Below are positions 1 through 64,000 of a DNA stretch of 64,000 nt, one piece after another. The stretch is from NCBI GenBank assembly GCA_025602905.1, contig JAHLKI010000003.1:1178001-1242000 (forward strand), read 5' to 3'. This DNA comes from Phlyctochytrium arcticum. Its lineage: Eukaryota; Chytridiomycota; Chytridiomycetes; Chytridiales; Chytridiaceae. Positions within the stretch are counted from its first letter, which is position 1. Each line of letters starts with the position of its first letter. The translations under genes and the position numbers were made by a program. The notes under the pieces are model-generated. The model was not told where the DNA came from. It made no database searches and saw nothing but the letters and a program-made list of their open reading frames with translations.

Positions 1-68
1 GCCCAAACTCCGCAAATACGCGTAACTCTCAGAACTAGAAACGGTGTCATTCTTCTTTCTAAATTAAA

Positions 69-3000
69 TTAAATCCCGATGATATGAACAACGAGCAGAT
101 CCTCGTCTGCAATACTTGATACCTCCCCCCGACCCGCCATGTGCGTGCCGGGAACAACCTTGGAAACGCCAGTTGCCGTGCTTTTTTGTATGATGGGCAG
201 GCCCGTGATTGAATCGGTCCTGAGCTCACGAACTTTGGTTACCGCGAACCATTTCGCGTTTTCAGAACTGATTGCAAAACTTGAGTACTCCGAAGTGGGC
301 GTTAACGTACTGGAGATCCACCAATTTGTCAAGTTGCGGGTCGGAAGTCCACGCTACCATGTCCCCAGATCGATAGTCGACCCACTGGCAACGAAGCTTC
401 TCGTGGGTATTGCACTCCTGCCATACTTGATTAGGAATGAGATTGGCGATGATGGCCAAGTCTTGCTGGTGTTTGGGGTGAGCGAGAGTACGCTTGCTCT
501 GTGACCAGTCATCTGCAGATGTGACACCCCTGGCAGGGTCGATCAACATTTCGGTTGTGGTCTGCAACCAAAAATACTCCAAATACGACGCCGCCATGCT
601 CCGGTGGTTGGTCTTTGGGCCTTTGCTCATGGCGAATCTACCCAGGAGACTTTCAAACCCGAAAGTTGACGTTTTGCGTGAGCATCCGAATTGTTGAGCG
701 TGCTCTGGAACATGCGTCATATAATGGCTGTTGATGCTGAGAAAACTTTCAACATAGACTTTGACACACAGACTTTTGACATCAATAATCAGCTGGTGCA
801 AAGCTTGCAGCATCTCCGACGAGACACGGTGGCGGAACAGAAGCTCCACTGCATTTCTGTGGACTCGCCAGGCTTGCAGTTGGTACTTTAATTCATCTTG
901 GTGTTCCATTACCAGCTTTCTGATCACACCAATTGAGCGCAAAATAAACGTAAGCTTATTTTTGTGCGTTTGGCCAAAACGCCAATGGTTCCAGCTTGTG
1001 ATTTCTGGTTGCTTGACCCTGTTGAGCTTGGCAAATGCGCGATACTCATCGCTGAAGTTTTGCCAGAAGGTCGTGAGGTGTATTTCCTCGAGGGCCCGCG
1101 AGAAGAATCGCCATTCCTTCTGCAATTCCCCTTCCCCTTCCGCGTGTTGGATGTCCATTGCCGCTTGGCAACATGGATCTGCTCCTGGCCACCACCAGGC
1201 GGCACTTGCATATGCATTACCAAACTGGTCTGCCTGTTGGCGGGTCGGATGGTTGGTGTTGTCAATCGTGGGTAACTCATCCCGTAATTTCCGCACAGTG
1301 TTTTTTGTCCCATTATCCAGACAGCGGTGCCGGGCGCATCCACAATTCGCATGTTCGGCAGGGCCCATGAAGAGTGTCGGATGATGATCCCGAACAATAC
1401 CGCAGTCATGACACAGTCGATGAGCAAGGTCCGAGCTGGATTTGAAGCCAAGAAATGATGTGCGTCCAGGTCCATCGCCAACCAATGTCTGGGTGACTAG
1501 CACACACATTTCAATAGAACCAGTATGAGCATTGAAGGCGTTAAATCCCCGGACCAGCTGATTTAACTCTTGCTGAAGGATTTTGGCCCATCCTTCCGTT
1601 CCAAACTTCTCTTTTTGTTTCGTGTCTGTTAGACTGAGAGGGGCAAGGGCGTGGGAATTTGATTTGTTCCTGAATCCGTGGTAAGATTCTCCCAAGGTAG
1701 CAGCGAGTATGGTCATGTTTTTGAGACGCCCACAGAACAATTTGAACGCATCAGGAAAAATCATTACGTGTAGGAAGCGAACATTTCCGGCGTGTTGTTC
1801 GTAGAAGGGCTTCCAGAGGTCGCGGGTTTCGGCCATGCTTTGAGCCCACATATATCCGGTCGCCACGGAGGACTTGATGGGAAATTTTTCGTTCTAGTAG
1901 GTCTTGATTTCAGCTGTAGAAAGGTTGTAGATTCCATCTCTGAGCAACGGTTCAGTGAACTGTTGGTTGATTTCCGTGGTTTTATGGGATAGGATCGGAT
2001 GCCGAAACCAAAATTGGACGATGGATGCGAGCTTGACATACGGAAGTGGCTCAGAGAAGCCAGCAACAGGAATACGCTGGACTTCATACAGAGGCCCTAG
2101 GAGCTTTCCGACTTTACGCTTGGCGGTTTTTTGATTGGTGGATAGGTTATTGCCCAAGTTACTTTCTTGAACCACCGCAAGAGTGAAGAAATTCCTGAAA
2201 GCCTCCCGCGTCCATTGGTGTTGCAAAGTGTGATTGACGAATTCAAAGAGCGGGATTCTCAGGGGTATATGTCAATTGCTCAACCGCCTGTGCTCCTTCA
2301 AAGGATCCTGGCTCATGCGGGGGGATGTCATATTGGCCGTCCTCGGCATCCGGACCATGGTTGGGACCAGGACCAGGAGAGTGAGTACCGTTGTCGGGAT
2401 CAGGTCCATCATCGGGACCAGGAGGGGAGGGAGAAGTATTCCCAACACCAGCTTGATCGTCACCGGCATGGGCGTCTTCGTCATTCTCGTTGTGAGAAGA
2501 ATCCTCGTCGTTGTCCAAAGGCGCGTCGAGGCCAAATTGTGCTCTCACTTCGGATCCGGGCTCGCCCAGATCTGGATCCTCATCCGAGCCCTCATTACTT
2601 TGGTCGATATTTCCCATCTGATCCGGGAAACCCATCAGCTCAAATTGACCAAAATCAGAAAATGCATGTCCTGCATTCATTAAGGCCAAGATGTATGCAT
2701 TGGGTACTAGCGGTTCAAAGTTGATGCCATGCATGTAATCTCCGTTGTCTGGCACTTCATCATCATCATTATGAGCAGCATCTGTGGGGGAGCAATCTTA
2801 GTTAGCATTGGTCCTAATTGTTTATAATGATGAAGATACAAACCATCAACCAAAGGCGACCGGCCAACGGCAGACGAAGCTGTGCTACGGGTGGTTGGTT
2901 GGGAGGAGGATTGTGCTGATGCTTGGGAAGTAGATTCCGATGAACTGCCATTTGTTCGTTTCCATTCTCGTGCTTTTTTCCCATGCTCAGACATATGGGT

Positions 3001-3213
3001 GACAGCAAAGTCCACGTAATTCGGGACTCTTTTTCGGATTGCGCATACTGAGCACGTTACTGCTAAGAACCCTCCGAATCGCCGGCCGAGGTTCAATTCA
3101 CATCCTCTGACATGTCTGTTGAAAGATGACATGGCCGGGTGGTCGAGACGCAGAATTGTGTCGCACGTAGGAATAGGGCATTTTGTGGAAGTTGGAACCG
3201 CTGCCTGCTCCAT
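69..3213 (-). pseudogene. CACTA-like (tnp2/DUF4218-type) transposase, broken
   Basis: Reads from ATG 3213 leftwards. Exon 1 (3213-2844) encodes a zinc-finger-like start (CPIPTC ... H ... C, then CSVC ... H) and a Ser-rich stretch. A 62-bp intron (2782-2843) joins to exon 2 with the frame kept, followed by an acidic Asp/Glu/Pro linker. The body (about 2226-262) carries the run HYMTHVPEHAQQFG followed by GFESLLGRF, the pattern I associate with the DUF4218 domain of tnp2/CACTA-type transposases, and a conserved-looking LVTQTLVGDGPGR. The likely role is DNA cut-and-paste transposition. Breaks: a frameshift near 2255, an in-frame TAG at 1894-1896, and a frameshift near 275 after which the C-terminus continues to 69. 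Terminal inverted repeats were not found, and the left end may lie outside the window. Superfamily assignment is from motifs only; a KDZ-type relative is possible. Confidence 0.6.
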
Positions 3214-3684
3214 TCTGGATGCAAGGTCGAGCGGTGGGGTAAGTGAGTTGTGGAGGTTGTGTGAGTGATCTCTGTCTTGTCTTCAACGATTTCGATGTTT
3301 TGTTTATTTGGACTTGTGTTTTTTCAAGAGCAACTTAGGACAAGACACAAGTTCTGGGTGGTTGCCTGGTTGCCGGCTTAGTGGCCTGCATGTTTTGTTT
3401 CATAGGTTCTATCGTTTTTACTATGTGTGGTCACAAAGAAGGTGAATGGAGAGTGAAACTTCAAGTTGAACTCCGCTGATTTTCACAAAAATTTCGGAAT
3501 TCAAGATCCCGCCGCGACCCAGAACCGCGGCTCGCGGCCGAGTATGAGCCCCGAACCTGCCCGGCCTCTCCGGTCTGTCCCGGAGGGCCCCCTGCCAGCC
3601 AACGCGGCCACTGCGCCGATTTTCACACTCGGTTTACCCTCCCTTTACCTTCCTACCGCGTTTTACCCTCCATTTACCTCCCAT
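3214..3684. other. non-coding gap
   Basis: About 470 bp between the transposase start and a gag relic. A GC-rich patch lies near 3510-3600 and AT-rich flanks surround it. No gene, repeat or clear promoter is visible. The region probably includes the 5' region of the minus-strand transposase. Confidence 0.4.
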
Positions 3685-4380
3685 TCACCTTCGAGCTTGG
3701 CCGGTAGTGTTTAATCTGCGGAGAAATTTGTCAAGTTGTTCTGCCTCCAAAATGTTGTCAATTTCACTGGCGAAAGCGTCGAATTTGTTTTTATAGTCTT
3801 GAACCCACATAATCTGTTTCACTGCTGTGATCTCGTCACGAACATTCTTCTTGGTGTTGATTGGCGAAAAATATCTCTTCAGGGTAACTTTCAAATCAAG
3901 CCAAGTGGTAATGCAGGTGCCAGAAGTCTCCGGGTTTTGATGACAATGTTTTTGCCACCAGACTTGAGCGAGACTTTCAAGGTGAACAGTGGCCATGGGC
4001 AATTTGTTGCATTCTGTCATATTGGTGGCTTCCAAATACTTGTCCAGGTTGGTGCGAAAGGTTCGAATGGTTGCTGCGCTTCTTTGGGCTTTGTACGATT
4101 TGAAACGACCGTGCAGGACTTTGACTAAGTCCGGGGGCAACGGGGTGGGTGCATTAGGTCTCTCATGGGCTGTGCTCGTCTGGTTGCTCAACGCAGTCTG
4201 CATGCTCTGCATGGCGGCAAACGTGCTGTGCATTCTCGCTCCTTGGGTGGCCGTCATTTCTTGCATTTGGCAGTAGGAGTTTTGAAGGTCAGTATGTTGT
4301 TGGGTCAACTCAATGACTCTCGCCATCGCTTGCTCTGCCGTCATTTCTTGCTCTGCCATCAGTTCGGTGGGTGTTGTCAT
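3685..4380 (-). pseudogene. Ty3/gypsy gag relic
   Basis: A 231-codon frame from ATG 4380. It opens with a Glu/Gln-rich, probably coiled-coil segment, then matches the retrotransposon gag core: LPPDLVKVL near residue 85, KFDAF near residue 200, and the spacing of the capsid-like helices (AQVWWQKH, TTWLDLKVTLKRYF). No CCHC knuckle follows and no protease or reverse transcriptase is found downstream, so this is a fragment. A sequence identical to the primer-binding site of the two chromoviruses in this window sits about 70 bp upstream on the same strand, linking it to that lineage. Gag packages the element RNA in virus-like particles. Confidence 0.6.
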
Positions 4381-4451
4381 TCTTGATGGAAGTCAAACGG
4401 TCAATGGGTTGAGTGGGTCGGTTTTAGTACTATTAGGTAAGGAATCGAATG

Positions 4452-4464
4452 GGTGGTGCTACCA
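4452..4464 (-). other. primer-binding-site-like sequence of the gag relic
   Basis: On the minus strand this reads TGGTAGCACCACC, identical to the 13 bases directly after the 5' LTRs of gypsy-1 (29831-29843) and gypsy-2 (52165-52177, minus). It would pair with the 3' end of a tRNA finishing GGUGGUGCUACCA, which resembles a yeast-type initiator methionine tRNA. The LTR that should abut it to the right is not clear because the expected TG is TT. Confidence 0.5.
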
Positions 4465-4584
4465 TTTAACGGGATTAGCAGGGACAATGTTCCATTGGTG
4501 AAGTATAACTTTGTTCAGTGTTATGTACAGTTGACTAGTACTATCCTGTGGGGGTTGTTGGTTAAGCTACGGGGGAGGGGAAAA

Positions 4585-6913
4585 CTACCGTAGGCTATAT
4601 ACTTTGTAAAATGAAGGAATGAACAGACATGTCAGACATTGCGCAGTACGTGTCGCGCGACGCATCTTGAATCTAACAATGGAATGCGCAGTCAGCTTGT
4701 TACAAAAAGGAAGGTGCATGTTTGCTGTCAAGGAGCAATACAGGACATCGACGCAATCTGGCACAGCGGATGAAGACATCGGCAATTCGTCCCGAATGAT
4801 TAGATCAGCAGCAAGCAACAGTCTGGCGCGTGCCGTGTTGGGTGACACGGAAGAGTTTAAATTCCCTGAGTGGTCCGGTTCGATCGGAATGCAAAAAAGG
4901 GCGTGGGTGGTCCTGCCACAGTCATAATTTGTCGCCGCAATTGCTGAGCTGGCCACAACCAGAACGAATTTTCCTTGTGACCGCAAGCGTTTGGCAATGG
5001 CAATCAGTAGGTAGGTTTTGCCTGCCCCGGCCTTGCCTTGCAGGAAGATTGGGGAACGCGATTCCGGGCTTTGCACGACGGTCTCCATAATAGTACCGAG
5101 GGCGGAGTGGAGTTTGTCATTCAAACCCGCAATCATTTGGATACTCTCATCCAAAAGGACTGGCAATGAACTTTGGAAAGTGGCAATTTCCTCATCCAAT
5201 TTGCGGGACCGACCGGTAGCTTTGGGCAATCCAAACTCCTAGTTGGAACGTCCGGAGTCTGCAAATAAGCAGTCAATGCTATTTAAAGCGTGCCTTTCTG
5301 CGAGCACGATCCAGGAAGTCCAAAGCAAGATCTACTGTAATTTGAAATGGTCCCTCAAAGCAGGCGCCGGTGAACCGTTCAATACCAGTTGGGCAAATAG
5401 AAATCGCAGTTGTCCCGGCAAGCGGAAGTCCGCGACGGCGTCCTCCATAGCAACGAATGCTTCAGAATCAGTTGCGATGAGGCCCATGGCGTAGGCAGCT
5501 TCTTGAAACGACAGGAATAGAATGCGATTGTTGGAGCGTAGGTCCCGATAATATTGTCCTGGCTTAGTCAACAGGATACATCGCAAGTAGAACAGCTCGC
5601 CGAGAGTAGGGCTGATTGTTTGTATACGGCAAACATGGATCTTGTTGCCTGTACATGTCGCTAACTCCATAACGACACCGGCATGGCAGGTTTCCATAAG
5701 TGAGCCGTTATGTCAGGTCCGTGATTTGGGTTTCTCCACGACGTACAGTTCACAGTACTGGGTGTAAGTGAGGGAACTAAAATGCGGATTGCGGGGTCAC
5801 CACAGCAGGTACCTTGTAAGTGCTGAAAATGTTGTATTTTTCTTGTTTTTGCCAAATGCGTGGAACTGGCCGTCTTGCAAGTGGCATGGCAGGGTTTTGA
5901 CGGAGATGTCGTAGTTGAAGATCAGCCAGGCAGCCTCCGGCGCAGAAAGGTAGCGGCCATCAACGTATTCCGTGATCTTGTCGACTGTACTTTCGGCACT
6001 CTTGATTGCAAATTTCACACGGTCGGGTCGTTTGTATAGGTACTTGTAGAGGTACATGAAGACATGAACAGTGGAGGCAACCTCTAAGTTGACATGGCAA
6101 TCCAAAGCCAAAATCAACAGTGGAGAATGCGGTACTACAGATCGATCTTCTTGAGTTCTCCTATGGTACTGACAGTATCCGCGGTTGTCAGCCCAAGTGT
6201 AACTGTTCAGAGGCTTCGGATAGTGGTATATGCATTTTTGTTCCTTTGGCAACGTTCGGTGTGGTTGTTCATCATGAATTGTTGAATTTCCCGCGCGATA
6301 ATACACTGATAGCATCGGTACCCCTAGGCAGTTCAGCCGAAATGACGGATTTCATTTCGCAAACAGGAATATCCGGTGCGGTCTTGAGAATGATATGAGC
6401 ATGTGGAAGGCCTCTTTTATGGAATTCGACAACAGGTATGATGTACACCAGCTTCCCGAAGCGATGCTTGAGTAATGTGATGCATACTGTCCTGTGTTCA
6501 TGGAAGATGCGGACAACCATAATGGGAACCAAGTAGCCAGTCTGATTTTTCTTAAGAATGTCAACGATTTCTGCCCAGTTTGGGTTTGCCATCATGGTAA
6601 TGAAGAAGGACGGCGGGTCGCATCTCCGAGCGAGAGCTAGCGCGCACGCAACGTGGTCACCGCACCATTTCTTTGACCCGTGGAACGACTTAGGGATGTA
6701 CAGGTGTTGTTGATCAGACGGGCCGTTATTATTATCAAAATGGTGTTGGAACGTCCGACAAAATTTAGACACTGGTCCTCGACACGTGAATACATATCTA
6801 CCAAGTACTCGCCCGTCAGACGACCGAAGACGGAGACGCGGGGTTCGTGAAGTAAGCATATATGCGATACCAAGCAATTTGAGAGTAACCCTAGTGGTTG
6901 TCTTTGTGCCAAC
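4585..6913 (-). pseudogene. Helitron B Rep (HUH) and partial helicase
   Basis: Pieces of one RepHel protein in shifting frames. From the right: 6913 starts with GWHK; then LTGEYLVDMYSRVEDQCLNF; RRCDPPSFFITMMANPNWAEI; the HUH nickase motif HKRGLPHAHIIL near 6380-6420; and FMYLYKYLYKRPDRVKF near 6030. A linker follows at 5697-5332 (QEAAYAMGLIATDSEAF). Then comes the helicase start (5229-4585) with Walker A GKAGAGKTYLL and a Walker-B-like DLIIRDE, where the usual IIWDE has Arg for Trp. At least three frameshifts (near 6300, 5750 and 5280) and loss of the helicase C-terminus make it non-functional. Confidence 0.65.
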
Positions 6914-9900
6914 CTAAGAACGGTCAGTATGGAAGGAGAGCAGGGCGGGACCAGGTAGGTAACCCGACCTCGAGTCCATTATGGTCACCTGACCCTCAAT
7001 TGAGGTAACCGCGTTGGGCCTGGCGGTTGGGCGTCCGCCCTTTGGGCCGTTCCCATGGCTGTGCCTATTTTTTAAATATGTGCCTTCCTACTATGATGGA
7101 CGGTACTAGTTCTCGCCTTCCAAGGTGCTCTGATGCTTCAGACTGACAGGCCTGTATATAGAAGTGGGATCTTTTTCAACATATACTTCACTCTACTCCA
7201 TACATTTACACGTACTTGTCAAAGTTAGAGATTGCCTCGCCTATCTCTGATCTATGGTCATCCATGCAATGGCATTATTCGTTGATGCCACGTTGTGGTT
7301 TGTTCGAGATGTGCGTTCGAGATGTGATGATAATGAGAAATAGTTTTTCGAGATAAACAACGGAAAAGACGATCACAACAGAAGAGACAAAAAACTATAC
7401 TAAAAAAAGGAAGGAGAAGAATATGATAGAACAAACACTAGACTAACTAAGCTAAGGCGAGGATGAAGACAAGAGAAAACAGAGAAAAACGAACAAAGTA
7501 CGCCAAACAATACGCTGCATGACAAATTGACAAATGTGTGCGCTGATGTGTGCGCTGATGTGCGCGAGAGAAAGAAAGGTAGAAAGAAGGACAAAAGGTG
7601 AAAAATGATGCACGATACTATGACCACGGGAAGAGTTAGAAATCCGCCGAAAATTGACATCCAGAAACATCCGCTTACCGTATCACTCTGTTTGAGAAAG
7701 GCCTTTGATAAACTTGTGGAGGGTAATGTGTGGGACGCGCACACTTCCAGACTCAGTGAACATTCTGCTCCTATCCATTTCTTTGGCAATACTCTCCGTG
7801 GACAGACCCCTCTCGAGACTCAGCTTTTCAATTGCCGCATATAGGGGTCGCCGAAAGTTAAAAAACTTTCTGTCTGCGTTTGATGCTCGCCACGTGGCAC
7901 CGTACTTGTTCTCCATGAACCGCACCGAGACCTGACCATTGCGACCCTGGTCGTACTCTTCCCAGGTGTCCTCCACGGTAGTCAAACTTCGTTCCATGGT
8001 GCATGGTGGGCGGGGGGCGGTTAAGGATGATGATGCGGCTGAAGAGGAAGATGTCGGGGTGGTCTGGGCAGCAGTAGCAACGGCGCCCGCTTCGAATTCA
8101 TTCAGAGCATTGCGCATCGCGCCTACAATTACCTGTTGGGTCCGGGCGGCCGCCTCGGAAGCTGCTTGAGCACTTGAAGACGCAGTGCGAGCCATCTGCT
8201 CAATCTGCCCAATACGGTCGAGTGTCGAACTTTGGCTTTGCATCTGAAACGCATCCCGAGACAGCGATGAGAATACATGTAACCCAATATCGCAAGAACA
8301 AAGAGCTGACATACCCGATCTTGTGTATACATGTCATGCATCAGACGCAGCTGAGCTCGCATGCTGGCCTGTTGCGCTTCAAGTAATGCAATTTGGGCAG
8401 CCATGGCCTGCTCCATCTTTTCCATCCGTTTCTGCATATCTAACACTCCTGCATTGATGCAGTCCCGGGTACTGGTGGCACTCACGGAGATACAGTAGCC
8501 GTTGCTACTTCGGGCACGACGTGCATGAACGTGGCAATTGTAGGGTCGGGAGCAGACAAACACGATGCTCGCAAACGTTCTGCATATTCCTTGAATTCAT
8601 TCGACTAGGTACACGAAGGTGAGTTAATCAGTCAGGTTCGACCTGCCCAAAACCTGACCACACATACCTGGAAAATTGGATGGGTCCAGATGCGATGGTC
8701 GGGACAGGTGGGTTGGAGGAATACGGCGTCTTGGAGGAGGACAACGCGTAGTTCCAGTAAAAGCTTACAGAACTTTTCAGCGGCAATAAGCCCGGGCTCA
8801 AGTAAGGGAAGCTGGGTAGCGGCAAATGGGAAGATCTGCTCGACTAGACTCTTGGGAGGAGGGAGTGCGGCGCGTGGCAAGTAGTAACCCCGGCCCTTGG
8901 TTGGCCAACTCCCAAGAGCACGCATGGCTTGACGGGGAAGGTCGATGGTGTAGTGGGCATTCTTGACACCCGTACTCCAGCCGGCGGCACGCGTTAATTG
9001 ATCAGCGTCGACATCTGCGAGCTCAGCTTCTTGTGCGCTTACTTTACGCATGAGATGGGTGACTTTGGCCGATCGGATGCCACAGTGATTGAGAGCGGCC
9101 TTGACTATCTTGTGATGTTGATCGTAGTCGATCTGCATCGGCTTTCCTATTAAGAACGAGCATCGGTATAGGTTCATAAAGAAATTTAACCCAGGATGCG
9201 CCTCGTACCTTTGGCATCAACTCGGCAGTACCCTGGCGCAGGTTGAAAGAAATATATGTCATACCAGTCTTCGCGGCGTAAAGTGTTTGGCATCGGCTCG
9301 TTATCAATGTGCCACATCCATAAGAAGTGAAGTGCAGTCCACCCCACTCCACAGAGTTCCACGTCCTTGTGCCTCATCACCCCTCTAAATTCGGCCTTCT
9401 CTGCGTTGGTCGTCTTACCTTGCCTGATCGTGAAGCCGAGGACATTGCAGGGGGTGGTCGGCCCCTCATCTCCTGTCAAGTTCCGGAACCACATATCACA
9501 CAGTTGCATTTGTCGCAACATCTCTCCTGGGGAGCAGGTGGCGCGCATTAGTAGGTAAACAGCTCGGTCACGAAGACCCAGACCGTTAGTAAAATTACAG
9601 TTCATGAAATATCTGGCTAATTCCACCCGTTCGTCTTCATCATATGTGTCAAGAATCGTGCCCGCGCCGCGGTCGGCATAAGGATCCTTCATGTTTTGGT
9701 ACGTGTGGGTTTTCATCCCGCGAATAATGCTAGTAATGAGTCGACTGTCTTTCTTGATGTGGGGGTTCCTAAAGGTATTCGATCGATAAAATTAACGCAT
9801 CTGATCTTCCATGGCGATCGCTTCGTCAGTACTTACGTGTTGAGTGGTTGCTGAGCGTGCAAACACATAATGGCCTTAATGTGCTGGCGCAATGAACCGA

Positions 9901-10793
9901 CCGAATATGGAGAGCCGTCGAGGATTTTCCCCTTGGCAATCATCTCTTCTTGCAAATAGGTAACGGCTTTCTGCATGTGGACTGTATCGCCATCGGCAAA
10001 GTTCATCTTGGCGCACCATTTGCGGAAGCGTATGATAATGTTCTGATACGTAGCCTTGGTTGATGGTGCGAGAGAATCCAAATGGCTCAAAATGGCTTTG
10101 CGCATGTTGCGCTCATACACCTCGTTGTCCTGTTCCTGTTGTTGCTGCTGCTGCAAGCCTGACGAAGAACCGTCGACAGGGCTGCCAGTGCTTGCGCTGC
10201 CTGAACCAGAAGCGACGGGAGGTGCTGGGGTCGCCCCAAAGAGAGAAGCTGGGACTCCTGCCGCAGCCAGCTCTTGACCCGTCATGCAATGTGCGGGATG
10301 ATTTTGATTGTTGTATTGAGCCATGGGAGTCAGGTAAGTGCTACAGTAGATACAATATTTGAATTAGCGTCCAAAATAAACAAAGCAATGCGGACAAATT
10401 CCTACTGGGAGAAGGCCTGCTTCTTGTGGCGAGTTAAACTCTGACCGTCAGTGGTGTCTTCTGTGTGTATGTGGGTTTTGGGGTAAGGTCTGTGAGGGCG
10501 GTCGTCTGCAGTGTGTGCAGGAAAGGATAGTGTGGGCAAGCGGACTTTGAGCGGACTTTGGATCTGGCAAGGCTGCCAACCGCGGTCATGTGGCCCAATG
10601 CGGCCAAATTTGAGCCTGAGGGTTGACAAAAAGTGGACGCCATTGGACGCGGGAGTGGTCCTCTGTGGTCCTCTGAGCCTCGCCTAATTGATCTCAGGCC
10701 CAAGCGCAGCATCTCAGGCCCAGGAAATCTCGTTACCCGCCTAGGGTTACACCACGTTTCTTGGGCCTGAGGGTCGGGTTTCCACAAACTTAC
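6914..10793 (-). other. Helitron B intron expanded by a Crypton insertion
   Basis: Donor GTAAGT begins at 10793 and acceptor TTAG ends at 6914 on the minus strand; joining them restores an uninterrupted Helitron frame. The host intron without the insertion was presumably 60-80 bp. The flanks outside the Crypton gene (6916-7682 and 10325-10790) show no other gene. 7380-7600 is purine-rich on the plus strand, and 10650-10790 has short repeats of GGCCTGAG and CCTCTG. The exact Crypton ends are not resolved; GTAACC...TTGGGCCTG near 7000-7025 and GTTACA...TTGGGCCTG near 10745-10770 are candidate terminal direct repeats. Confidence 0.5.
7683..10324 (-). CDS. Crypton tyrosine recombinase with GCR1-like DNA-binding tail, apparently intact
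   Basis: Six exons give one open frame of about 771 aa: 10324-9837, 9768-9209, 9146-8668, 8604-8494, 8431-8315 and 8243-7683. The introns are 62-71 bp with GT...AG ends and the phases agree. The N-terminal third has a Gln run and a core-binding-like segment (SLAPSTKATYQNIIIRFRKW). The catalytic part has a candidate Arg in GEMLRQMQL, the HxxR motif in THLMRKVS, and a candidate nucleophile Tyr in NAHYTIDLP. The stretch SWPTKGRGYYLPRAALPPP matches the Ndc10-like recombinases of fungal Cryptons as I know them. A coiled coil (MEKMEQAMAAQIALLEAQQ) follows. The C-terminus (WEEYDQGRNGQVSVRF ... KFFNFRRPLYAAIEKL) resembles the GCR1_C DNA-binding domain. The expected role is integration and excision of the element as DNA. 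No stop or frameshift was seen, which is rare in this window. Confidence 0.72.
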
Positions 10794-11994
10794 CAGGTGT
10801 TCCATGCAAGAATAGAATTGGGTGCTGCAGCCGCTCGTAGAACGGGCTTAATGTACTGATGAAGGTAGGTTTTGCCGAAGCATGATACCACACCAGTATG
10901 CTACGTTTTTGAACGACACACGGGTCCGGCATACCAACGACGGCAGCAATTTCGGATCCATGGGTTCTCTCAAGTACATGGAGAGCGAAATCAGCAGGTA
11001 CGGCGGGGGCGACAGGGCGTCGGATAGGTTGTAGAATGGAACAGCGGAGCGCATTTGGGCAAGGTAGGGGTTGCACTGCCCTAGTAAAGTTTCAAAAGAG
11101 TTGACAAACTTCCTTGGCACTACAGTAGTACGTGTTTGGTGGCAGCATAGAGATACCAATGCATGGAGTGACCAGGTATTCGGCGGGGTAGCATTCGGTG
11201 AGATACGCGGCCAGTTATGCAGACGCTCGAAGCTGTCCCCGGTTGTAGAAATTTTGGGTGACACCAATGGCAGTGAAAGCAAAGAGGTTGTTCAATGGGC
11301 GAGAAATGGCGCTTGCTCTTGCGTCAGTGGTGATCAGCGCCTCGATGTCCGGGGGGTATGAAGGCAACCGTGGAAGGATGGCAGTCCCGCTTTTACAACA
11401 GAAGGTCTTGCTTTCGCTGTTCAAGGGAAAAACCCCACATTTTGGGCATGGTGTTTCTGGCAATCTGACACTTTTCACTAGATTAACGTGAATGGGCCGA
11501 CGTCCGAACGTCAAGTTGTGATGGGAGGACCACCATCCAGCTGAAACGGGTCTAGGTTGTTCTTGGACTTGTGGTGTTACGGGCGGGGGCCAGATCATGT
11601 AGAAGGAGGAGGGTGAGTTTGTATGGATGGATGCTCATGTAGTCGCTGTACAGCTTTAGACACACGATCTGAGTCTCTCTTGCGATTTAGGCAATGTTGG
11701 GCTCGAGCTGTGAAGAAGTTTATAAGATGCTGTGATGGTAGATTGGTAGGTCTAACCTTGGCGTTCCGGAAGAGGTAACGGTGCAACCGGTTGCAGGGGC
11801 TGCGCCTACTTGTTACGGGCATATCTTTCTCGAGCAAGTCGGTTCCTCCATTCTCTCGCTGTTTCTCGCTCAGCCTGAGACATGGCTTGGATGGTCTGAA
11901 GGTGGGAAATTCTGGGTGCGACACGCGGGTAAATGTAGTGTGAAAAGTAGAGTGAAAAGCTCCAAAATACCGGGAGATGCCGGAACGCTCCCAT
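10794..11994 (-). pseudogene. Helitron B N-terminal exons
   Basis: Begins near ATG 11880 (MSQAERETAREWRN) with a possible donor GTTAGA near 11756. The next exon (from 11598) carries the Cys-rich Helitron N-terminal pattern CPKCGVFPLN ... FCCKSG and then ISRPLNNLFAFTAIGV. A frameshift near 11240 leads into FETLLGQCNPYLAQMRSA, and a second shift near 11000 leads into HVLERTHGSEIAAVVGM and TFISTLSPFYERLQ. It ends at HGTP before a perfect GTAAGT donor (10793). The segment precedes the Rep domain in fungal Helitrons and is probably DNA-binding. An in-frame TAG follows RNK near 11806. Confidence 0.6.
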
Positions 11995-12018
11995 TTTTGC
12001 CTAGAGCGCTCCCGATCG
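11981..12018 (+). repeat. 38-bp inverted repeat, left copy
   Basis: Contains CTCCCATTTTTGCCTAGAGC. Its reverse complement recurs at 12750-12787 with about 35 of 38 matches. The pair brackets about 0.8 kb without coding potential, so it may be the arms of a MITE-like element. No target duplication was confirmed. Confidence 0.5.
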
Positions 12019-12749
12019 CAATAAGTCGGCCTTAAATGCATTGGAAAGACTCCTGCGAGTCTATCTTTCCCAGGCCTGCATCAAATGAATTGCGAGCAAT
12101 GCTTGAAAGCGTAGATTTTGGATGAAATGAGTCCGATGCACCAGTACTCCCAAAACAGCTTTTTGCCCTTGATTTGCAGGCCAATAATCACGGCCAAGGT
12201 TGCTGTGTCCGCGCCAAACATCTGTTAAGGAAAGAGTCGAGTTCCGCAGGAGTTCTGTACAATTTTGCCCAGAAGGGTGGTTAGATTTCATATAGAAAAT
12301 TCAGGAGCACTTTGCAAAAGAGATGCAGACATCAGGGGGACTTAGACACGTGCATATGCTTTCGAAATCAATGGAAATAAAATCCACATATCGAGATATA
12401 TCTGTACGAGTTGCTACCTTTTCACTTGGTGTCAAGAACAAACCGTTCTATATAACAATTAGAGATGAGGATGAGAAAAAATCGTAGAAATCAGCGATCC
12501 TGCATATGTTTTTGTCTTACCCCGTTGATGAGGATAGTGTGGGGATGGTGACGGAAGTGACGGGCAAGTGAACACTTTTCTGGATAGTATCTTCGTTGCG
12601 TGTATTGCCTGGCATGCATGTACGTTGTGTTAATGTCCGCGGGTCAACCCAAGGAGGAAGTTGGTAACTCAGATGGAGGTGATAAATCCCGTGGGGGCTC
12701 ATTTGCACCTCAAAAGGACGTAATTTAGCCTCACATAGAATTGGGAGCG

Positions 12750-12787
12750 CGATTGGGAGCGCTCTAGGCGAAAATGGGAGCGTTCCA
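12750..12787 (-). repeat. 38-bp inverted repeat, right copy
   Basis: Reverse-complement partner of 11981-12018; both share GGGAGCGCTCTAGGC followed by AAAATGGGAGCG. A partial extra copy of GGGAGCGC lies immediately to the left at 12743-12750. Confidence 0.5.
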
Positions 12788-13496
12788 GCGTGGCCCCAAA
12801 ATACCCACCTGTGGGAAAAAATGACGTGTGTAGCAATCGGCAATGGAGCAAGGGGAGGCAATCAGGGGAACAGAAAATTTAGGATCTCAAAGGAAATTGA
12901 CATTAGCGACCACTATGCAAACAAAAAGCAAGATCATGGGAGATGGGGGGATGTGGGCAAAGGGATCCAATTGACAATGGGATCTTTGCAATTGTCACAG
13001 GTGAGGTTCAAAAATCGAGCAAAATACGGTTAATTTCAAGAGTATTTCGGGAAGATGTGTAAACGGATGGGTTGCAAAGATTAAAACTTATAGTAGAGTG
13101 TTGAGAAATGACCAAGTCAAGAACATTACAGAGGACTGCGGACGATTACCAAGTCAGGACGGTTCAGGCGCACTCCCGAAGGACGAAGTTGCTAGTGGAA
13201 ATTTCTAGATAGTTGTGTTGTAGACATCCACCGCAGTCCTATATCATGTATCGCAGTTCCTGTAAAGTATAAAAGAGAGGCATCCCATCGCCGATGCCCT
13301 CAACTCAATCAATTCTTTCCATAGATTAAGTTTTTAGAACACGGGATGTAAATGTAGACATACAGTATATGGACAACACCGCAGAAATTGGACAAACGTA
13401 TCAAATATGAAAATCACCGGGAAGGTGAGCAATACATATCATTTGGGAAAACGATGTCAAGGTTTGGGAAAAAGAAGAGCTACAGAGATTCGAAAG

Positions 13497-13676
13497 AGGT
13501 AGACGGCGAGGGCGGAACCGTCAAAAGAGTTTGTGAACAAAATTAGCTTCAGTGCAAAAAAAAGAACATTTTGGAGCCGGTTAGATGGAAAATTGAGGGA
13601 GGCGTGTATTGAAATGCGTAAAGCAGCAAAAGGCGTTCAAAGCTTGGAAGCAGGAGGCGTCAATTTGTTTGGAACT
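13497..13676 (+). repeat. diverged direct repeat, copy A
   Basis: About 180 bp starting AGGTAGACGGCGAGG and ending GGAGGCGTCAATTTGTTT. Copy B lies about 220 bp downstream, in the same orientation. Both can be read as a similar short peptide (KKRTFW ... EAGGVN), but the divergence is spread evenly, so coding is not supported. Confidence 0.55.
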
Positions 13677-13894
13677 GCATCAAAAATGAGGAAGCAGAAT
13701 GAGGCGTTTATTGCAATAGGGTGATTGTTGGATGAGAAAGGCTGCTTTTACCCTTAGCAATTAATATTATTGCTGATAACATTGCGAGGCAAGGTAGACC
13801 AATATAAAGATAATTGTCAAGTTTTGCAATTCTTAAGAGATAGAAAAAGTAAGTCAACATTTGGGAAATCTTAGGTTTTTGGGACATTGGAAAA

Positions 13895-14080
13895 AGGTAG
13901 ACAGGGAGGACACACAATTGTGAAAAGATGTTTGGAGACCAAAAAATTAGCTCCAGTGTCAAGAAAAGAACATTTTGGAACCGGGTGCAGGGAAAATTTA
14001 GGATGGCCTGTATTGAGATGTGTACAGCAGCAAGGAGTATGGTAAGTTTGGAAGCAGGAGGCGTCAATTCGTTTAGAACG
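13895..14080 (+). repeat. diverged direct repeat, copy B
   Basis: Partner of 13497-13676; shares AGGTAGAC, AAAAGAACATTTTGGA and AAGCAGGAGGCGTCAATT with small indels between. It could be an old tandem duplication or two copies of a short unidentified element. Confidence 0.55.
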
Positions 14081-14985
14081 GGATATTGTGCGGAAGTGCA
14101 GAAAAGTTCTGGAAGGAGCAAGAGGTGTCAATTGCGTTAAGTCGATTGGCTGCGGCCCAGAAAGGGACAATGGGGCAGTTGTTTCCGAGGCGGATTTATC
14201 GTGATAAGGACTATGCATGAGAGGCATAGGCATTTGGCGGGCGAAAGGATCCTTTTGTGGTATGGTAAGGAAGGATGCTCTCGTCGGGCGTGTATGCATA
14301 GGGTGTGGGAGCTAGAAAACTATAAACAAAGATGGTAAGCAGCCGGGAATCTGCAGTAAGAAAGGTAGCCATGTTCACCATTACAACTACATGCGGAGTT
14401 AGCACGATTAGTCTGCACAACAGACAATCATAAAACATAACAGCAGTGGTACCGTTAGGGGCAGGGTCGTCAGACGCAATCCAGCTGGAGGTCTTCCCCA
14501 GGAGGGATGTGCAAGATCCGGTGGTCGGCCAGATGTATCAAATGACCGCTTGGGTGTAAAGTGCTGACGACGCATACACCCCTAAAGTCTCCACTGTTGG
14601 TGCAATGTGATGGCCAACATTGTGTCAATGTCAATAAAATATTGTCTCAATAGCGCCTGTTTTATTGTGGCAAGGTTAGGGTGCGCGCATTTACTACAGG
14701 TTGACCTCCACACATTGTAGCAACATTTCAATCCATATTGCTGCAATGTTGATACACTCATGGGATTCCAATACTGTGTCAATCTTCTAAGTCAATCATG
14801 CCATGGCCGGATATGCAATATTATTCAGAAAAAATAGCTCTCAAATACAAATGAAAGGAGAGGGGGAAACAAAGAATGACAAAATACATGAAAACATCAA
14901 TGAGCGCACTCTCTGTGTGTCAATGCGATTAGTTCAATGAGCGAGTTATCATCTCTCAAAGGTACACCTACCGAGTAACGTCTTA

Positions 14986-16139
14986 TCAAAAGGCACCAGA
15001 GTGTGATACCTCATCTTCTCGCCCCATCTCTTCAACGGTGCTGGATAGGAATAAATAATGAGAAGTCCGAAGACCCGAAAAAAAGACTTCAATGCTTACC
15101 TCACGAGATTGACTCCTTGCTCCGCTTCCAGCTCCGTCAGCGCGTTGGTCATGCTTTCCCAGAATTTGTGGGGACTCGGCTCCTCAAACGTAAATGCTTG
15201 TGCGAAAGTGCGCAATACAAACAAACATCAGCAAATATGGACATGGGAACTGATGCAGTGAATGCATACCATGACGGCTCCACGGTTTTTCTGGTCCGGA
15301 GAATGATTGACGCCAAAAATGTTGTTCGCCAACTTGACCAACGGGCAAGTACTGACCTCTCCTCCAGGACCTCCAAGAATAGCTTTCTTCATTTGTGTCT
15401 TGACTTGGGCAAACTCGTCACTGACCGCAGTTTGTACGGTTTTGTAAATCAGTTCAACTGTTTTGAGGTTAGCAGCGACTCCCAACTCGTCATCAAAAAG
15501 TTTGTCTGTAACCCTGACAGATTCTTTGTAGAAACGAGTTTTGAAAGGGTTTTGGGAGTAATCCCTGACCTCTTTTTTGATGTTTGCCTTCAAGAAAAAA
15601 AAATATGAATGATTGGTATAGCAGATGGATTTTCGAAAATGCTTACCTTCAGACTCGGATTAACCTCGAAATTCTGGATCTCAGACATGTGCACTCCTAC
15701 AACCTTCCTATTGAGTTTCTCAATGGCGATAAACAAGCTGAGTAGCTGTTCGCCTATGCCCATAGCGGCAAACTGAATCCCGGCGTGCTCGAGCTGACGG
15801 TCGACTTTGAGGCGTTGGAGCAGGGCTGATGCACTTTGCACCGACAGTGGAAATCCCGATGTGGGCCTGAAGGGAGATCCGTTGGGCGGGGTGGGGGTGT
15901 CAGTATTGGGGTTGAGAACACCGGACTCATCGTCGGAATCATGATCCTGGTTGAGGAGATTCAGTGACTGGCATACTGATACAGAGCATAATTTCACTTA
16001 CCCGGTCAGTCGACACCGTTCTTTTTCGCTTATTCAGCGACAGCCGTGACATGAAGCTTGAGGAACCTGCACCTGTTCTGTTGGGAGTAATTGGTTGAGA
16101 AGAGCCAGAGGCAGCGGATTGTTGGTGTTGAGAAGCCAT
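14986..16139 (-). CDS. multi-exon gene of unknown function
   Basis: Five exons model one open frame of about 297 aa: 16139-16002, 15946-15647, 15587-15270, 15182-15100 and 15040-14986. Introns are 55-87 bp, and total exon length divides by three. Donors are GTAAGT, GTAAGC, GTATGC and GTAAGC; acceptors are CCAG, GAAG, TGAG (weak) and CCAG. The N-terminus is Ser/Gln-rich and basic (RLSLNKRKRT, possible nuclear signal), followed by a Pro/Asp-rich linker. From about residue 80 it is predicted largely helical (RLKVDRQLEHAGIQFAAMG, KTQMKKAILGG). I do not recognise the family. If the third intron instead ends at the AAG at about 15194-15196, the protein stops about 15 residues later. It sits between a repeat tract and a transposase pseudogene, so it could be a host gene or transposon cargo. 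Confidence 0.55.
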
Positions 16140-16329
16140 TTTATTGAGAAAAAGGGTAACGAGGCCACTCAAAAAGTTGGGATTCGTATGATACAGGAGG
16201 GGGAGGACGCAAAGCCCGATTGCTACTTATAGGCGACAAGCTGGGTGATGGGCGTGCTGATGTGGATCCTGTGGAAAATGGCGAAGGAAAATGTCATTGC
16301 GTCACTATCATTGCATCAAAGTCAAAAAT

Positions 16330-19300
16330 GATGTAATACTCACTGCCTCGGCGGCCATGTCCTCTGCTGTTTCATGGGCGACCTCGATGTCGTTGTCCGC
16401 TACCAGATGCCGTGGGTTGAGAAGGATCTTCCAAGACAAAGGTGTACTCTGTAGTTGCAGATGACGCAACAGAAGATACGTCATCTTCAGCATCATCATG
16501 ATTTGCGGGATTGGCAATGTCTGCGATATAATGTGGATCATTATGTGGTCATGTTAGCAGGAAATCAGCAACAGAACTCGTACCGTCTAGGTCGAGCACA
16601 GCTTCAAGTCGGTCCAGTTCCTCGCCTTGTCGATCAAACGCGTCTTTGCAATGTTGTTCCAAATTTGTGGACTCAAGAGTTGGGTATTATCGGGGAAACC
16701 TGTTCCTGACCCACTCATGCTGCATACAAAAGACATTCATAAGGAAACGCTTTTCATTTGAGTGAATCCAAGCGTCATGATGAATGGTTCTGCGTCGGCC
16801 CTCCAGCACCAATTCATCTTCTTTGCCAGTCTTGCAAGATACAGAGCACCAATGCTGGTAGTTGATTCCTCCTTGGATGTCACGCCCCGCTATCACTGCA
16901 TACGAGCCAAGTCCATGGATAGCAGGACATTGTCGGTGGTATTCCCCAGAGAGGTCGTATTCTTCAATCAGGAAGCGTGCGGAGCAGCGTTTTGCGTTTT
17001 TAGGAACAATCTGTTCCAAAATTTCCAGAACTCTCCCGAAAGACCTGTCAGACAATCCCACGAAGTCGCCAATTCGTACGCGTATAATAGCATGCGTAAC
17101 TATCGCGCTTGTCCATCTTTGGTATTGTTGTTGTTCGGAAGAGGGAGCGAATGTGGTGATTTGATGAGTGAGGGTATTTTGGAAGGGCATTGGTTCTTTG
17201 TCCACTCTGAGAGTATACAGGGCTTTGGGAGTTTCATCCTGACTCGATAACAGCCCTGAGGATGGACGGAAATTAATTGATGATTGCAATAATATTGTGT
17301 CAGTGAATCACCTAAGACGCTCCTGACAGTCTCATTCCGAAAAAGATTCTGAACGTTTTGTCCGGCGTTAACCCAAGAGGCATTCTCTTCCCAGTAACCT
17401 CCACCGATCAGATGACGAATTGTTTGGAACCGGGCAAATCGAATGAACACATCCTTGGAAGGAGAATGGCGGTTGGTATGGTTGAGTTGGTTGCGGACTA
17501 TTGGATTGATAATCTCGAACTTCTCTGATGCATAAAGACGCGGGGGACCAAAGCGACGAATGTCCTCGATAATGTGAACGAGGGCATGGTCCTTGCGACG
17601 CGAGAAGATGGCAATATCGATGTCACAGATGGACGCATACATTGCCGTCATAGCCCTCTGTAGATCGCGAAGGTAGAGCTCCAGGTTTGGGATTGATTGC
17701 ACATAGATTAATAGGAAGACGTCGGCCATGCAGAACCATGCTCTCATCCAACTTTCTGGCAGAAAGCCATCGTATGCAAATGGCGCCACTTGGATCCATC
17801 GCCGAAAGTCTTTGCCTACGAGCGACCCTCCGTATTGTACCATCTCTTTGCCACGAAACGGACGCTGAAACCCTTGCCAGTTGAGAGCATCGACGCGTAA
17901 GAGCAGCTCACGTTGCTGTCGATCGGATAGCTTCTTCTGCGATGCGCGTGACAACCATTTGATGATACCCAAAAATAATGGTATGCAGAACCTCCACGGG
18001 AAGATCCTGATGGCCATTGAAGGACGGCAAGCGGAAAAGTGGGTTGATGAGATCGTCATCGCTGCCGAGCGTTTGTTGAAAAGCCCTCGTTTCTTCAACT
18101 GTATGTGTTTTGGCATACGTCAACAGTTTTTCAATAGTAGTTTGTGTGAACTGGCATTTGATACCGGTAACGGTTTGTTGCCTGCGCACTTCGGAAGCAT
18201 TTCCAATACATGCCTTGTCGAGTTGCTTGACAATCTCCGCCTGGGTCTCTTTCCAGTTCCGCTGCTTACCAGGTTGAAGGAATCGCATCAATTGGTCCGC
18301 GTTGTTCAGCTTTCCCTCAACGGTACATACGCGGCAAAAGCGCGTCCCCCGTCGAAAGTCAATGGTGAAACATAATTCAGAATGCATGGGATTATCGCCC
18401 AAGATGCAGACAACACCTCCTGTCACCAGCACAGGTTCCATTGAAGCTGAATCGAAAGACCACACACCCATTGCCAACTTGGTGTTAATTGAATCCACTA
18501 TAGCCTTAGCCATTTCGAGGGCGGAGGCCCTGTTGCTGGTAGCAAGACAATGTGTGTGAAAGTCTCGAAACCCTTCCGAAGAGCGGAGTCCGCCCAGTCG
18601 CATCTCCCAGTTGTAGAATGGGTTCCATTTCTTTGAGTCGGTGCCAGCCGAGTCATCACAGAAGAGGTCAACGGGGGCCAGGATGACTCTGTGGCCGTTG
18701 GCACGAACTTTGAGGGGATGGGGCTGCAAAATTTCATCCAAAGCTGATTGGGACAGAGGAGTGACGGTGTATTCTTCCTCCTCCTCCCGAGTAGAGCATC
18801 TCAAAACTCCCCCGATACGTTTGGCGGTCGGGCAGCGGAGGTCCACTACCTCTGTCAAATCGTTAATGTTGTAAACTAGCTTGAGGTAAAAAAAATAGGT
18901 GTCCTCATCCTCCACCAAACCCGTTCCCTCGGCAAAAAGCTGGCCATCTTGGCTATAGAATCGCTCAATTTGGAGCATAAAGTCGTCCTGTGTGCGTACC
19001 ACGTCTCGGACAAAGATGTGTGATGATTGCACCACAACCATGGGAGCTTGAATTGTTTCGTTTTGATGCCATTTACCGGCGTGGTAGGTTTCGGAGACTG
19101 CATCGTTGCGTTCGGCGTATCACTGCAAATGTTGCATAACAATGGGATCTGCAACTTCTTGAGCAACAATGCAGCTGACATCGTTCATGTAAAAAGGTGT
19201 TCCATTGATCGACTTATGCTCATCAACTTGTCCGCCAGTCTGGAAAATACATTTAGAAATGGCCGTACGTACTCCATTTGTTGTGACAAACCTTGGTGTG

Positions 19301-20047
19301 TAACTTTGCCAGCAGTTTCGTAATCGCATCAATCGGTGGTAATACCAATCCAAGTTGTCCTGCCCACCACCAAATCATTTTCAGGACCGCATTTGACAGG
19401 GGATGTCGCGGCATGGTCATGAGAATAGCGCAAAGGGCTGTTTTGCGATTGGGGAATGGAAACCAGTTTGGGTCATCTTTCTCATTCTGGCGAGGGGGTG
19501 CAGGAGTCGTCATTGGTGGTGGCTGCTCCAACTCAAATGTCTCCTCGTCCCTCTTCCGGCCGTCCAACTCCTCAGCCTCTGCTTGTAGTCGCGCTCTTCC
19601 TGCCTGCTAGCGAAGATAATACAATAGATTCAAGCCATTCGCTGGCGCAGATGTTTGGGTGCTCGGATTGTACACGCCCAGGGTCTCCAAATCCACTTCC
19701 ATCACATCCTCATCCACTTCCATCGGAGAAGGATCTGAAATTGTACTATCATTGGTAGCTAAATGGTCGGGTACAGTAATGTCCGCTAGATCTGCCTGTG
19801 CATCTCGCAAATGCAGATGGCTTCTGCTTTCCAGATGCTTTTTCTTGACCGACAATTTGTTCTTGATGGAAATGTGGCACGTTTTGCAGCGCACAATGTA
19901 ATTGCTTCCTTCTACTATGGCAAATTGCAGCTTGACTTGGTCCATAACTTTTTTGTTTGCGGCAACTTCCTCTTGGACATTTTCTTCTAGTCATTCAAGT
20001 TGGTGTAAGTCCCCCACCTCATATGGTCTTTTTGGTAGTCGAGGCAT
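16330..20047 (-). pseudogene. large Agaricomycete-type transposase-like protein, broken
   Basis: Reads from ATG 20047. The N-terminus has a CX2C...H...H finger (CKTCHISIKNK ... HLESRSHLH). Next come DPNWFPFPNRKTALCAILM, TPFYMNDVSCIVA, the core PVDLFCDDSAGTDSKKWNPF, and GDNPMHSELCFTIDF followed by CRVC. The C-terminal part reads HALVHIIEDIRRFGPPRL and YESE-like EKFEIINPIVR, then HLIGGGYWEEN. This series is one I know from abundant transposon-associated proteins of Agaricomycetes (Plavaka/CACTA-like; the label is uncertain). A 56-bp intron (17256-17311) splices in frame. Breaks: in-frame TGA 19991-19993, TAG 19607-19609, TGA 19120-19122 and TAA 16687-16689, and frameshifts near 19290 and 17960. 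The reading continues to an acidic tail (ANHDDAEDDVSS) near 16480. Terminal repeats were not found. Confidence 0.6.
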
Positions 20048-20642
20048 CTTAAAGATTCAGGTGACAGGTGAAGTGCAATGGAGAGATGGAGAGAATGCTT
20101 GGACTTGGAACTGCGAAAGAAAACAGTTCGTCACTGAAGCTCCACCTATTACCGTTTTGGGAAAAACATTGCAGCAATGTGAGGCCTGTTAACATAGAGG
20201 ACGCCCCTTGTTGGGACTGGAGGAGGCAGGTTTCGTAAGAAAAAATGAGAAACAAGTACATTTGTGAGACGTGAAGAGAAATTAATGGCATTAGATAAGC
20301 GGAAGGGTGAAGAGCAAGAACGCAGCTTTACAGTTTGCAGAAGTTTGTCTCGTATTGCATTTATATGTGTCTGTGTTTGAGCTGTGCAGAAAGTAGTTGG
20401 TACCAATGTCCTACGTATTTTATTTAGCAATGTGTTCGCCGCCGGCTGTAGAAATTCATCATTGTCATTTAGGAGAGCAAAATATGTAGTGGTAGTCACC
20501 CTGTGAATTAAAAAAAGGAAAAGTAAAAGCAAGAAAAATTAAAGTTTAAACTCAAGCATCTATGGGTTTGGGGCTACGTAATTAAAAAACTAATCGAAAC
20601 GCGGGTATCAATGGTACAAGGTATACAAAGGGAAGAAGATAG
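20048..20642. other. non-coding gap
   Basis: About 600 bp between the transposase start and the Helitron C helicase stop. It would contain the 3' end of Helitron C (hairpin and CTRR), but I could not identify one with confidence. No gene seen. Confidence 0.35.
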
Positions 20643-22905
20643 TTAGAAGGTATGTGTACGCGTGTCTTCCTGATGCCGAGACTCCCATGAAGCAATTGTG
20701 GATACCGATAGCGCTGTAAGTCGAGCTATAGTTGCAGTCATTTCGGGTTGAGGGGACGCTTCAATAAACTCTTCTACGTTGAGTGGTCTCAGTAACCGTA
20801 GGTTGGCAAAAGATGTTGGGCGGCTCAATTGGACATAAAGAGAGACAAAGTCGCATTTCGCTGGAGCCCCTCCCGTCTCGTGCCTTCCATACAGCCCGAC
20901 AACTGCATTTGTGAGAGTTTTTCCTTGGGACTTGTAATCCGTAATGACAAAACCCGGTGTGCAAGGCAGTCCCTTTCTCGAGCACGTCTCTTTCCGCCGG
21001 GTATTCATCACGGTATAAGGCACTCTGGTCGTTATGGAGGGTATCAGGATGGTGCCAGGAGGCAGGTTCGGGAAGTTGAGGTGTCGGGTATTGTTTGATC
21101 GAAGTATGATACCAAGGGGGCTGCCCACATGGATCCTCAGGGAGCAGCTGTAGTAATGAACTTTTGCCATGGGATCCAACAATATGTCCACGGCTTCGAA
21201 CATAGAGCCATTCGCAGCCTTGAGACCCACGTACTGATTTTTGAGAACGCAGATTGGCATGCCTGGGGTATAAGGAAAAACAGCGGGAACCGGCCAATTA
21301 GTTTCATCTCCAACCAACATCGCGGACAAGAGATCTACAGGCGTGGGGGTATGGTCCTTCCAAGTATGGGTGGAGATGCATATCGTGAGCAAGCTTCCTT
21401 TATTTGATGCCCATTCAGCCACCTTGGCCAGTGTTAGTTCCCATCTGTGGCGCTTTAACGGCGTTACGATGCGCAAGTCATCAGCTATCGATAATGCTGC
21501 CGGTTCCACGCAAAGTTTATTCAACCTTTCGGCGTCATCTCTTGATTGTTTGCCGCTCCTGAGGCGAGTCAGAAATTCACGAAATGGGACATCATTCTGC
21601 GCCCTCACTTGTACGTCCAGCATCACAACCTTGGAGAACTCCGCAAAAAGCAAGCGCCCTCGCAACGTGGATGCGGCCGCTTGCGCATTGGTCGCGGAGG
21701 GCGATGTGCCTAAGGTGACTGCATCCACTGGCGGGAACTGCATGAAATCCCCTGCAAACAGAACCACCGGCAATCCTCCAAAGGGTTTGTTCTCGCAGCC
21801 CACCACATTCCTGCGCAAGGACCGTAGCCGCTCATCTACTTGCAAAAAGTGGGCACACCCCATCATACTGATCTCGTCGATAACGAGCATTTTTTTCCGA
21901 GACCATGAGTAACTGGCCAGGTCATCTTGGGTTGTTTTTCTTTTGTCATCAGGTCGGTCTGAAATACTGAACGTCTTGTGGTATGTGTTACAATCAATTT
22001 CCGCAGCCGCTGCCCCAGAAGAGGCCGTGAACATGATGGCAGAGCTCTGCCCGAGCTGTGCAAAAAGAATAGCGAACGCTTTAATCACCCTAGACTTTCC
22101 AGTCCCACCCTCCCCTCCCAAGTAACCCATAAATTGTTTGTAGTTGTTGGGGCCGTTTTTGTGGCGGTCTAACGCGTCTGCTACCATCAGGAACAGTGCT
22201 TTTTGGTTCTTGTTGAGCCCCTGTTCAGATGCAATTGCCGTTGCCGCGGTGAAGAAATTTGGAATTGCGTTCTCATGCAGAATTACGGAAGGCATGCGAC
22301 CATCGAGTGTAGCTGGCCCATTGTGAAAGACGCCGGGCGTTGTGCACTCAGGACTCTCGTCACCGCCTTGTATGGTCCGGAGGATGCTGGTGTCCAATAG
22401 TCTCTGTGCTTTGGTTGTCTGGTTCAAAAGCTGTTTGCGATTTGATGGCCGCCATAGGTCGGCATCCAAGGAATGTTGTGGGTCAAGCTCCGACAAATCC
22501 TCAGGACCACTTGTTAACATTTCTCCTAGGGCAAGCAAAGAAGCCGAATTTTGAACAACCCCCGCCCGGGTATTGGTTACGTGGTTGACTAAATCCGAGA
22601 ACGTGGACAAGACAGAGTCTTCTTGTATAACGTGTGCCTCCGTGTTGGTTGGATCCTCATGGTCTTCGTCGCCGGCATCATTCAAAAAGTGCTCTTCAGG
22701 GCGCTCACCACGTTCTGCCCACATCCGCGCATCCCTCCGTGCGTCTTCTTTCGAGCGATGCAAAAGGGTTGTAGCGTCAACCACAGCTGCCAGACGAGCT
22801 GGCAATGAAGACTTCAATCTTGTCCAAGTTGAGATTGGGTCTTCACGCGAAGATAGAAAGGAATCCCGTGGCACAAACAAAGCCAGCAGCAAGGTTGCGT
22901 TCCTA
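20643..22905 (-). CDS. Helitron C PIF1-like helicase exon (open)
   Basis: The exon follows the 22906-22960 intron and stays open to TAA 20643, about 750 codons. Walker A is GYLGGEGGTGKSRVI, Walker B is KMLVIDEISMM, and later motifs are LFAGDFMQFPPV, the glutamine-containing motif III of PIF1/RecD, and TDYKSQGKTL with YVQLSRPTSFANLRLL near the C-terminus. This part of RepHel unwinds DNA during rolling-circle transposition. The upstream about 190 residues have no recognised domain. Unlike the Rep half it shows no stop or frameshift. A host PIF1 is less likely because the exon splices directly onto Rep. Confidence 0.65.
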
Positions 22906-22960
22906 CTGTATATTCCAAGTTAGCATGATATAATTTTATATGAATACAATCACCGGGTAC

Positions 22961-24793
22961 CTTTGGAAGTATTTCTTGTCTTGTTCCTCTAAATCTGTTG
23001 AAAAGTAGCCATTGATCACCGGTAAGGCCAAGTCGGTATGCGATCGCAAGCACTGCTTCCAGTGCCCCGTTAAGGCACTTCCTTCTGCAAACGGCAACAC
23101 CGTCAGTTTGGAACATAATCTAGTAGTAGCTCTCTTGATTGACACGAAGCGACGATATTCCCAGTAGCATAGATTGGCTAAGATGGGACCTCGATCCTTG
23201 TACGCCGTCAGGATGTCGGCATAGGTCCCCTGAGTTGTAAATGTGATGGAATCTCCATGGCATCATTTCCTTCTAGCTCCAGGTGAGAGTTCATCAAGCG
23301 GGTCATCCGATGATAGAGCGGTTCCAAGTAGACATTTTCGCAAATAGGGAAGGAGGAGAATTCCAATTCAAACCCCAGTATGTCAGAACATACTTCGACC
23401 GCGGATCTCTCAACATCCGTGAAAATTTTGTTGGCCCACCGCATGAAAAATTGGCGTGAAGTACTGTAGAATGAGATGGAGGTTGGGGCTCCAAAGGATC
23501 GGTGTTATCGGGAGTTTGATTTTGTGGAATATGTTCCAGCAGGGTTGAAGCCAACGCAAGCCTCTTGTACATGGGTGTATGCAGCTTGGTCCCGTAGTTA
23601 GTGGTGTAGTAGATTGTCGAAAGGCATTGCGAGGTGGAATTGAGGAAGGTCCAGTCGTGATTGTGGCGTAGGCCGACCGCGATGGGTTGATTGTACCGGT
23701 TGAGAAAAGCGTGGGAACGTTTGATATGAAGGTCGCCGTTTTCGTTGAAATCGGTGGAGGAGTGTAAAGATCTGGGAAATCGAAACCGGCAGGATGGGGG
23801 TTTCGAGTCGGCCGACCAATTTTGAATGGCGTATTTCACACATGTCGCAGTGCAGACGTGTTTTTGGCTATACAGTGCTTGGTGGTTTGCAAGGTCGGTG
23901 AAATTGTCCTCCAGCCACCCGGGCATCTTCATGTTGTCGTACAAGTCCTCCCAAGTTTTTGAGTCAGCAAAGAGATCATTATCAGAGCGTATATCCTAAA
24001 ATAAAAGTTGTCAAAAAAAACCCAATTGGAAAACAAATGCCAATAATTACCTCACAAAAGAGATCATCCACCCATTCAATCACGCGCCTTTTGTAATCTT
24101 CTTGTCCTGGCTGCAATACGTCGTGATGCAGTGTGGGGAGATCGATGTTGCCGTGCAACCAAAGCATACCATGCAAATGCAATGCACCCCGCTCATTTGT
24201 CTCTACCAACCCGAAATACGCGGATACCTTCCCAAAAACCCCTTCCTCGTTCAACCGGACGTCATGCTTGAAGAAATTGTCCATTTCCCGTTTGAAGAAA
24301 ATTGCGGAGCTCACTGGATCTCTGACAACATAATGCAAAAATTGAATGGACTTGGAGAACTCGGCGATCTTGATTTTTGCCTCCTCCGAAGCATAGGTGA
24401 GGTGAAGCGCGAGACCGATGTTGACGGGGTTGCTGAGGTCATTCGGATTGACGGTAAACCATATGTTGGGCAAGCCATATCGCCAACAAGCAGATTTCAT
24501 TTTTGTTTGGGCGTAGAGTCGAGATTCATTGGACAGAGCGTGTTGTTGCCCAAAGGAGCGCATTTCATTCAAGTGTTTGTGAATATCTTTGTCTGTAACC
24601 ATCCGTCCTTCTTGCATTTCGCGCTCTGCTGCTCGAGGCCGCTCTGCGTAATCGAGGCGATGGATTGTTCCAGCTGGGCAAATGCAGTTCTGTTCATTCT
24701 GACATAGCTTACACGCCGATTGCACGCCTTCAGGAGCATGTCAGCTATCACGAAAGGAAACACCAGGTGCTTTGCAAAATGACCGCCTACCAA
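22961..24793 (-). pseudogene. Helitron C Rep (HUH) region, frameshifted
   Basis: Starts after an acceptor near 24786 with GGHFAKHLVFPFV. A frameshift near 24620 leads into REMQEGRMVTDKDIHKHL, then GLPNIWFTVNPNDLSNPVNI, DPVSSAIFFKREMDNF, GVFGKVSAYFGLVE and the nickase motif RGALHLHGMLWL (HxH) near 24150-24190. The 55-bp intron 23996-24050 restores CEDIRSDNDLFAD. Frameshifts near 23450 and 23250 break the reading before TTQGTYADILTAYKDRGPIL and YWEYRRF. It ends at KKYFQ before the second intron, which leads into the helicase exon. Three shifts make the nickase half a pseudogene. Confidence 0.6.
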
Positions 24794-25180
24794 TAATCAT
24801 GTCAGTTGCTTGGCAGAGGAAGTAATGAATCATGTAAGTACGTACCATGCCTTTGCAAACAATGCGCAGCTCAAGTATTTAGGGAAAAGTTAGACTCGAC
24901 CGGGGTGATCTGATAGAACTTTACTGTACTGTGCATGGCTGTTTAACGATATTTGCTTCCAGAATCTCGCCATCTTCCATAGTGTGGTAGTCATCTGTGG
25001 TACATGGTTAATACAGCAATACAGTAACAATGTTTTTGGACAAACTTACAACAAGTGGTTCTTCGGCTGGCAGAACGCCAACAATGTGGTACAGGGGGAT
25101 TTGGGGTTTAAGCCCGGACGTCGGGAACTAGTTCCACCGCCATTGTATCTGTCACTCAGCACTTGCAGATACTCCATGTC
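24794..25180. other. gap upstream of Helitron C R
   Basis: About 390 bp. A possible small upstream exon (ELRIVCKGM before a GTACGT donor near 24845) belongs to Helitron C. Otherwise no gene was recognised. Confidence 0.3.
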
Positions 25181-26274
25181 CTAACCAACCCTCGGAACGA
25201 AATAACAGTAATGATCGCCTTCATTCTGTTCCCATGCAGAGCAACCAATAAAGCTACCCGAGTAGGTAGGGTCGCGGCCTAAAGGGTTGCATGATTAGTA
25301 CATGAAATAACTTTTCATCCGTGACAAAATACTATACCCGAGTGTACGATCTAAGAATCGCATGTCCTGCGCATCTAGCATTGTCCTGCTGTCTGTGAGG
25401 GCAATCAAATTTTTCAACAGTTCCTTCAAACTGTCTGTGATAATAGTGAATAAGAGTCAACACCACAACAATCAAGGTGAAACTAACGCTTGTGTCTTTC
25501 TCTTGATTGCATCATCGGGGGGTGGCAAGCCGTGCTCTGTATGGATAATCTCGGCAAAGAAAGGATCCTCGGGATTCACCTTGGTATGAGTGGCGGTCTT
25601 CAATCTGTCATTGGCATATTCACAGATCTTCAAGCCCTGGCACGTTCTTTGTTCTCTCCAGACCTTAGCGATACAGCAAATCAATCAGTCTTAGCTCGTA
25701 TAGGCATATGTGCTTCAAATACCTTCACGTTGAGATATGGGCTGAACCCTAGGCTTTTGCCACCTCCTGGTCTTCCCTGTGAGTATTGGATGTTCTTGAA
25801 TGCAGCCTCGGGGTGTTCCCAGGTTCTAACATCATAGAGAATAGCGATGCGGGCGTAAGACGTAGGCGGATACTCAATGGGTTCAGCAGTGATGATGACT
25901 TTCTCTGCAGTCTTTCCCGGCAAGATCAAGTGGAGTTCCTGCTGTTAATGTCTGATTAATTTCGGCGTCAACAGTAAACACAAATGCTACTCCTACCTCT
26001 TCACCTTCCGGATTGTTGTCACTCGCTTGTCCTCCGTCATTGTCTGTAGATGGGTCGGACGAGTCGTCGTCGCTGTTAACAGCTCCCTGAGCATTGGTCG
26101 CAATCTGCATACTTGTTAGTGTGATGTTTACGCTATTTCTGGAGCGGTATTTACCTCGGGAACATCATTGTCGCTCTGGAATGGGCTGCAAGAAGTGTGA
26201 GTGATTTTACGCAACCCATACAGAAAAGACAATCTTACCTTGCTGAACTCGTCATCAGCTCCAGAGTCGGACAT
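25181..26274 (-). pseudogene. transposon-associated Cys-containing protein, N-terminal relic
   Basis: From ATG 26274 small exons (MSDSGADDEFSK, then SDNDVPE, then an acidic exon with SDDDSSDPSTDNDGG) are followed by a frameshift near 25945. It then reads ARIAILYDVRTWEHPEAAFK, NIQYSQGRPGGGKSLGFSP and TCQGLKICEYAND. This run (QYS-GRPGG ... C-G-K-CEYA) is one I recall from N-terminal regions of fungal transposon proteins, possibly MULE-like, but I cannot name the family. A donor GTTAGT and acceptor ACAG (about 25440-25495) lead to LKELLKNLIALTDSR. The last readable part, YSGSFIGCSAWEQNEGDHY, stops at 25181. No catalytic domain is present. Confidence 0.4.
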
Positions 26275-26560
26275 GGTGCGAGAAGGTTGCGTGGGTCAAT
26301 GCAAGCGCTTCCGATACTGTACGTTGGGGATGGAGGATGCTCGGAGTTTTGATCTGAATGTTTTCCAGGATCTGGGGGATCTGGCGGGATCTCCGACGAG
26401 AAGAATTTTGCCGCCATCAAGCCTCATTGCACCACTGTGGGGAAGCCAATTGCGCATTCGGGAGCTATTGCGTCTGTGCGTCTCCGATATAAAACCCGCT
26501 TACGCAATTGCTATAAGCTACATACGCATATGCAAAACCCTAGTTACGCATACGCTGTAG

Positions 26561-27340
26561 CTATAGTATCGAGTTGTTGCCAAGTTTGATCGTCCACTCT
26601 CCCACAATGCCGTCCTTGACTGCACTGTTTAGAATTGCCATATACGTGCAAACTGACTTTTTGCTTCCCTTGTTGCGCAATAAAACGCCCTCGTCTTTCG
26701 GTCTATACTCCCCATGGCACGCGCAGGGGTGCCAGATTTTGTGCACTGCAATGTCAGGCCCACCAATGCGCTTTTCTGTCAAGTTTGAAATGGCAAATCC
26801 GTTCTCCACAGCAAACTGCTTTAAAGCATGATCGGCTTCCTGAGATGTAGCAAATGGGCCCGAGGGGACATTCTCATCATTGTGTGAAACATTTTGTCTT
26901 CAATATTATCATACATCAGAGGTTGGGGCATCTGTAAGTTCATGCGTGACTACCTGATTGTCCAACTGACCATTGTGTGCCGCGCTATCACCATGTAAGC
27001 TGACGTTGGTAATGCCAATACTGGTATCTGCGCCTGCAATGAGTACATTAGACTTAAATAACGTGATAGGGAAAAAAATATTGTGATGTAGGCTGGCAGC
27101 AGTGGAAGTGACATGCCAGATTAGTTTGCGCAGTGGATTGCCAAATGTAGTTATATTAGCGGTCGAAGTTGTGTCCCAGTTGTGTACATATAGAGTCGAT
27201 GCCAGACCTCTGTTTGAGAGGTTGGACCTTACAACACATAGCGTGTGAACTACCTTGCGCGAACGAGAACGTGTGCCATCCATCCATCCATCCATCAAGA
27301 GGATTATCACGTTAAAAAATACATACCTTCGAATTGAGCC
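26561..27340 (-). pseudogene. FAR1/MULE-like DNA-binding fragment
   Basis: The right part has small exons (ATSKIQDNSECVQLTNVQAQFE; then GADTSIGITNVSLHGDSAAH). The left part reads FATSQEADHALKQFAVENGF, then KIWHPCACHGEYR, KGSKKSVCTYMA and GIVGEWTIKLGNN. The order (aromatic start, FA-ENGFA, Cys, Lys-Lys-x-x-Cys, W-I-K) fits the FAR1-type WRKY-GCM1 zinc fold found at the start of MULE transposases. The frame then hits a stop at 26561 and the transposase core is absent, so it is a truncated relic. Confidence 0.4.
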
Positions 27341-27395
27341 TGAACGTTAGTAAGCTGCACACACTCAGAATTGTCTTGGATTTTGCTGGTCGCAC

Positions 27396-27623
27396 TCAAT
27401 CCAATTGAACTACTGAACAATGTTTCAAGCTACCATCAGAGAGAGCTGGACCGCCATGATCCACAGGCTGTAGTACTCGCAAGGCCTTTTGCATTATAGT
27501 CGGCGCAACCTGCGTGAATGCCATCAATCTCGCGAACTTCTGGGCCATCATTCTGTTATTCTCCTTCATGAGCACTTGCACGGCCTTGAGGACATTTTTG
27601 GATGGAGCGTTGCTGATGGACAT
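27396..27623 (-). CDS. small open frame, 75 aa, unknown
   Basis: ATG 27623 to TGA 27396. The sequence is rich in Lys/Met/Val and predicted helical (KAVQVLMKENNRMMAQKFARL). It may be an exon of the FAR1-like gene to its left, since downstream sequence (ATSKIQDNSE) is open in another frame. No family recognised. Confidence 0.25.
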   Translation of the reverse strand: MSISNAPSKNVLKAVQVLMKENNRMMAQKFARLMAFTQVAPTIMQKALRVLQPVDHGGPALSDGSLKHCSVVQLD

Positions 27624-27777
27624 TTCTTATATCGGGCTACCATACAGCGTCGTGAGGAGAGTATTTGCTGCCAAGGAACAATGAGGAAGGGCAAAAATAG
27701 ATCTGTTGGACTCAGAATACATGCACCGCCATCACTAAGAATGGGCCCAGAATCATTAAAATTCATCAAATGTTCCC

Positions 27778-28851
27778 TCAATGATACCTGTCCAAACTAT
27801 CACTGCGCCTCCCCTGCCTTGCCACCTCATACAAAACTTCGAGAACGGCATCATTTTGACGAATATAAGTCAAAAATGTGTCACTTTTCCAATGTCCTGC
27901 GACCGTTATCTCTGCAGAACTCGCGCCACTATTCGCCATCCACGTAGCACCCCCGGCTCGCATGGAATGCCACAAAAATTGTTCTCCCACCGCTTGCTTC
28001 AACTTTCCAACAAACCACTTCCTTGTAGCTACAGTACGCTTCCATTCTCGTGCACAAACAACGCCTTCACAGTCTCACCAAACACGCGGTCGCGCCATGC
28101 ACAATAATAAGCCAGCGCCTCCAAAGGTCGACAGCATCCCGGAACTGCAACAGTAGGCAATCTTTGCACAGTAAACATATGCCCTTCGTAGAAAATGTCA
28201 TTCTTTTGGTATCTCTGCTCGAATGAAGAACAACATTGACTCAAACAACAGACTTGATCGCTCAGGAATCTTCGTTTCACGTTGAAATCGCGGTTCGTCC
28301 GGCCGCACAAGTTCTCCCAAATGGCACAGGCCCAAAAACCCCGTAGTGAGTATCGCCAAGAATAAAGAGTCATCATATTCCGCCAAATTCAACAACTCCG
28401 CCACCCGCTTCAAATCGGCAATTGTTAGAGAAGGCTTTCTGCGCATGCGCAAGTTGAAACCCGCCCAGCCGTGAACCTTTTTGATAGCGTCTTTCATTTC
28501 CTTGATCTCCGGATTGCCAGTGATCTTTTCCCATATAGCTCTCTGTCCTCTCTCCACCATCCATAAGCGCACCCCTGCCAAAAACTTCGTAATTGTATCC
28601 ACCGGATAACCATTGCCGCCCATGTGCACCATATACTGCAACACCAATTCCTTTGTTGGCTCCGTCGGTTGCTCATACATCTCAGCAAACTTAACCCAAC
28701 TTCTCAAACCCGTTCCATAACCTTCCCGTGTTCTTGTCTCCAACCGCTCCGCCAGCCACTGTTGTTTAATCACCTGCCACGCGTCCTTTCTGAATATGCA
28801 CCAGGTGCATCTTTTAGTCCAAATAATGTAGAAGGTAACTGCAAAGGCCAC
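27778..28851 (-). pseudogene. DIRS tyrosine recombinase
   Basis: N-terminal core-binding part: YGTGLRSWVKFAEMYEQPT and PVDTITKFLAGVRLWM. The catalytic domain has ILTTGFLGLCHLGELVRPDE around the position of the first Arg, the HxxR box in HSMRAGGATWM, a His in VAGHWKSDTFL and the nucleophile Tyr in TYIRQN. Frameshifts near 28200 and 28055 split it into three frames. It would circularise and integrate the element cDNA. Confidence 0.65.
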
Positions 28852-28906
28852 TCCAGGGCCGACAAAGAACGCATAACAACTCGACGGGCCAGTTTCTTGA
28901 CATCAG

Positions 28907-29517
28907 CTACTGTAGGTCGCCTCTCGAAATATGGTCCGCCGGGTTGTGCTCGCGCGCGACATGCACGACGCGCAAGCTACAATGATGCTGTAGCTCGAAG
29001 AGAGCTACGGCTTCAAGCGTCCATGCGACCAATGGAGAAGATGTTGCCAGCGTATTAAAAGCGTCCACAGTGTTTGACAAATCCGACCATATAAGGATAC
29101 CCTTACTACGCGGAAGCAGCCAGGTCAGGCCAGCGCCTGCTTCTGCCTCAAACCCACGTGAATCGTGCGCTTGTCAAACTGCCATGGGCCAAGTGTTTTG
29201 TAAGGCGGAGTCAGAAAGGGGCGCGCAATCGGCGCTACCATCAAGAACCAATTGAGCCAGCCCATCAGCTTTCTCAAGTCCCCCATTCTTCTTCGCTCGC
29301 ATACGAGCCAACGAGCTAGCTCCCTACTCAATTTTTGCAGGCGCGCGTCCGACAGCCGAAATTGTCCGTGCACCAAATCCACCCAAATCCCCGTAACCTC
29401 CAATTCCTGCCCCCATGAAGTCTTCTCCGCAGCCACAGGAAAGCCCGTAGCCGCGCAAGCTGCGAGAAACTTAGCTAGAGCAGGAGGCATTGTCACAGTG
29501 CATTGCTCATAAACCAT
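28907..29517 (-). pseudogene. DIRS reverse transcriptase tail and RNase H
   Basis: Opens at the truncation with CTVTMPPALAKFLAACAATG, then VTGIWVDLVHGQFRLSDARL and MGWLNWFLMVAPIARPFLTP, which match the thumb/connection region after the RT catalytic motif in fungal DIRS elements as I know them. A frameshift near 29135 leads to LTWLLPRSKGILIWSDLSNT, then EAVALFELQHHCSLRV and AREHNPADHISRGDLQ, the RNase H end, stopping at TAG 28907-28909. The YxDD catalytic box is upstream of the break and lost. Confidence 0.65.
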
Positions 29518-29543
29518 TGGTTTATGAGCAATGCACTGTGACA
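29491..29543. repeat. perfect 26-bp inverted repeat (one-base spacer) at the DIRS break
   Basis: Arms 29491-29516 and 29518-29543 are exact reverse complements (left arm begins TGTCACAGTGCATTGCTCAT), separated by T at 29517. The left arm is part of the DIRS reverse transcriptase coding sequence; the right arm is an inverted copy of it, so the element ends in a snap-back. The centre holds AAACCATTGGTTT. Confidence 0.85.
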
Positions 29544-29607
29544 GGGGCGGTTTACCTATTAAGGATTAAACCATTGGTTTACTATGATTAGGCCAATCAG
29601 GGTTGCC

Positions 29608-29830
29608 TGCGGCGGGCTTGTGGCTTGATGAGCATTGACCGCACGACTGCCCTATGGCGCATCGTCACGTGTATATTTCTTGTTTTCTTCTGTATATCAT
29701 TCCCTTGCACTGTACATTTTACTCTTTACGTTTTTCTCTTCCTATGCACTAAAGCCAATACACTACCCCGAGTCACGCACCCTGGGAAGGTGCATTACCG
29801 TCCATACCATCTTTACCTGAAAACACTACA
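29608..29830 (+). repeat. gypsy-1 5' LTR
   Basis: Begins TGCGGCGGGC and ends ACACTACA. It matches 36406-36628 without indels and with about 11 substitutions. The words AAGCCAATACACTACCCCGA and CACCCTGGGAAGGTGCATTA lie in the 3' half. Confidence 0.9.
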
Positions 29831-29843
29831 TGGTAGCACCACC
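29831..29843 (+). other. gypsy-1 primer-binding site
   Basis: TGGTAGCACCACC immediately after the LTR; identical in gypsy-2 and near the gag relic at 4.4 kb. Confidence 0.7.
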
Positions 29844-29903
29844 CTACCGAACCTACTAGCCTCAGCAACACTTTCACCAACTCCTCCTCTTTCAACTCTC
29901 AAG

Positions 29904-31348
29904 ATGGGATCAGGAGCCAAGAACCTCGCCATCGGCAAGAAGGGCCGTAAGGCCAAACCCACGGAGGAGGGCCCCGTTACCAGCTCTTTGCAGGACGAGA
30001 CCACCCCCTCCGGATCCGCTCAGGCCGAACCAGGTGAACTTGAGCATAGCTCAGACGCCGAGTCCGGTACCTCCAACGATAGAGATAGAGTCGTTGAGAG
30101 GCAGAGCGAGGCTGCCCAGCGGCTTGTGGCCAGCGGGACCGACCATCAGGAAGATGGTGTCGTACCTATGGAGGTCGACAACGCCCCTGCCACCACCGAC
30201 GGACCTCCTAGAGGTCCAGCGCGACTGCCGGGACCCCCGCCCTTGGAGGAATGGTCCCTGCCAGCACCGTCGAGGCCCTCGTGGCTGAAATGGCCACACT
30301 TTGTGCGAAGGTCGAAGCTGTCGAAGCTGGCAGTGGCGATCGCGACCACAACGGAAACTTGTTTGGGTCTATGCAGAACAAGTCCCTCCAACACAGGGCC
30401 GAGGTGTCCACCTTCAATGGAGAAGGGTCCGACACGGGGGCGTATAAGCGGATCCGAGAGTTCTTGGACCGCCATTATGCCTTCCTCAACAACACCCCTG
30501 CAGACCAGGACCAACGCCACGGATGCAAGTTTGTTAGGTACCTCTCGCGTCATCTTGAGGGTGCGGCGAAGGACTGGTTCCAAGCGCTGTCGTACGCAGA
30601 ACAGCCAGTGTCTCAACAAGAGTTTGAGACTATGCTCCGGGATCGATTTGAATCGACCATATCCCGGGAAAGCATCCTGGCCCAGCTGAACCAGCTGACA
30701 TGCCGAAACTATTCGGCCTACCTCTCCACCTTCAACAGGCTCACTGGAGAGCTCCGCGCCAACGCCAACAACCGCCGTCCCTTCGACAAAGATGAAATCC
30801 GTCGATACTTCCGGGATGGACTGCAGAGAGGTGGGGACTTCTGGTTCCAGCTGGTGAGGGCTGTCCTCGGACAATCCCCCACGGCCACCCTCCAGCAACT
30901 GCAGTCGGCGGCCACGCAGGTCCTCAACAGTTGGGGATGCGACAACAGCGGTGAGTACATCCCTGTCATGGGTAAGGGCAAGGCCCCCATTTCTGGTCCC
31001 GGGCCCTCTAACCAAGGGTCCAAGACCGGAGGTGGTAAGAGCGCCAAAGCCTCCGTCGCGGCCACCAGCAGCAGCAAGGATCAGGGCAAGCCCTATTACT
31101 ACAATAGGAGACGTCAGTCGCGCAACGCGCGCGAACCTGAAAATCCGGGACGTTCGAGCTGGTCTGGGGGCTCTTCGAGCCGCAACCCCCCTGCTTGCGG
31201 CAGCGGCAGCAGCAGCAACAGCAACCGGCAAGATGACCGCCGAGACAACCGTCGAGATGATCGGCAGCCATGGTGTTTCGTTTGCGGGACCGCAGGGCAC
31301 ACGTCCAGTCGCTGCACCCAATCCAAACAGCGGGATCCAAAAAACTAG
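29904..31348 (+). pseudogene. gypsy-1 gag
   Basis: ATG 29904 (MGSGAKNLAIGKK) starts 73 bases after the PBS. An N-terminal Pro/Ser/Glu-rich stretch runs to about 30240, where a frameshift moves reading to the frame beginning VPASTVEALVAEMATL. The capsid-like core follows (FLDRHYAFLNNTPADQDQRH, LEGAAKDWFQALS, FETMLRDRFES, YLSTFNRLTGEL). The C-terminus is basic and Ser/Arg-rich and ends with one CCHC zinc knuckle, CFVCGTAGHTSSRC, just before TAG 31346-31348. Gag coats the RNA in particles. An in-frame start at 30251 is an alternative if the upstream part is untranslated. Confidence 0.75.
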
Positions 31349-31464
31349 ACTCGACATACCATTCCGATGCAGGTCGTATGTAGCAGGATGACTCGGTTCA
31401 ATTAGATAACCCTTCTGTTATAAACTTTTACTCTAATTCAAATACAACCGTTTCCATCAATACT

Positions 31465-34400
31465 GTGTCCAGTTTTACTTTTCCCGATGAAGTTCAGTCC
31501 TCAAGTCAAGAATTACGAGCTATGCAACCTGGAGATACACGATCGGAACTCAAGGAATCACCAAGACCGACGCAGCCGCCTGGGGTTGTTCGGGCTGCAC
31601 CGGTTGGAGGTTCCTTGGATGAAGATCGTTATGCTCCGCGCCGTGTTGCTTGTGGACCTGAAACCGTAATCGCCCAAAATGCCTTTGTTGTTCATGCGAA
31701 GCTGAATGGCAAGATGGCCCGTATTCTTGTCGACACCGGGTGCAATACCGTGATGATCAACGACAAATGGGTCAGGCAACATAGGTTCCCAACCTACCAG
31801 CCCAGCTCTACTATAGAAGTAGAATGGGGTGACGACAGAGAAACCTTCAAGTCGAATAGGATGATGCTAGGCGCCCTGGATCTTTACTGCAACCACAACA
31901 AATGTTCGTTCGGGGAACTGCCGTTCATTGTTGCGCCATTACGCGTAGATGCCATTGTGGGACTACCTTTCATCCTCGAACTTGAAGGACTCCAGATCGA
32001 CAAGGTTGATGAACGTCCTCGCATGTCTTTCATGTTTGAAGGCGTTCGTCGCCTTTGCAAAGCAAGACCGGTTTCACAAAAGCGTGAGCAACAACCATCT
32101 TGCAATGCCGCCCACTTGCGTGCTTTTGACTGCAACCTTGATTCTCCTCGCCTCCAATCGCCTCTAGCCTCGGTCAAGGACATCAAGACCCACCTCAAGG
32201 CCGAAAAATTCCTCTGAGCTATGCGAAAGAAGGAGTTCACCTCAGTCTTTGCAGTCAACGTCAACGTACTCCAGTGGATAGATGGCAACGGACATATCCG
32301 CGAGTCACCGACCTCCACGCGAGTTAGCGCGTCAGGGGCCAATGGACAAGAAGCTCCGGACGAAGATCCGCTAGCATCCATTCCGGAACACAATCCGTTA
32401 CTGCCAATCTTACGCAAGTTCAAGAAGACAGTCTTTACAGAGCTACGCACGTTGCCACCCTCCCGTGGTGAGGACGACTTCAAAATTGAAATCGACGGCG
32501 TAGAAAGACCTCTGTCGGTGCCCTTGCTTGCAATGGGCCCGAAGGAACTGGAAGAACTTCAACATCAAATTACAACGTTGCTTGCCAAAGGGTGGATTCG
32601 ACACTCATCCAGCCCGTGGGGTGCAGCAGTTCTCTTTGCACCAAAGAAAGACGGCACTCTTTGTTGTTGTAATCGACTACCGAGGGTTGAATAAACAAAC
32701 GACAACAGACCGAACACCTTTGCCGCATCTTGGAGAACTGCAACACCGCACCGTTGGCAATAAGTACTTCTCTTCTCTGGACATCAAGGAGGCCTATCAC
32801 TGCGTTTGGATCCGCGAAAGTGATATCCAGAAGACTGCGTTCAAGACATGTTTTGGACATTTCGAGTATGTTGTCATGCCATTTGGTCTGACTAATGCAC
32901 CCACAACGTTCCAACGCATCATGAACAAAGTCTTCGGGAGCATGTACGACGACTATGTTATCTTGTACCTTGACGACATCCTCGTCTTTTCAGATACGCT
33001 TGAAGATCATCAAAAGCATGTCGAAACCGTTTTGCCAACTCTTGAATCAAGCGCTCTGTACGTCAAACCATCCAAATGCTCATGGGCAGTACAGGAGGTT
33101 GAATTTTGCGGTCATATGTTGGGAACATCCGGTGTGCAAATCTCGGACAGCAAAGTTGCCGCCGTGAACAATTTTGCCACTCCCAAGAACTTCTAAGATA
33201 TTCAATCCTTCCTCGGTTCGACGAATTACTTGTCATCTTACATTGACGAGTACGCAAGGATCGCGCACCCTCTATCGGAGCTACAATCTGGCAATAATCC
33301 GTGGAAATGGAGCGATGCGGAGATATCAGCGTTCAAAACACTGAAAGAAAATATCTCATCGGCTCCTGTTTTGACGCCGTACGATCCTGCCAAGGAAGTC
33401 TATGTGTTTTCGGACGCATCCGGCTTCGCCATCGGTGGATGGCTTGCTCAGCCAGTTGACGCAGACGATCCCATGCCCTCTCCGTTACCTACAACGGTCC
33501 ATGGATTCAAGAATCTGCCCAAATTGCGCCCCGTCTTGTATTTTTCCCGGAAAATGCAAGATGCGGAGACACGGTACCCGGTCCACAAACAGGAACTCCT
33601 CGCCCTCGTCAAAACGTTGAAGGCCAACCGACAGTCCCTTCTGGGACGCCATTTCCGCGCGTTCGTCGACCACAAGTGTCTGATCTATTTACAGGATCAG
33701 CAGCACTTGAGTCGACGACAAGCGAATTGGGTCGAATTCCTTCAACAATTTGACTTTGACATTGAGTATCTCCCTGGCGAATGGAACACAGTGGCCGATG
33801 TTCTGAGCAGAAACCCCTACTATGCCCCGCGATGTGCCGATTGCGCCCAGCGTGTTACGATCAACGCCATCGCCGTGCATTCCGCCAGCCCACCTAGCGA
33901 CAAGTCTAATCTTGTTGTGTCGGTCAACGCTGCGCGTGCCAAGAAATGTGCCAGGAAACAACTTGCACAGGCAACACAACAACTTGAGCTCCCAGTTGAC
34001 CTGACGGTTTGGGCTGAATTGTTGCTTACAGACGACTTCGCTCGTCAAATGCAGAAGACACTTGAAGACAAGGCATCGGCGCCGCACACCTTGACGGTCC
34101 CTGAACGGCGTTATTCCGTGGAAGTCCTTCCGGAGAAAGGCAACAACGGGGAAACCCTCACCTTGCTCCGTTACGAAGATCGCCTGTACGTACCCGATGC
34201 CCTCCGTAGTGCATTGCTCGCGCGATATCACAATACGTTGGTTACGGGTGGCCACACTGGTAAACATTCGACTTACGGTCGTCTACTGCAAGAATACCAT
34301 TGGCCCACTATGGAACGCGACGTTGCATCTTATGTTCGCACATGTGCAACTTGTCAACGCTTCCGAAGTCCCGCACGAGGTGTCGGACTATTACGCTCGC

Positions 34401-35688
34401 TCCCAGTGCCTGATAAGCGCTGGCACACCATCGGCATGGATCTAGTCTCACTACCTAGGACGGAATCGTGGGGGGGAAACCTAGCCATAACGGCAACTAC
34501 TACGATGCCGCCCTGGTCATAGTCGACTATCTGTCAGGACATGTGTATCTCACCCCATGCAACATGGAGGTTTCGAGTCAGGAGCTTGCGTACCTCTTCA
34601 TCCAGCACTTCTTCAAGAACGAAGGTGCCCCCAAGGTCATTGTCAGCAATCGCGATAGCCGGATTTTAGCCGAATTTTGGCAATCCTTTACCGCCGCTCT
34701 CGGTATCAAGCTAGAGGTGGCGACCGCTCGACATCAGCAGACAGACGGCAAATGCGAACGCAAAATCAAGTCTGTCAAGAACGTGCTGAAGGCCTACATA
34801 GACGGCGATGGCAAGAACTGGGTTGACATTCTACCCTTGATTGAGTTTCACCACAACTCAACACCATGGAATACCGGCTATGCTCCGTTCATGATCGACA
34901 AGGGCCGCCTCCCTCAGGTTAATGGTGGGCACCATCCAGGGATCGACAAGGGCCGCCTCCCTCAGGTTAATGGTGGGCACCATACCAGGGAAGGTCTGCA
35001 GGAGATTTCGCAGCCAACAAATCAGCAAGTTGCCAAGTTTGTTGAGACGCTCCATGAGATCGAACGAGTTGTACAACAACGACTACGCGACGCACAAGAT
35101 GCGCAAGCGAAGAACCACGACAAGGGTCGGCGGACGCTCATCTTCAAGAAGGGCGATTCAGTCTTACTCAAACGCGAGGGGATCCACATTCCAGCTTTGG
35201 GTAAGCTTCCGGAGAAACTTTGCCAGGATTGGCTTGGTCCATTCAAGGTCAAAGGACTCGGTCCGCACCCTGATACCTACACGCTGGAATTACCTCACCC
35301 AATGCGTATGGTACATCCGACATTTCATGTCAATGTTCTGAAGCCGTGGCACAAACCTGGCTCTATTGCTTATCGTGGCACGAAGGACGCGCCGGAACAT
35401 GTGCTGGTCAACAGCGAGGAACTTCGGCTCGTCGACCGTATTCTGGACAAGCAGATCCGTCACAAGAAGCGGAAATACCTAGTTCAATGGGAAGGCTTCG
35501 GGCCGGAGGACTCAACTTGGGAACCGCGGGAACACCTTGAGCAAACCGACGCGCTGAAAGCATGGGAACTAGCACGTCCCTCAGCACCCAAGAGTTCAAA
35601 ACGAAAAAAAGCCCAGAACGAAGCCCCGGCAACTGACGCATCGTCTACCACCGTTACCCCATCGAAACGCTCACGACGCAAACGCTAG
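31465..35688 (+). pseudogene. gypsy-1 pol: protease, RT, RNase H, integrase, chromodomain
   Basis: Domains in order: aspartic protease (ILVDTGCNTVMI, near 31730); RT with WGAAVLFAPKKDG, MPFGLTNAPTTFQRIMNKVF and catalytic YLDDILVF (near 32970); RNase H with VFSDASGFAIGGWLA and the end NTVADVLSRN; integrase HHCC zinc site (HNTLVTGGHTGKH ... CATCQRF), core IGMDLVS and SNRDSRI, and the ATARHQQTDGKCERK region with the third acidic residue; a chromodomain near the end (VDRILDKQIRHKKRKYLVQW, then WEP). Breaks: TGA 32215-32217, frameshift near 32665, TAA 33194-33196, frameshift near 34480. A 48-bp tandem duplication sits in the integrase (34894-34990). Confidence 0.85.
34894..34990 (+). repeat. 48-bp tandem duplication inside gypsy-1 integrase
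   Basis: Units 34894-34941 and 34942-34990, the second with one extra A, repeat IDKGRLPQVNGGHH. The reading frame stays open through both. Confidence 0.85.
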
Positions 35689-36405
35689 TGACGTCAAGGA
35701 AGATGTGTTTCATATTTCAAGTATCACCTGTTTCTCAACACGAGACAACCTCATTTACCGCTCTCAAAGCGAGGAGTGCCCTCTTGCAACACTCTACGTC
35801 ATTCAGTACTATTCGGGACCTCCCATCCCATATCTTGATACTACCTACGCACGCGCACCATCTCAACACCCTGAGACCCACATCCAAGGTTGCTCCTTGC
35901 TGACGACGCGTCTCGCACGTCAGAACTCCGGTAGGCCTGATCAGCCTGAGCTGAGTTGATGCATCATCTATGCATAGGTGATGAGAGACCGGGGAACCCT
36001 TTATCTCCGTTATTACGCGTAACTACCCTTCACGCAAGGAAACACATTCTTACCCTTATTCCTGTGATTAACTTGGACACAGACGCCCGTGATTAACTTG
36101 GACACGGAAGGTTGCATATTTTGCAACGAGAGTCGCGGGCACTGCATCCAGAAGCATTCATGCCTGCGGACATCAGAAGATTGGCTTCGAGGAGACCCAA
36201 CACAATTCAAGTGCTCAAACGTCAGGCGATGTTCGGTTTGTTCCCTTGCACCGTTGACACCTATGCATGTCTGGCGACGTTCGGTGTATAGTGATGGCCG
36301 GTGAGGTTGTGCTGGTGATCTGACATTCCATTCTTGCTGCTGACACACGAACCCTGATCTGAGACTCGCTTCTTCCACCTTTTTCAGCAACGAGTCTGAG
36401 GGGGG
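35689..36405 (+). other. gypsy-1 3' untranslated region and polypurine tract
   Basis: About 700 bp after the pol stop without a gene. It contains two copies of GTGATTAACTTGGACAC (about 36064-36101). The polypurine tract GAGGGGGG ends at 36405, immediately before the 3' LTR. Confidence 0.6.
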
Positions 36406-36628
36406 TGCGGCGGGCTCGTGGTTTGATGAGCATTGACCGCACGACTGCGCTATGGCGCATTGTCACGTGTATATTTCTTGTTTTCTTCTGTATATCAGTC
36501 CCTTGCACTGTACATTTTACTCTTTACACTTTTCTCTTCCTCTGCGCTAAAGCCAATACACTACCCCGACTCACGCACCCTGGGAAGGTGCATTACCGTC
36601 CATACCATCTTTACCTGAAAACGCTACA
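36406..36628 (+). repeat. gypsy-1 3' LTR
   Basis: Pairs with 29608-29830. Begins TGCGGCGGGC, ends ACGCTACA, and is followed by TTGCC, the target duplication. Confidence 0.9.
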
Positions 36629-36699
36629 TTGCCGCCTGTCAGAAACAGCACAAAACCCCTACAAAACCTGTCAAAACCACCCCTTTTTTAACTATACAC

Positions 36700-36785
36700 A
36701 TTACACAGGATAATAAGTATGGTTTACACAGGATTATCGGATTACACAGGATTATCGGATTACACAGGATTACACAGGATTATCC
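36700..36785 (+). repeat. short tandem repeat, ATTACACAGGATTATCGG
   Basis: Four to five imperfect copies of an 18-bp unit, with one more single copy near 36862-36879. It lies in the sequence into which gypsy-1 inserted. No coding or CRISPR character. Confidence 0.7.
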
Positions 36786-36930
36786 TCACTGTACAAAAAC
36801 CACTCTTAACCCACGCAAAACCTATCAAAATCAGACATTTTCAAACATGTCATTCTTTCCAGATTACACAGGATTATCCTTGCTATTGCAGTAAACCATT
36901 GGTTGAAAAATTAAGGGCTTGACATAGACT

Positions 36931-39070
36931 ATGCCCCGCTCCTTCAAATGTTATTTGCGGCTACTGTTGATAACGGTGAAAGGCCCGACAACTTGGGAAC
37001 ATCTCTTGACGGTCGACGGCGTTGTATACCCCACCTTCAAAGATGCATGTAGGGAGCCGGGCCCATTGGCCGATGATATGGAGTGGACGCGTGCGCTTGA
37101 TGAGGCAGCCAGTTTTCAGACTGGGAGCGCTCTGCGCAGCTTATTCGTCACTATTATTTTGTTCTGTGATGTGACTGATCCCAGAGGTCTGTGGGAGGAG
37201 CACAAGAACAGTTTCTCAGATGACATGCGACACCGACTGTAAAATGGGCCTGTGTCATATCGACGCTGAGATATATCTGACGATGATGTCCTGAATGAAA
37301 CTTTGCATGAACTCGACGGGGTTTTTGCACGTAATGGGTCTTCATTGGCCGCTCACCCATCATTGCCTCAGCCTGATGGGCCGTCTCTCTTTGCTGGGAA
37401 TCAAAATCGACTTATTGTTGAAGAACAGGGCGATGATGTCGATGAATTGGCTGCGCAGGTCAAGGTGGCGCGTGAATCACTCAACACGCTACCGTTGCAG
37501 GTGTACGAAGAAATTGTTGAAGCCGTCAACACCGAGAATGGGGGAGTGTTCTTTGTGAATGGCTGTGGCGGTGCGGGTAAGACCTTTGTTTACAAGAGTC
37601 TACTGGCCACGTTCTGCTAAGAAGGGATAATTACACTTGTGGTCGCTGGCTCTGGCATCGCGGCGTTGTTGTTGGAGGGTGGTCGTACGGCGCATTCTAG
37701 ACTAAAAATTCCGACGGAGATATTACCGGACTCTGTGTGCAGTACAAAACCGACAAGAGACGCGGTTGGGGAGTTACTCCAGAAAACGAGCATCATCATA
37801 TGGGACGAGGCTCCCATGACCCATCGCTACGCTATGGAGGCAGTCGACAGAACTCTGCAAGATGTCCGAAATGACCGCAGGCCTTTCAGTGGCATTGTAG
37901 TTGTCTTTGGTGGAGATTTTCGGCAGACGCTACCAGTGATAAAGAAGGGTTCCCGTGAAGAAGTTGTGGCATCTACGTTGACACGTTCCCACATCTGGGA
38001 TAACGTTAACCTCTTCAATTTGACGGAGAATATGCGGCTCAACAGTCTTAATCTTGCTACTTCCGACGCCATTGCAGCAACAGAGTTTGCGGAGTGGATT
38101 TTGCAGATGGGTAATGGGGAACTGCCCGATCTTAATCCTGCGCAGTATGGCAACGCAATTGAGGAAGACTGGATCAATATCCCTTCTAATCTTTTGATTC
38201 GGGCTACGTCTCCCTCAACCGGCTTGGATGCCATCATAGCCTTCGTGTATAACGCCGACATCAACACATTATCATCACAGTCTCTAACCGAGCGTGCTAT
38301 CCTCGCACCCAAAAACGACAATGTCGCCATGGTCAACGACGATATTCTTGACCGACATACTGGGGAAGAGCATGAATTCCTCAGCGAGGACAAATTGGCC
38401 AAGGACAACCAACAAAACTCCCATCTCTATCCTTGGGAGTTCCTCAACACCATGAATCCGAACGGATTTCCTCCCCACCGACATTGCTTAAAAGTTGGTT
38501 TTCCCATCACGCTGCTAAGGAACCTCAACGCCGCCGAGGGACTTTGTAACGGAACGCGTCTCATCGTTCGGCGACTTGGACGTAGAATTCTTGAAGCAGA
38601 GATAATCTCTGGAACAAATATTGGCTCAATTGTCTTCATACCACGGATAATCCTTCGCACAGGTAAAAATGCGTTGTATTTAAGATCCAACAATGCTGTA
38701 TTCATATTGCACATTATCGTTTAAACAGGTCAGAACGAAGATTACTTCCAATTTCAACGGCGTCAATTTCCAGTACGAGCAGCGTATGCAATGACAATTA
38801 ATAAATCACAAGGGCAAACGATGCAGAGAGTGGGTGTGTACTTGCCTGATCGAACTTTTGGCCATGGTCAACTCTACGTAGCTGCATCTAGAGTCTCATC
38901 AAGAAGTGGATTAAAGTTCTTTATTGACAGCTTAAGGTACGATAAAGATTAACATTCCTCTGTTCCGTAACACGGATCCTAACGTTTCCAACAGTCATCC
39001 AAAAGGAAAAAAGTTGATGGGCTGCACAAGGAATGTGGTTTACAAAGAAGTGTTGAATGTGATTCAATGA
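36931..39070 (+). pseudogene. Helitron E helicase (C-terminal half of RepHel)
   Basis: The first readable part is the Rep-helicase linker (GPTTWEHLLTVDGVVYPTFK). Walker A is GCGGAGKTFVYKSLL (37560-37605), then TAA 37618-37620 interrupts. It continues VVAGSGIAALLLEGGRTAHS, Walker B IIIWDEAPM, VVFGGDFRQTLPVI, GLCNGTRLIVRRL and [13 protein letters not shown]. Two canonical introns, 38663-38728 (66 bp) and 38937-38994 (58 bp), restore [14 protein letters not shown] and the typical end TRNVVYKEVLNVIQ at TGA 39068-39070. Other stops lie near 37242 and 37265. The Rep domain and both termini are missing. Confidence 0.75.
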
Positions 39071-39124
39071 TTGTACACTACCTATTTCAAATCTCTTTTA
39101 TTTTTTAATAGTCACTAGCGGTTG

Positions 39125-39147
39125 GCGCGCTTCGCTTCGCAGCGCGC
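39125..39147 (-). other. Helitron A 3' terminal hairpin
   Basis: GCGCGCT, a 9-base loop, then AGCGCGC: a perfect 7-bp stem. On the minus strand it is followed by CAACCG and CTAG, matching the hairpin plus CTRR layout that ends Helitron replication. Confidence 0.8.
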
Positions 39148-39462
39148 ATCGACTTTATGTATGAGAACGATGGCAAACGCGCAAAATGTATGCTCCACAT
39201 ATATGCATCACAGTTTTCATCCTTTATGGTGTTTTGCGAGTAGATCTCTTTGATATGGTCATTGCATTTCCCTCAACTTTAAGATGGAAGTTATTTTCAT
39301 CTTAGCCATACCCACACATTGTGTTGTATAGTTACAGGGGGACGTTGAATGCATGAACCCCAAACATGCAGGATATTAACTTTTGGAACTATACAGCTTC
39401 ATGTGCTGAGAATTGCCAGCATGGTAACTTCAAGTAAGAATCGCCAACATTTAAGGAAAAAT

Positions 39463-42400
39463 TCAGATGATTTTGGAAAAGACCACATTCTGAACTCCAT
39501 CGCCCGCATTTTCCGATCCAGTCACAATTTTAATTTTGTCTGGGTGACAACCTCGCGAAAGAGCCACATACAGCTGACCATGGGTGAAGACCTGAGTCCC
39601 CAAATATACGCCAACATGGTTGAAAGACTGTCCCTGGGACTTGTTGATGGTCATGGCAAATGCGCCAGTGACCGGGAACTGTTGCCGATACAAAGTAAAC
39701 AGCATCCGTGAATCACTGCCCCGATGTGTGATTTGCGGGATAAGAACCACATTGCCAGTGAAGGGCCCTTCAATGATTTGGCAGCGTAGACGCCGTTGCG
39801 ATACCACCTCAAGTAGTCGCAAGCGAGTTCCGTTTGACAAAGCACGCGAAGGGTTGAGGTTCCTGAGGAGCATGACAAACTGGCCAGGTTTGAGCTCAAG
39901 CTTGTGGGGAGGAAGTCCCGAAAGCTGCAGAGTATTGAGGAACTCTACAGGATAAGTAGAGGCGTCCTCTTGATCAACGTAGTCAGCGCTCAAGCACTCG
40001 CGGAAGTCACCAGGCAGACGTTCTACCACCCTACAATTGATCATCTGAGCGTCGTCATTCTTGACAGCGAGGATCACACAATCTTCAAAGTCAGTGCCGT
40101 CCGCAAAGATGTCATCGATCAAACCATCCAGGTTGTTCCCTGTAGCAACCAATGTTCACACACGCACCGTTTCTGCCCTCACCAACATCAAGTAGAAACT
40201 GCTGGAAGTCTGGCCGTGACTGCAGACGCATATTGATGGTCAAATTCATTGTTGTAACGTGACGCCAAAGGGGTGACTTTTTGAAACAGCGCCCAACTGT
40301 TGCCGACCGACCTCCTTGTAGAACAACTGGCAAAATTTGCCTGAAGTCACCTCCAAAGAGCATCACTTTGCCACCAAATGGCTTGTTGACATCAAGTGCA
40401 TCCCGAATAGTACGGTCAACCGCTTCAATCGCATATCGAGAAGCCATGGGTGCCTCGTCCCAGATGATCAAGTCAACCTCCCGAAGGGTGTTGGCAATTG
40501 CAGATCGAGGGCCAAAGTGACATGTACTTGTCTCGTTAAGCTCCAACGGAATAGCGAGATTGAATGTGCCGTTCTTCCATCATGAAGAAGACCCGCAGCA
40601 ATACCACTGCTGGCCATTGCCAAACACCGTAAGCCCTCTGAACGCATCGCGCGCAACAGCATATTGTAGACGTATGTCTTGTCGGTCCCGCCGGGCCCAT
40701 CCAAGAAGAAGACTCGCTCCTGAGAGGTTGCACCTTGACGGACAGAGTCCGCCACCCTCTCGAATACCGATCTCTGATCGACATTCAAAGTGTCAATGAG
40801 CTGAGCGATATCGGTGTCTTGTTCATTTTGGTTTAAATCTTCTTGAGCCCCATTGTCGTTCGGATCGAACCCTTCGGAGTAGAACTCTTCTAGGTTAATC
40901 CAAGTCGACATGCGCATATTGAACGGCTCCAAAAGCCGGTCCAAGTCTGCAATGACGCGGAATTGCCGTTGACCTTCCGACATGTCCCTCTGATCCTCGG
41001 CCATTGCTTCATAATGCTTATGAAACAGCCTTGCAACGTCTGCTGGTTCACTGAAGGCCACCATAGTGGCAAACAGCTTGCGGATCTGTGATGGCATGGA
41101 GGACACAGTTGCTTCCTCCAGACACGTATCATACTCAGTGTCATCCTCAAGGAGCCCTCGTGCAATCGCTGCCTCTTTGAACGTTTCATACAAAACGCCG
41201 TCGTGCGTTTGAAGATCCTCATAAGAGGTTGGCCCCCGTACATGACTCAACAGCATACGCAAGTGAGAACGGTCGCTCCCAGGAGGAGCCATGGTCATGC
41301 GAGCCACAACCTTCCATGCCCTCCTCCGACGTGTCCAAGGTTTTGGACCTTGGTTCCACCGATAGTGCTCGGGGAACTCACAATAAGTAAGACCTTCACC
41401 CGCTTGCTGCTGGAGCTCTTGGTTTGTACGGAAGAATTCGGTGAGCATAGGGTGCTCATTGTTCTCTACGGCAGCCTCAGGGGCAGCCGCATCAAACGTG
41501 ACATACTGCTGACCAGGCAGATGCACTGGAAGCCGAACGATATTGTGGCTAATACTGTTCGTTTTAAAGCTGAGCAAGCGCCAGCAGGCTTGCTGGGCGG
41601 AAATGTATCGCCCTTCTAGATATTGACTGATTTTGTCAATATCTTCACCCGCCTCGAGGACAGCTCGGTCCTGTCCTTTGTATATGTACTTATGTAAGTA
41701 CGTTACTGAGCTCACCGAGTTGCAGATTTCAACATTGATATGGCAGTCATACTTCCCGGTTAAGTACGGGTTGTATGGAATGATCCACTCCCTGCCAAGC
41801 TCGACGACTGTACCTCGCACACGTTTTTGGATTCGAGGACCACCACCTCGTCGCCGGTACGTAATCAAGCCATTGTCAGAGACAGTCGTAATTTCAGCGA
41901 GAGCCTTTGGGAACTTTTTGGAGCATGCACCGTCGACCATGCAGACATTTTGCGGATTGTCGTGTCCGCGTGGACCGTGCACCATGTGTGAATTAACGGA
42001 GGCGTACAGTCGGGGCTGAGTTTCGGGATCTGGGATCTCTGCACATACCATGCTGTCATACTGCTCCTCGGTCGGCTTTGATTCCAACCAAACCAAAAGG
42101 TGCGTGTGAGGAAGGCCACGCTTTTGGCACTCAACGGTGTAACAATACAGTAAGCCTGCACCTTGCCAAAGACACTCTTTTTCACATTGTCGTCCAACAT
42201 GTTTTGGAACTTCATGTGAAAGACGCGAACAACAATGTCGGGACGGTCTTGTGCCTTCTGGTGAGGAAGCAACAGGCGGGTGATTTCGGGCCACTTCGAT
42301 TGCAGGTCATCGTAATGAACAGATCCGGCTTGCCAAACTTGCGAACCAAAGCTATAGAATCTTGTAACCTTTGCTGCATGTACCGAGGTGACCCGATTGT

Positions 42401-42687
42401 TGTTGCAGGAAGAACAATGCGTCGTCCAATGGTACGGGTATCACCATTGTCAAGAGCGTCAACAATCCCTTGGTAACATTCGGCTCGAAGTTGCCTCTGG
42501 TTGTGACGAATGAACTGCAAGTTTTGGGCTTCACCTCGCAGGTACTGATCAACAATGTATTGCTGAAACAGCTTGCCCCCCATGTGCAGGACGTTGGGTG
42601 AAGAATGGCACTGCATGCGGTATTGTACAAATGCTTTCAAAGTTACACCGGTAGCCTCTTTGAATGGGATGCACCAACCCTGGTTAC
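39463..42687 (-). pseudogene. Helitron A Rep (HUH) nickase and helicase, frameshifted
   Basis: Exon 2 starts at 42687, right after the copia target duplication: GNQGWCIPFKEATGVTLKAF, then MGGKLFQQYIVDQYLRG and FGKPDLFITMTCN. Frameshifts near 42290 and 42140 lead to the HUH motif QKRGLPHTHLLVWL and TYLHKYIYKGQDRA. The helicase has Walker A GPGGTDKTYVYN, with Asp replacing the usual Gly before Lys. After a shift near 40545 come LIIWDEAPMASRYAIE and LFGGDFRQILPVV. After a shift near 40150 the C-terminus follows: [32 protein letters not shown] and GQLYVALSR, stopping at 39463. Several independent lesions make it inactive. Confidence 0.75.
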
Positions 42688-42691
42688 CTAC

Positions 42692-42812
42692 TGTCCAAAT
42701 CCTATACAAAGGAGGCCTTCCCTGCCCTGCTCTGATCAACAAGAAACACATTCCCGAGGCATTCTCCTATTGCTCCTATTGAGCAAGTCCCAATTAGTGA
42801 GAACCTCCATTA
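42692..42812 (+). repeat. copia 5' LTR
   Basis: Starts TGTCCAAATCC, ends CTCCATTA. It has CTATACAAAGG where the 3' copy has CTATAAAAAGG, a probable TATA box. TG...TA ends are slightly unusual. Confidence 0.85.
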
Positions 42813-42925
42813 GGTTCTGAGAACCTGAGCCCCTCCTACTGCCTATCTGTGCCATTATCACCAGAAGCGTTTTTTCCCCATTGTCTATTTTCCCAGTTCC
42901 GTCTCTTGTTTTCCACCACCGTGCG

Positions 42926-44098
42926 ATGCCAAACCTCCCAAGGTTGCCACAAAATACGCCTGATCAACGTCCGCGCGATTCACAAGGCCGTTTCCAAGCT
43001 GTAACATCTGTTACTGAAACGGAGGCAAGCACCTACGTGGATCCTGATATCATTGAGGAACAAGGTCAAGACATGCACGCTCCCACCACTCAAGTCCTTG
43101 ACGACACATCTCAAGATCCCATGATGGATCAAGCCACATATACCTCCACTTCTCACCGTCAAAGTCTGCATCCCACCTTGAGGCAATTTGAAACCGTTTT
43201 TGAAGCAAGGATGAATGCCAAACTCGAAGCATTCACGGAGCGATTTATGTCCTTGTTTTATGAGATGGAACACAACCGAAACAACTTCAACTATGCTCCA
43301 TCTCCTGCTCCCAGTCTTGCAGCTGCAACCGAAGGAGCAAAGCCCCTCCACAAGAAGCTCCTTGACAGCATTCCCAAATTCTCTGGAGACATGGGCGACA
43401 CCCAAAAGTTATTTGAGTTTATTGAACGGCTTGAGGTTTACTTCCAGTCTGTTGAACTCACCCAAGAAGAACGCCTTCAGCTCGCCGTTAGTCAACTAGT
43501 CGGGTTCGCTTGATTGGCCTGGCGTGCACATTGCAAGAACTATAGCTCCACCTCACCCGAACGGATTACCACATGGTCTGCACTATCCAACATGTTGATT
43601 AGTTATGTCGCACCTCAGGACCATGCCGATCGGATCCGAGCCGCTATTCTTCAACTTCCCAACAATAAGGGTGTACAGGAGTACACTAAGGCGTTCAACA
43701 AACTATATCTTCAGCTACCGGATATCCAAGAATCGGAGGCCATCTTTCTGTACAAGTATCGGTTAGATAAGAACATCCGGGATATGGTCAGCACAAACAA
43801 CAACAACCTTACCTCTCTTGAACAACTTCAGTGGGCATCTCTCCTCAGGACCGCACTCAGCCAAAACGCCATGATGAAGCATTGCCTGTGTCAGACTCCA
43901 CCAAAAACGACAAGGGAAAGCAACCTGCTGTTCAAGGTCAAGGTCACCATCACAACCAGAAGTCCGGGAAGCAACCCCGAATTTCCTACCCTTGCTCGTG
44001 GTGTGGAAGCCAAGCTCACCAAACTCACGAATGCTCGGAAATGTTGGCAGCCCGGGGTCGTGCCGGTCCGTCAAGCTCGGTCAAGAAGCCTTCCGCTA
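42926..44098 (+). pseudogene. copia gag
   Basis: ATG 42926 (MPNLPRLPQNTPDQR). The gag core is LLDSIPKFSGDMGDTQKLFE; after an in-frame TGA (43511-43513) it continues LISYVAPQDHADRIRAAILQ and LPDIQESEAIFLYKYRLDKN. A frameshift near 43880 moves to the frame with a zinc knuckle CSWCGSQAHQTHEC near 44000. Gag and protease are continuous in the latter frame. Confidence 0.7.
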
Positions 44099-45623
44099 TG
44101 ATTGCCACCACCTCTGAGGAAGCTTCCTTCATCCTGGATTCTGGTGCTACACAGCATATGACCAACAATATTTCTGTTCTGCAAGGCTATGTTCCGGGAA
44201 GCTCAAGTGTCATTATTGGGGATGACTCTGAAATTCCTGCATCTGGTCTTGGTTCGGTTGAGTTTTTGAATACGGATTCAAGGTTGGAGAACGTGCTTCA
44301 TGTACCTTCGTTGGTATCCAATCTCATCTCGGTCCGTTCTCTCAACAAGTCTGGTCAAGCAGTAGTCTTCACACCAGACAGAAATGCCTTTGTTTGTGAA
44401 GGTTCAGCATTTGAATCAAACGCTCCGGAAACTGCTATCGCTCAAGGACAACTGTCTGGGAAACAGTACCGGTTCATCCACAAACGTTTATGGCAACAAG
44501 CGACATTGATATTGACACTACAAAGGACTTGCGCCGACTCTGGCATCATCGTTATGGGCACCTCAACATGCGGTCTTTGGCGAAAATACCCTCAATTGTC
44601 GATCATGTATCGGATGTCGATCTCTCTTTTGAACCGGATCGTCAGTGTTATGGATGTGGTGTGGGCAAATCAACTCGGTTACCTTTTGGCACAGAAACTC
44701 GTCGGGCAACCAAACCACTCCAAGTCATCCACTCTGACCTGTGCGGTCCGCAACGCATTCGCTCTCTTACTGGAGCACTTTATGTCATCACCTTCATTGA
44801 CAATTACTCTCGCATGGGTTTCGTGTACTTTCGGGAAAAGAAGAGTGATACGTTTGAATGTTTCAAGCTATTTCGGTCAATGGTTGAGGCCGAAACAGGG
44901 GAGAAGATTGGGTGCTTGCGAACCGACAACGGTGGTGAATATACGAGCAATGCATTTGAGGCCTATTTGGAGGAGCATGGTATCCGTCATGAAACATCAA
45001 CCCCCAATACCCCTCAGCAAAACGGAGTTGCGGAACAATTCAACTTGACAATTTTCAACATGGTCCGTGCCCTTATCCACCACTTCCGCATTCCTCAAGT
45101 CTTATGGGCGCAACTTGTTCAAACGGTCGTGTACCTCCGCAACCGTAGTCCCACCAAGGCGACTCACAACATCACTCCTTATGAACGCTGGCACAAGTCT
45201 CGTCCTACGGTCGGGCACCTCCGCGCTATCTGGTCTCCCGCTTATGTCCACGACACGTCTTCGAAAAGAGGAAAACTGGATCCGAAGGCTTCTCGATGTT
45301 ACTTGCTTGGGTATCTTGAGAAGAAGAAAGCATATGTTCTCTGGGACCCCACAGTTCACAACCTTCGAATTAGTCGTGATGTTGTCTTTGACGAAGCCAG
45401 TGCCTTGGAGTCGCATGTCGAAGGACCAAGTGGTGATACTGAAGATCCAAACTTGGTGTCTTCTGATCCTGGTGATGATGACACTCCTGTTGAACGTATT
45501 CTTGATGAAAGGGAAAACAATGACGGCGTGGTTCAATACTTGGTCCGTTGGGAAGGATGCACTTCTGAAGACGACTCTTGGGAACCCGTCACTGTTGTAC
45601 TTGGACCTGCTCTGGAGGACTAG
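44099..45623 (+). pseudogene. copia protease, integrase and embedded chromodomain-like module
   Basis: The protease active site is FILDSGATQHM (near 44130). A frameshift near 44495 moves into LWHHRYGHLNMRSLAKI (integrase HHCC), CYGCGVGKS, the core acidic residues in IHSDLCGP, CLRTDNGGEYTS and TPQQNGVAEQFN, then RCYLLGYLEKKKAYVLWD. At 45490-45600 comes TPVERILDERENNDGVVQYL followed by VRWEGCTSEDDSWEP, which reads as a chromodomain. TAG 45621-45623 then interrupts the frame before RT. A chromodomain is normal for Ty3/gypsy integrases but unexpected between integrase and RT of a copia element. Confidence 0.75.
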
Positions 45624-46423
45624 GAGTCAGCACAAGCGTATGTTACCGCCACTGCCCTGGAACCACCTACCTATGCAAGAGCGTTGGCTTCTCCTGATCG
45701 TCTCAAGCGGCTCAACGCCATTAACTCGGAACTCGCATCTCTGGACAAGCTCGGCACATGGACTGTGATAGATCAACTACCTCCCGGACGCAAAGCTATC
45801 GGCAGCAAGTGGATATTCAAGGTCAATATCGACAGTTCTGGCAACACTAGTCGCTACAAAGCTCGTCTTGTCGCACTCGGACACACCCAACGTCCCAGAA
45901 TCGACTTCGATGAAACATTTGCACCTGTTGTTCGTTTCTCCGCTCTCCGTACTCTTCTTGCTTTCGCCGCCGCAAACAGCCTCGAGGTACACCAGATGGA
46001 TGTACAAACAGCATTTCTTTACGGCAGTCTTGATGAAGACATCTACATGCGTGCCCCCCAAAGATCTCCTCAGGAAGGCCGGATTGTCAAGCTTCGTCGT
46101 GGTCTCTATGGCCTAAAACAGTCCCCACGTATCTGGAACCGTGAGCTTGACTGTTTTCTTCTCGACCTTGGTTTCATTCCGACGCCCGCCGATCCTTGTA
46201 TCTATCTTCGCCTCGAAGACAAGGCTATTATCGCCCTCTACGTGGACGACCTGATCTTGATTGCTCAAACTCTTCCCATTATCAACACTGTCAAAATCGC
46301 CCATGCCAAAAAATTCGCCATGACCAATTTAGGGGAGGTCGAGTGGTGTCTGGGTGTCAAGGTTTCTCGCAATCGTCAGGATCGTACTCTTATTATGCAC
46401 CAAGAACTTTACGTCAACCAAAT
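45624..46423 (+). pseudogene. copia reverse transcriptase, first part
   Basis: Continues the integrase frame after the TAG: LEPPTYARALASPDRLK, GTWTVIDQLPPGRKAIGSKW, FDETFAPVVRFSALR, HQMDVQTAFLYGSLDEDIYM, GLYGLKQSPRIW and the catalytic ALYVDDLILIA (near 46235). It is cut at 46423 by gypsy-2 within codons for VNQI. The reading resumes at 52514. Confidence 0.85.
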
Positions 46424-46760
46424 TGTAGTAAACCTTGTGTACTTTGGGCTCTTGAAGTAATACAAGTTACTGTTGTGTTTTGTTTGTGATTGTGTGTGTG
46501 TGGAATTCGACGTTGAGAGTTCTCCTCCCTCCGTCCGGTGTCCTTTCTCCTTTATTATGCTCTCTCGGAGCGGTAGCACACTCATTGGCCTAGCCGGAAT
46601 GGGTGTGGCTACTACTGAGAGCAGCGGGGATTCATGCGGTTCGCCGGAGGCTTAGCTACGCGATCCTCACGTGCTATGGACGGAGCCTACCGCACTCATC
46701 ACTATGACAACGAGGACATTAACTGCTTACACAATACAGTTCACACTAATTCCATTACAC
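46424..46760 (-). repeat. gypsy-2 3' LTR
   Basis: On the plus strand TGTAGTAAACC ... CCATTACA. Compared with the right LTR it has C for T near 46511, G for A near 46596, and one extra T near 46741. Confidence 0.92.
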
Positions 46761-47020
46761 CCCCCTCAGACTTGTACCAACTTTTGAGATACCTAGTCCT
46801 CGCAAAACGGACAAAGGTACAAGTCTCTCATGGTAAAGTTAGGAGCTGTATGGTCAACCAATAACTTGAATCGAGCCCGGATGCACAAAGCATTGGCCCA
46901 TCGGATGAGAAACGAGATGTCTAATCCCGGACAGTTCTCATGTCAATCCGAAGCTAAAATAAAACCAAATACAATGGGGCAACAGCTTGAGGGTCAGATC
47001 ACTCAAGAACAACTCACAAC

Positions 47021-47136
47021 GGCTTGATGAATCAGTCAATCAAGAAAACGGCTTGATGAATCAATCAATCAAGAAAACGGCTTGATGAATCAATCAATCA
47101 AGAAACTACGGCTTGATGAATCAATCAATCAAGAAC
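47021..47136 (+). repeat. 29-bp tandem repeat in gypsy-2 3' UTR
   Basis: Four head-to-tail copies of GGCTTGATGAATCAATCAAT plus CAAGAAAAC, of 29, 29, 31 and about 27 bp. There are no unique spacers, so this is not a CRISPR array. Confidence 0.85.
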
Positions 47137-47383
47137 AGTTCATGCGCTCGTATCCCTCAACGGTGGCTCAACAGCCAAGGATACCTCACTCAGTTTAACA
47201 TCCCTTCCCACCAAGACTGATCAGGTCAAGGTGACAGCCTCGAAGACGAACACTCATCGGACTAACGCACGCGAAAGTAAAGTGTTTCTTGTGTAAAGAC
47301 GGTACACAAACGAATACAGGCTGATCGCATCCTACGGATACAAGGAATCCACCAAGGCTCAATCGACCTCGCGCCGCACATCG

Positions 47384-48506
47384 TCAACCCCGTCGGGTCC
47401 GACGAATCTTCGCTGGCTTTGTGATGGGTCTACGGTTGCGCCGGGCATTCAACCACTCTTTGAATGCATCCGTGTCCCTCAAATTCTCTTCTGGCTCCCA
47501 GGTGTTGTCCTCTGGGCCATACCCAGTCCACTGCACCAAGTACCGCTTCTGATCTCAATACTTCTTCTCAGCCAGAATTTTGTGGACCAAATACACGGTC
47601 GCACCATCCAGTTGCATCATTTTCGGACGTTCGGACTTGTGGCGTAAGCTACTTTTGTCGGGAGGGTGGTATGGCTTCAGGATCGACACATGAAATACCG
47701 GGTACATCGCCTTGAATTGCATTGTCAGCTCAAGTTCGTACGTTTCTGGGTGCCGACCTTCGCCCTTGACCTTGAACGGCCCAACCCATTGGTCTGACAT
47801 TTTTTTGTTGTAGCCCCGTCACTCCCTCAACGTTGAGTTCTGTCCTATCCAGCAACACTTTGTCGCCTTTTTGGAACGTAGCGGTCTTGCGTCGGTGGTC
47901 GTAGTTCCTTGCTTGCTTGTCTTGCTCTTTCAGCATCGCTTCACGAACTAGTTTGCCAACGACATCATAACCGTCTTTCAGCAACTGCAACTGTGCTGCA
48001 TCCTCTTGACACAGCTTCTCCTTGGATCGGCCCTTGCTGCTTTCCTTCATCGTCATCGGCCCAAATCTCGGGATTCTCAACATATCAATCTCGAACGGTG
48101 AAAGACCGGTCACCGTCGGTGTCTGGTTGATGTTGAACTCCATGATTGGCAGCAGATCGACCCAATTTGTGCCGGCATAATCCAGATATGGCCTCATCAG
48201 GACCTTCACTGTCCGAATCATCCGTTCGCACTTTCCGTCCGTTTGTTGATGCCGGGCGGTACTGATTGCACTTTCAACAGTCGTCATCTTCATCAACTCT
48301 CGCCAGAATTTCGATGTCCATTTCGGATCTCTGTCGCTCACGCTCATTTCTGGTAAGCTGAAGTTCTTGACAACGTTGTAAATAAACAAATGGGCTAATT
48401 CCTTGGTATCGGCAGTGCGGGTCGTCGGAATCAATACTACTCTCGACGACAGATAATCCACTACCACCAGGACGGCGTCTTTCAACTCTTCAGCGCTCCT
48501 ATCATC
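47384..48506 (-). pseudogene. gypsy-2 integrase C-terminal half and chromodomain
   Basis: Follows TGA 48507-48509 in the same frame: KDAVLVVVDYLSSRVVLIPT, the second acidic residue in MSVSDRDPKWTSKFW, and TARHQQTDGKCERMIRTVK with the third. A frameshift near 47805, at a run of Ts, shifts to DQWVGPFKVKGEGRHPETYE and FHVSILKPYH. TGA 47555-47557 sits in the chromodomain, which reads VHKILAEKKY, stop, [20 protein letters not shown]. It ends at TGA 47384-47386. Confidence 0.85.
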
Positions 48507-50678
48507 TCACCCACCCCAAGACGTCGTCGGTGGGAGAAAAGCAATGTCCATTCCAATATGCGCCCATCGGTGCTCCGGTATCGGTAATGATCGCAAAAAT
48601 CCCAGTTTCGTCTTCGGGTTCTTGGTACGCTGACATTTGTCACAGGAACGTACGTAGTGGAAAACATCGTCCACTAGCTGTGGCCAGTACCATCGAGCAA
48701 GCAATTTCCGTAGAGTCCTGGATTGACCGGAGTGACCGCTGGTGACCAAAGCATCATGGTGGATATTCAACACAGAGCCACGGCAAACTTCCGGGACATA
48801 GATTCGATCTGCGTGATACAACACACCATCACGAAGACTGTAGCGGCGAATCGACATCGTGTGCTGGGATTTGTCTGTCTGTGTCAACTTCTTGGCCACC
48901 TCACGGGCATGGTCGTCACTCGCTAGCATCTTCTTCCAGGTATTGGATCCAACTTCAGGCATGGTCGGGACTGCTTCTCCGGCAACAATATGCATGACCT
49001 CCACACGGGCTGCACAGCGAGAACACTTCGGGGCATACGCCGGGTTACGACTAAGCACGTCAGCAACCGTATTCCACTCTCCGGGCAGATACTCAATATC
49101 GAAATCGAATTCCTGGAGTACCTCTACCCATCGAGCCTGTCGCCGACTCAAGTTTGGTTGTTGCTGTAGGAAGGTCAACGATCGGTGGTCGCTGAAGCAT
49201 CGAAAACGGCGTCCAACTAGGTATGGACGAAACGACCGCAACGTTTTGACCAACGCTAACAATTCCTGTTCGTGGACGGGATAACGAGTCTCCGCATCCT
49301 GCAACTTCCGCGCGAAGTACGATATCGGACGTAACTTCGGTAGATTCCTGAGCCCGGTGATTGTCAATGGTAACGGGGACAGCAACACATCATCGTCCTG
49401 AGCCGGTTGAGCCAACCATCCTGATATTGCAAATCCTGATGCATCGGTATACACGTACGTTGGCTTGCTTGGGTCGAACGGTGCCAAGGTGGGTGCTGAG
49501 CTGATGGCGTTCTTCAATGCACTAAATGCTGCCTCTTCTTCTTCGCCCCACTTGAACACACTTTGGGGTGACTGTAGCTGCGACAACGGCAATGCTATTT
49601 CGGCATACCGATCCACATATTTGCTCAGGTAATTCGTCATTCCCAAAAATGACGCAACCTCACGCCAATTCGAAGGTCGTCCCCACTCCTGCACCGCTTG
49701 AATCTTGCTTGGGGCAATCCTGAATCCTTTGGCCGACACAACATGGCCACAGAATTCTACTTTGGGGACCGCCCATGCGCATTTCGACGGTTTCACAAAC
49801 AATTTGTGGTCCTGGAGGCGCTTCAATACGGCATCGACATGCTGTCGATGTTCTTCGAGGGTGTCCGAGTAAATCAGAATGTCGTCCAAATACGACACTA
49901 CGAACTTGTCGAAGAGGTCTCCAAGAATCTTGTTCATCATGCGTTGGAACGTCGCCGGCGCATTTGTCAACCCAAATGGCATCACCAAGTATTCAAAGTG
50001 TCCGAACCGAGTCCTAAAGGCTGTTTTCTCGATATCGTCAGGGTGTATTCTGATGCGATGATATGCATCCCTGATGTCAACACTGGTGAAGTACTTCTTT
50101 CCGGTGAGCCGGTCTCCGAGTTCCGCAAGATTCGGCAAGGGTGTACGATCCTTTTTCGTCTGGGCATTCAGCCTTCGGTAATCTATGCAGCAGCGGAGCC
50201 CGCCATCTTTCTTCTTGGCGAACAATACCGCGGCACCCCACGGAGATTCCGAATGTCGTATCCATCCCTTGTTCAATAAACTTTCGATCTGTTTCCTGAG
50301 CTCTCCATTCTCATCCTCGGCCATGTGTCGTAAGGGTAGGAATGCAGGCTTCGACCCGGGGAGCATCTCGATTTGAAAGTTGTCTTCCCCTCGGTCCGGC
50401 GGTAGATCCGTATTTTCTCGGAATAGATCATGGCGGTATTTCTCTAGTACCGTCCTCAACGGCTGATCTTGTGCTATCGGTTCCAATGGATCCATTTGAA
50501 CCGGTTGTACTAACTGGGCTTCATCCCAGCGTCGTACCAATACTGCAAACACCTGAGCGACACTTTTCTTCGGGACCAATCTCGCCAGTTGGGACTCTGT
50601 CAGTACCCAAGAGAATGGTTTTTGTCGCCGGAGTGAACCTTGATCGTGTTCTACCCCATTCCCGGAGGTGTGCTGCAT
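48507..50678 (-). pseudogene. gypsy-2 RT, RNase H and integrase N-terminal half
   Basis: A 723-codon open frame. RT: WGAAVLFAKKKDGGLRCCID, MPFGLTNAPATFQRMMNKIL, catalytic SYLDDILIYSD. RNase H: VYTDASGFAISGWLAQPAQD and DIEYLPGEWNTVADVLSRN. Integrase zinc site: HHDALVTSGHSGQS ... CDKCQR, then the first catalytic Asp in IGMDIAFLPP. It stops at TGA 48507-48509, in frame with the rest of the integrase. Entry from the protease frame requires a shift near 50640. Confidence 0.88.
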
Positions 50679-51162
50679 TGCATGTGGGCTTCTCCCACCT
50701 TCGGTTCGTGGGTTTTGCTGTCAATCGCATTCGTTCCCCTGGCTTGTGCGTGAACTCCATGTAACGGTGACCTCGCTCGTCCTTCAATGACAAGTCGTTC
50801 AGCCACTTGAACAGTGGTAGGCCAAGAATCAAGTCCACGCGTAGCGGAGCCAGGAGAAACACCTTCGACTTGACTTCAGCATTCCCCTTCCCGAAATCCC
50901 CTTTCAATACCACATCAACCACCGCCACTTCGCTTCCTGCAAAAACGCCCCCTGAGTTTCCCCAATTGACGGGTACCTCCTCAATTCGATGGATACGTGC
51001 TCCAATCTTTTTGGCGTACGCCCGGTCCATCATCGACGTATTACATCCACAATCGATCAGTGTTTTTGCCAGCCTTCCATTCACCCTCGTATACACCACG
51101 AAGGGATCCTCAATCTCTAGTTCCGGCTCGACCATTTTTTCAACGTCGAGAGGCGGGGGCAC
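50521..51162 (-). pseudogene. gypsy-2 protease with DCG in place of DTG/DSG
   Basis: Aspartic protease domain: TLIDCGCNTSMM near residues 34-45, then VFLLAPLRVDLILGLPLF. The catalytic triplet reads Asp-Cys-Gly where retroviral-type proteases have Asp-Thr/Ser-Gly; gypsy-1 has DTG at the same place. The downstream stretch CNAAHLR is shared with gypsy-1. The frame ends in 50521 after overlapping the RT frame. Confidence 0.75.
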
Positions 51163-51182
51163 GATCGCTGCACTCGCCTCAA

Positions 51183-52160
51183 CTAAAAATCCTTGCGGGA
51201 GGGTCCGGCTTGCGCCTGCGAAGCGTTCACCGTCGGTTTGGCTCTGGGTTGCGGGCAGGCTTTGGCAATGTGACCAAAACCGTTACAATTGTAGCAGCGG
51301 ACTTGTCGGGGCTTGAATTTCTTCTTTGCCGGTCCGTTGGTTTCGGCATGGTTGACTTGGGGTTTGTTGTTGCCTCGATGCGCGTTGCCATCCCTGGGTC
51401 GATTGTCGATTTCCTTCTTGTCATGGAAACCGGACTTCTGGAAGGCACGATCCGCGGCCTCCATCAACTTATCCAGGGGAAGATCGGTTACCACCAACGC
51501 GGCAAGTAACGCATCGGCAATAGTGGCGCCACCCCTAGGTCCATATCTCAATCCTGTGATATAGTACTTCTCAATATCCGACTGCGGAATGGGGTCGTTT
51601 CCCGACGATAGCTCTGCGGCATCGACCAATCGTTTGAACTCAGTATTGAACTTGGTGATGGAGCCATCGTATCACATGTTCTTCAGTCGGTGTCTGGCAT
51701 CGTCTTTCTGGGTGGTGCCTACGAAGTGCGCTTGCATCTTCGTCAACAATTCGTCGGCTGTCGCGGGAAGAGTGTTCGCCTTCTCCATATCGCCGAACCA
51801 TCGGGCTGCGTCGTTGGTCAAGTGCTGCCCAATGTAAAGGATTCGAGTGTGTTCCTTCAATCTCGCGACCGTGTTGTAGCGTCTGAACTGTTTGATGAAC
51901 GTCTCCAACACGTTTGCGTCTCTGGTGCCGTCAAACTTCGGCAACTTGGCATAGAGACGTTTCTCCGACTGCTTGTCGTCGGCCTCGTCGTCGCTGGAAT
52001 CATGCACTCTCTTGCTGCGCAATACTCTGTTTGCTGCTTCCAAGGCCTCAATCCGGCGCAACAATACTTCGAGGGTAGCATCAGTCGGGGCGGTGCTTGC
52101 ACTGGTTTTCCCCTTGTCTCCGGTGATGTTTCCCTCGGTAGTTCCTTTGTCTGTATCCAT
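51183..52160 (-). pseudogene. gypsy-2 gag
   Basis: ATG 52160 (MDTDKGTTEG) lies 5 bases past the PBS. A coiled-coil start (LEVLLRRIEALEAANRVL) is followed by the capsid core (YAKLPKFDGTRDANVLETFI, AARWFGDMEKANTLP). TGA 51672-51674 interrupts, then YDGSITKFNTEFKRLVDAAE and one zinc knuckle CYNCNGFGHIAKAC before TAG 51183. One stop is the only lesion. Confidence 0.85.
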
Positions 52161-52164
52161 TGTA

Positions 52165-52177
52165 GGTGGTGCTACCA
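52165..52177 (-). other. gypsy-2 primer-binding site
   Basis: Reads TGGTAGCACCACC on the minus strand, directly after the 5' LTR; same as gypsy-1. Confidence 0.8.
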
Positions 52178-52513
52178 TGTAGTAAACCTTGTGTACTTTG
52201 GGCTCTTGAAGTAATACAAGTTACTGTTGTGTTTTGTTTGTGATTGTGTGTGTGTGGAATTCGATGTTGAGAGTTCTCCTCCCTCCGTCCGGTGTCCTTT
52301 CTCCTTTATTATGCTCTCTCGGAGCGGTAGCACACTCATTGGCCTAGCCAGAATGGGTGTGGCTACTACTGAGAGCAGCGGGGATTCATGCGGTTCGCCG
52401 GAGGCTTAGCTACGCGATCCTCACGTGCTATGGACGGAGCCTACCGCACTCATCACTATGACAACGAGGACATTAACTGCTTACACAATACAGTTCACAC
52501 TAATTCCATTACA
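52178..52513 (-). repeat. gypsy-2 5' LTR
   Basis: 336 bp, plus-strand ends TGTAGTAAACC and CCATTACA; pairs with 46424-46760. Both substitutions between the copies are C:G to T:A at CpG sites. Confidence 0.92.
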
Positions 52514-53317
52514 CAAATACTGGAACGATTCGGGATGGCCAACTCCAACTGAGTTTCAACTCCGATGGAAGTCTCCTCCCTTCTCACCAAGAATTCCAAC
52601 AACGACACTGTTCTTGATTCCACCAATATACGACTTTATCAACAAATGGTCGGAAGCGTTATGTATCTGATGATGGGAACAAGACCCAATATCAGCAACA
52701 CCGTATCCATCCTGAGCCAATTTTCAGCAAACCCGACTCAAGCGCATCTTCAAGCCGCAAAACGTCTTTTACGCTACCTCAAGGGGACTTCTTCCTTGGC
52801 TCTGCAGTATGGTCCGGATTCCACCAACAACAATATTTTTCAAGCATATTCCGACGCCAATTGGGGCGGTAACCTCTCGACAAGAAGATCCACCACCGGA
52901 TATGTTTTCATTCTCAACGGCTCCCCGTTTTCATGGTCCAGCAAGCGTCAACAATCGGTTGCTCTGTCCACTGCCGAGGCCGAGTACATGGCTGCCGCGC
53001 ACACAACTCGCGAATGCGTATGGCTCAGAAGGTTACTCCACAACGTATGCTACCCCCAAGACGGTCCCACTACCATTTTCGGAGACAACCAGGCTTGCAT
53101 TGCCATGTCCAAGAATCCCGTACACCACACACGAACAAAGCACATAGACATGCGCTACCATTTTGTTCGCGAACAAGTTGCGGACGGCACAGTCACGATG
53201 AGCTACATCCCAACACGCGACATGTTAGCCGATTCACTGACCAAGCCAGTCCCAGCCAAACTCCTACTTCAGCACACACTCGCCATGGGACTCGTTGACA
53301 GCCGTGAGAAGCGCTAG
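52514..53317 (+). pseudogene. copia RT end and RNase H
   Basis: Resumes in frame after gypsy-2: LERFGMANSN, TGA 52550-52552, then VSTPMEVSSLL. The RT end is GSVMYLMMGTRPNISNTVSI. RNase H: QAYSDANWGGNLSTRRSTTG, QQSVALSTAEAEYMAAA, IFGDNQACIAMSKNP and the end TKHIDMRYHFVREQV ... LTKPVPAK. Stops at TAG 53315-53317. The stop codon is followed by GGGAGTGTTGGAAATACAAC, which resembles a PPT plus LTR start, but no 5' partner exists. Confidence 0.85.
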
Positions 53318-53603
53318 GGGAGTGTTGGAAATACAACTGTTTCCTACCACCTCACCATTTGATTCCACGTCATGAGCCCTTCCACGAGTACGCATCACCC
53401 ATCTCTAGTGCCCACGAAGTCGCAATTATGGGCTTGAAATCATCCCGATTTCATCCATCATGGCTTTGTGTTCTCTTTCGATTCTTTCCCCATTATTACC
53501 ATTCTTAGTCTCTTCCATGAGCACATATCTTTTATCTTGGATTTCCTGCTTTGAAATCCCATATCCTTTCCCATATGTTTTCACATGTAGTCTTTTGTTT
53601 GCA
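53318..53603 (+). other. copia 3' untranslated region
   Basis: About 290 bp, pyrimidine-rich, with no gene, between the pol stop and the Crypton-like unit. It continues after that unit at about 55499. Confidence 0.5.
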
Positions 53604-53750
53604 TAATACCACAGGTGGTACTATTTCTCGAGGGCTTTTCAAACTCAAATAAACCTGGGGGCACAGTCAAGAAAAGAGACGCGCACATCGGCACAGTCAG
53701 GCGGATCTGGGCACAGCCATGTCCCAGCACAGGGCTATTTCAGCAACGAG

Positions 53751-53777
53751 CAGGGCTATTTCACTGAAATAGCCCTG
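53751..53777. repeat. 13-bp inverted repeat, CAGGGCTATTTCA
   Basis: Arms 53751-53763 and 53765-53777 around one C. A third copy of AGGGCTATTTCA lies at 53731-53742, and related GGGCTATTT words recur in the foldback repeat at 55.5 kb. Confidence 0.75.
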
Positions 53778-53913
53778 TGGCAAAGTCACGCTAAGTGGCG
53801 GCAAAGTCATGTAATTCCGTCGCAAAGAAAAGCGACAAAATAGCCCCGCGATCTCCGCGATCTAGATCATTTCAATCTCTTCTCCCAAACCCATCCTATT
53901 ACCACCATAACCT

Positions 53914-55406
53914 ATGCCCAGACTCACGCTTTGTCTTCCTGCCCGACCCGCAGGGCCCATTTTAACAAAGAGCGCGCAACCTGCCAATCAGACGCGTGAA
54001 AAATCGGATTTGGAAGAAGATGAGATCCCTCTAGTACCTGGACCTGCAGCCCAGCGAACCACTGTACCTCTTAAACGCCCTATCTCAGCGGTAGAAGTCT
54101 CGGAGAACAGCGACAGACCGTACCAACAAGTCCCTCAGGAAGAAATTTCGGCGATGAAGGAAACGAACCGAAACGGGAATACGCAAGCGAGCACCAATAC
54201 ATGGGTCAGGAAATGGGAGGTGTACAAGAGCTGCCTGCCTGAAAATTTCGACGATGCAACGGTATCTAAAAAAGAACTTAATCATCATATGGAGCAGTTT
54301 ATTAGCCAAGTTCGTCAGCAAAATCAGCAAGAACTCAAAGATTCGAGTCTAAACATATGCTACGGCGCTATGGGTCGCTATTTCAAAGAGCTCAGAGAGC
54401 TTGACGGCGAATCTTTTAATATTCATAGTGATGTGGAGTTTAGCGGTGCCCAGAAAGTTCTCAATGCGCGGCTGAAGCGACTGCAACAGGAAGGTCACAC
54501 CAGCACGAAGTCCGCCGACAACTTCACGAAGGAGGAATTGGAACGCCTACTGGATTCACAGTTTTGCAATCCGTCTACCCCCGCCGGCTTGTTGCATCGC
54601 GTGTACATCCATGTGGCATTATATCTGGTCGAGAGAGGTGGGAGCCCCTGGACCTTGTTGTTAAAAGAAAGATTGATGAAAATGGGCGTTGCTATTTCCG
54701 ACGAACGAAGCACGTTGACAAAAACAACCAAGGAGGAAAGAAAGCAGTTGGCCGTGAACCTAGAATCAACGTTATTCCACCTGGACCTGCCGCGGCAGAT
54801 GTTGACAAGTACCTTCTCAAACGTTTAAACTGCGATCATCAGAAATTCTTTCTTTCCCCTAATTATCAAGGAGTTCGACCTGACGGTAGCGGTAATTGGT
54901 ACAAAAATGGTGCAGTTGGCAAAAACAGGATGGCAACCTGGGTAAAATCTGCATGTGAAAGTGCAAAGATTGACCCAAGAGGTCGTAAGTTGGTGCCGCA
55001 TTTGTTTCGGAGCACGGCGACCACAGCCATCTTGGAGGCAGGTGTCCATCAGGATACAGCTATGAAGCTCAGTGGTCACCGCAGTGTGGAAGGACTCTCG
55101 CATTACAATAAGATGACCGACGAGAAGCGCATTGCAGTAATGACAGCGATGTCTAGTAATACAGTCGCTCAAGTTGCTGCCGTCGCCGGGAGTAGCGACC
55201 CAGTTGCCGTCGTTGCCGGGAGTAGCGAGTCACAGATTGCGATATCAAGCTCTATCAGTGAAGAACACCGTAGTATTGTCAGAAAGGATGCTGTCGGAGA
55301 GGAGCATCAGAGCCTGGTCGTTAGAGACACGATGACTGCACCGGTCCCTACGTTCACCTTCAGTGGTAGCTTCAACAACGTAACTTTTAACATTCAGCAG
55401 AGATAG
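53914..55406 (+). pseudogene. Crypton-type tyrosine recombinase (no GCR1 tail)
   Basis: ATG 53914. The N-terminal 100 residues are low-complexity; the core-binding part is NTWVRKWEVYKSCL ... LNICYGAMGRYFKEL. A one-base frameshift near 54640 joins to RERWEPLDLVVKRKIDENGR and FRRTKHVDKNNQGGKK. The catalytic box is HLFRSTATTAIL (HxxR), then LSGHRSVEGLSHYNK with His and the nucleophile Tyr. It ends at TAG 55404-55406. It resembles the Crypton/KIAA1958/ZMYM-type recombinases rather than the Ndc10-like Crypton at 7.7-10.3 kb, so two Crypton lineages coexist. One frameshift is the only lesion. Confidence 0.7.
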
Positions 55407-55500
55407 ATTTATATTTGTTAGGAAGTATCTGTAGACGTTTGTCAAATATCATAGTTTCTGTAGTCGTACCCACTCGAAAAGTACCTCCAGTGGTATTAAT

Positions 55501-55695
55501 CAGTTATACACCCTTGCTTTGGTCGGGCTATTTGGAATAAATAGGGCCACTCGGGCCGCTGCAGTCGCACTCGTGCAGCGTAATAGCCCTCGACCTGCGG
55601 TCTCGGGCGATTAGGGTTGCTGCACTCGGGCGCCTGCGACGCGTCCCTCGTGGCCCTATGTATTCCAAATAGCCCTCCAAGCCGGGGTATAACTG
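55501..55695. repeat. foldback (MITE-like) repeat
   Basis: Left arm CAGTTATAC ... GGGCTATTTGGAATAAATAG (55501-55548) and right arm reversed CAGTTATAC ... GGGCTATTTGGAATACATAG (55695-55652), about 45-bp arms with two small gaps. The centre is GC-rich with repeated CTCGGGC. No coding capacity; target duplication unclear. Confidence 0.65.
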
Positions 55696-55736
55696 GTACA
55701 AACTATATTCTGTACTTTATATTTTCTCAGAGTGCC

Positions 55737-55753
55737 GGGGGGGGGGGGGGGGA
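55737..55753 (+). other. copia polypurine tract (16 G then A)
   Basis: Directly precedes the 3' LTR, as expected for a plus-strand priming site. The exact G count may be affected by sequencing. Confidence 0.6.
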
Positions 55754-55874
55754 TGTCCAAATCCTATAAAAAGGAGGCCTTCCCTGCCCTGCTCTGATCA
55801 ACAAGAAACACATTCCCGAGGCATTCTCCTATTGCTCCTATTGAGCAAGTCCCAATTAGTGAGAACCTCCATTA
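55754..55874 (+). repeat. copia 3' LTR
   Basis: Pairs with 42692-42812 at 120 of 121 positions and is followed by CCTAC, the target duplication. Confidence 0.85.
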
Positions 55875-55955
55875 CCTACAACCATGCCAAGAACGCCGTA
55901 TCAGAAAATCCGCACTTTTCAAGCTCAGCAACATGAAAGCAAATTTAAATCATAC

Positions 55956-56745
55956 CTTGCGGGAAGAACAATGGATATGATCGGGCATTGTACATGGGAT
56001 GACATTCATTGATCTGCTTCAAGCCAACACCACGCTTGCAAAATACGATGTCCCGGTTTGTAACATGCTCGTCATTGAGCCATAACGCAGCGACCTCCGG
56101 AGCAGCAGCCGCGCTATAACGACGGCGATGTTCACCAGCTGGTACAGCGGACCCGTTGATACTAAGAACAATGTTAGTAGTACTCTGAGCCATTTCTCGC
56201 GCTGCAACAAACCGTTGAACCAAGGCGTTCTCAGTCTGCATTGCGTCGTGGATAGTTGCCACCACCATAGGCCGGAGGTCGGAGAAAATCTCTAAACGTC
56301 GAGAGCTTTGAGCCTCCGTGTCCAAAAAGTAAATTTGAGAAAACTTGGGCAGTTCCCTGTCTACGGCCTCCAATCCATCCCCAATCCAGTGATACAGCTC
56401 ACCGTTGACCCGGAAAGTGTAGATGCTATCCCGGTCGCTCGCCAAGTTCAAGTCAAGATTGCTGGACATGCTGGTAAACGCAAAGGCTTGGTTGTATTTT
56501 CGGATGTGTGCGAGGAACTCTTTAGAGTCGTTCGTGGCTCCTGAAAACAACGGCTGTAAAGCTGCATGTGGAGAAACATGGCCTACATCATCACCTTTGG
56601 TTTTGCTGTTATGGCAGCAGATTGAAGCCTTCTCGGCCTTCCACCTGAATGCGCCGCAGCTTCTGCACTCGCAATTCATATCGCCCGCATCAAACAGAGT
56701 TGCACTGTCCCGAAATTGCTCAATAGAGCAAATTGCAACAGCCAT
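55956..56745 (-). pseudogene. Helitron A N-terminal exon
   Basis: ATG 56745 (MAVAICSIEQFRD). A Cys cluster CECRSCGAFRWKAE ... CC opens the Helitron N-terminal region, followed by HAALQPLFSG, YNQAFAFTSM, RDIVFCKRGVGLKQI and the typical end YNARSYPLFFPQ. A GTATGA donor begins at 55955. The native acceptor TTGTAG lies at 55881-55876, but its exon was moved 13.2 kb away by the copia. The exon itself is open. Expected role: DNA binding upstream of the nickase. Confidence 0.75.
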
Positions 56746-56816
56746 AGTTAAAGGTCTTTGTGTGTGTGTATTTATTGTTGTGTGATAAAGAGAGTGGGGG
56801 AGCGGAGGGAGCTCTG

Positions 56817-56826
56817 CCTTATATAC
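56817..56826 (-). promoter_or_regulatory. TATA box of Helitron A
   Basis: GGTATATAAGG on the minus strand, about 75 bases upstream of ATG 56745 and inside the proposed Helitron 5' end. Position fits a fungal core promoter. Confidence 0.45.
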
Positions 56827-56976
56827 CGCGTGTCCGAAGGCTGGCCCTGTCCGGACAGTAATTGATTACGGCAGCCAGCCAAGCCACCTGATAAGTCATG
56901 TTGCGACCAACATTTTTTAGTAGTAGGATCTTGTCATCAAGGCTAGACTCAAAAAGATGCAATCACCGTTGAACAT

Positions 56977-57636
56977 TTGCGCCCTTGCCTTGCCTGCCGC
57001 GAACAGATGGGCTCACTGCAAAAGTGCTTTGACAAGGTGCTTCAGTCAGAGGCCCTCTTGCATGCCATTGTCTGCGAACATGATTTCGTGCAAGGTTCAA
57101 AGGACCACAAGAAAAAACGCGCAGCCATCAGGGACATCATCATGGATTTGGGATTCGAAGATCAATTGCGGAAATGCCTGCATCTTTTGGCTCCTATCGA
57201 CATGCTGATTATCAAGTACCAGTCCGACACCTGCCCGCTCAGTGAAATTTATCCGGACTTTCATAGACAAGCCAACAAGTTCCTTAAGCCTTCCTCCCAT
57301 GGACTTCTTTGTGAGGAGCTTGCGTATGTGAACCAACTTGTCCAAAGTCGATTGCTGTTTTTGTATGGCGTTGCACATGGCCTCTTCTACCGACTAGACC
57401 CTCGGTATAAGGGCGAGCATATCCCGCACCAACAGAAAAAAAAACTGGATGACCATCTCTGTGAAATTCCTGTTGACGGTACAATGCCTGTTTCTGATGA
57501 CCGCCGTCGTGCATTGTCTAGGCAAGTGACGGACTTCCTTATTCTGGGTCGACCACGCTCTTCGCAACCAAATGCTTATGGATGGAGAGAAGACTACGTT
57601 GCAATTTTGGAAGGTAGATGGTGTTGCTTGGCCTGA
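56977..57636 (+). pseudogene. hAT-type transposase fragment
   Basis: 219 codons with the pattern LHLLAPIDMLIIKYQSDTCP, LSEIYPDFHRQANKFLK and RLLFLYGVAHGLFYRLDPRY, which corresponds to the helical region of hAT-like transposases between the second and third acidic residues, as I know it. No HATC dimerisation end is present; the frame runs into unrelated sequence at about 57600. The start is not defined. Confidence 0.5.
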
Positions 57637-57639
57637 CTT

Positions 57640-57889
57640 GCAGCAAATCGTGCTCAAGCTGGGCAACAGTTTTGGGGACAGCTGGATCGACTAGAGCTGT
57701 GATTTGTGCAGGGTCGGGTTGGAGTCCTTCAAGTGAGAGCATGAACCCCAAGTACTGCAACCAAACAGGTGCCCAAGAGCATTTCTCCAAGTGAAGGTAA
57801 ACGGATGCTGCTGACAGGCGCTTGAGGACTTCATATACTGTACTTGTTTCACAAGGGAAGCAGCATGGGGACCAATGATGAGCAATCAA
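57640..57889 (-). pseudogene. Ty3/gypsy RT fragment
   Basis: VYEVLKRLSAASVYLHLEKC, then YLGFMLSLEGLQPDPAQI and VPKTVAQL. This is the region just after the RT catalytic box (KLxxxKC, YLGxxxSxxG, P-PKT). It abuts the hAT fragment at about 57640, where the frame loses similarity. Only about 80 residues remain. Confidence 0.6.
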
Positions 57890-58480
57890 ACTATGAAGTA
57901 TTTTTTTTGATCAGGCATTGATACTGCCCTGGTCCATCCGTGAGGCCAAAGCCAGTTCTTGCCATACAAACGAGGATATGCCAGGGATGGGGCTAAGCCC
58001 AATCCAAAATGAAAAGTAACTTTGACACATATATCCTCTCTCTCTTTACTTTGAGAAATTTTGCATTTACATGTACCCTTGATGTCAATGTATTTTGTCA
58101 TCTGGGGGAGAAAGTAGTGGACCATGTTCTATGCTGTATTTCTTCCTTTATGGTACTTTATGCATGCCCATTGACATGAATCAATTTTTCTTCCTTAAAG
58201 TTGGGGGTGGGAGTTGATAATAAGTGTGGTCAAGAAGATCTCTTAGACCCCCCGCAGTTCATACTGAGAGTAATCTCAGCTCAACCTTCCCTGGGCCCAC
58301 TTGGGAAATTCCTAAGCAGACCCACTGAATCCTACGGGGTTTCGGTTTCTGGCAATGACCCTCTCTAAAGAAGCATGCAACAGACCTGCGTTCAGCTCAA
58401 AGAACTTAGCAGACGGGTTTTCCCTGTACCAAGAAGCAGAACCGGTGTGGGAAACCCGTCTTCAATAACCCTCAGTTCGA
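57890..58480. other. no gene recognised; possible LTR
   Basis: About 590 bp. GTTGGGGGTGGGAG at 58200-58213 looks like a polypurine tract. The following TGATAATAAGTGTGG to about 58482 (ending GAACA) could be a single LTR, but no partner copy exists in the window. Confidence 0.25.
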
Positions 58481-58540
58481 ACATCAATCCCTCACATGGC
58501 ACATCAATCCCTCACATGGTATATCAATCCTTCACATGGC
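58481..58540 (+). repeat. 20-bp tandem repeat, three copies
   Basis: ACATCAATCCCTCACATGGC twice and a third copy with two changes, ending 10 bp before the Helitron D stop codon. It lies where the Helitron 3' end would be. Confidence 0.85.
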
Positions 58541-58549
58541 ACTGGTAAC

Positions 58550-58845
58550 TCACTGGAGGACATCGGCGTAAACCACATTGCGCATGCGCCCTTCTGGTCC
58601 TTCTAGATTCAAAATCTTCAGATGACTACGTGCGGTTACGTGCGACACCCCCACATAGAGCTGTCCATAGGAGAACACAGACACTGGGAGATATAACCCA
58701 ACGTGAGTCACGGTTTGACCCTGACTCTTATTGATCGTCATGGCATAGGCCACCTTGATAGGAAACTGGCGGCGCTTCAGAACAAAAGGCAGGTCTCCTT
58801 CGTTTGTGGTCATTGAGATATGCGGTATGAATACTGGACTTCCAA
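58550..58845 (-). pseudogene. Helitron D helicase C-terminus
   Basis: Resumes after the Tc1 insertion with [47 protein letters not shown] and the end RMRNVVYADVLQ. Helicase motifs V-VI of the PIF1 family. In frame with no stop until TGA 58550-58552. Confidence 0.8.
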
Positions 58846-58847
58846 TA

Positions 58848-58876
58848 CAGTGACCTCCAAAATTGTTAAAGTGTTT
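58848..58876 (+). repeat. Tc1/mariner left terminal inverted repeat
   Basis: Begins CAGTGACCTCC and ends TTAAAGTGTTT; matches the reversed right end with one substitution. Confidence 0.9.
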
Positions 58877-59141
58877 GGATCTCTGGGGTATATGGCTCTG
58901 TTGCACATCAAATTACTATGACATCACTCAAGGTGTACTGTATTACATCATTTCATCGGCCATGGGCACTCTCCATTGCTGTCTATGAGATCATATCTAT
59001 TACATCATTATTGACATCATTGTGGTACAAAACATGTGACCGTGTCATTTTAACAATTTTGATGCACTACTCAAAAAATACGACATCACATGCATTACAT
59101 CACCTGGGGGGCACTGTATGATGTCACCGGTTGCTGTGCGG

Positions 59142-59150
59142 ATATATAAA
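59142..59150 (+). promoter_or_regulatory. TATA box of the Tc1 transposase
   Basis: ATATATAAA, about 36 bases upstream of ATG 59186, suitable spacing for a core promoter. Confidence 0.5.
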
Positions 59151-59185
59151 GACTCCCTCCGCGGGTTCCCACCCCCTCCTATAAC

Positions 59186-60224
59186 ATGCATTGCCTTTTC
59201 CAAGACACTATCAACAGTGTTCAGGTCCAGCTTCAGGCTGGCCTTTCTACTCAAAAAATTGCTCAGCAACTAGGCATTAGCAACGCCAGCGCCTCAAACA
59301 TTAGGTCCCAATACCTCTCTGAGCTTCCCAAACCTTCTGCTGGCTGGCCCAAGTGCCTTACCCCTCGAGATGTCAGCCGTGCCCTTTCTCTCATTGGTTC
59401 TGGTGATGCAGAGACTGCCCCTCAAGTCGCTTAAGTCCTTCCGGATGCTACCAACAACCCCGTTTCATCTTCTATTGTTCATCGGGAGCTCAAGGGTGCT
59501 GGTTTGAAGGATGCTGTCAAGAAGAAGAAGCCTCTTTTGAAGAGAAAGTATGTCAAGGATCGCCTGGATTGGGCTCATGCCCATTCCTCCTGGACCTTGG
59601 AAGATTGGAAGCGTGTTGTATGGTCAGATGAGACGAAGATCAATCGTATTGGGTCTGATTGGCGTCAGTGGGTGTGGAAGAGGCCCGGGGAGGGGCTTAC
59701 AGAACGGTCAGTCAGCAGCACTGTGAAGTTTGGGGGTGGAAGCATCATGGTGTGGGGCTGTATGATGTGGTATGGGGTTGGATATGCTGCAAAGATCGAC
59801 GGTCGGATGGATGCTATTCTTTATGTCGACATTTTGAGGGAGGATCTTGGGAATAGTCTCGAATTTTACGGTCTGACCCCAGAAGATATGATTTTCCAGC
59901 AAGATGGTGATCCAAAGCACACTAGCAGACTTGCCAAAGGATTCCTCAGGGACAACAAGTATGAAGTCATGGAGTGGCCCGGGCAATCTCCCGACCTCAA
60001 TCCAATTGAACATCTATGGGACCATTGCAAAAGGCAGGTTTGCAATTACCCTGAACCCCCCTCATCAATCCATGAACTGTGGGACCGTGTTCAGAAGGAA
60101 AGTGTGCCAAAACCTTATCGAGAGCATGCCACGGAGGGTTCAGGCTGTCTTGAAAGCCAATGGGAGGCACACAAAGTACAGTACTGATTTCAGGAAAAAA
60201 TGGTATGTGAATCAAAATTGTTAA
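59186..60224 (+). pseudogene. Tc1/mariner DDE transposase
   Basis: ATG 59186. A helix-turn-helix start (LSTQKIAQQLGISNASASNI) is cut by TAA 59432-59434, then LKRKYVKDRLDWAHAH. Catalytic Asp in VWSDETKINRIG, VWKRPGEG, GGGSIMVWGCM, second Asp in FQQDGDPKHTS, and the third acidic residue in SPDLNPIEHLWD, with about 34 residues between the last two (DD34E). A frameshift near 60113 leads to IESMPRRVQAVLKANGRHTK and the stop at 60222-60224. One stop and one shift inactivate it. Confidence 0.88.
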
Positions 60225-60394
60225 AGTGTGATTTCCACTTTGAACTTACATTTCTGACCTGTAGAATGGATCAATCTTTATAGTACATTATACAGACTTC
60301 TTGTCTAAGTCACTCTTCTCAAACTTATATTAGTTGTAGTCATTTGTTCTTGTATTCAGTTTCTCTAGAATTGACATTATATTTCCAATGGCAA

Positions 60395-60423
60395 AACACT
60401 TTAACAATTTTGGAGTTCACTGT
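60395..60423 (-). repeat. Tc1/mariner right terminal inverted repeat
   Basis: Reversed copy of 58848-58876; followed by TA. Confidence 0.9.
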
Positions 60424-60425
60424 AT

Positions 60426-62640
60426 GCGTACCGGTCAAGATTGTAGCCTCAATGACCCTGGTCCCCATTCTTTTCACAATGAGACGGGTTCCATTGCACA
60501 ATCCCAAGGAAGGATTCAGGTTTCTCAGTAGGATAATCGGCACACCCACTTTGAGCTGAAGCTTGTGGTTCGCAAGGCCACTAAGCTTCAAAGAGTTCAA
60601 AAATTCCAAGGGGAACCGCGCCTCAGCCAACATCCCACCCTCTTGCACGGCAACACCGGTATCAACAGCATCTGCACTGAGAAACTCCCGCACATCGCCT
60701 GGCAGGGACTGAAGAATCTTGTCGTTGACTTGATCTACATCCTCATTCTGGGAAGTGAGAATGTTTTGCTCCGTCAAGTAGTGTGCGTCGCCGACATGTT
60801 CTTCATATGCAGGGTAGACGTGAGGGATAAGTCCATCAAGATCCTGTTGATCTTCAGGTAGGCATAAGTCTGGCGGAATGCCTACCCATTCTCTTTCACC
60901 GCCATCCTGCGCGCGCGTCTTGGGTAGCGCGTCGTTCCCCACGTCCAGAACCCATTTGGCAAAAGTAGCCGCCTGTACTGTGTTTTCCCTCAACACTCTC
61001 ATGTTGATGTGTAACCCAAGCCTGGTGACATTTCGCCATAGTGGGGACCTTGGCAGGGCAGCTGCGAGAACGTCCTCCCGCCTACCCTTCGCGATAACAG
61101 GTAAGATTTGCCGAAAGTCTCCCCCCAATGCAACAGTCTTCCCACCAACAGGAAGAGGAGAGTCCATAACGTCCTGAGGCATGCGATCAACACATTCGAA
61201 GGCATGCCGATGTTGCATAGGTGCTTCATCCCAGATGATCAAGTCTGCTCGGCGCATGAGCTCGGCTTTGGCACTCTGTCTGGTGATCCGGGAAGTTGAG
61301 GCATTGTTCAACTTGATGGGAATCCCGAACCTTGAGTGAGCTGTCTGGCCACCCGGTAGAAGTAATGCTGCAATTCCTGATGAAGCAACCGCGAGCACAA
61401 TCTTGCCTTCCCCACAAAGACGTGCCATAAGTGCGTTCCACACAAAGGTCATCCAAAAAAAACAGCATTCCCTTTTGATGAGTAACGGAATCCAATATAC
61501 AGTAGTGTCGTAAGCCAAACGCTGATCAGCATTGAACATCTCCTCATTGAGGCCCGCCTCTTCCCCGCAATGTGACCTGATCAAAGTCCAGCTGTTCTTG
61601 GATGTATCGATTTCCCGGAGCAACAGGTTGAACGTACGTGACTCCGGCAAATGGAAAAAGGCAAGGGTCCTGTCGCCTGCCAAAAGCGACACCTCGATTT
61701 CGTACAAAGCCCGATTCCGAAGAGCGTCCTGGGTTAGAACCAATTGCGGGTTCCCCGTTTCTTGGCGAGTACGATGTTGAAGGTCATCACTCAGAACTTC
61801 CCAGTGAGCGTTCCAAAGAACCAAGGGATCTGTGACATCACAAAAAAGCAGCAAATGCACAAACAAAGCGCGCAATTGCTTCCCACTTGCCAGACCCCCG
61901 CCCCCTGTAGAACAGTATGCCACTCGTTATCATCTTCAAGCAGCCCCAATGCAACACATGCCTGCTTGAAGGTGGCATGAAGAACTCCGTTCACCGTGCG
62001 GAGATCCTCAAAAGACGTCGCCCCCTTGACCACATTCAAGAGCATCCGGAGGTAACAACGTTTGCCAGACAAAGGTGGTGCATAGTATAAGCGCCCAATA
62101 CTGTGTCCCTGCTTTCGAATTGTCCATTTGCGCTGCGACTGCTTCCAAACAAACTTTGTAGGAAACTGACTATATGTCAGAGTGGTGGCTAGTGCTGCAG
62201 TTTCGGGGTTGAGGTTGGCCGAAAAGTATGCATCGAGCATAGAGTTCTTGACGGGTCTGTCCAAAACCACACGAAGATCTTCTCCGGCCTCGAAAGTTAT
62301 CATCTGGTCACCGGGCAAGTAAGTGGCCAGACGCTCAACGGAGGGGGCCCGCTCCTGCATAGGAAACCCATAGATTCTCCACATGGATTCGGATGCTGAC
62401 AGATTACGGCAGTCCAGGTACTGCTTGATCTCGTCTTCATTGACCAGTTCAGCGGCGTTCACGTTGGCGGGATCTGGAGCATCCTCTCGGGTACTGACTG
62501 CAGTTGCCTTGTTGTGACCCTTGTAAACATACTTGAAGAGGTACTTGACGGCACCGACATTGCTGACAGTTTTGACGTTGATGTGAGCATTGTACCGGGT
62601 GCTCCCCAGGGCGTTAGTGCTCGATAAGGGTTGATGAACT
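60426..62640 (-). pseudogene. Helitron D Rep end and helicase N-terminal part
   Basis: From the right: YNAHINVKTVSNVGAVKYLF and KYVYKGHNKA (late Rep), EIKQYLDCRNLSASESMWRI, GATSFEDLRTVNGVLHATFK, then a frameshift near 61900. The helicase start (LNEEMFNADQRLAYD) leads into a scrambled stretch where Walker A should be (about 61440-61500; another frame reads KGMLFFLDD). It then recovers: VVASSGIAALLLPGGQTAHS region, RADLIIWDEAPMQHRHAFE, ALGGDFRQILPVIAKGR, LGLCNGTRLIVKRM and EATILTGT, where the Tc1 element cuts in. Walker A loss and shifts indicate an inactive gene. Confidence 0.75.
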
Positions 62641-63033
62641 GGTCCTAAAAAGGCAATAATTGCGCTGCGCTGCTGATGTAATACGCGATCTCCGTATACA
62701 CGCGATACACGTCGTAAAAACTTTGAACAGCATTGTCGTTATGGGTGAGCTCAAAATGAGGTCCAAGCGGTGCAAGAACTCGCTCAACAGGAAGCATGGG
62801 TACCAGAATTACTAGTAGCACCAGCGTCTTTGGCGCCTGTTTCTAATGATTACATCGTGGCAAATGAGCATGATTGGTTCGTACTTTCCTTGATTTTGTG
62901 ATGCCCACGAGGGAGAGACCAGCGGCAGATGAGTATTGGGATTCCCGCCCACGCTTCTTGAGTATATATTCTAACCCAGATTTGAAGGTCAAGTCCCTAG
63001 GGCCGATGCGAAATTCTGGGGGTGCCCTTCCAG
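62641..63033. other. non-coding gap
   Basis: About 390 bp between the truncated Helitron D and the last coding region. Nothing recognised. TTCCAG directly before ATG 63034 could be a splice acceptor for that region. Confidence 0.35.
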
Positions 63034-64000
63034 ATGACCGATTTACATAGCGATTTCCAAGACGTTGACGTCGATTCTGAAGCTAACGCCAATCTCGACA
63101 GCCCCGGTCTCTGCAAGGTCGAAAGGTGTACCCGCCAGGGTAAGAGAGTCGCTTCGTATGCCGCAGGCTGCTTGAAATGCCAATGTAAATAAGCACCGAA
63201 TTACTATACTCGCAAACTGGACGACATCCCTTTCCTACAAACCCAAGGCGTCAGATTGAAGTGCGATACCAAACAGAACTGGGCTTTACAGGCAGTCTTC
63301 TGCAACAAATGTTTCAAAGCCTTTCAAGAGCGGTTCCCAGCAAGGTTCCCGCCCGCATCATCTCCTTTGTCTGTCGAGTGTGCTACTCAAACTGATGACA
63401 TAACAGTCACTGAGGATGCGGATCCGATGGACATTGATTCCCCGGAAATCAGTAACCAATGTCCAGCAATTCCCACTATTGTAGAAGGGACAAAATGTCC
63501 TCGCCAACAACCTTTCGATAAACCTCAGCCATTTGCCAAACACTTGGAGGACTTTATCGATCATCTTGACAAGAACTGTGACAATATGGCAACAAGAATG
63601 GCCTTGTTTCTCGGGTATACATCCTCCTGGCAAGAACATGTTCAGCGAAGAACGAGAGCGGTCATCGTCGCGATCGTTTTGCAGGGCGCAACTTTGATAG
63701 ATCACAGCAACAAAATCAACTATGTCAAAGAGCACTTTCTTACAAAAATCAGATCTATCTCTGATTCAGATAAAGAATCTGTTTTGGCACTCAACATGGG
63801 TTACTCGCCAATAAGCTGGATGGAGAAAAGAGAGGTTAACATTGAGGCCCACGAGGCTGACCTGGACGCTAGAGTTGCTAGCCGGCGAGGAAGTCATCAT
63901 CCTCAAACTTGACGACTTTAACCGCGTTCGTGTGCGCGGCACTCCCGGTTCAGCAAACACTTCCAAATTCTCAGAATCGTACTCTCAGGCTAACTTGGCT
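63034..64000 (+). pseudogene. unidentified coding region, truncated by the window edge
   Basis: ATG 63034 opens a frame with a Cys cluster (LCKVERCTRQGKRV ... CLKCQCK), interrupted by TAA 63190-63192. The same frame then continues NYYTRKLDDIPFLQTQGVRL and AVFCNKCFKAFQERFP, an acidic stretch (VTEDADPMDIDSPE), and HLEDFIDHLDKNCDNMATRM. Around 63868 it shifts by one base into GEEVIILKLDDFNRVRVRG, open to the edge. The last segment slightly resembles a stretch I recall from DUF6589-type transposon proteins, but that is a weak recollection. Probably part of an element extending beyond the window. Confidence 0.4.

What the first reader, a model, noticed from the sequence alone, without database searches (positions are those of the whole stretch)
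45484..45620. Chromodomain-like module in a Ty1/copia polyprotein
Between the integrase and RT of the copia element the frame reads TPVERILDERENNDGVVQYL then VRWEGCTSEDDSWEP, with the aromatic residues and spacing of a chromodomain (Tyr-Leu-Val-x-Trp-x-Gly, Trp-Glu-Pro). Chromodomains are characteristic of Ty3/gypsy chromovirus integrases, where both gypsy elements here also have one at the C-terminus. In copia it would have to be read through into RT, so it may target integration to heterochromatin in a lineage not known for it.
Basis: partly seen in the sequence, partly recalled or inferred. Interest (0 to 1): 0.75.

Follow-up and report, generated by a model that had tools for sequence, protein, structure and literature searches.

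The report
Chromodomain-bearing copia retrotransposon lineage in fungi
A jumping element of the Ty1/copia type in a probable zoosporic fungus carries a real chromatin-reading chromodomain behind its integrase, and its relatives show that this is an old, inherited part of a whole lineage, although nothing shows yet where it steers integration.

Summary
The chromodomain is real (PF00385, 45.4 bits, cut-off 25.1) and lies in one frame after rve and SH3_retrovirus; RVT_2 follows in the same frame beyond a stop. It is not a local chimera: 19 of 30 copia loci cut from this genome carry it between IN and RT, one with LTRs differing at 1 of 257 bases and an open 922-aa frame. Seven of seven public proteins scanned show the same order. 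On an IN+RT tree without chromodomain columns all 20 chromodomain rows form one clade, 100/100; RT alone needs three changes, without starred conflict. Diatom CoDi-A/CoDi-I copia elements were already reported with an integrase chromodomain (PMC2774666, PMC5348765), so this is a new variant. Heterochromatin targeting is not shown: this copy is broken, its aromatic cage reads T-W-C, and flanks of 11 sites of a young family gave it no support. A full cage survives in 16 of 16 matched public relatives.

The parts
42692..42812 (+). left 121-nt terminal repeat of the copia insertion
   Evidence: 121-nt direct repeat with 55754-55874, one mismatch; CCTAC lies outside both ends
43514..44098 (+). copia gag piece, Ty3/gypsy-like
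   Evidence: PF03732 E 3.4e-8, over its cut-off; PF19259 E 9.6e-5, below its cut-off; a stop separates it from 42821-43510 in the same frame
44128..44355 (+). Pol_BBD domain ahead of integrase
   Evidence: PF22936 E 4e-18
44709..45014 (+). integrase core (rve)
   Evidence: PF00665 E 1.7e-16
45192..45401 (+). integrase SH3-like domain
   Evidence: PF25597 E 5.4e-23
45489..45590 (+). chromodomain; aromatic-cage positions read T, W, C
   Evidence: PF00385, 45.4 bits, cut-off 25.1; cage by alignment
45621..45623 (+). stop codon that ends the integrase-chromodomain frame in this copy
45624..46423 (+). copia reverse transcriptase, same frame, up to the gypsy insertion
   Evidence: PF07727 E 2.3e-62; gypsy LTR starts at 46424
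46424..52513 (-). nested Ty3/gypsy element with its own C-terminal chromodomain
   Evidence: LTRs at 46424 and 52178, about 336 nt, 2 differences in the first 300; CAAAT on both sides; RVT_1, RNase H and H2C2 domains on the minus strand
52514..53314 (+). rest of copia RT and RNase H
   Evidence: frame resumes beyond the gypsy element, copia RNase H-like by eye; 52553-53314 gives no Pfam hit at E 1
55754..55874 (+). right 121-nt terminal repeat of the copia insertion

Best explanation
This is a decayed copy of a Ty1/copia retrotransposon from a lineage that acquired, once and long ago, a chromodomain behind the SH3-like domain of its integrase, and that also carries a Ty3-like gag. Shown: the domain, its position, its presence in many copies and in public relatives, a single clade on IN+RT, and constraint on it. 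Inferred: the polyprotein is cut downstream of the chromodomain, so that mature integrase carries it on a flexible C-terminal tail. That tail would bind a chromatin partner and bias where the cDNA is inserted, as chromovirus chromodomains do. In public relatives the complete cage suggests methyl-lysine histone binding. In this genome's two families the cage is eroded, so the domain more likely reads another partner or has changed specificity. I put about 0.95 on the lineage claim, about 0.55 on a targeting role, and about 0.2 on H3K9me heterochromatin targeting by this genome's copies.
For: Order rve-SH3-Chromo-RVT_2 in P0002 and P0003 of this genome and in 7 of 7 public proteins scanned, rve incomplete in two of them. 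19 of 30 copia loci carry the domain, 11 give no hit to a profile of public relatives; one of the 19, L027, is weak, E 0.0074. One clade of 20 of 20 chromodomain rows, 100/100, in 100% of 200 bootstrap trees. Between L036 and L034 synonymous change is saturated (pS 0.83, 0.84, 0.81 for IN, chromodomain, RT) while pN is 0.12, 0.11, 0.10. L057: LTRs differ at 1 of 257 bases, 922-aa frame open through the domain. AlphaFold model of P0012: three strands and a C-terminal helix in 234-286, block pLDDT 81-87 over 231-280, between segments under 50. PDB matches by sequence are HP1, CDYL, MPP8, Clr4 and Polycomb-type chromodomains. The host has a chromo-shadow hit about 0.5 kb from a weak chromo hit, which looks HP1-like.
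Against: RT alone needs three changes of the chromodomain label rather than one. In deeper pairs the chromodomain changes faster than IN and RT: pN 0.40 against 0.24 and 0.22 for L036/L030, 0.28 against 0.17 and 0.21 for L023/L025. No copy of this genome matched by the cage script has the full Y/F-W-Y cage. The flanks examined show no sign of heterochromatin. The H3K9 methyltransferase marker Pre-SET gives one hit, below its cut-off. Protease cleavage was not tested.
Confidence: 0.75

Rival explanations
1. Local chimera: a gypsy chromodomain was dropped into one copia copy by recombination or nested insertion.
For: Two gypsy elements with chromodomains lie in the same window.
Against: The domain lies in the same place in 19 of 30 copia loci and in 7 of 7 public proteins scanned. 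In the chromodomain tree the window's domain groups with copia copies (4 rows, 99/95), not with the window's gypsy domain.
Confidence: 0.02
2. The chromodomain is a vestige of an old capture, with no present role in this genome.
For: Cage residues are lost in this genome's copies; group A copies are mostly broken; the domain changes faster than IN and RT in deep pairs.
Against: The young family keeps it in open frames in several copies with near-identical LTRs, and for L036/L034 its pN equals that of IN and RT at saturated synonymous change.
Confidence: 0.2
3. The domain works in something other than target choice, for example integrase stability, multimerisation, nuclear retention or nucleic-acid binding.
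For: Two of three cage positions are not the usual aromatics in the window copy, and group B keeps only the W; the flanks examined show no chromatin preference.
Against: The public relatives keep a full cage in 16 of 16 matched rows, which fits methyl-lysine reading in the lineage at large.
Confidence: 0.25
4. The fungal lineage and the diatom CoDi-A/CoDi-I lineage are one, with one ancient copia capture.
For: Same architecture as described (PMC2774666 and PMC5348765, passages).
Against: None direct: no CoDi sequence was in hand.
Confidence: 0.25

Closest known systems
CoDi-A / CoDi-I Ty1/copia elements of diatoms (Phaeodactylum)
   Same: copia pol with a putative chromodomain at the integrase C-terminus (PMC2774666 and PMC5348765, passages)
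   Different: other host kingdom; common descent not tested here; the gag type of CoDi elements was not looked at
Ty3/gypsy chromoviruses (MAGGY, Tcn1-like and others)
   Same: chromodomain appended to integrase; a Ty3-type gag
   Different: here integrase precedes RT and RT is RVT_2 (copia), so the domain lies inside the polyprotein and not at its end
Chronos Ty3/gypsy elements of oomycetes and the chromodomain gypsy lineages of Ectocarpus
   Same: acquisition of a chromodomain by an LTR retrotransposon outside the chromoviruses (PMC5348765 and PMC12477816, passages)
   Different: those are gypsy elements with the domain at the end of pol
GlCEN427 centromeric copia element of the fungus Ganoderma leucocontextum (PMC10817607, passages)
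   Same: a fungal copia element with a special chromosomal place
   Different: the passages list GAG, INT, RT and RH only; its sequence was not compared, so a chromodomain in it is neither shown nor excluded
Yeast Ty1 and Ty5 integrase C-terminal targeting tails (recalled, from no call)
   Same: copia-type integrase whose C-terminal tail contacts a host factor that sets target choice
   Different: short peptide motifs there, a folded chromodomain here

Membership tests
Chromodomain (PF00385) | profile match above the curated cut-off | tested here: met
   45.4 bits against 25.1
Chromodomain (PF00385) | three strands and a C-terminal helix | tested here: met
   model of relative P0012; in the window copy the stop falls about where the helix lies in relatives, and the window's own segment was not modelled
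H3K9me reader, complete cage (Y24, W45, Y48; residues named in PMC3350952, passages) | aromatic residues at the three cage positions | tested here: not met
   window T-W-C; other group A copies I, Y or F-W-C; group B keeps the W only at the aligned positions (L032 and L033 have a Y one place off); 16 of 16 matched public relatives Y/F-W-Y, P0126 not matched by the script
Ty1/copia (Pseudoviridae) | integrase upstream of RT, RT of RVT_2 type | tested here: met
Ty1/copia (Pseudoviridae) | copia-type gag (PF14223), customary rather than defining | tested here: not met
   PF03732 and PF19259 instead; all 4 of 120 listed rows with PF03732 are chromodomain rows
Ty3/gypsy chromovirus | integrase downstream of RT and RNase H, RVT_1 | tested here: not met
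CoDi-A / CoDi-I copia | copia pol with integrase chromodomain | tested here: met
   architecture only
CoDi-A / CoDi-I copia | falls in the CoDi clade on RT | not tested
   no CoDi sequence in hand

The most novel reading that the evidence does not exclude
A previously undescribed, widely spread lineage of LTR retrotransposons in fungi that is a mosaic of the two superfamilies: Ty3-type capsid, copia pol, and a chromodomain inside the polyprotein. It arose once, keeps a complete methyl-lysine cage in the public relatives, and has rewritten that cage in this genome, which makes it a natural experiment on how an integrase changes its chromatin target.
Probability: 0.4. Interest if true: 0.72.

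Novelty: new variant of a known kind. Interest (0 to 1): 0.52.

Why it matters
In the passages seen here the only copia elements reported with an integrase chromodomain are those of diatoms (PMC5348765 and PMC2774666). A fungal lineage with its own clade, a Ty3-like gag and cage variants within one genome would show that chromatin-reading integrase tails have entered LTR retrotransposons repeatedly. It also gives related elements with complete and eroded cages, so that the link between cage and target choice can be tested.

Tried and rejected
Local chimera rejected. Origin of the domain from this genome's gypsy elements could not be settled: the 63-column chromodomain tree of 30 rows separates copia from gypsy in 70% of bootstrap trees, support 66/51.

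Flank test: 700 bp on each side of 11 group B sites (22 flanks) and of 10 sites of a non-chromodomain copia family (19 flanks, one missing), against 66 frames from known elements. Two group B flanks matched, both to chromodomain copia frames, so those two sites are probably truncated copies; two control flanks matched other element frames. The 11 sites are not all that one search lists: the C39 pair, C3:1205079, C4:1245335, the split LTR at C2:1508915, and the weak pieces on C25, C15 and C6 were left out. C3:1205079 is window 27079-27314, inside this nest of elements; its own 700-bp flanks gave no library match, though a recombinase-like frame lies about 0.5 kb away, by eye. The test sees only coding homology to a small library: it is weak evidence against nesting in elements and none about histone marks.

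No tRNA gene in any of 37 loci scanned, 21 of them the group B element and flanks (ARAGORN with the bacterial code). Whole-model Foldseek search returned RT and integrase chains in the 50 rows shown and said nothing on the chromodomain. NCBIfam gave only transposase models below their cut-offs. The upstream frame of L034 gave no gag match. Literature searches showed no fungal copia chromodomain in the rows listed; most were cut to the best rows, and the library lacks most subscription journals. Repbase could not be searched. One search used an off-frame query by my mistake and was redone.

Full report
Observation. The frame 44415-45620 on the + strand reads rve (44709-45014), SH3_retrovirus (45192-45401) and Chromo (about 45489-45590), then a TAG stop at 45621-45623; RVT_2 follows beyond it in the same frame. 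The chromodomain match is 45.4 bits, E 7.5e-12 on the segment alone, against a cut-off of 25.1 bits. Its PDB matches by sequence include chromodomains of CDYL, CDY, MPP8, HP1/CBX, Clr4 and Polycomb proteins.

State of this copy. It is a decayed copy. Its gag has a stop at 43511-43513, its pol changes frame, and a gypsy element (LTRs at 46424 and 52178, CAAAT on both sides) lies inside RT. The copia insertion is bounded by 121-nt repeats with CCTAC outside both ends. Helitron-like frames on the minus strand lie on either side of it (Helitron by eye).

Copies in the same genome. One search covered the genome with the window's integrase-to-chromodomain piece (the domain was part of the query, which favours loci that have it) and listed 119 matches, of which the best 30 were cut out (L022-L051). 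A profile built from public relatives finds the domain in 19 of these 30 and not in 11 (L028, L041, L043-L051); L027 is weak, E 0.0074. Reading by eye gave the same split. Group A has 6 loci with the window, the other five 52-55% identical to it over the matched stretch; group B has 13, at 36-41%. L024 is cut short inside the domain, L026 has it in another frame than its integrase, L031 and L037 are broken inside it, and L040 and L042 change frame before it. L023, L025, L030, L034, L035, L036, L038 and L039 are open through the domain into RT. L057, a group B element, has 257-nt LTRs that differ at one base, a first frame of 618 aa and a second of 922 aa. Its LTR is matched at 29 places or pieces.

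Relatives elsewhere. In one search, 10 of the 120 listed rows carry PF00385, each together with RVT_2 and SH3_retrovirus. add P0124-P0130. One of them bears a fungal name, Powellomyces hirtus (P0126). P0006 is labelled Ktedonobacteraceae, probably a misassigned contig (inference). Scans of seven such proteins give the order rve - SH3 - Chromo - RVT_2 in all seven, rve incomplete in P0010 and P0012, and preceded by gag, Pol_BBD and gag_pre-integrs in P0004, P0005, P0009 and P0013.

One lineage. On 467 kept columns of integrase and RT, without the chromodomain, all 20 chromodomain rows out of 51 form one clade, 100/100, in 100% of 200 bootstrap trees. RT alone (53 rows) needs three changes, with the window's RT beside group B and one Ustilago row beside L023 and L025; its starred branches do not exclude one origin. 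The non-chromodomain rows were picked from the hits and from this genome, so the sample is not even.

A mosaic gag. The lineage's gag is Ty3-like: PF03732 over its cut-off in the window, L025, L030 and L036, and PF19259 over its cut-off in L036. The L052 piece falls just under the cut-off for PF03732 and the L034 upstream frame gave nothing. Both families are found over their cut-offs in P0004, P0005, P0009 and P0013. All four PF03732 rows among the 120 are chromodomain rows, and none of the chromodomain rows lists the copia-type PF14223. The lineage's gags resemble one another more than the window's gypsy gags (tiny database, so only the bit scores count). The gags of this genome's copias without the domain were not examined.

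Constraint. Between L036 and L034, pS is 0.83, 0.84 and 0.81 and pN is 0.12, 0.11 and 0.10 for IN, chromodomain and RT. Deeper pairs show a faster chromodomain: L036/L030 0.40 against 0.24 and 0.22; L034/L030 0.37 against 0.24 and 0.22; L023/L025 0.28 against 0.17 and 0.21; L030/L032 0.17 against 0.10 and 0.15. Synonymous sites are saturated in most of these pairs, so I give no ratios.

Cage. Using the residues Y24, W45 and Y48 named in PMC3350952 (passages), 16 of 16 matched public relatives read Y/F-W-Y; P0126 was not matched by the script. The window reads T-W-C, L003 I-W-C, L023 Y-W-C and L025 F-W-C; group B keeps only the W at the aligned positions, with a Y one place off in L032 and L033 (positions set by my alignment). 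L024 and L027 were not matched by the script. The model of P0012 shows three strands and a helix within 234-286, block pLDDT 81-87 over 231-280, between two stretches under 50, which fits a tethered domain (mean pLDDT of the whole model only 64.6).

Host. The genome has IFT46 matches over the cut-off at two loci and 30 matches to a chitin synthase family, 28 over the cut-off. That family also rings in 4 of 14 bacterial control genomes, so it is not specific by itself. Together with the Powellomyces hit they suggest a zoosporic fungus (inference). An HP1-like gene is suggested by a chromo-shadow hit at C2:81988 and a weak chromo hit with a stop in it at C2:81437. Pre-SET gives one hit below its cut-off.

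Targeting. At nine of eleven group B sites examined, 4-5 bases are repeated on both sides, as expected of integration; the two exceptions look like truncated copies. Apart from these two, no flank matched the element library, and some hold gene-like frames by eye. Other group B sites were left out, one of them inside this window's nest of elements (window 27079-27314). This gives no support to a heterochromatin preference in this genome; it is a weak test.

Literature. Copia chromodomains are reported in diatoms: CoDi-A in PMC2774666 and CoDi-I in PMC5348765 (passages). The latter, of 2017, says that a chromodomain had been shown before only for chromoviruses and CoDi-I. PMC5445492, on copia diversity in filamentous ascomycetes, has no occurrence of 'chromo' in its main text. 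Passages of PMC3248453 link fungal chromodomains to gypsy. PMC10817607 describes a centromeric copia in a Ganoderma mushroom with GAG, INT, RT and RH only (passages). I saw no report of a fungal copia chromodomain in the rows listed, but I cannot exclude one in Repbase or in papers not held.

Verdict. The lineage is a new variant of a known kind. The heterochromatin claim remains open and is unlikely for this copy.

Noticed in passing
window 53318-55753: Between the copia RNase H end and the right terminal repeat lie frames with QRICH1-like (weak, below cut-off) and Phage_integrase (E 9e-8) matches, a Crypton-like element perhaps; a purine run and TG just after the copia stop look like a second LTR start.
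   Followed up: partly
window 40468-42306 and 55945-56865, minus strand: Helitron-like frames (by eye) on both sides of the copia insertion: copia seems to sit in a Helitron, and the gypsy in the copia.
   Followed up: partly
window 27079-27314: A 97%-identical LTR of the young group B chromodomain copia family, about 0.5 kb from a recombinase-like frame on the minus strand (by eye).
   Followed up: partly
window 46981-47136: Five similar 30-nt units (67-97% to the reference copy) inside the nested gypsy element.
   Followed up: no
window 59435-60184: Tc1/mariner-type transposase frame (DDE_3, HTH_Tnp_Tc3_2).
   Followed up: no
window 20643-22916, minus strand: PIF1-like helicase frame, perhaps of a Helitron.
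   Followed up: no
L057 5879-6999: Two copies of a repeat about 617 nt apart directly beside a young group B insertion; F-box-like gene frame on the minus strand by eye.
   Followed up: no
L078 and L086: Flanks of two different group B insertions encode similar protein frames, by eye, so the element may have inserted twice beside members of one gene family; L078 has no Pfam match.
   Followed up: partly
P0006: A chromodomain copia polyprotein filed under a Ktedonobacteraceae metagenome bin, probably eukaryotic contamination.
   Followed up: no
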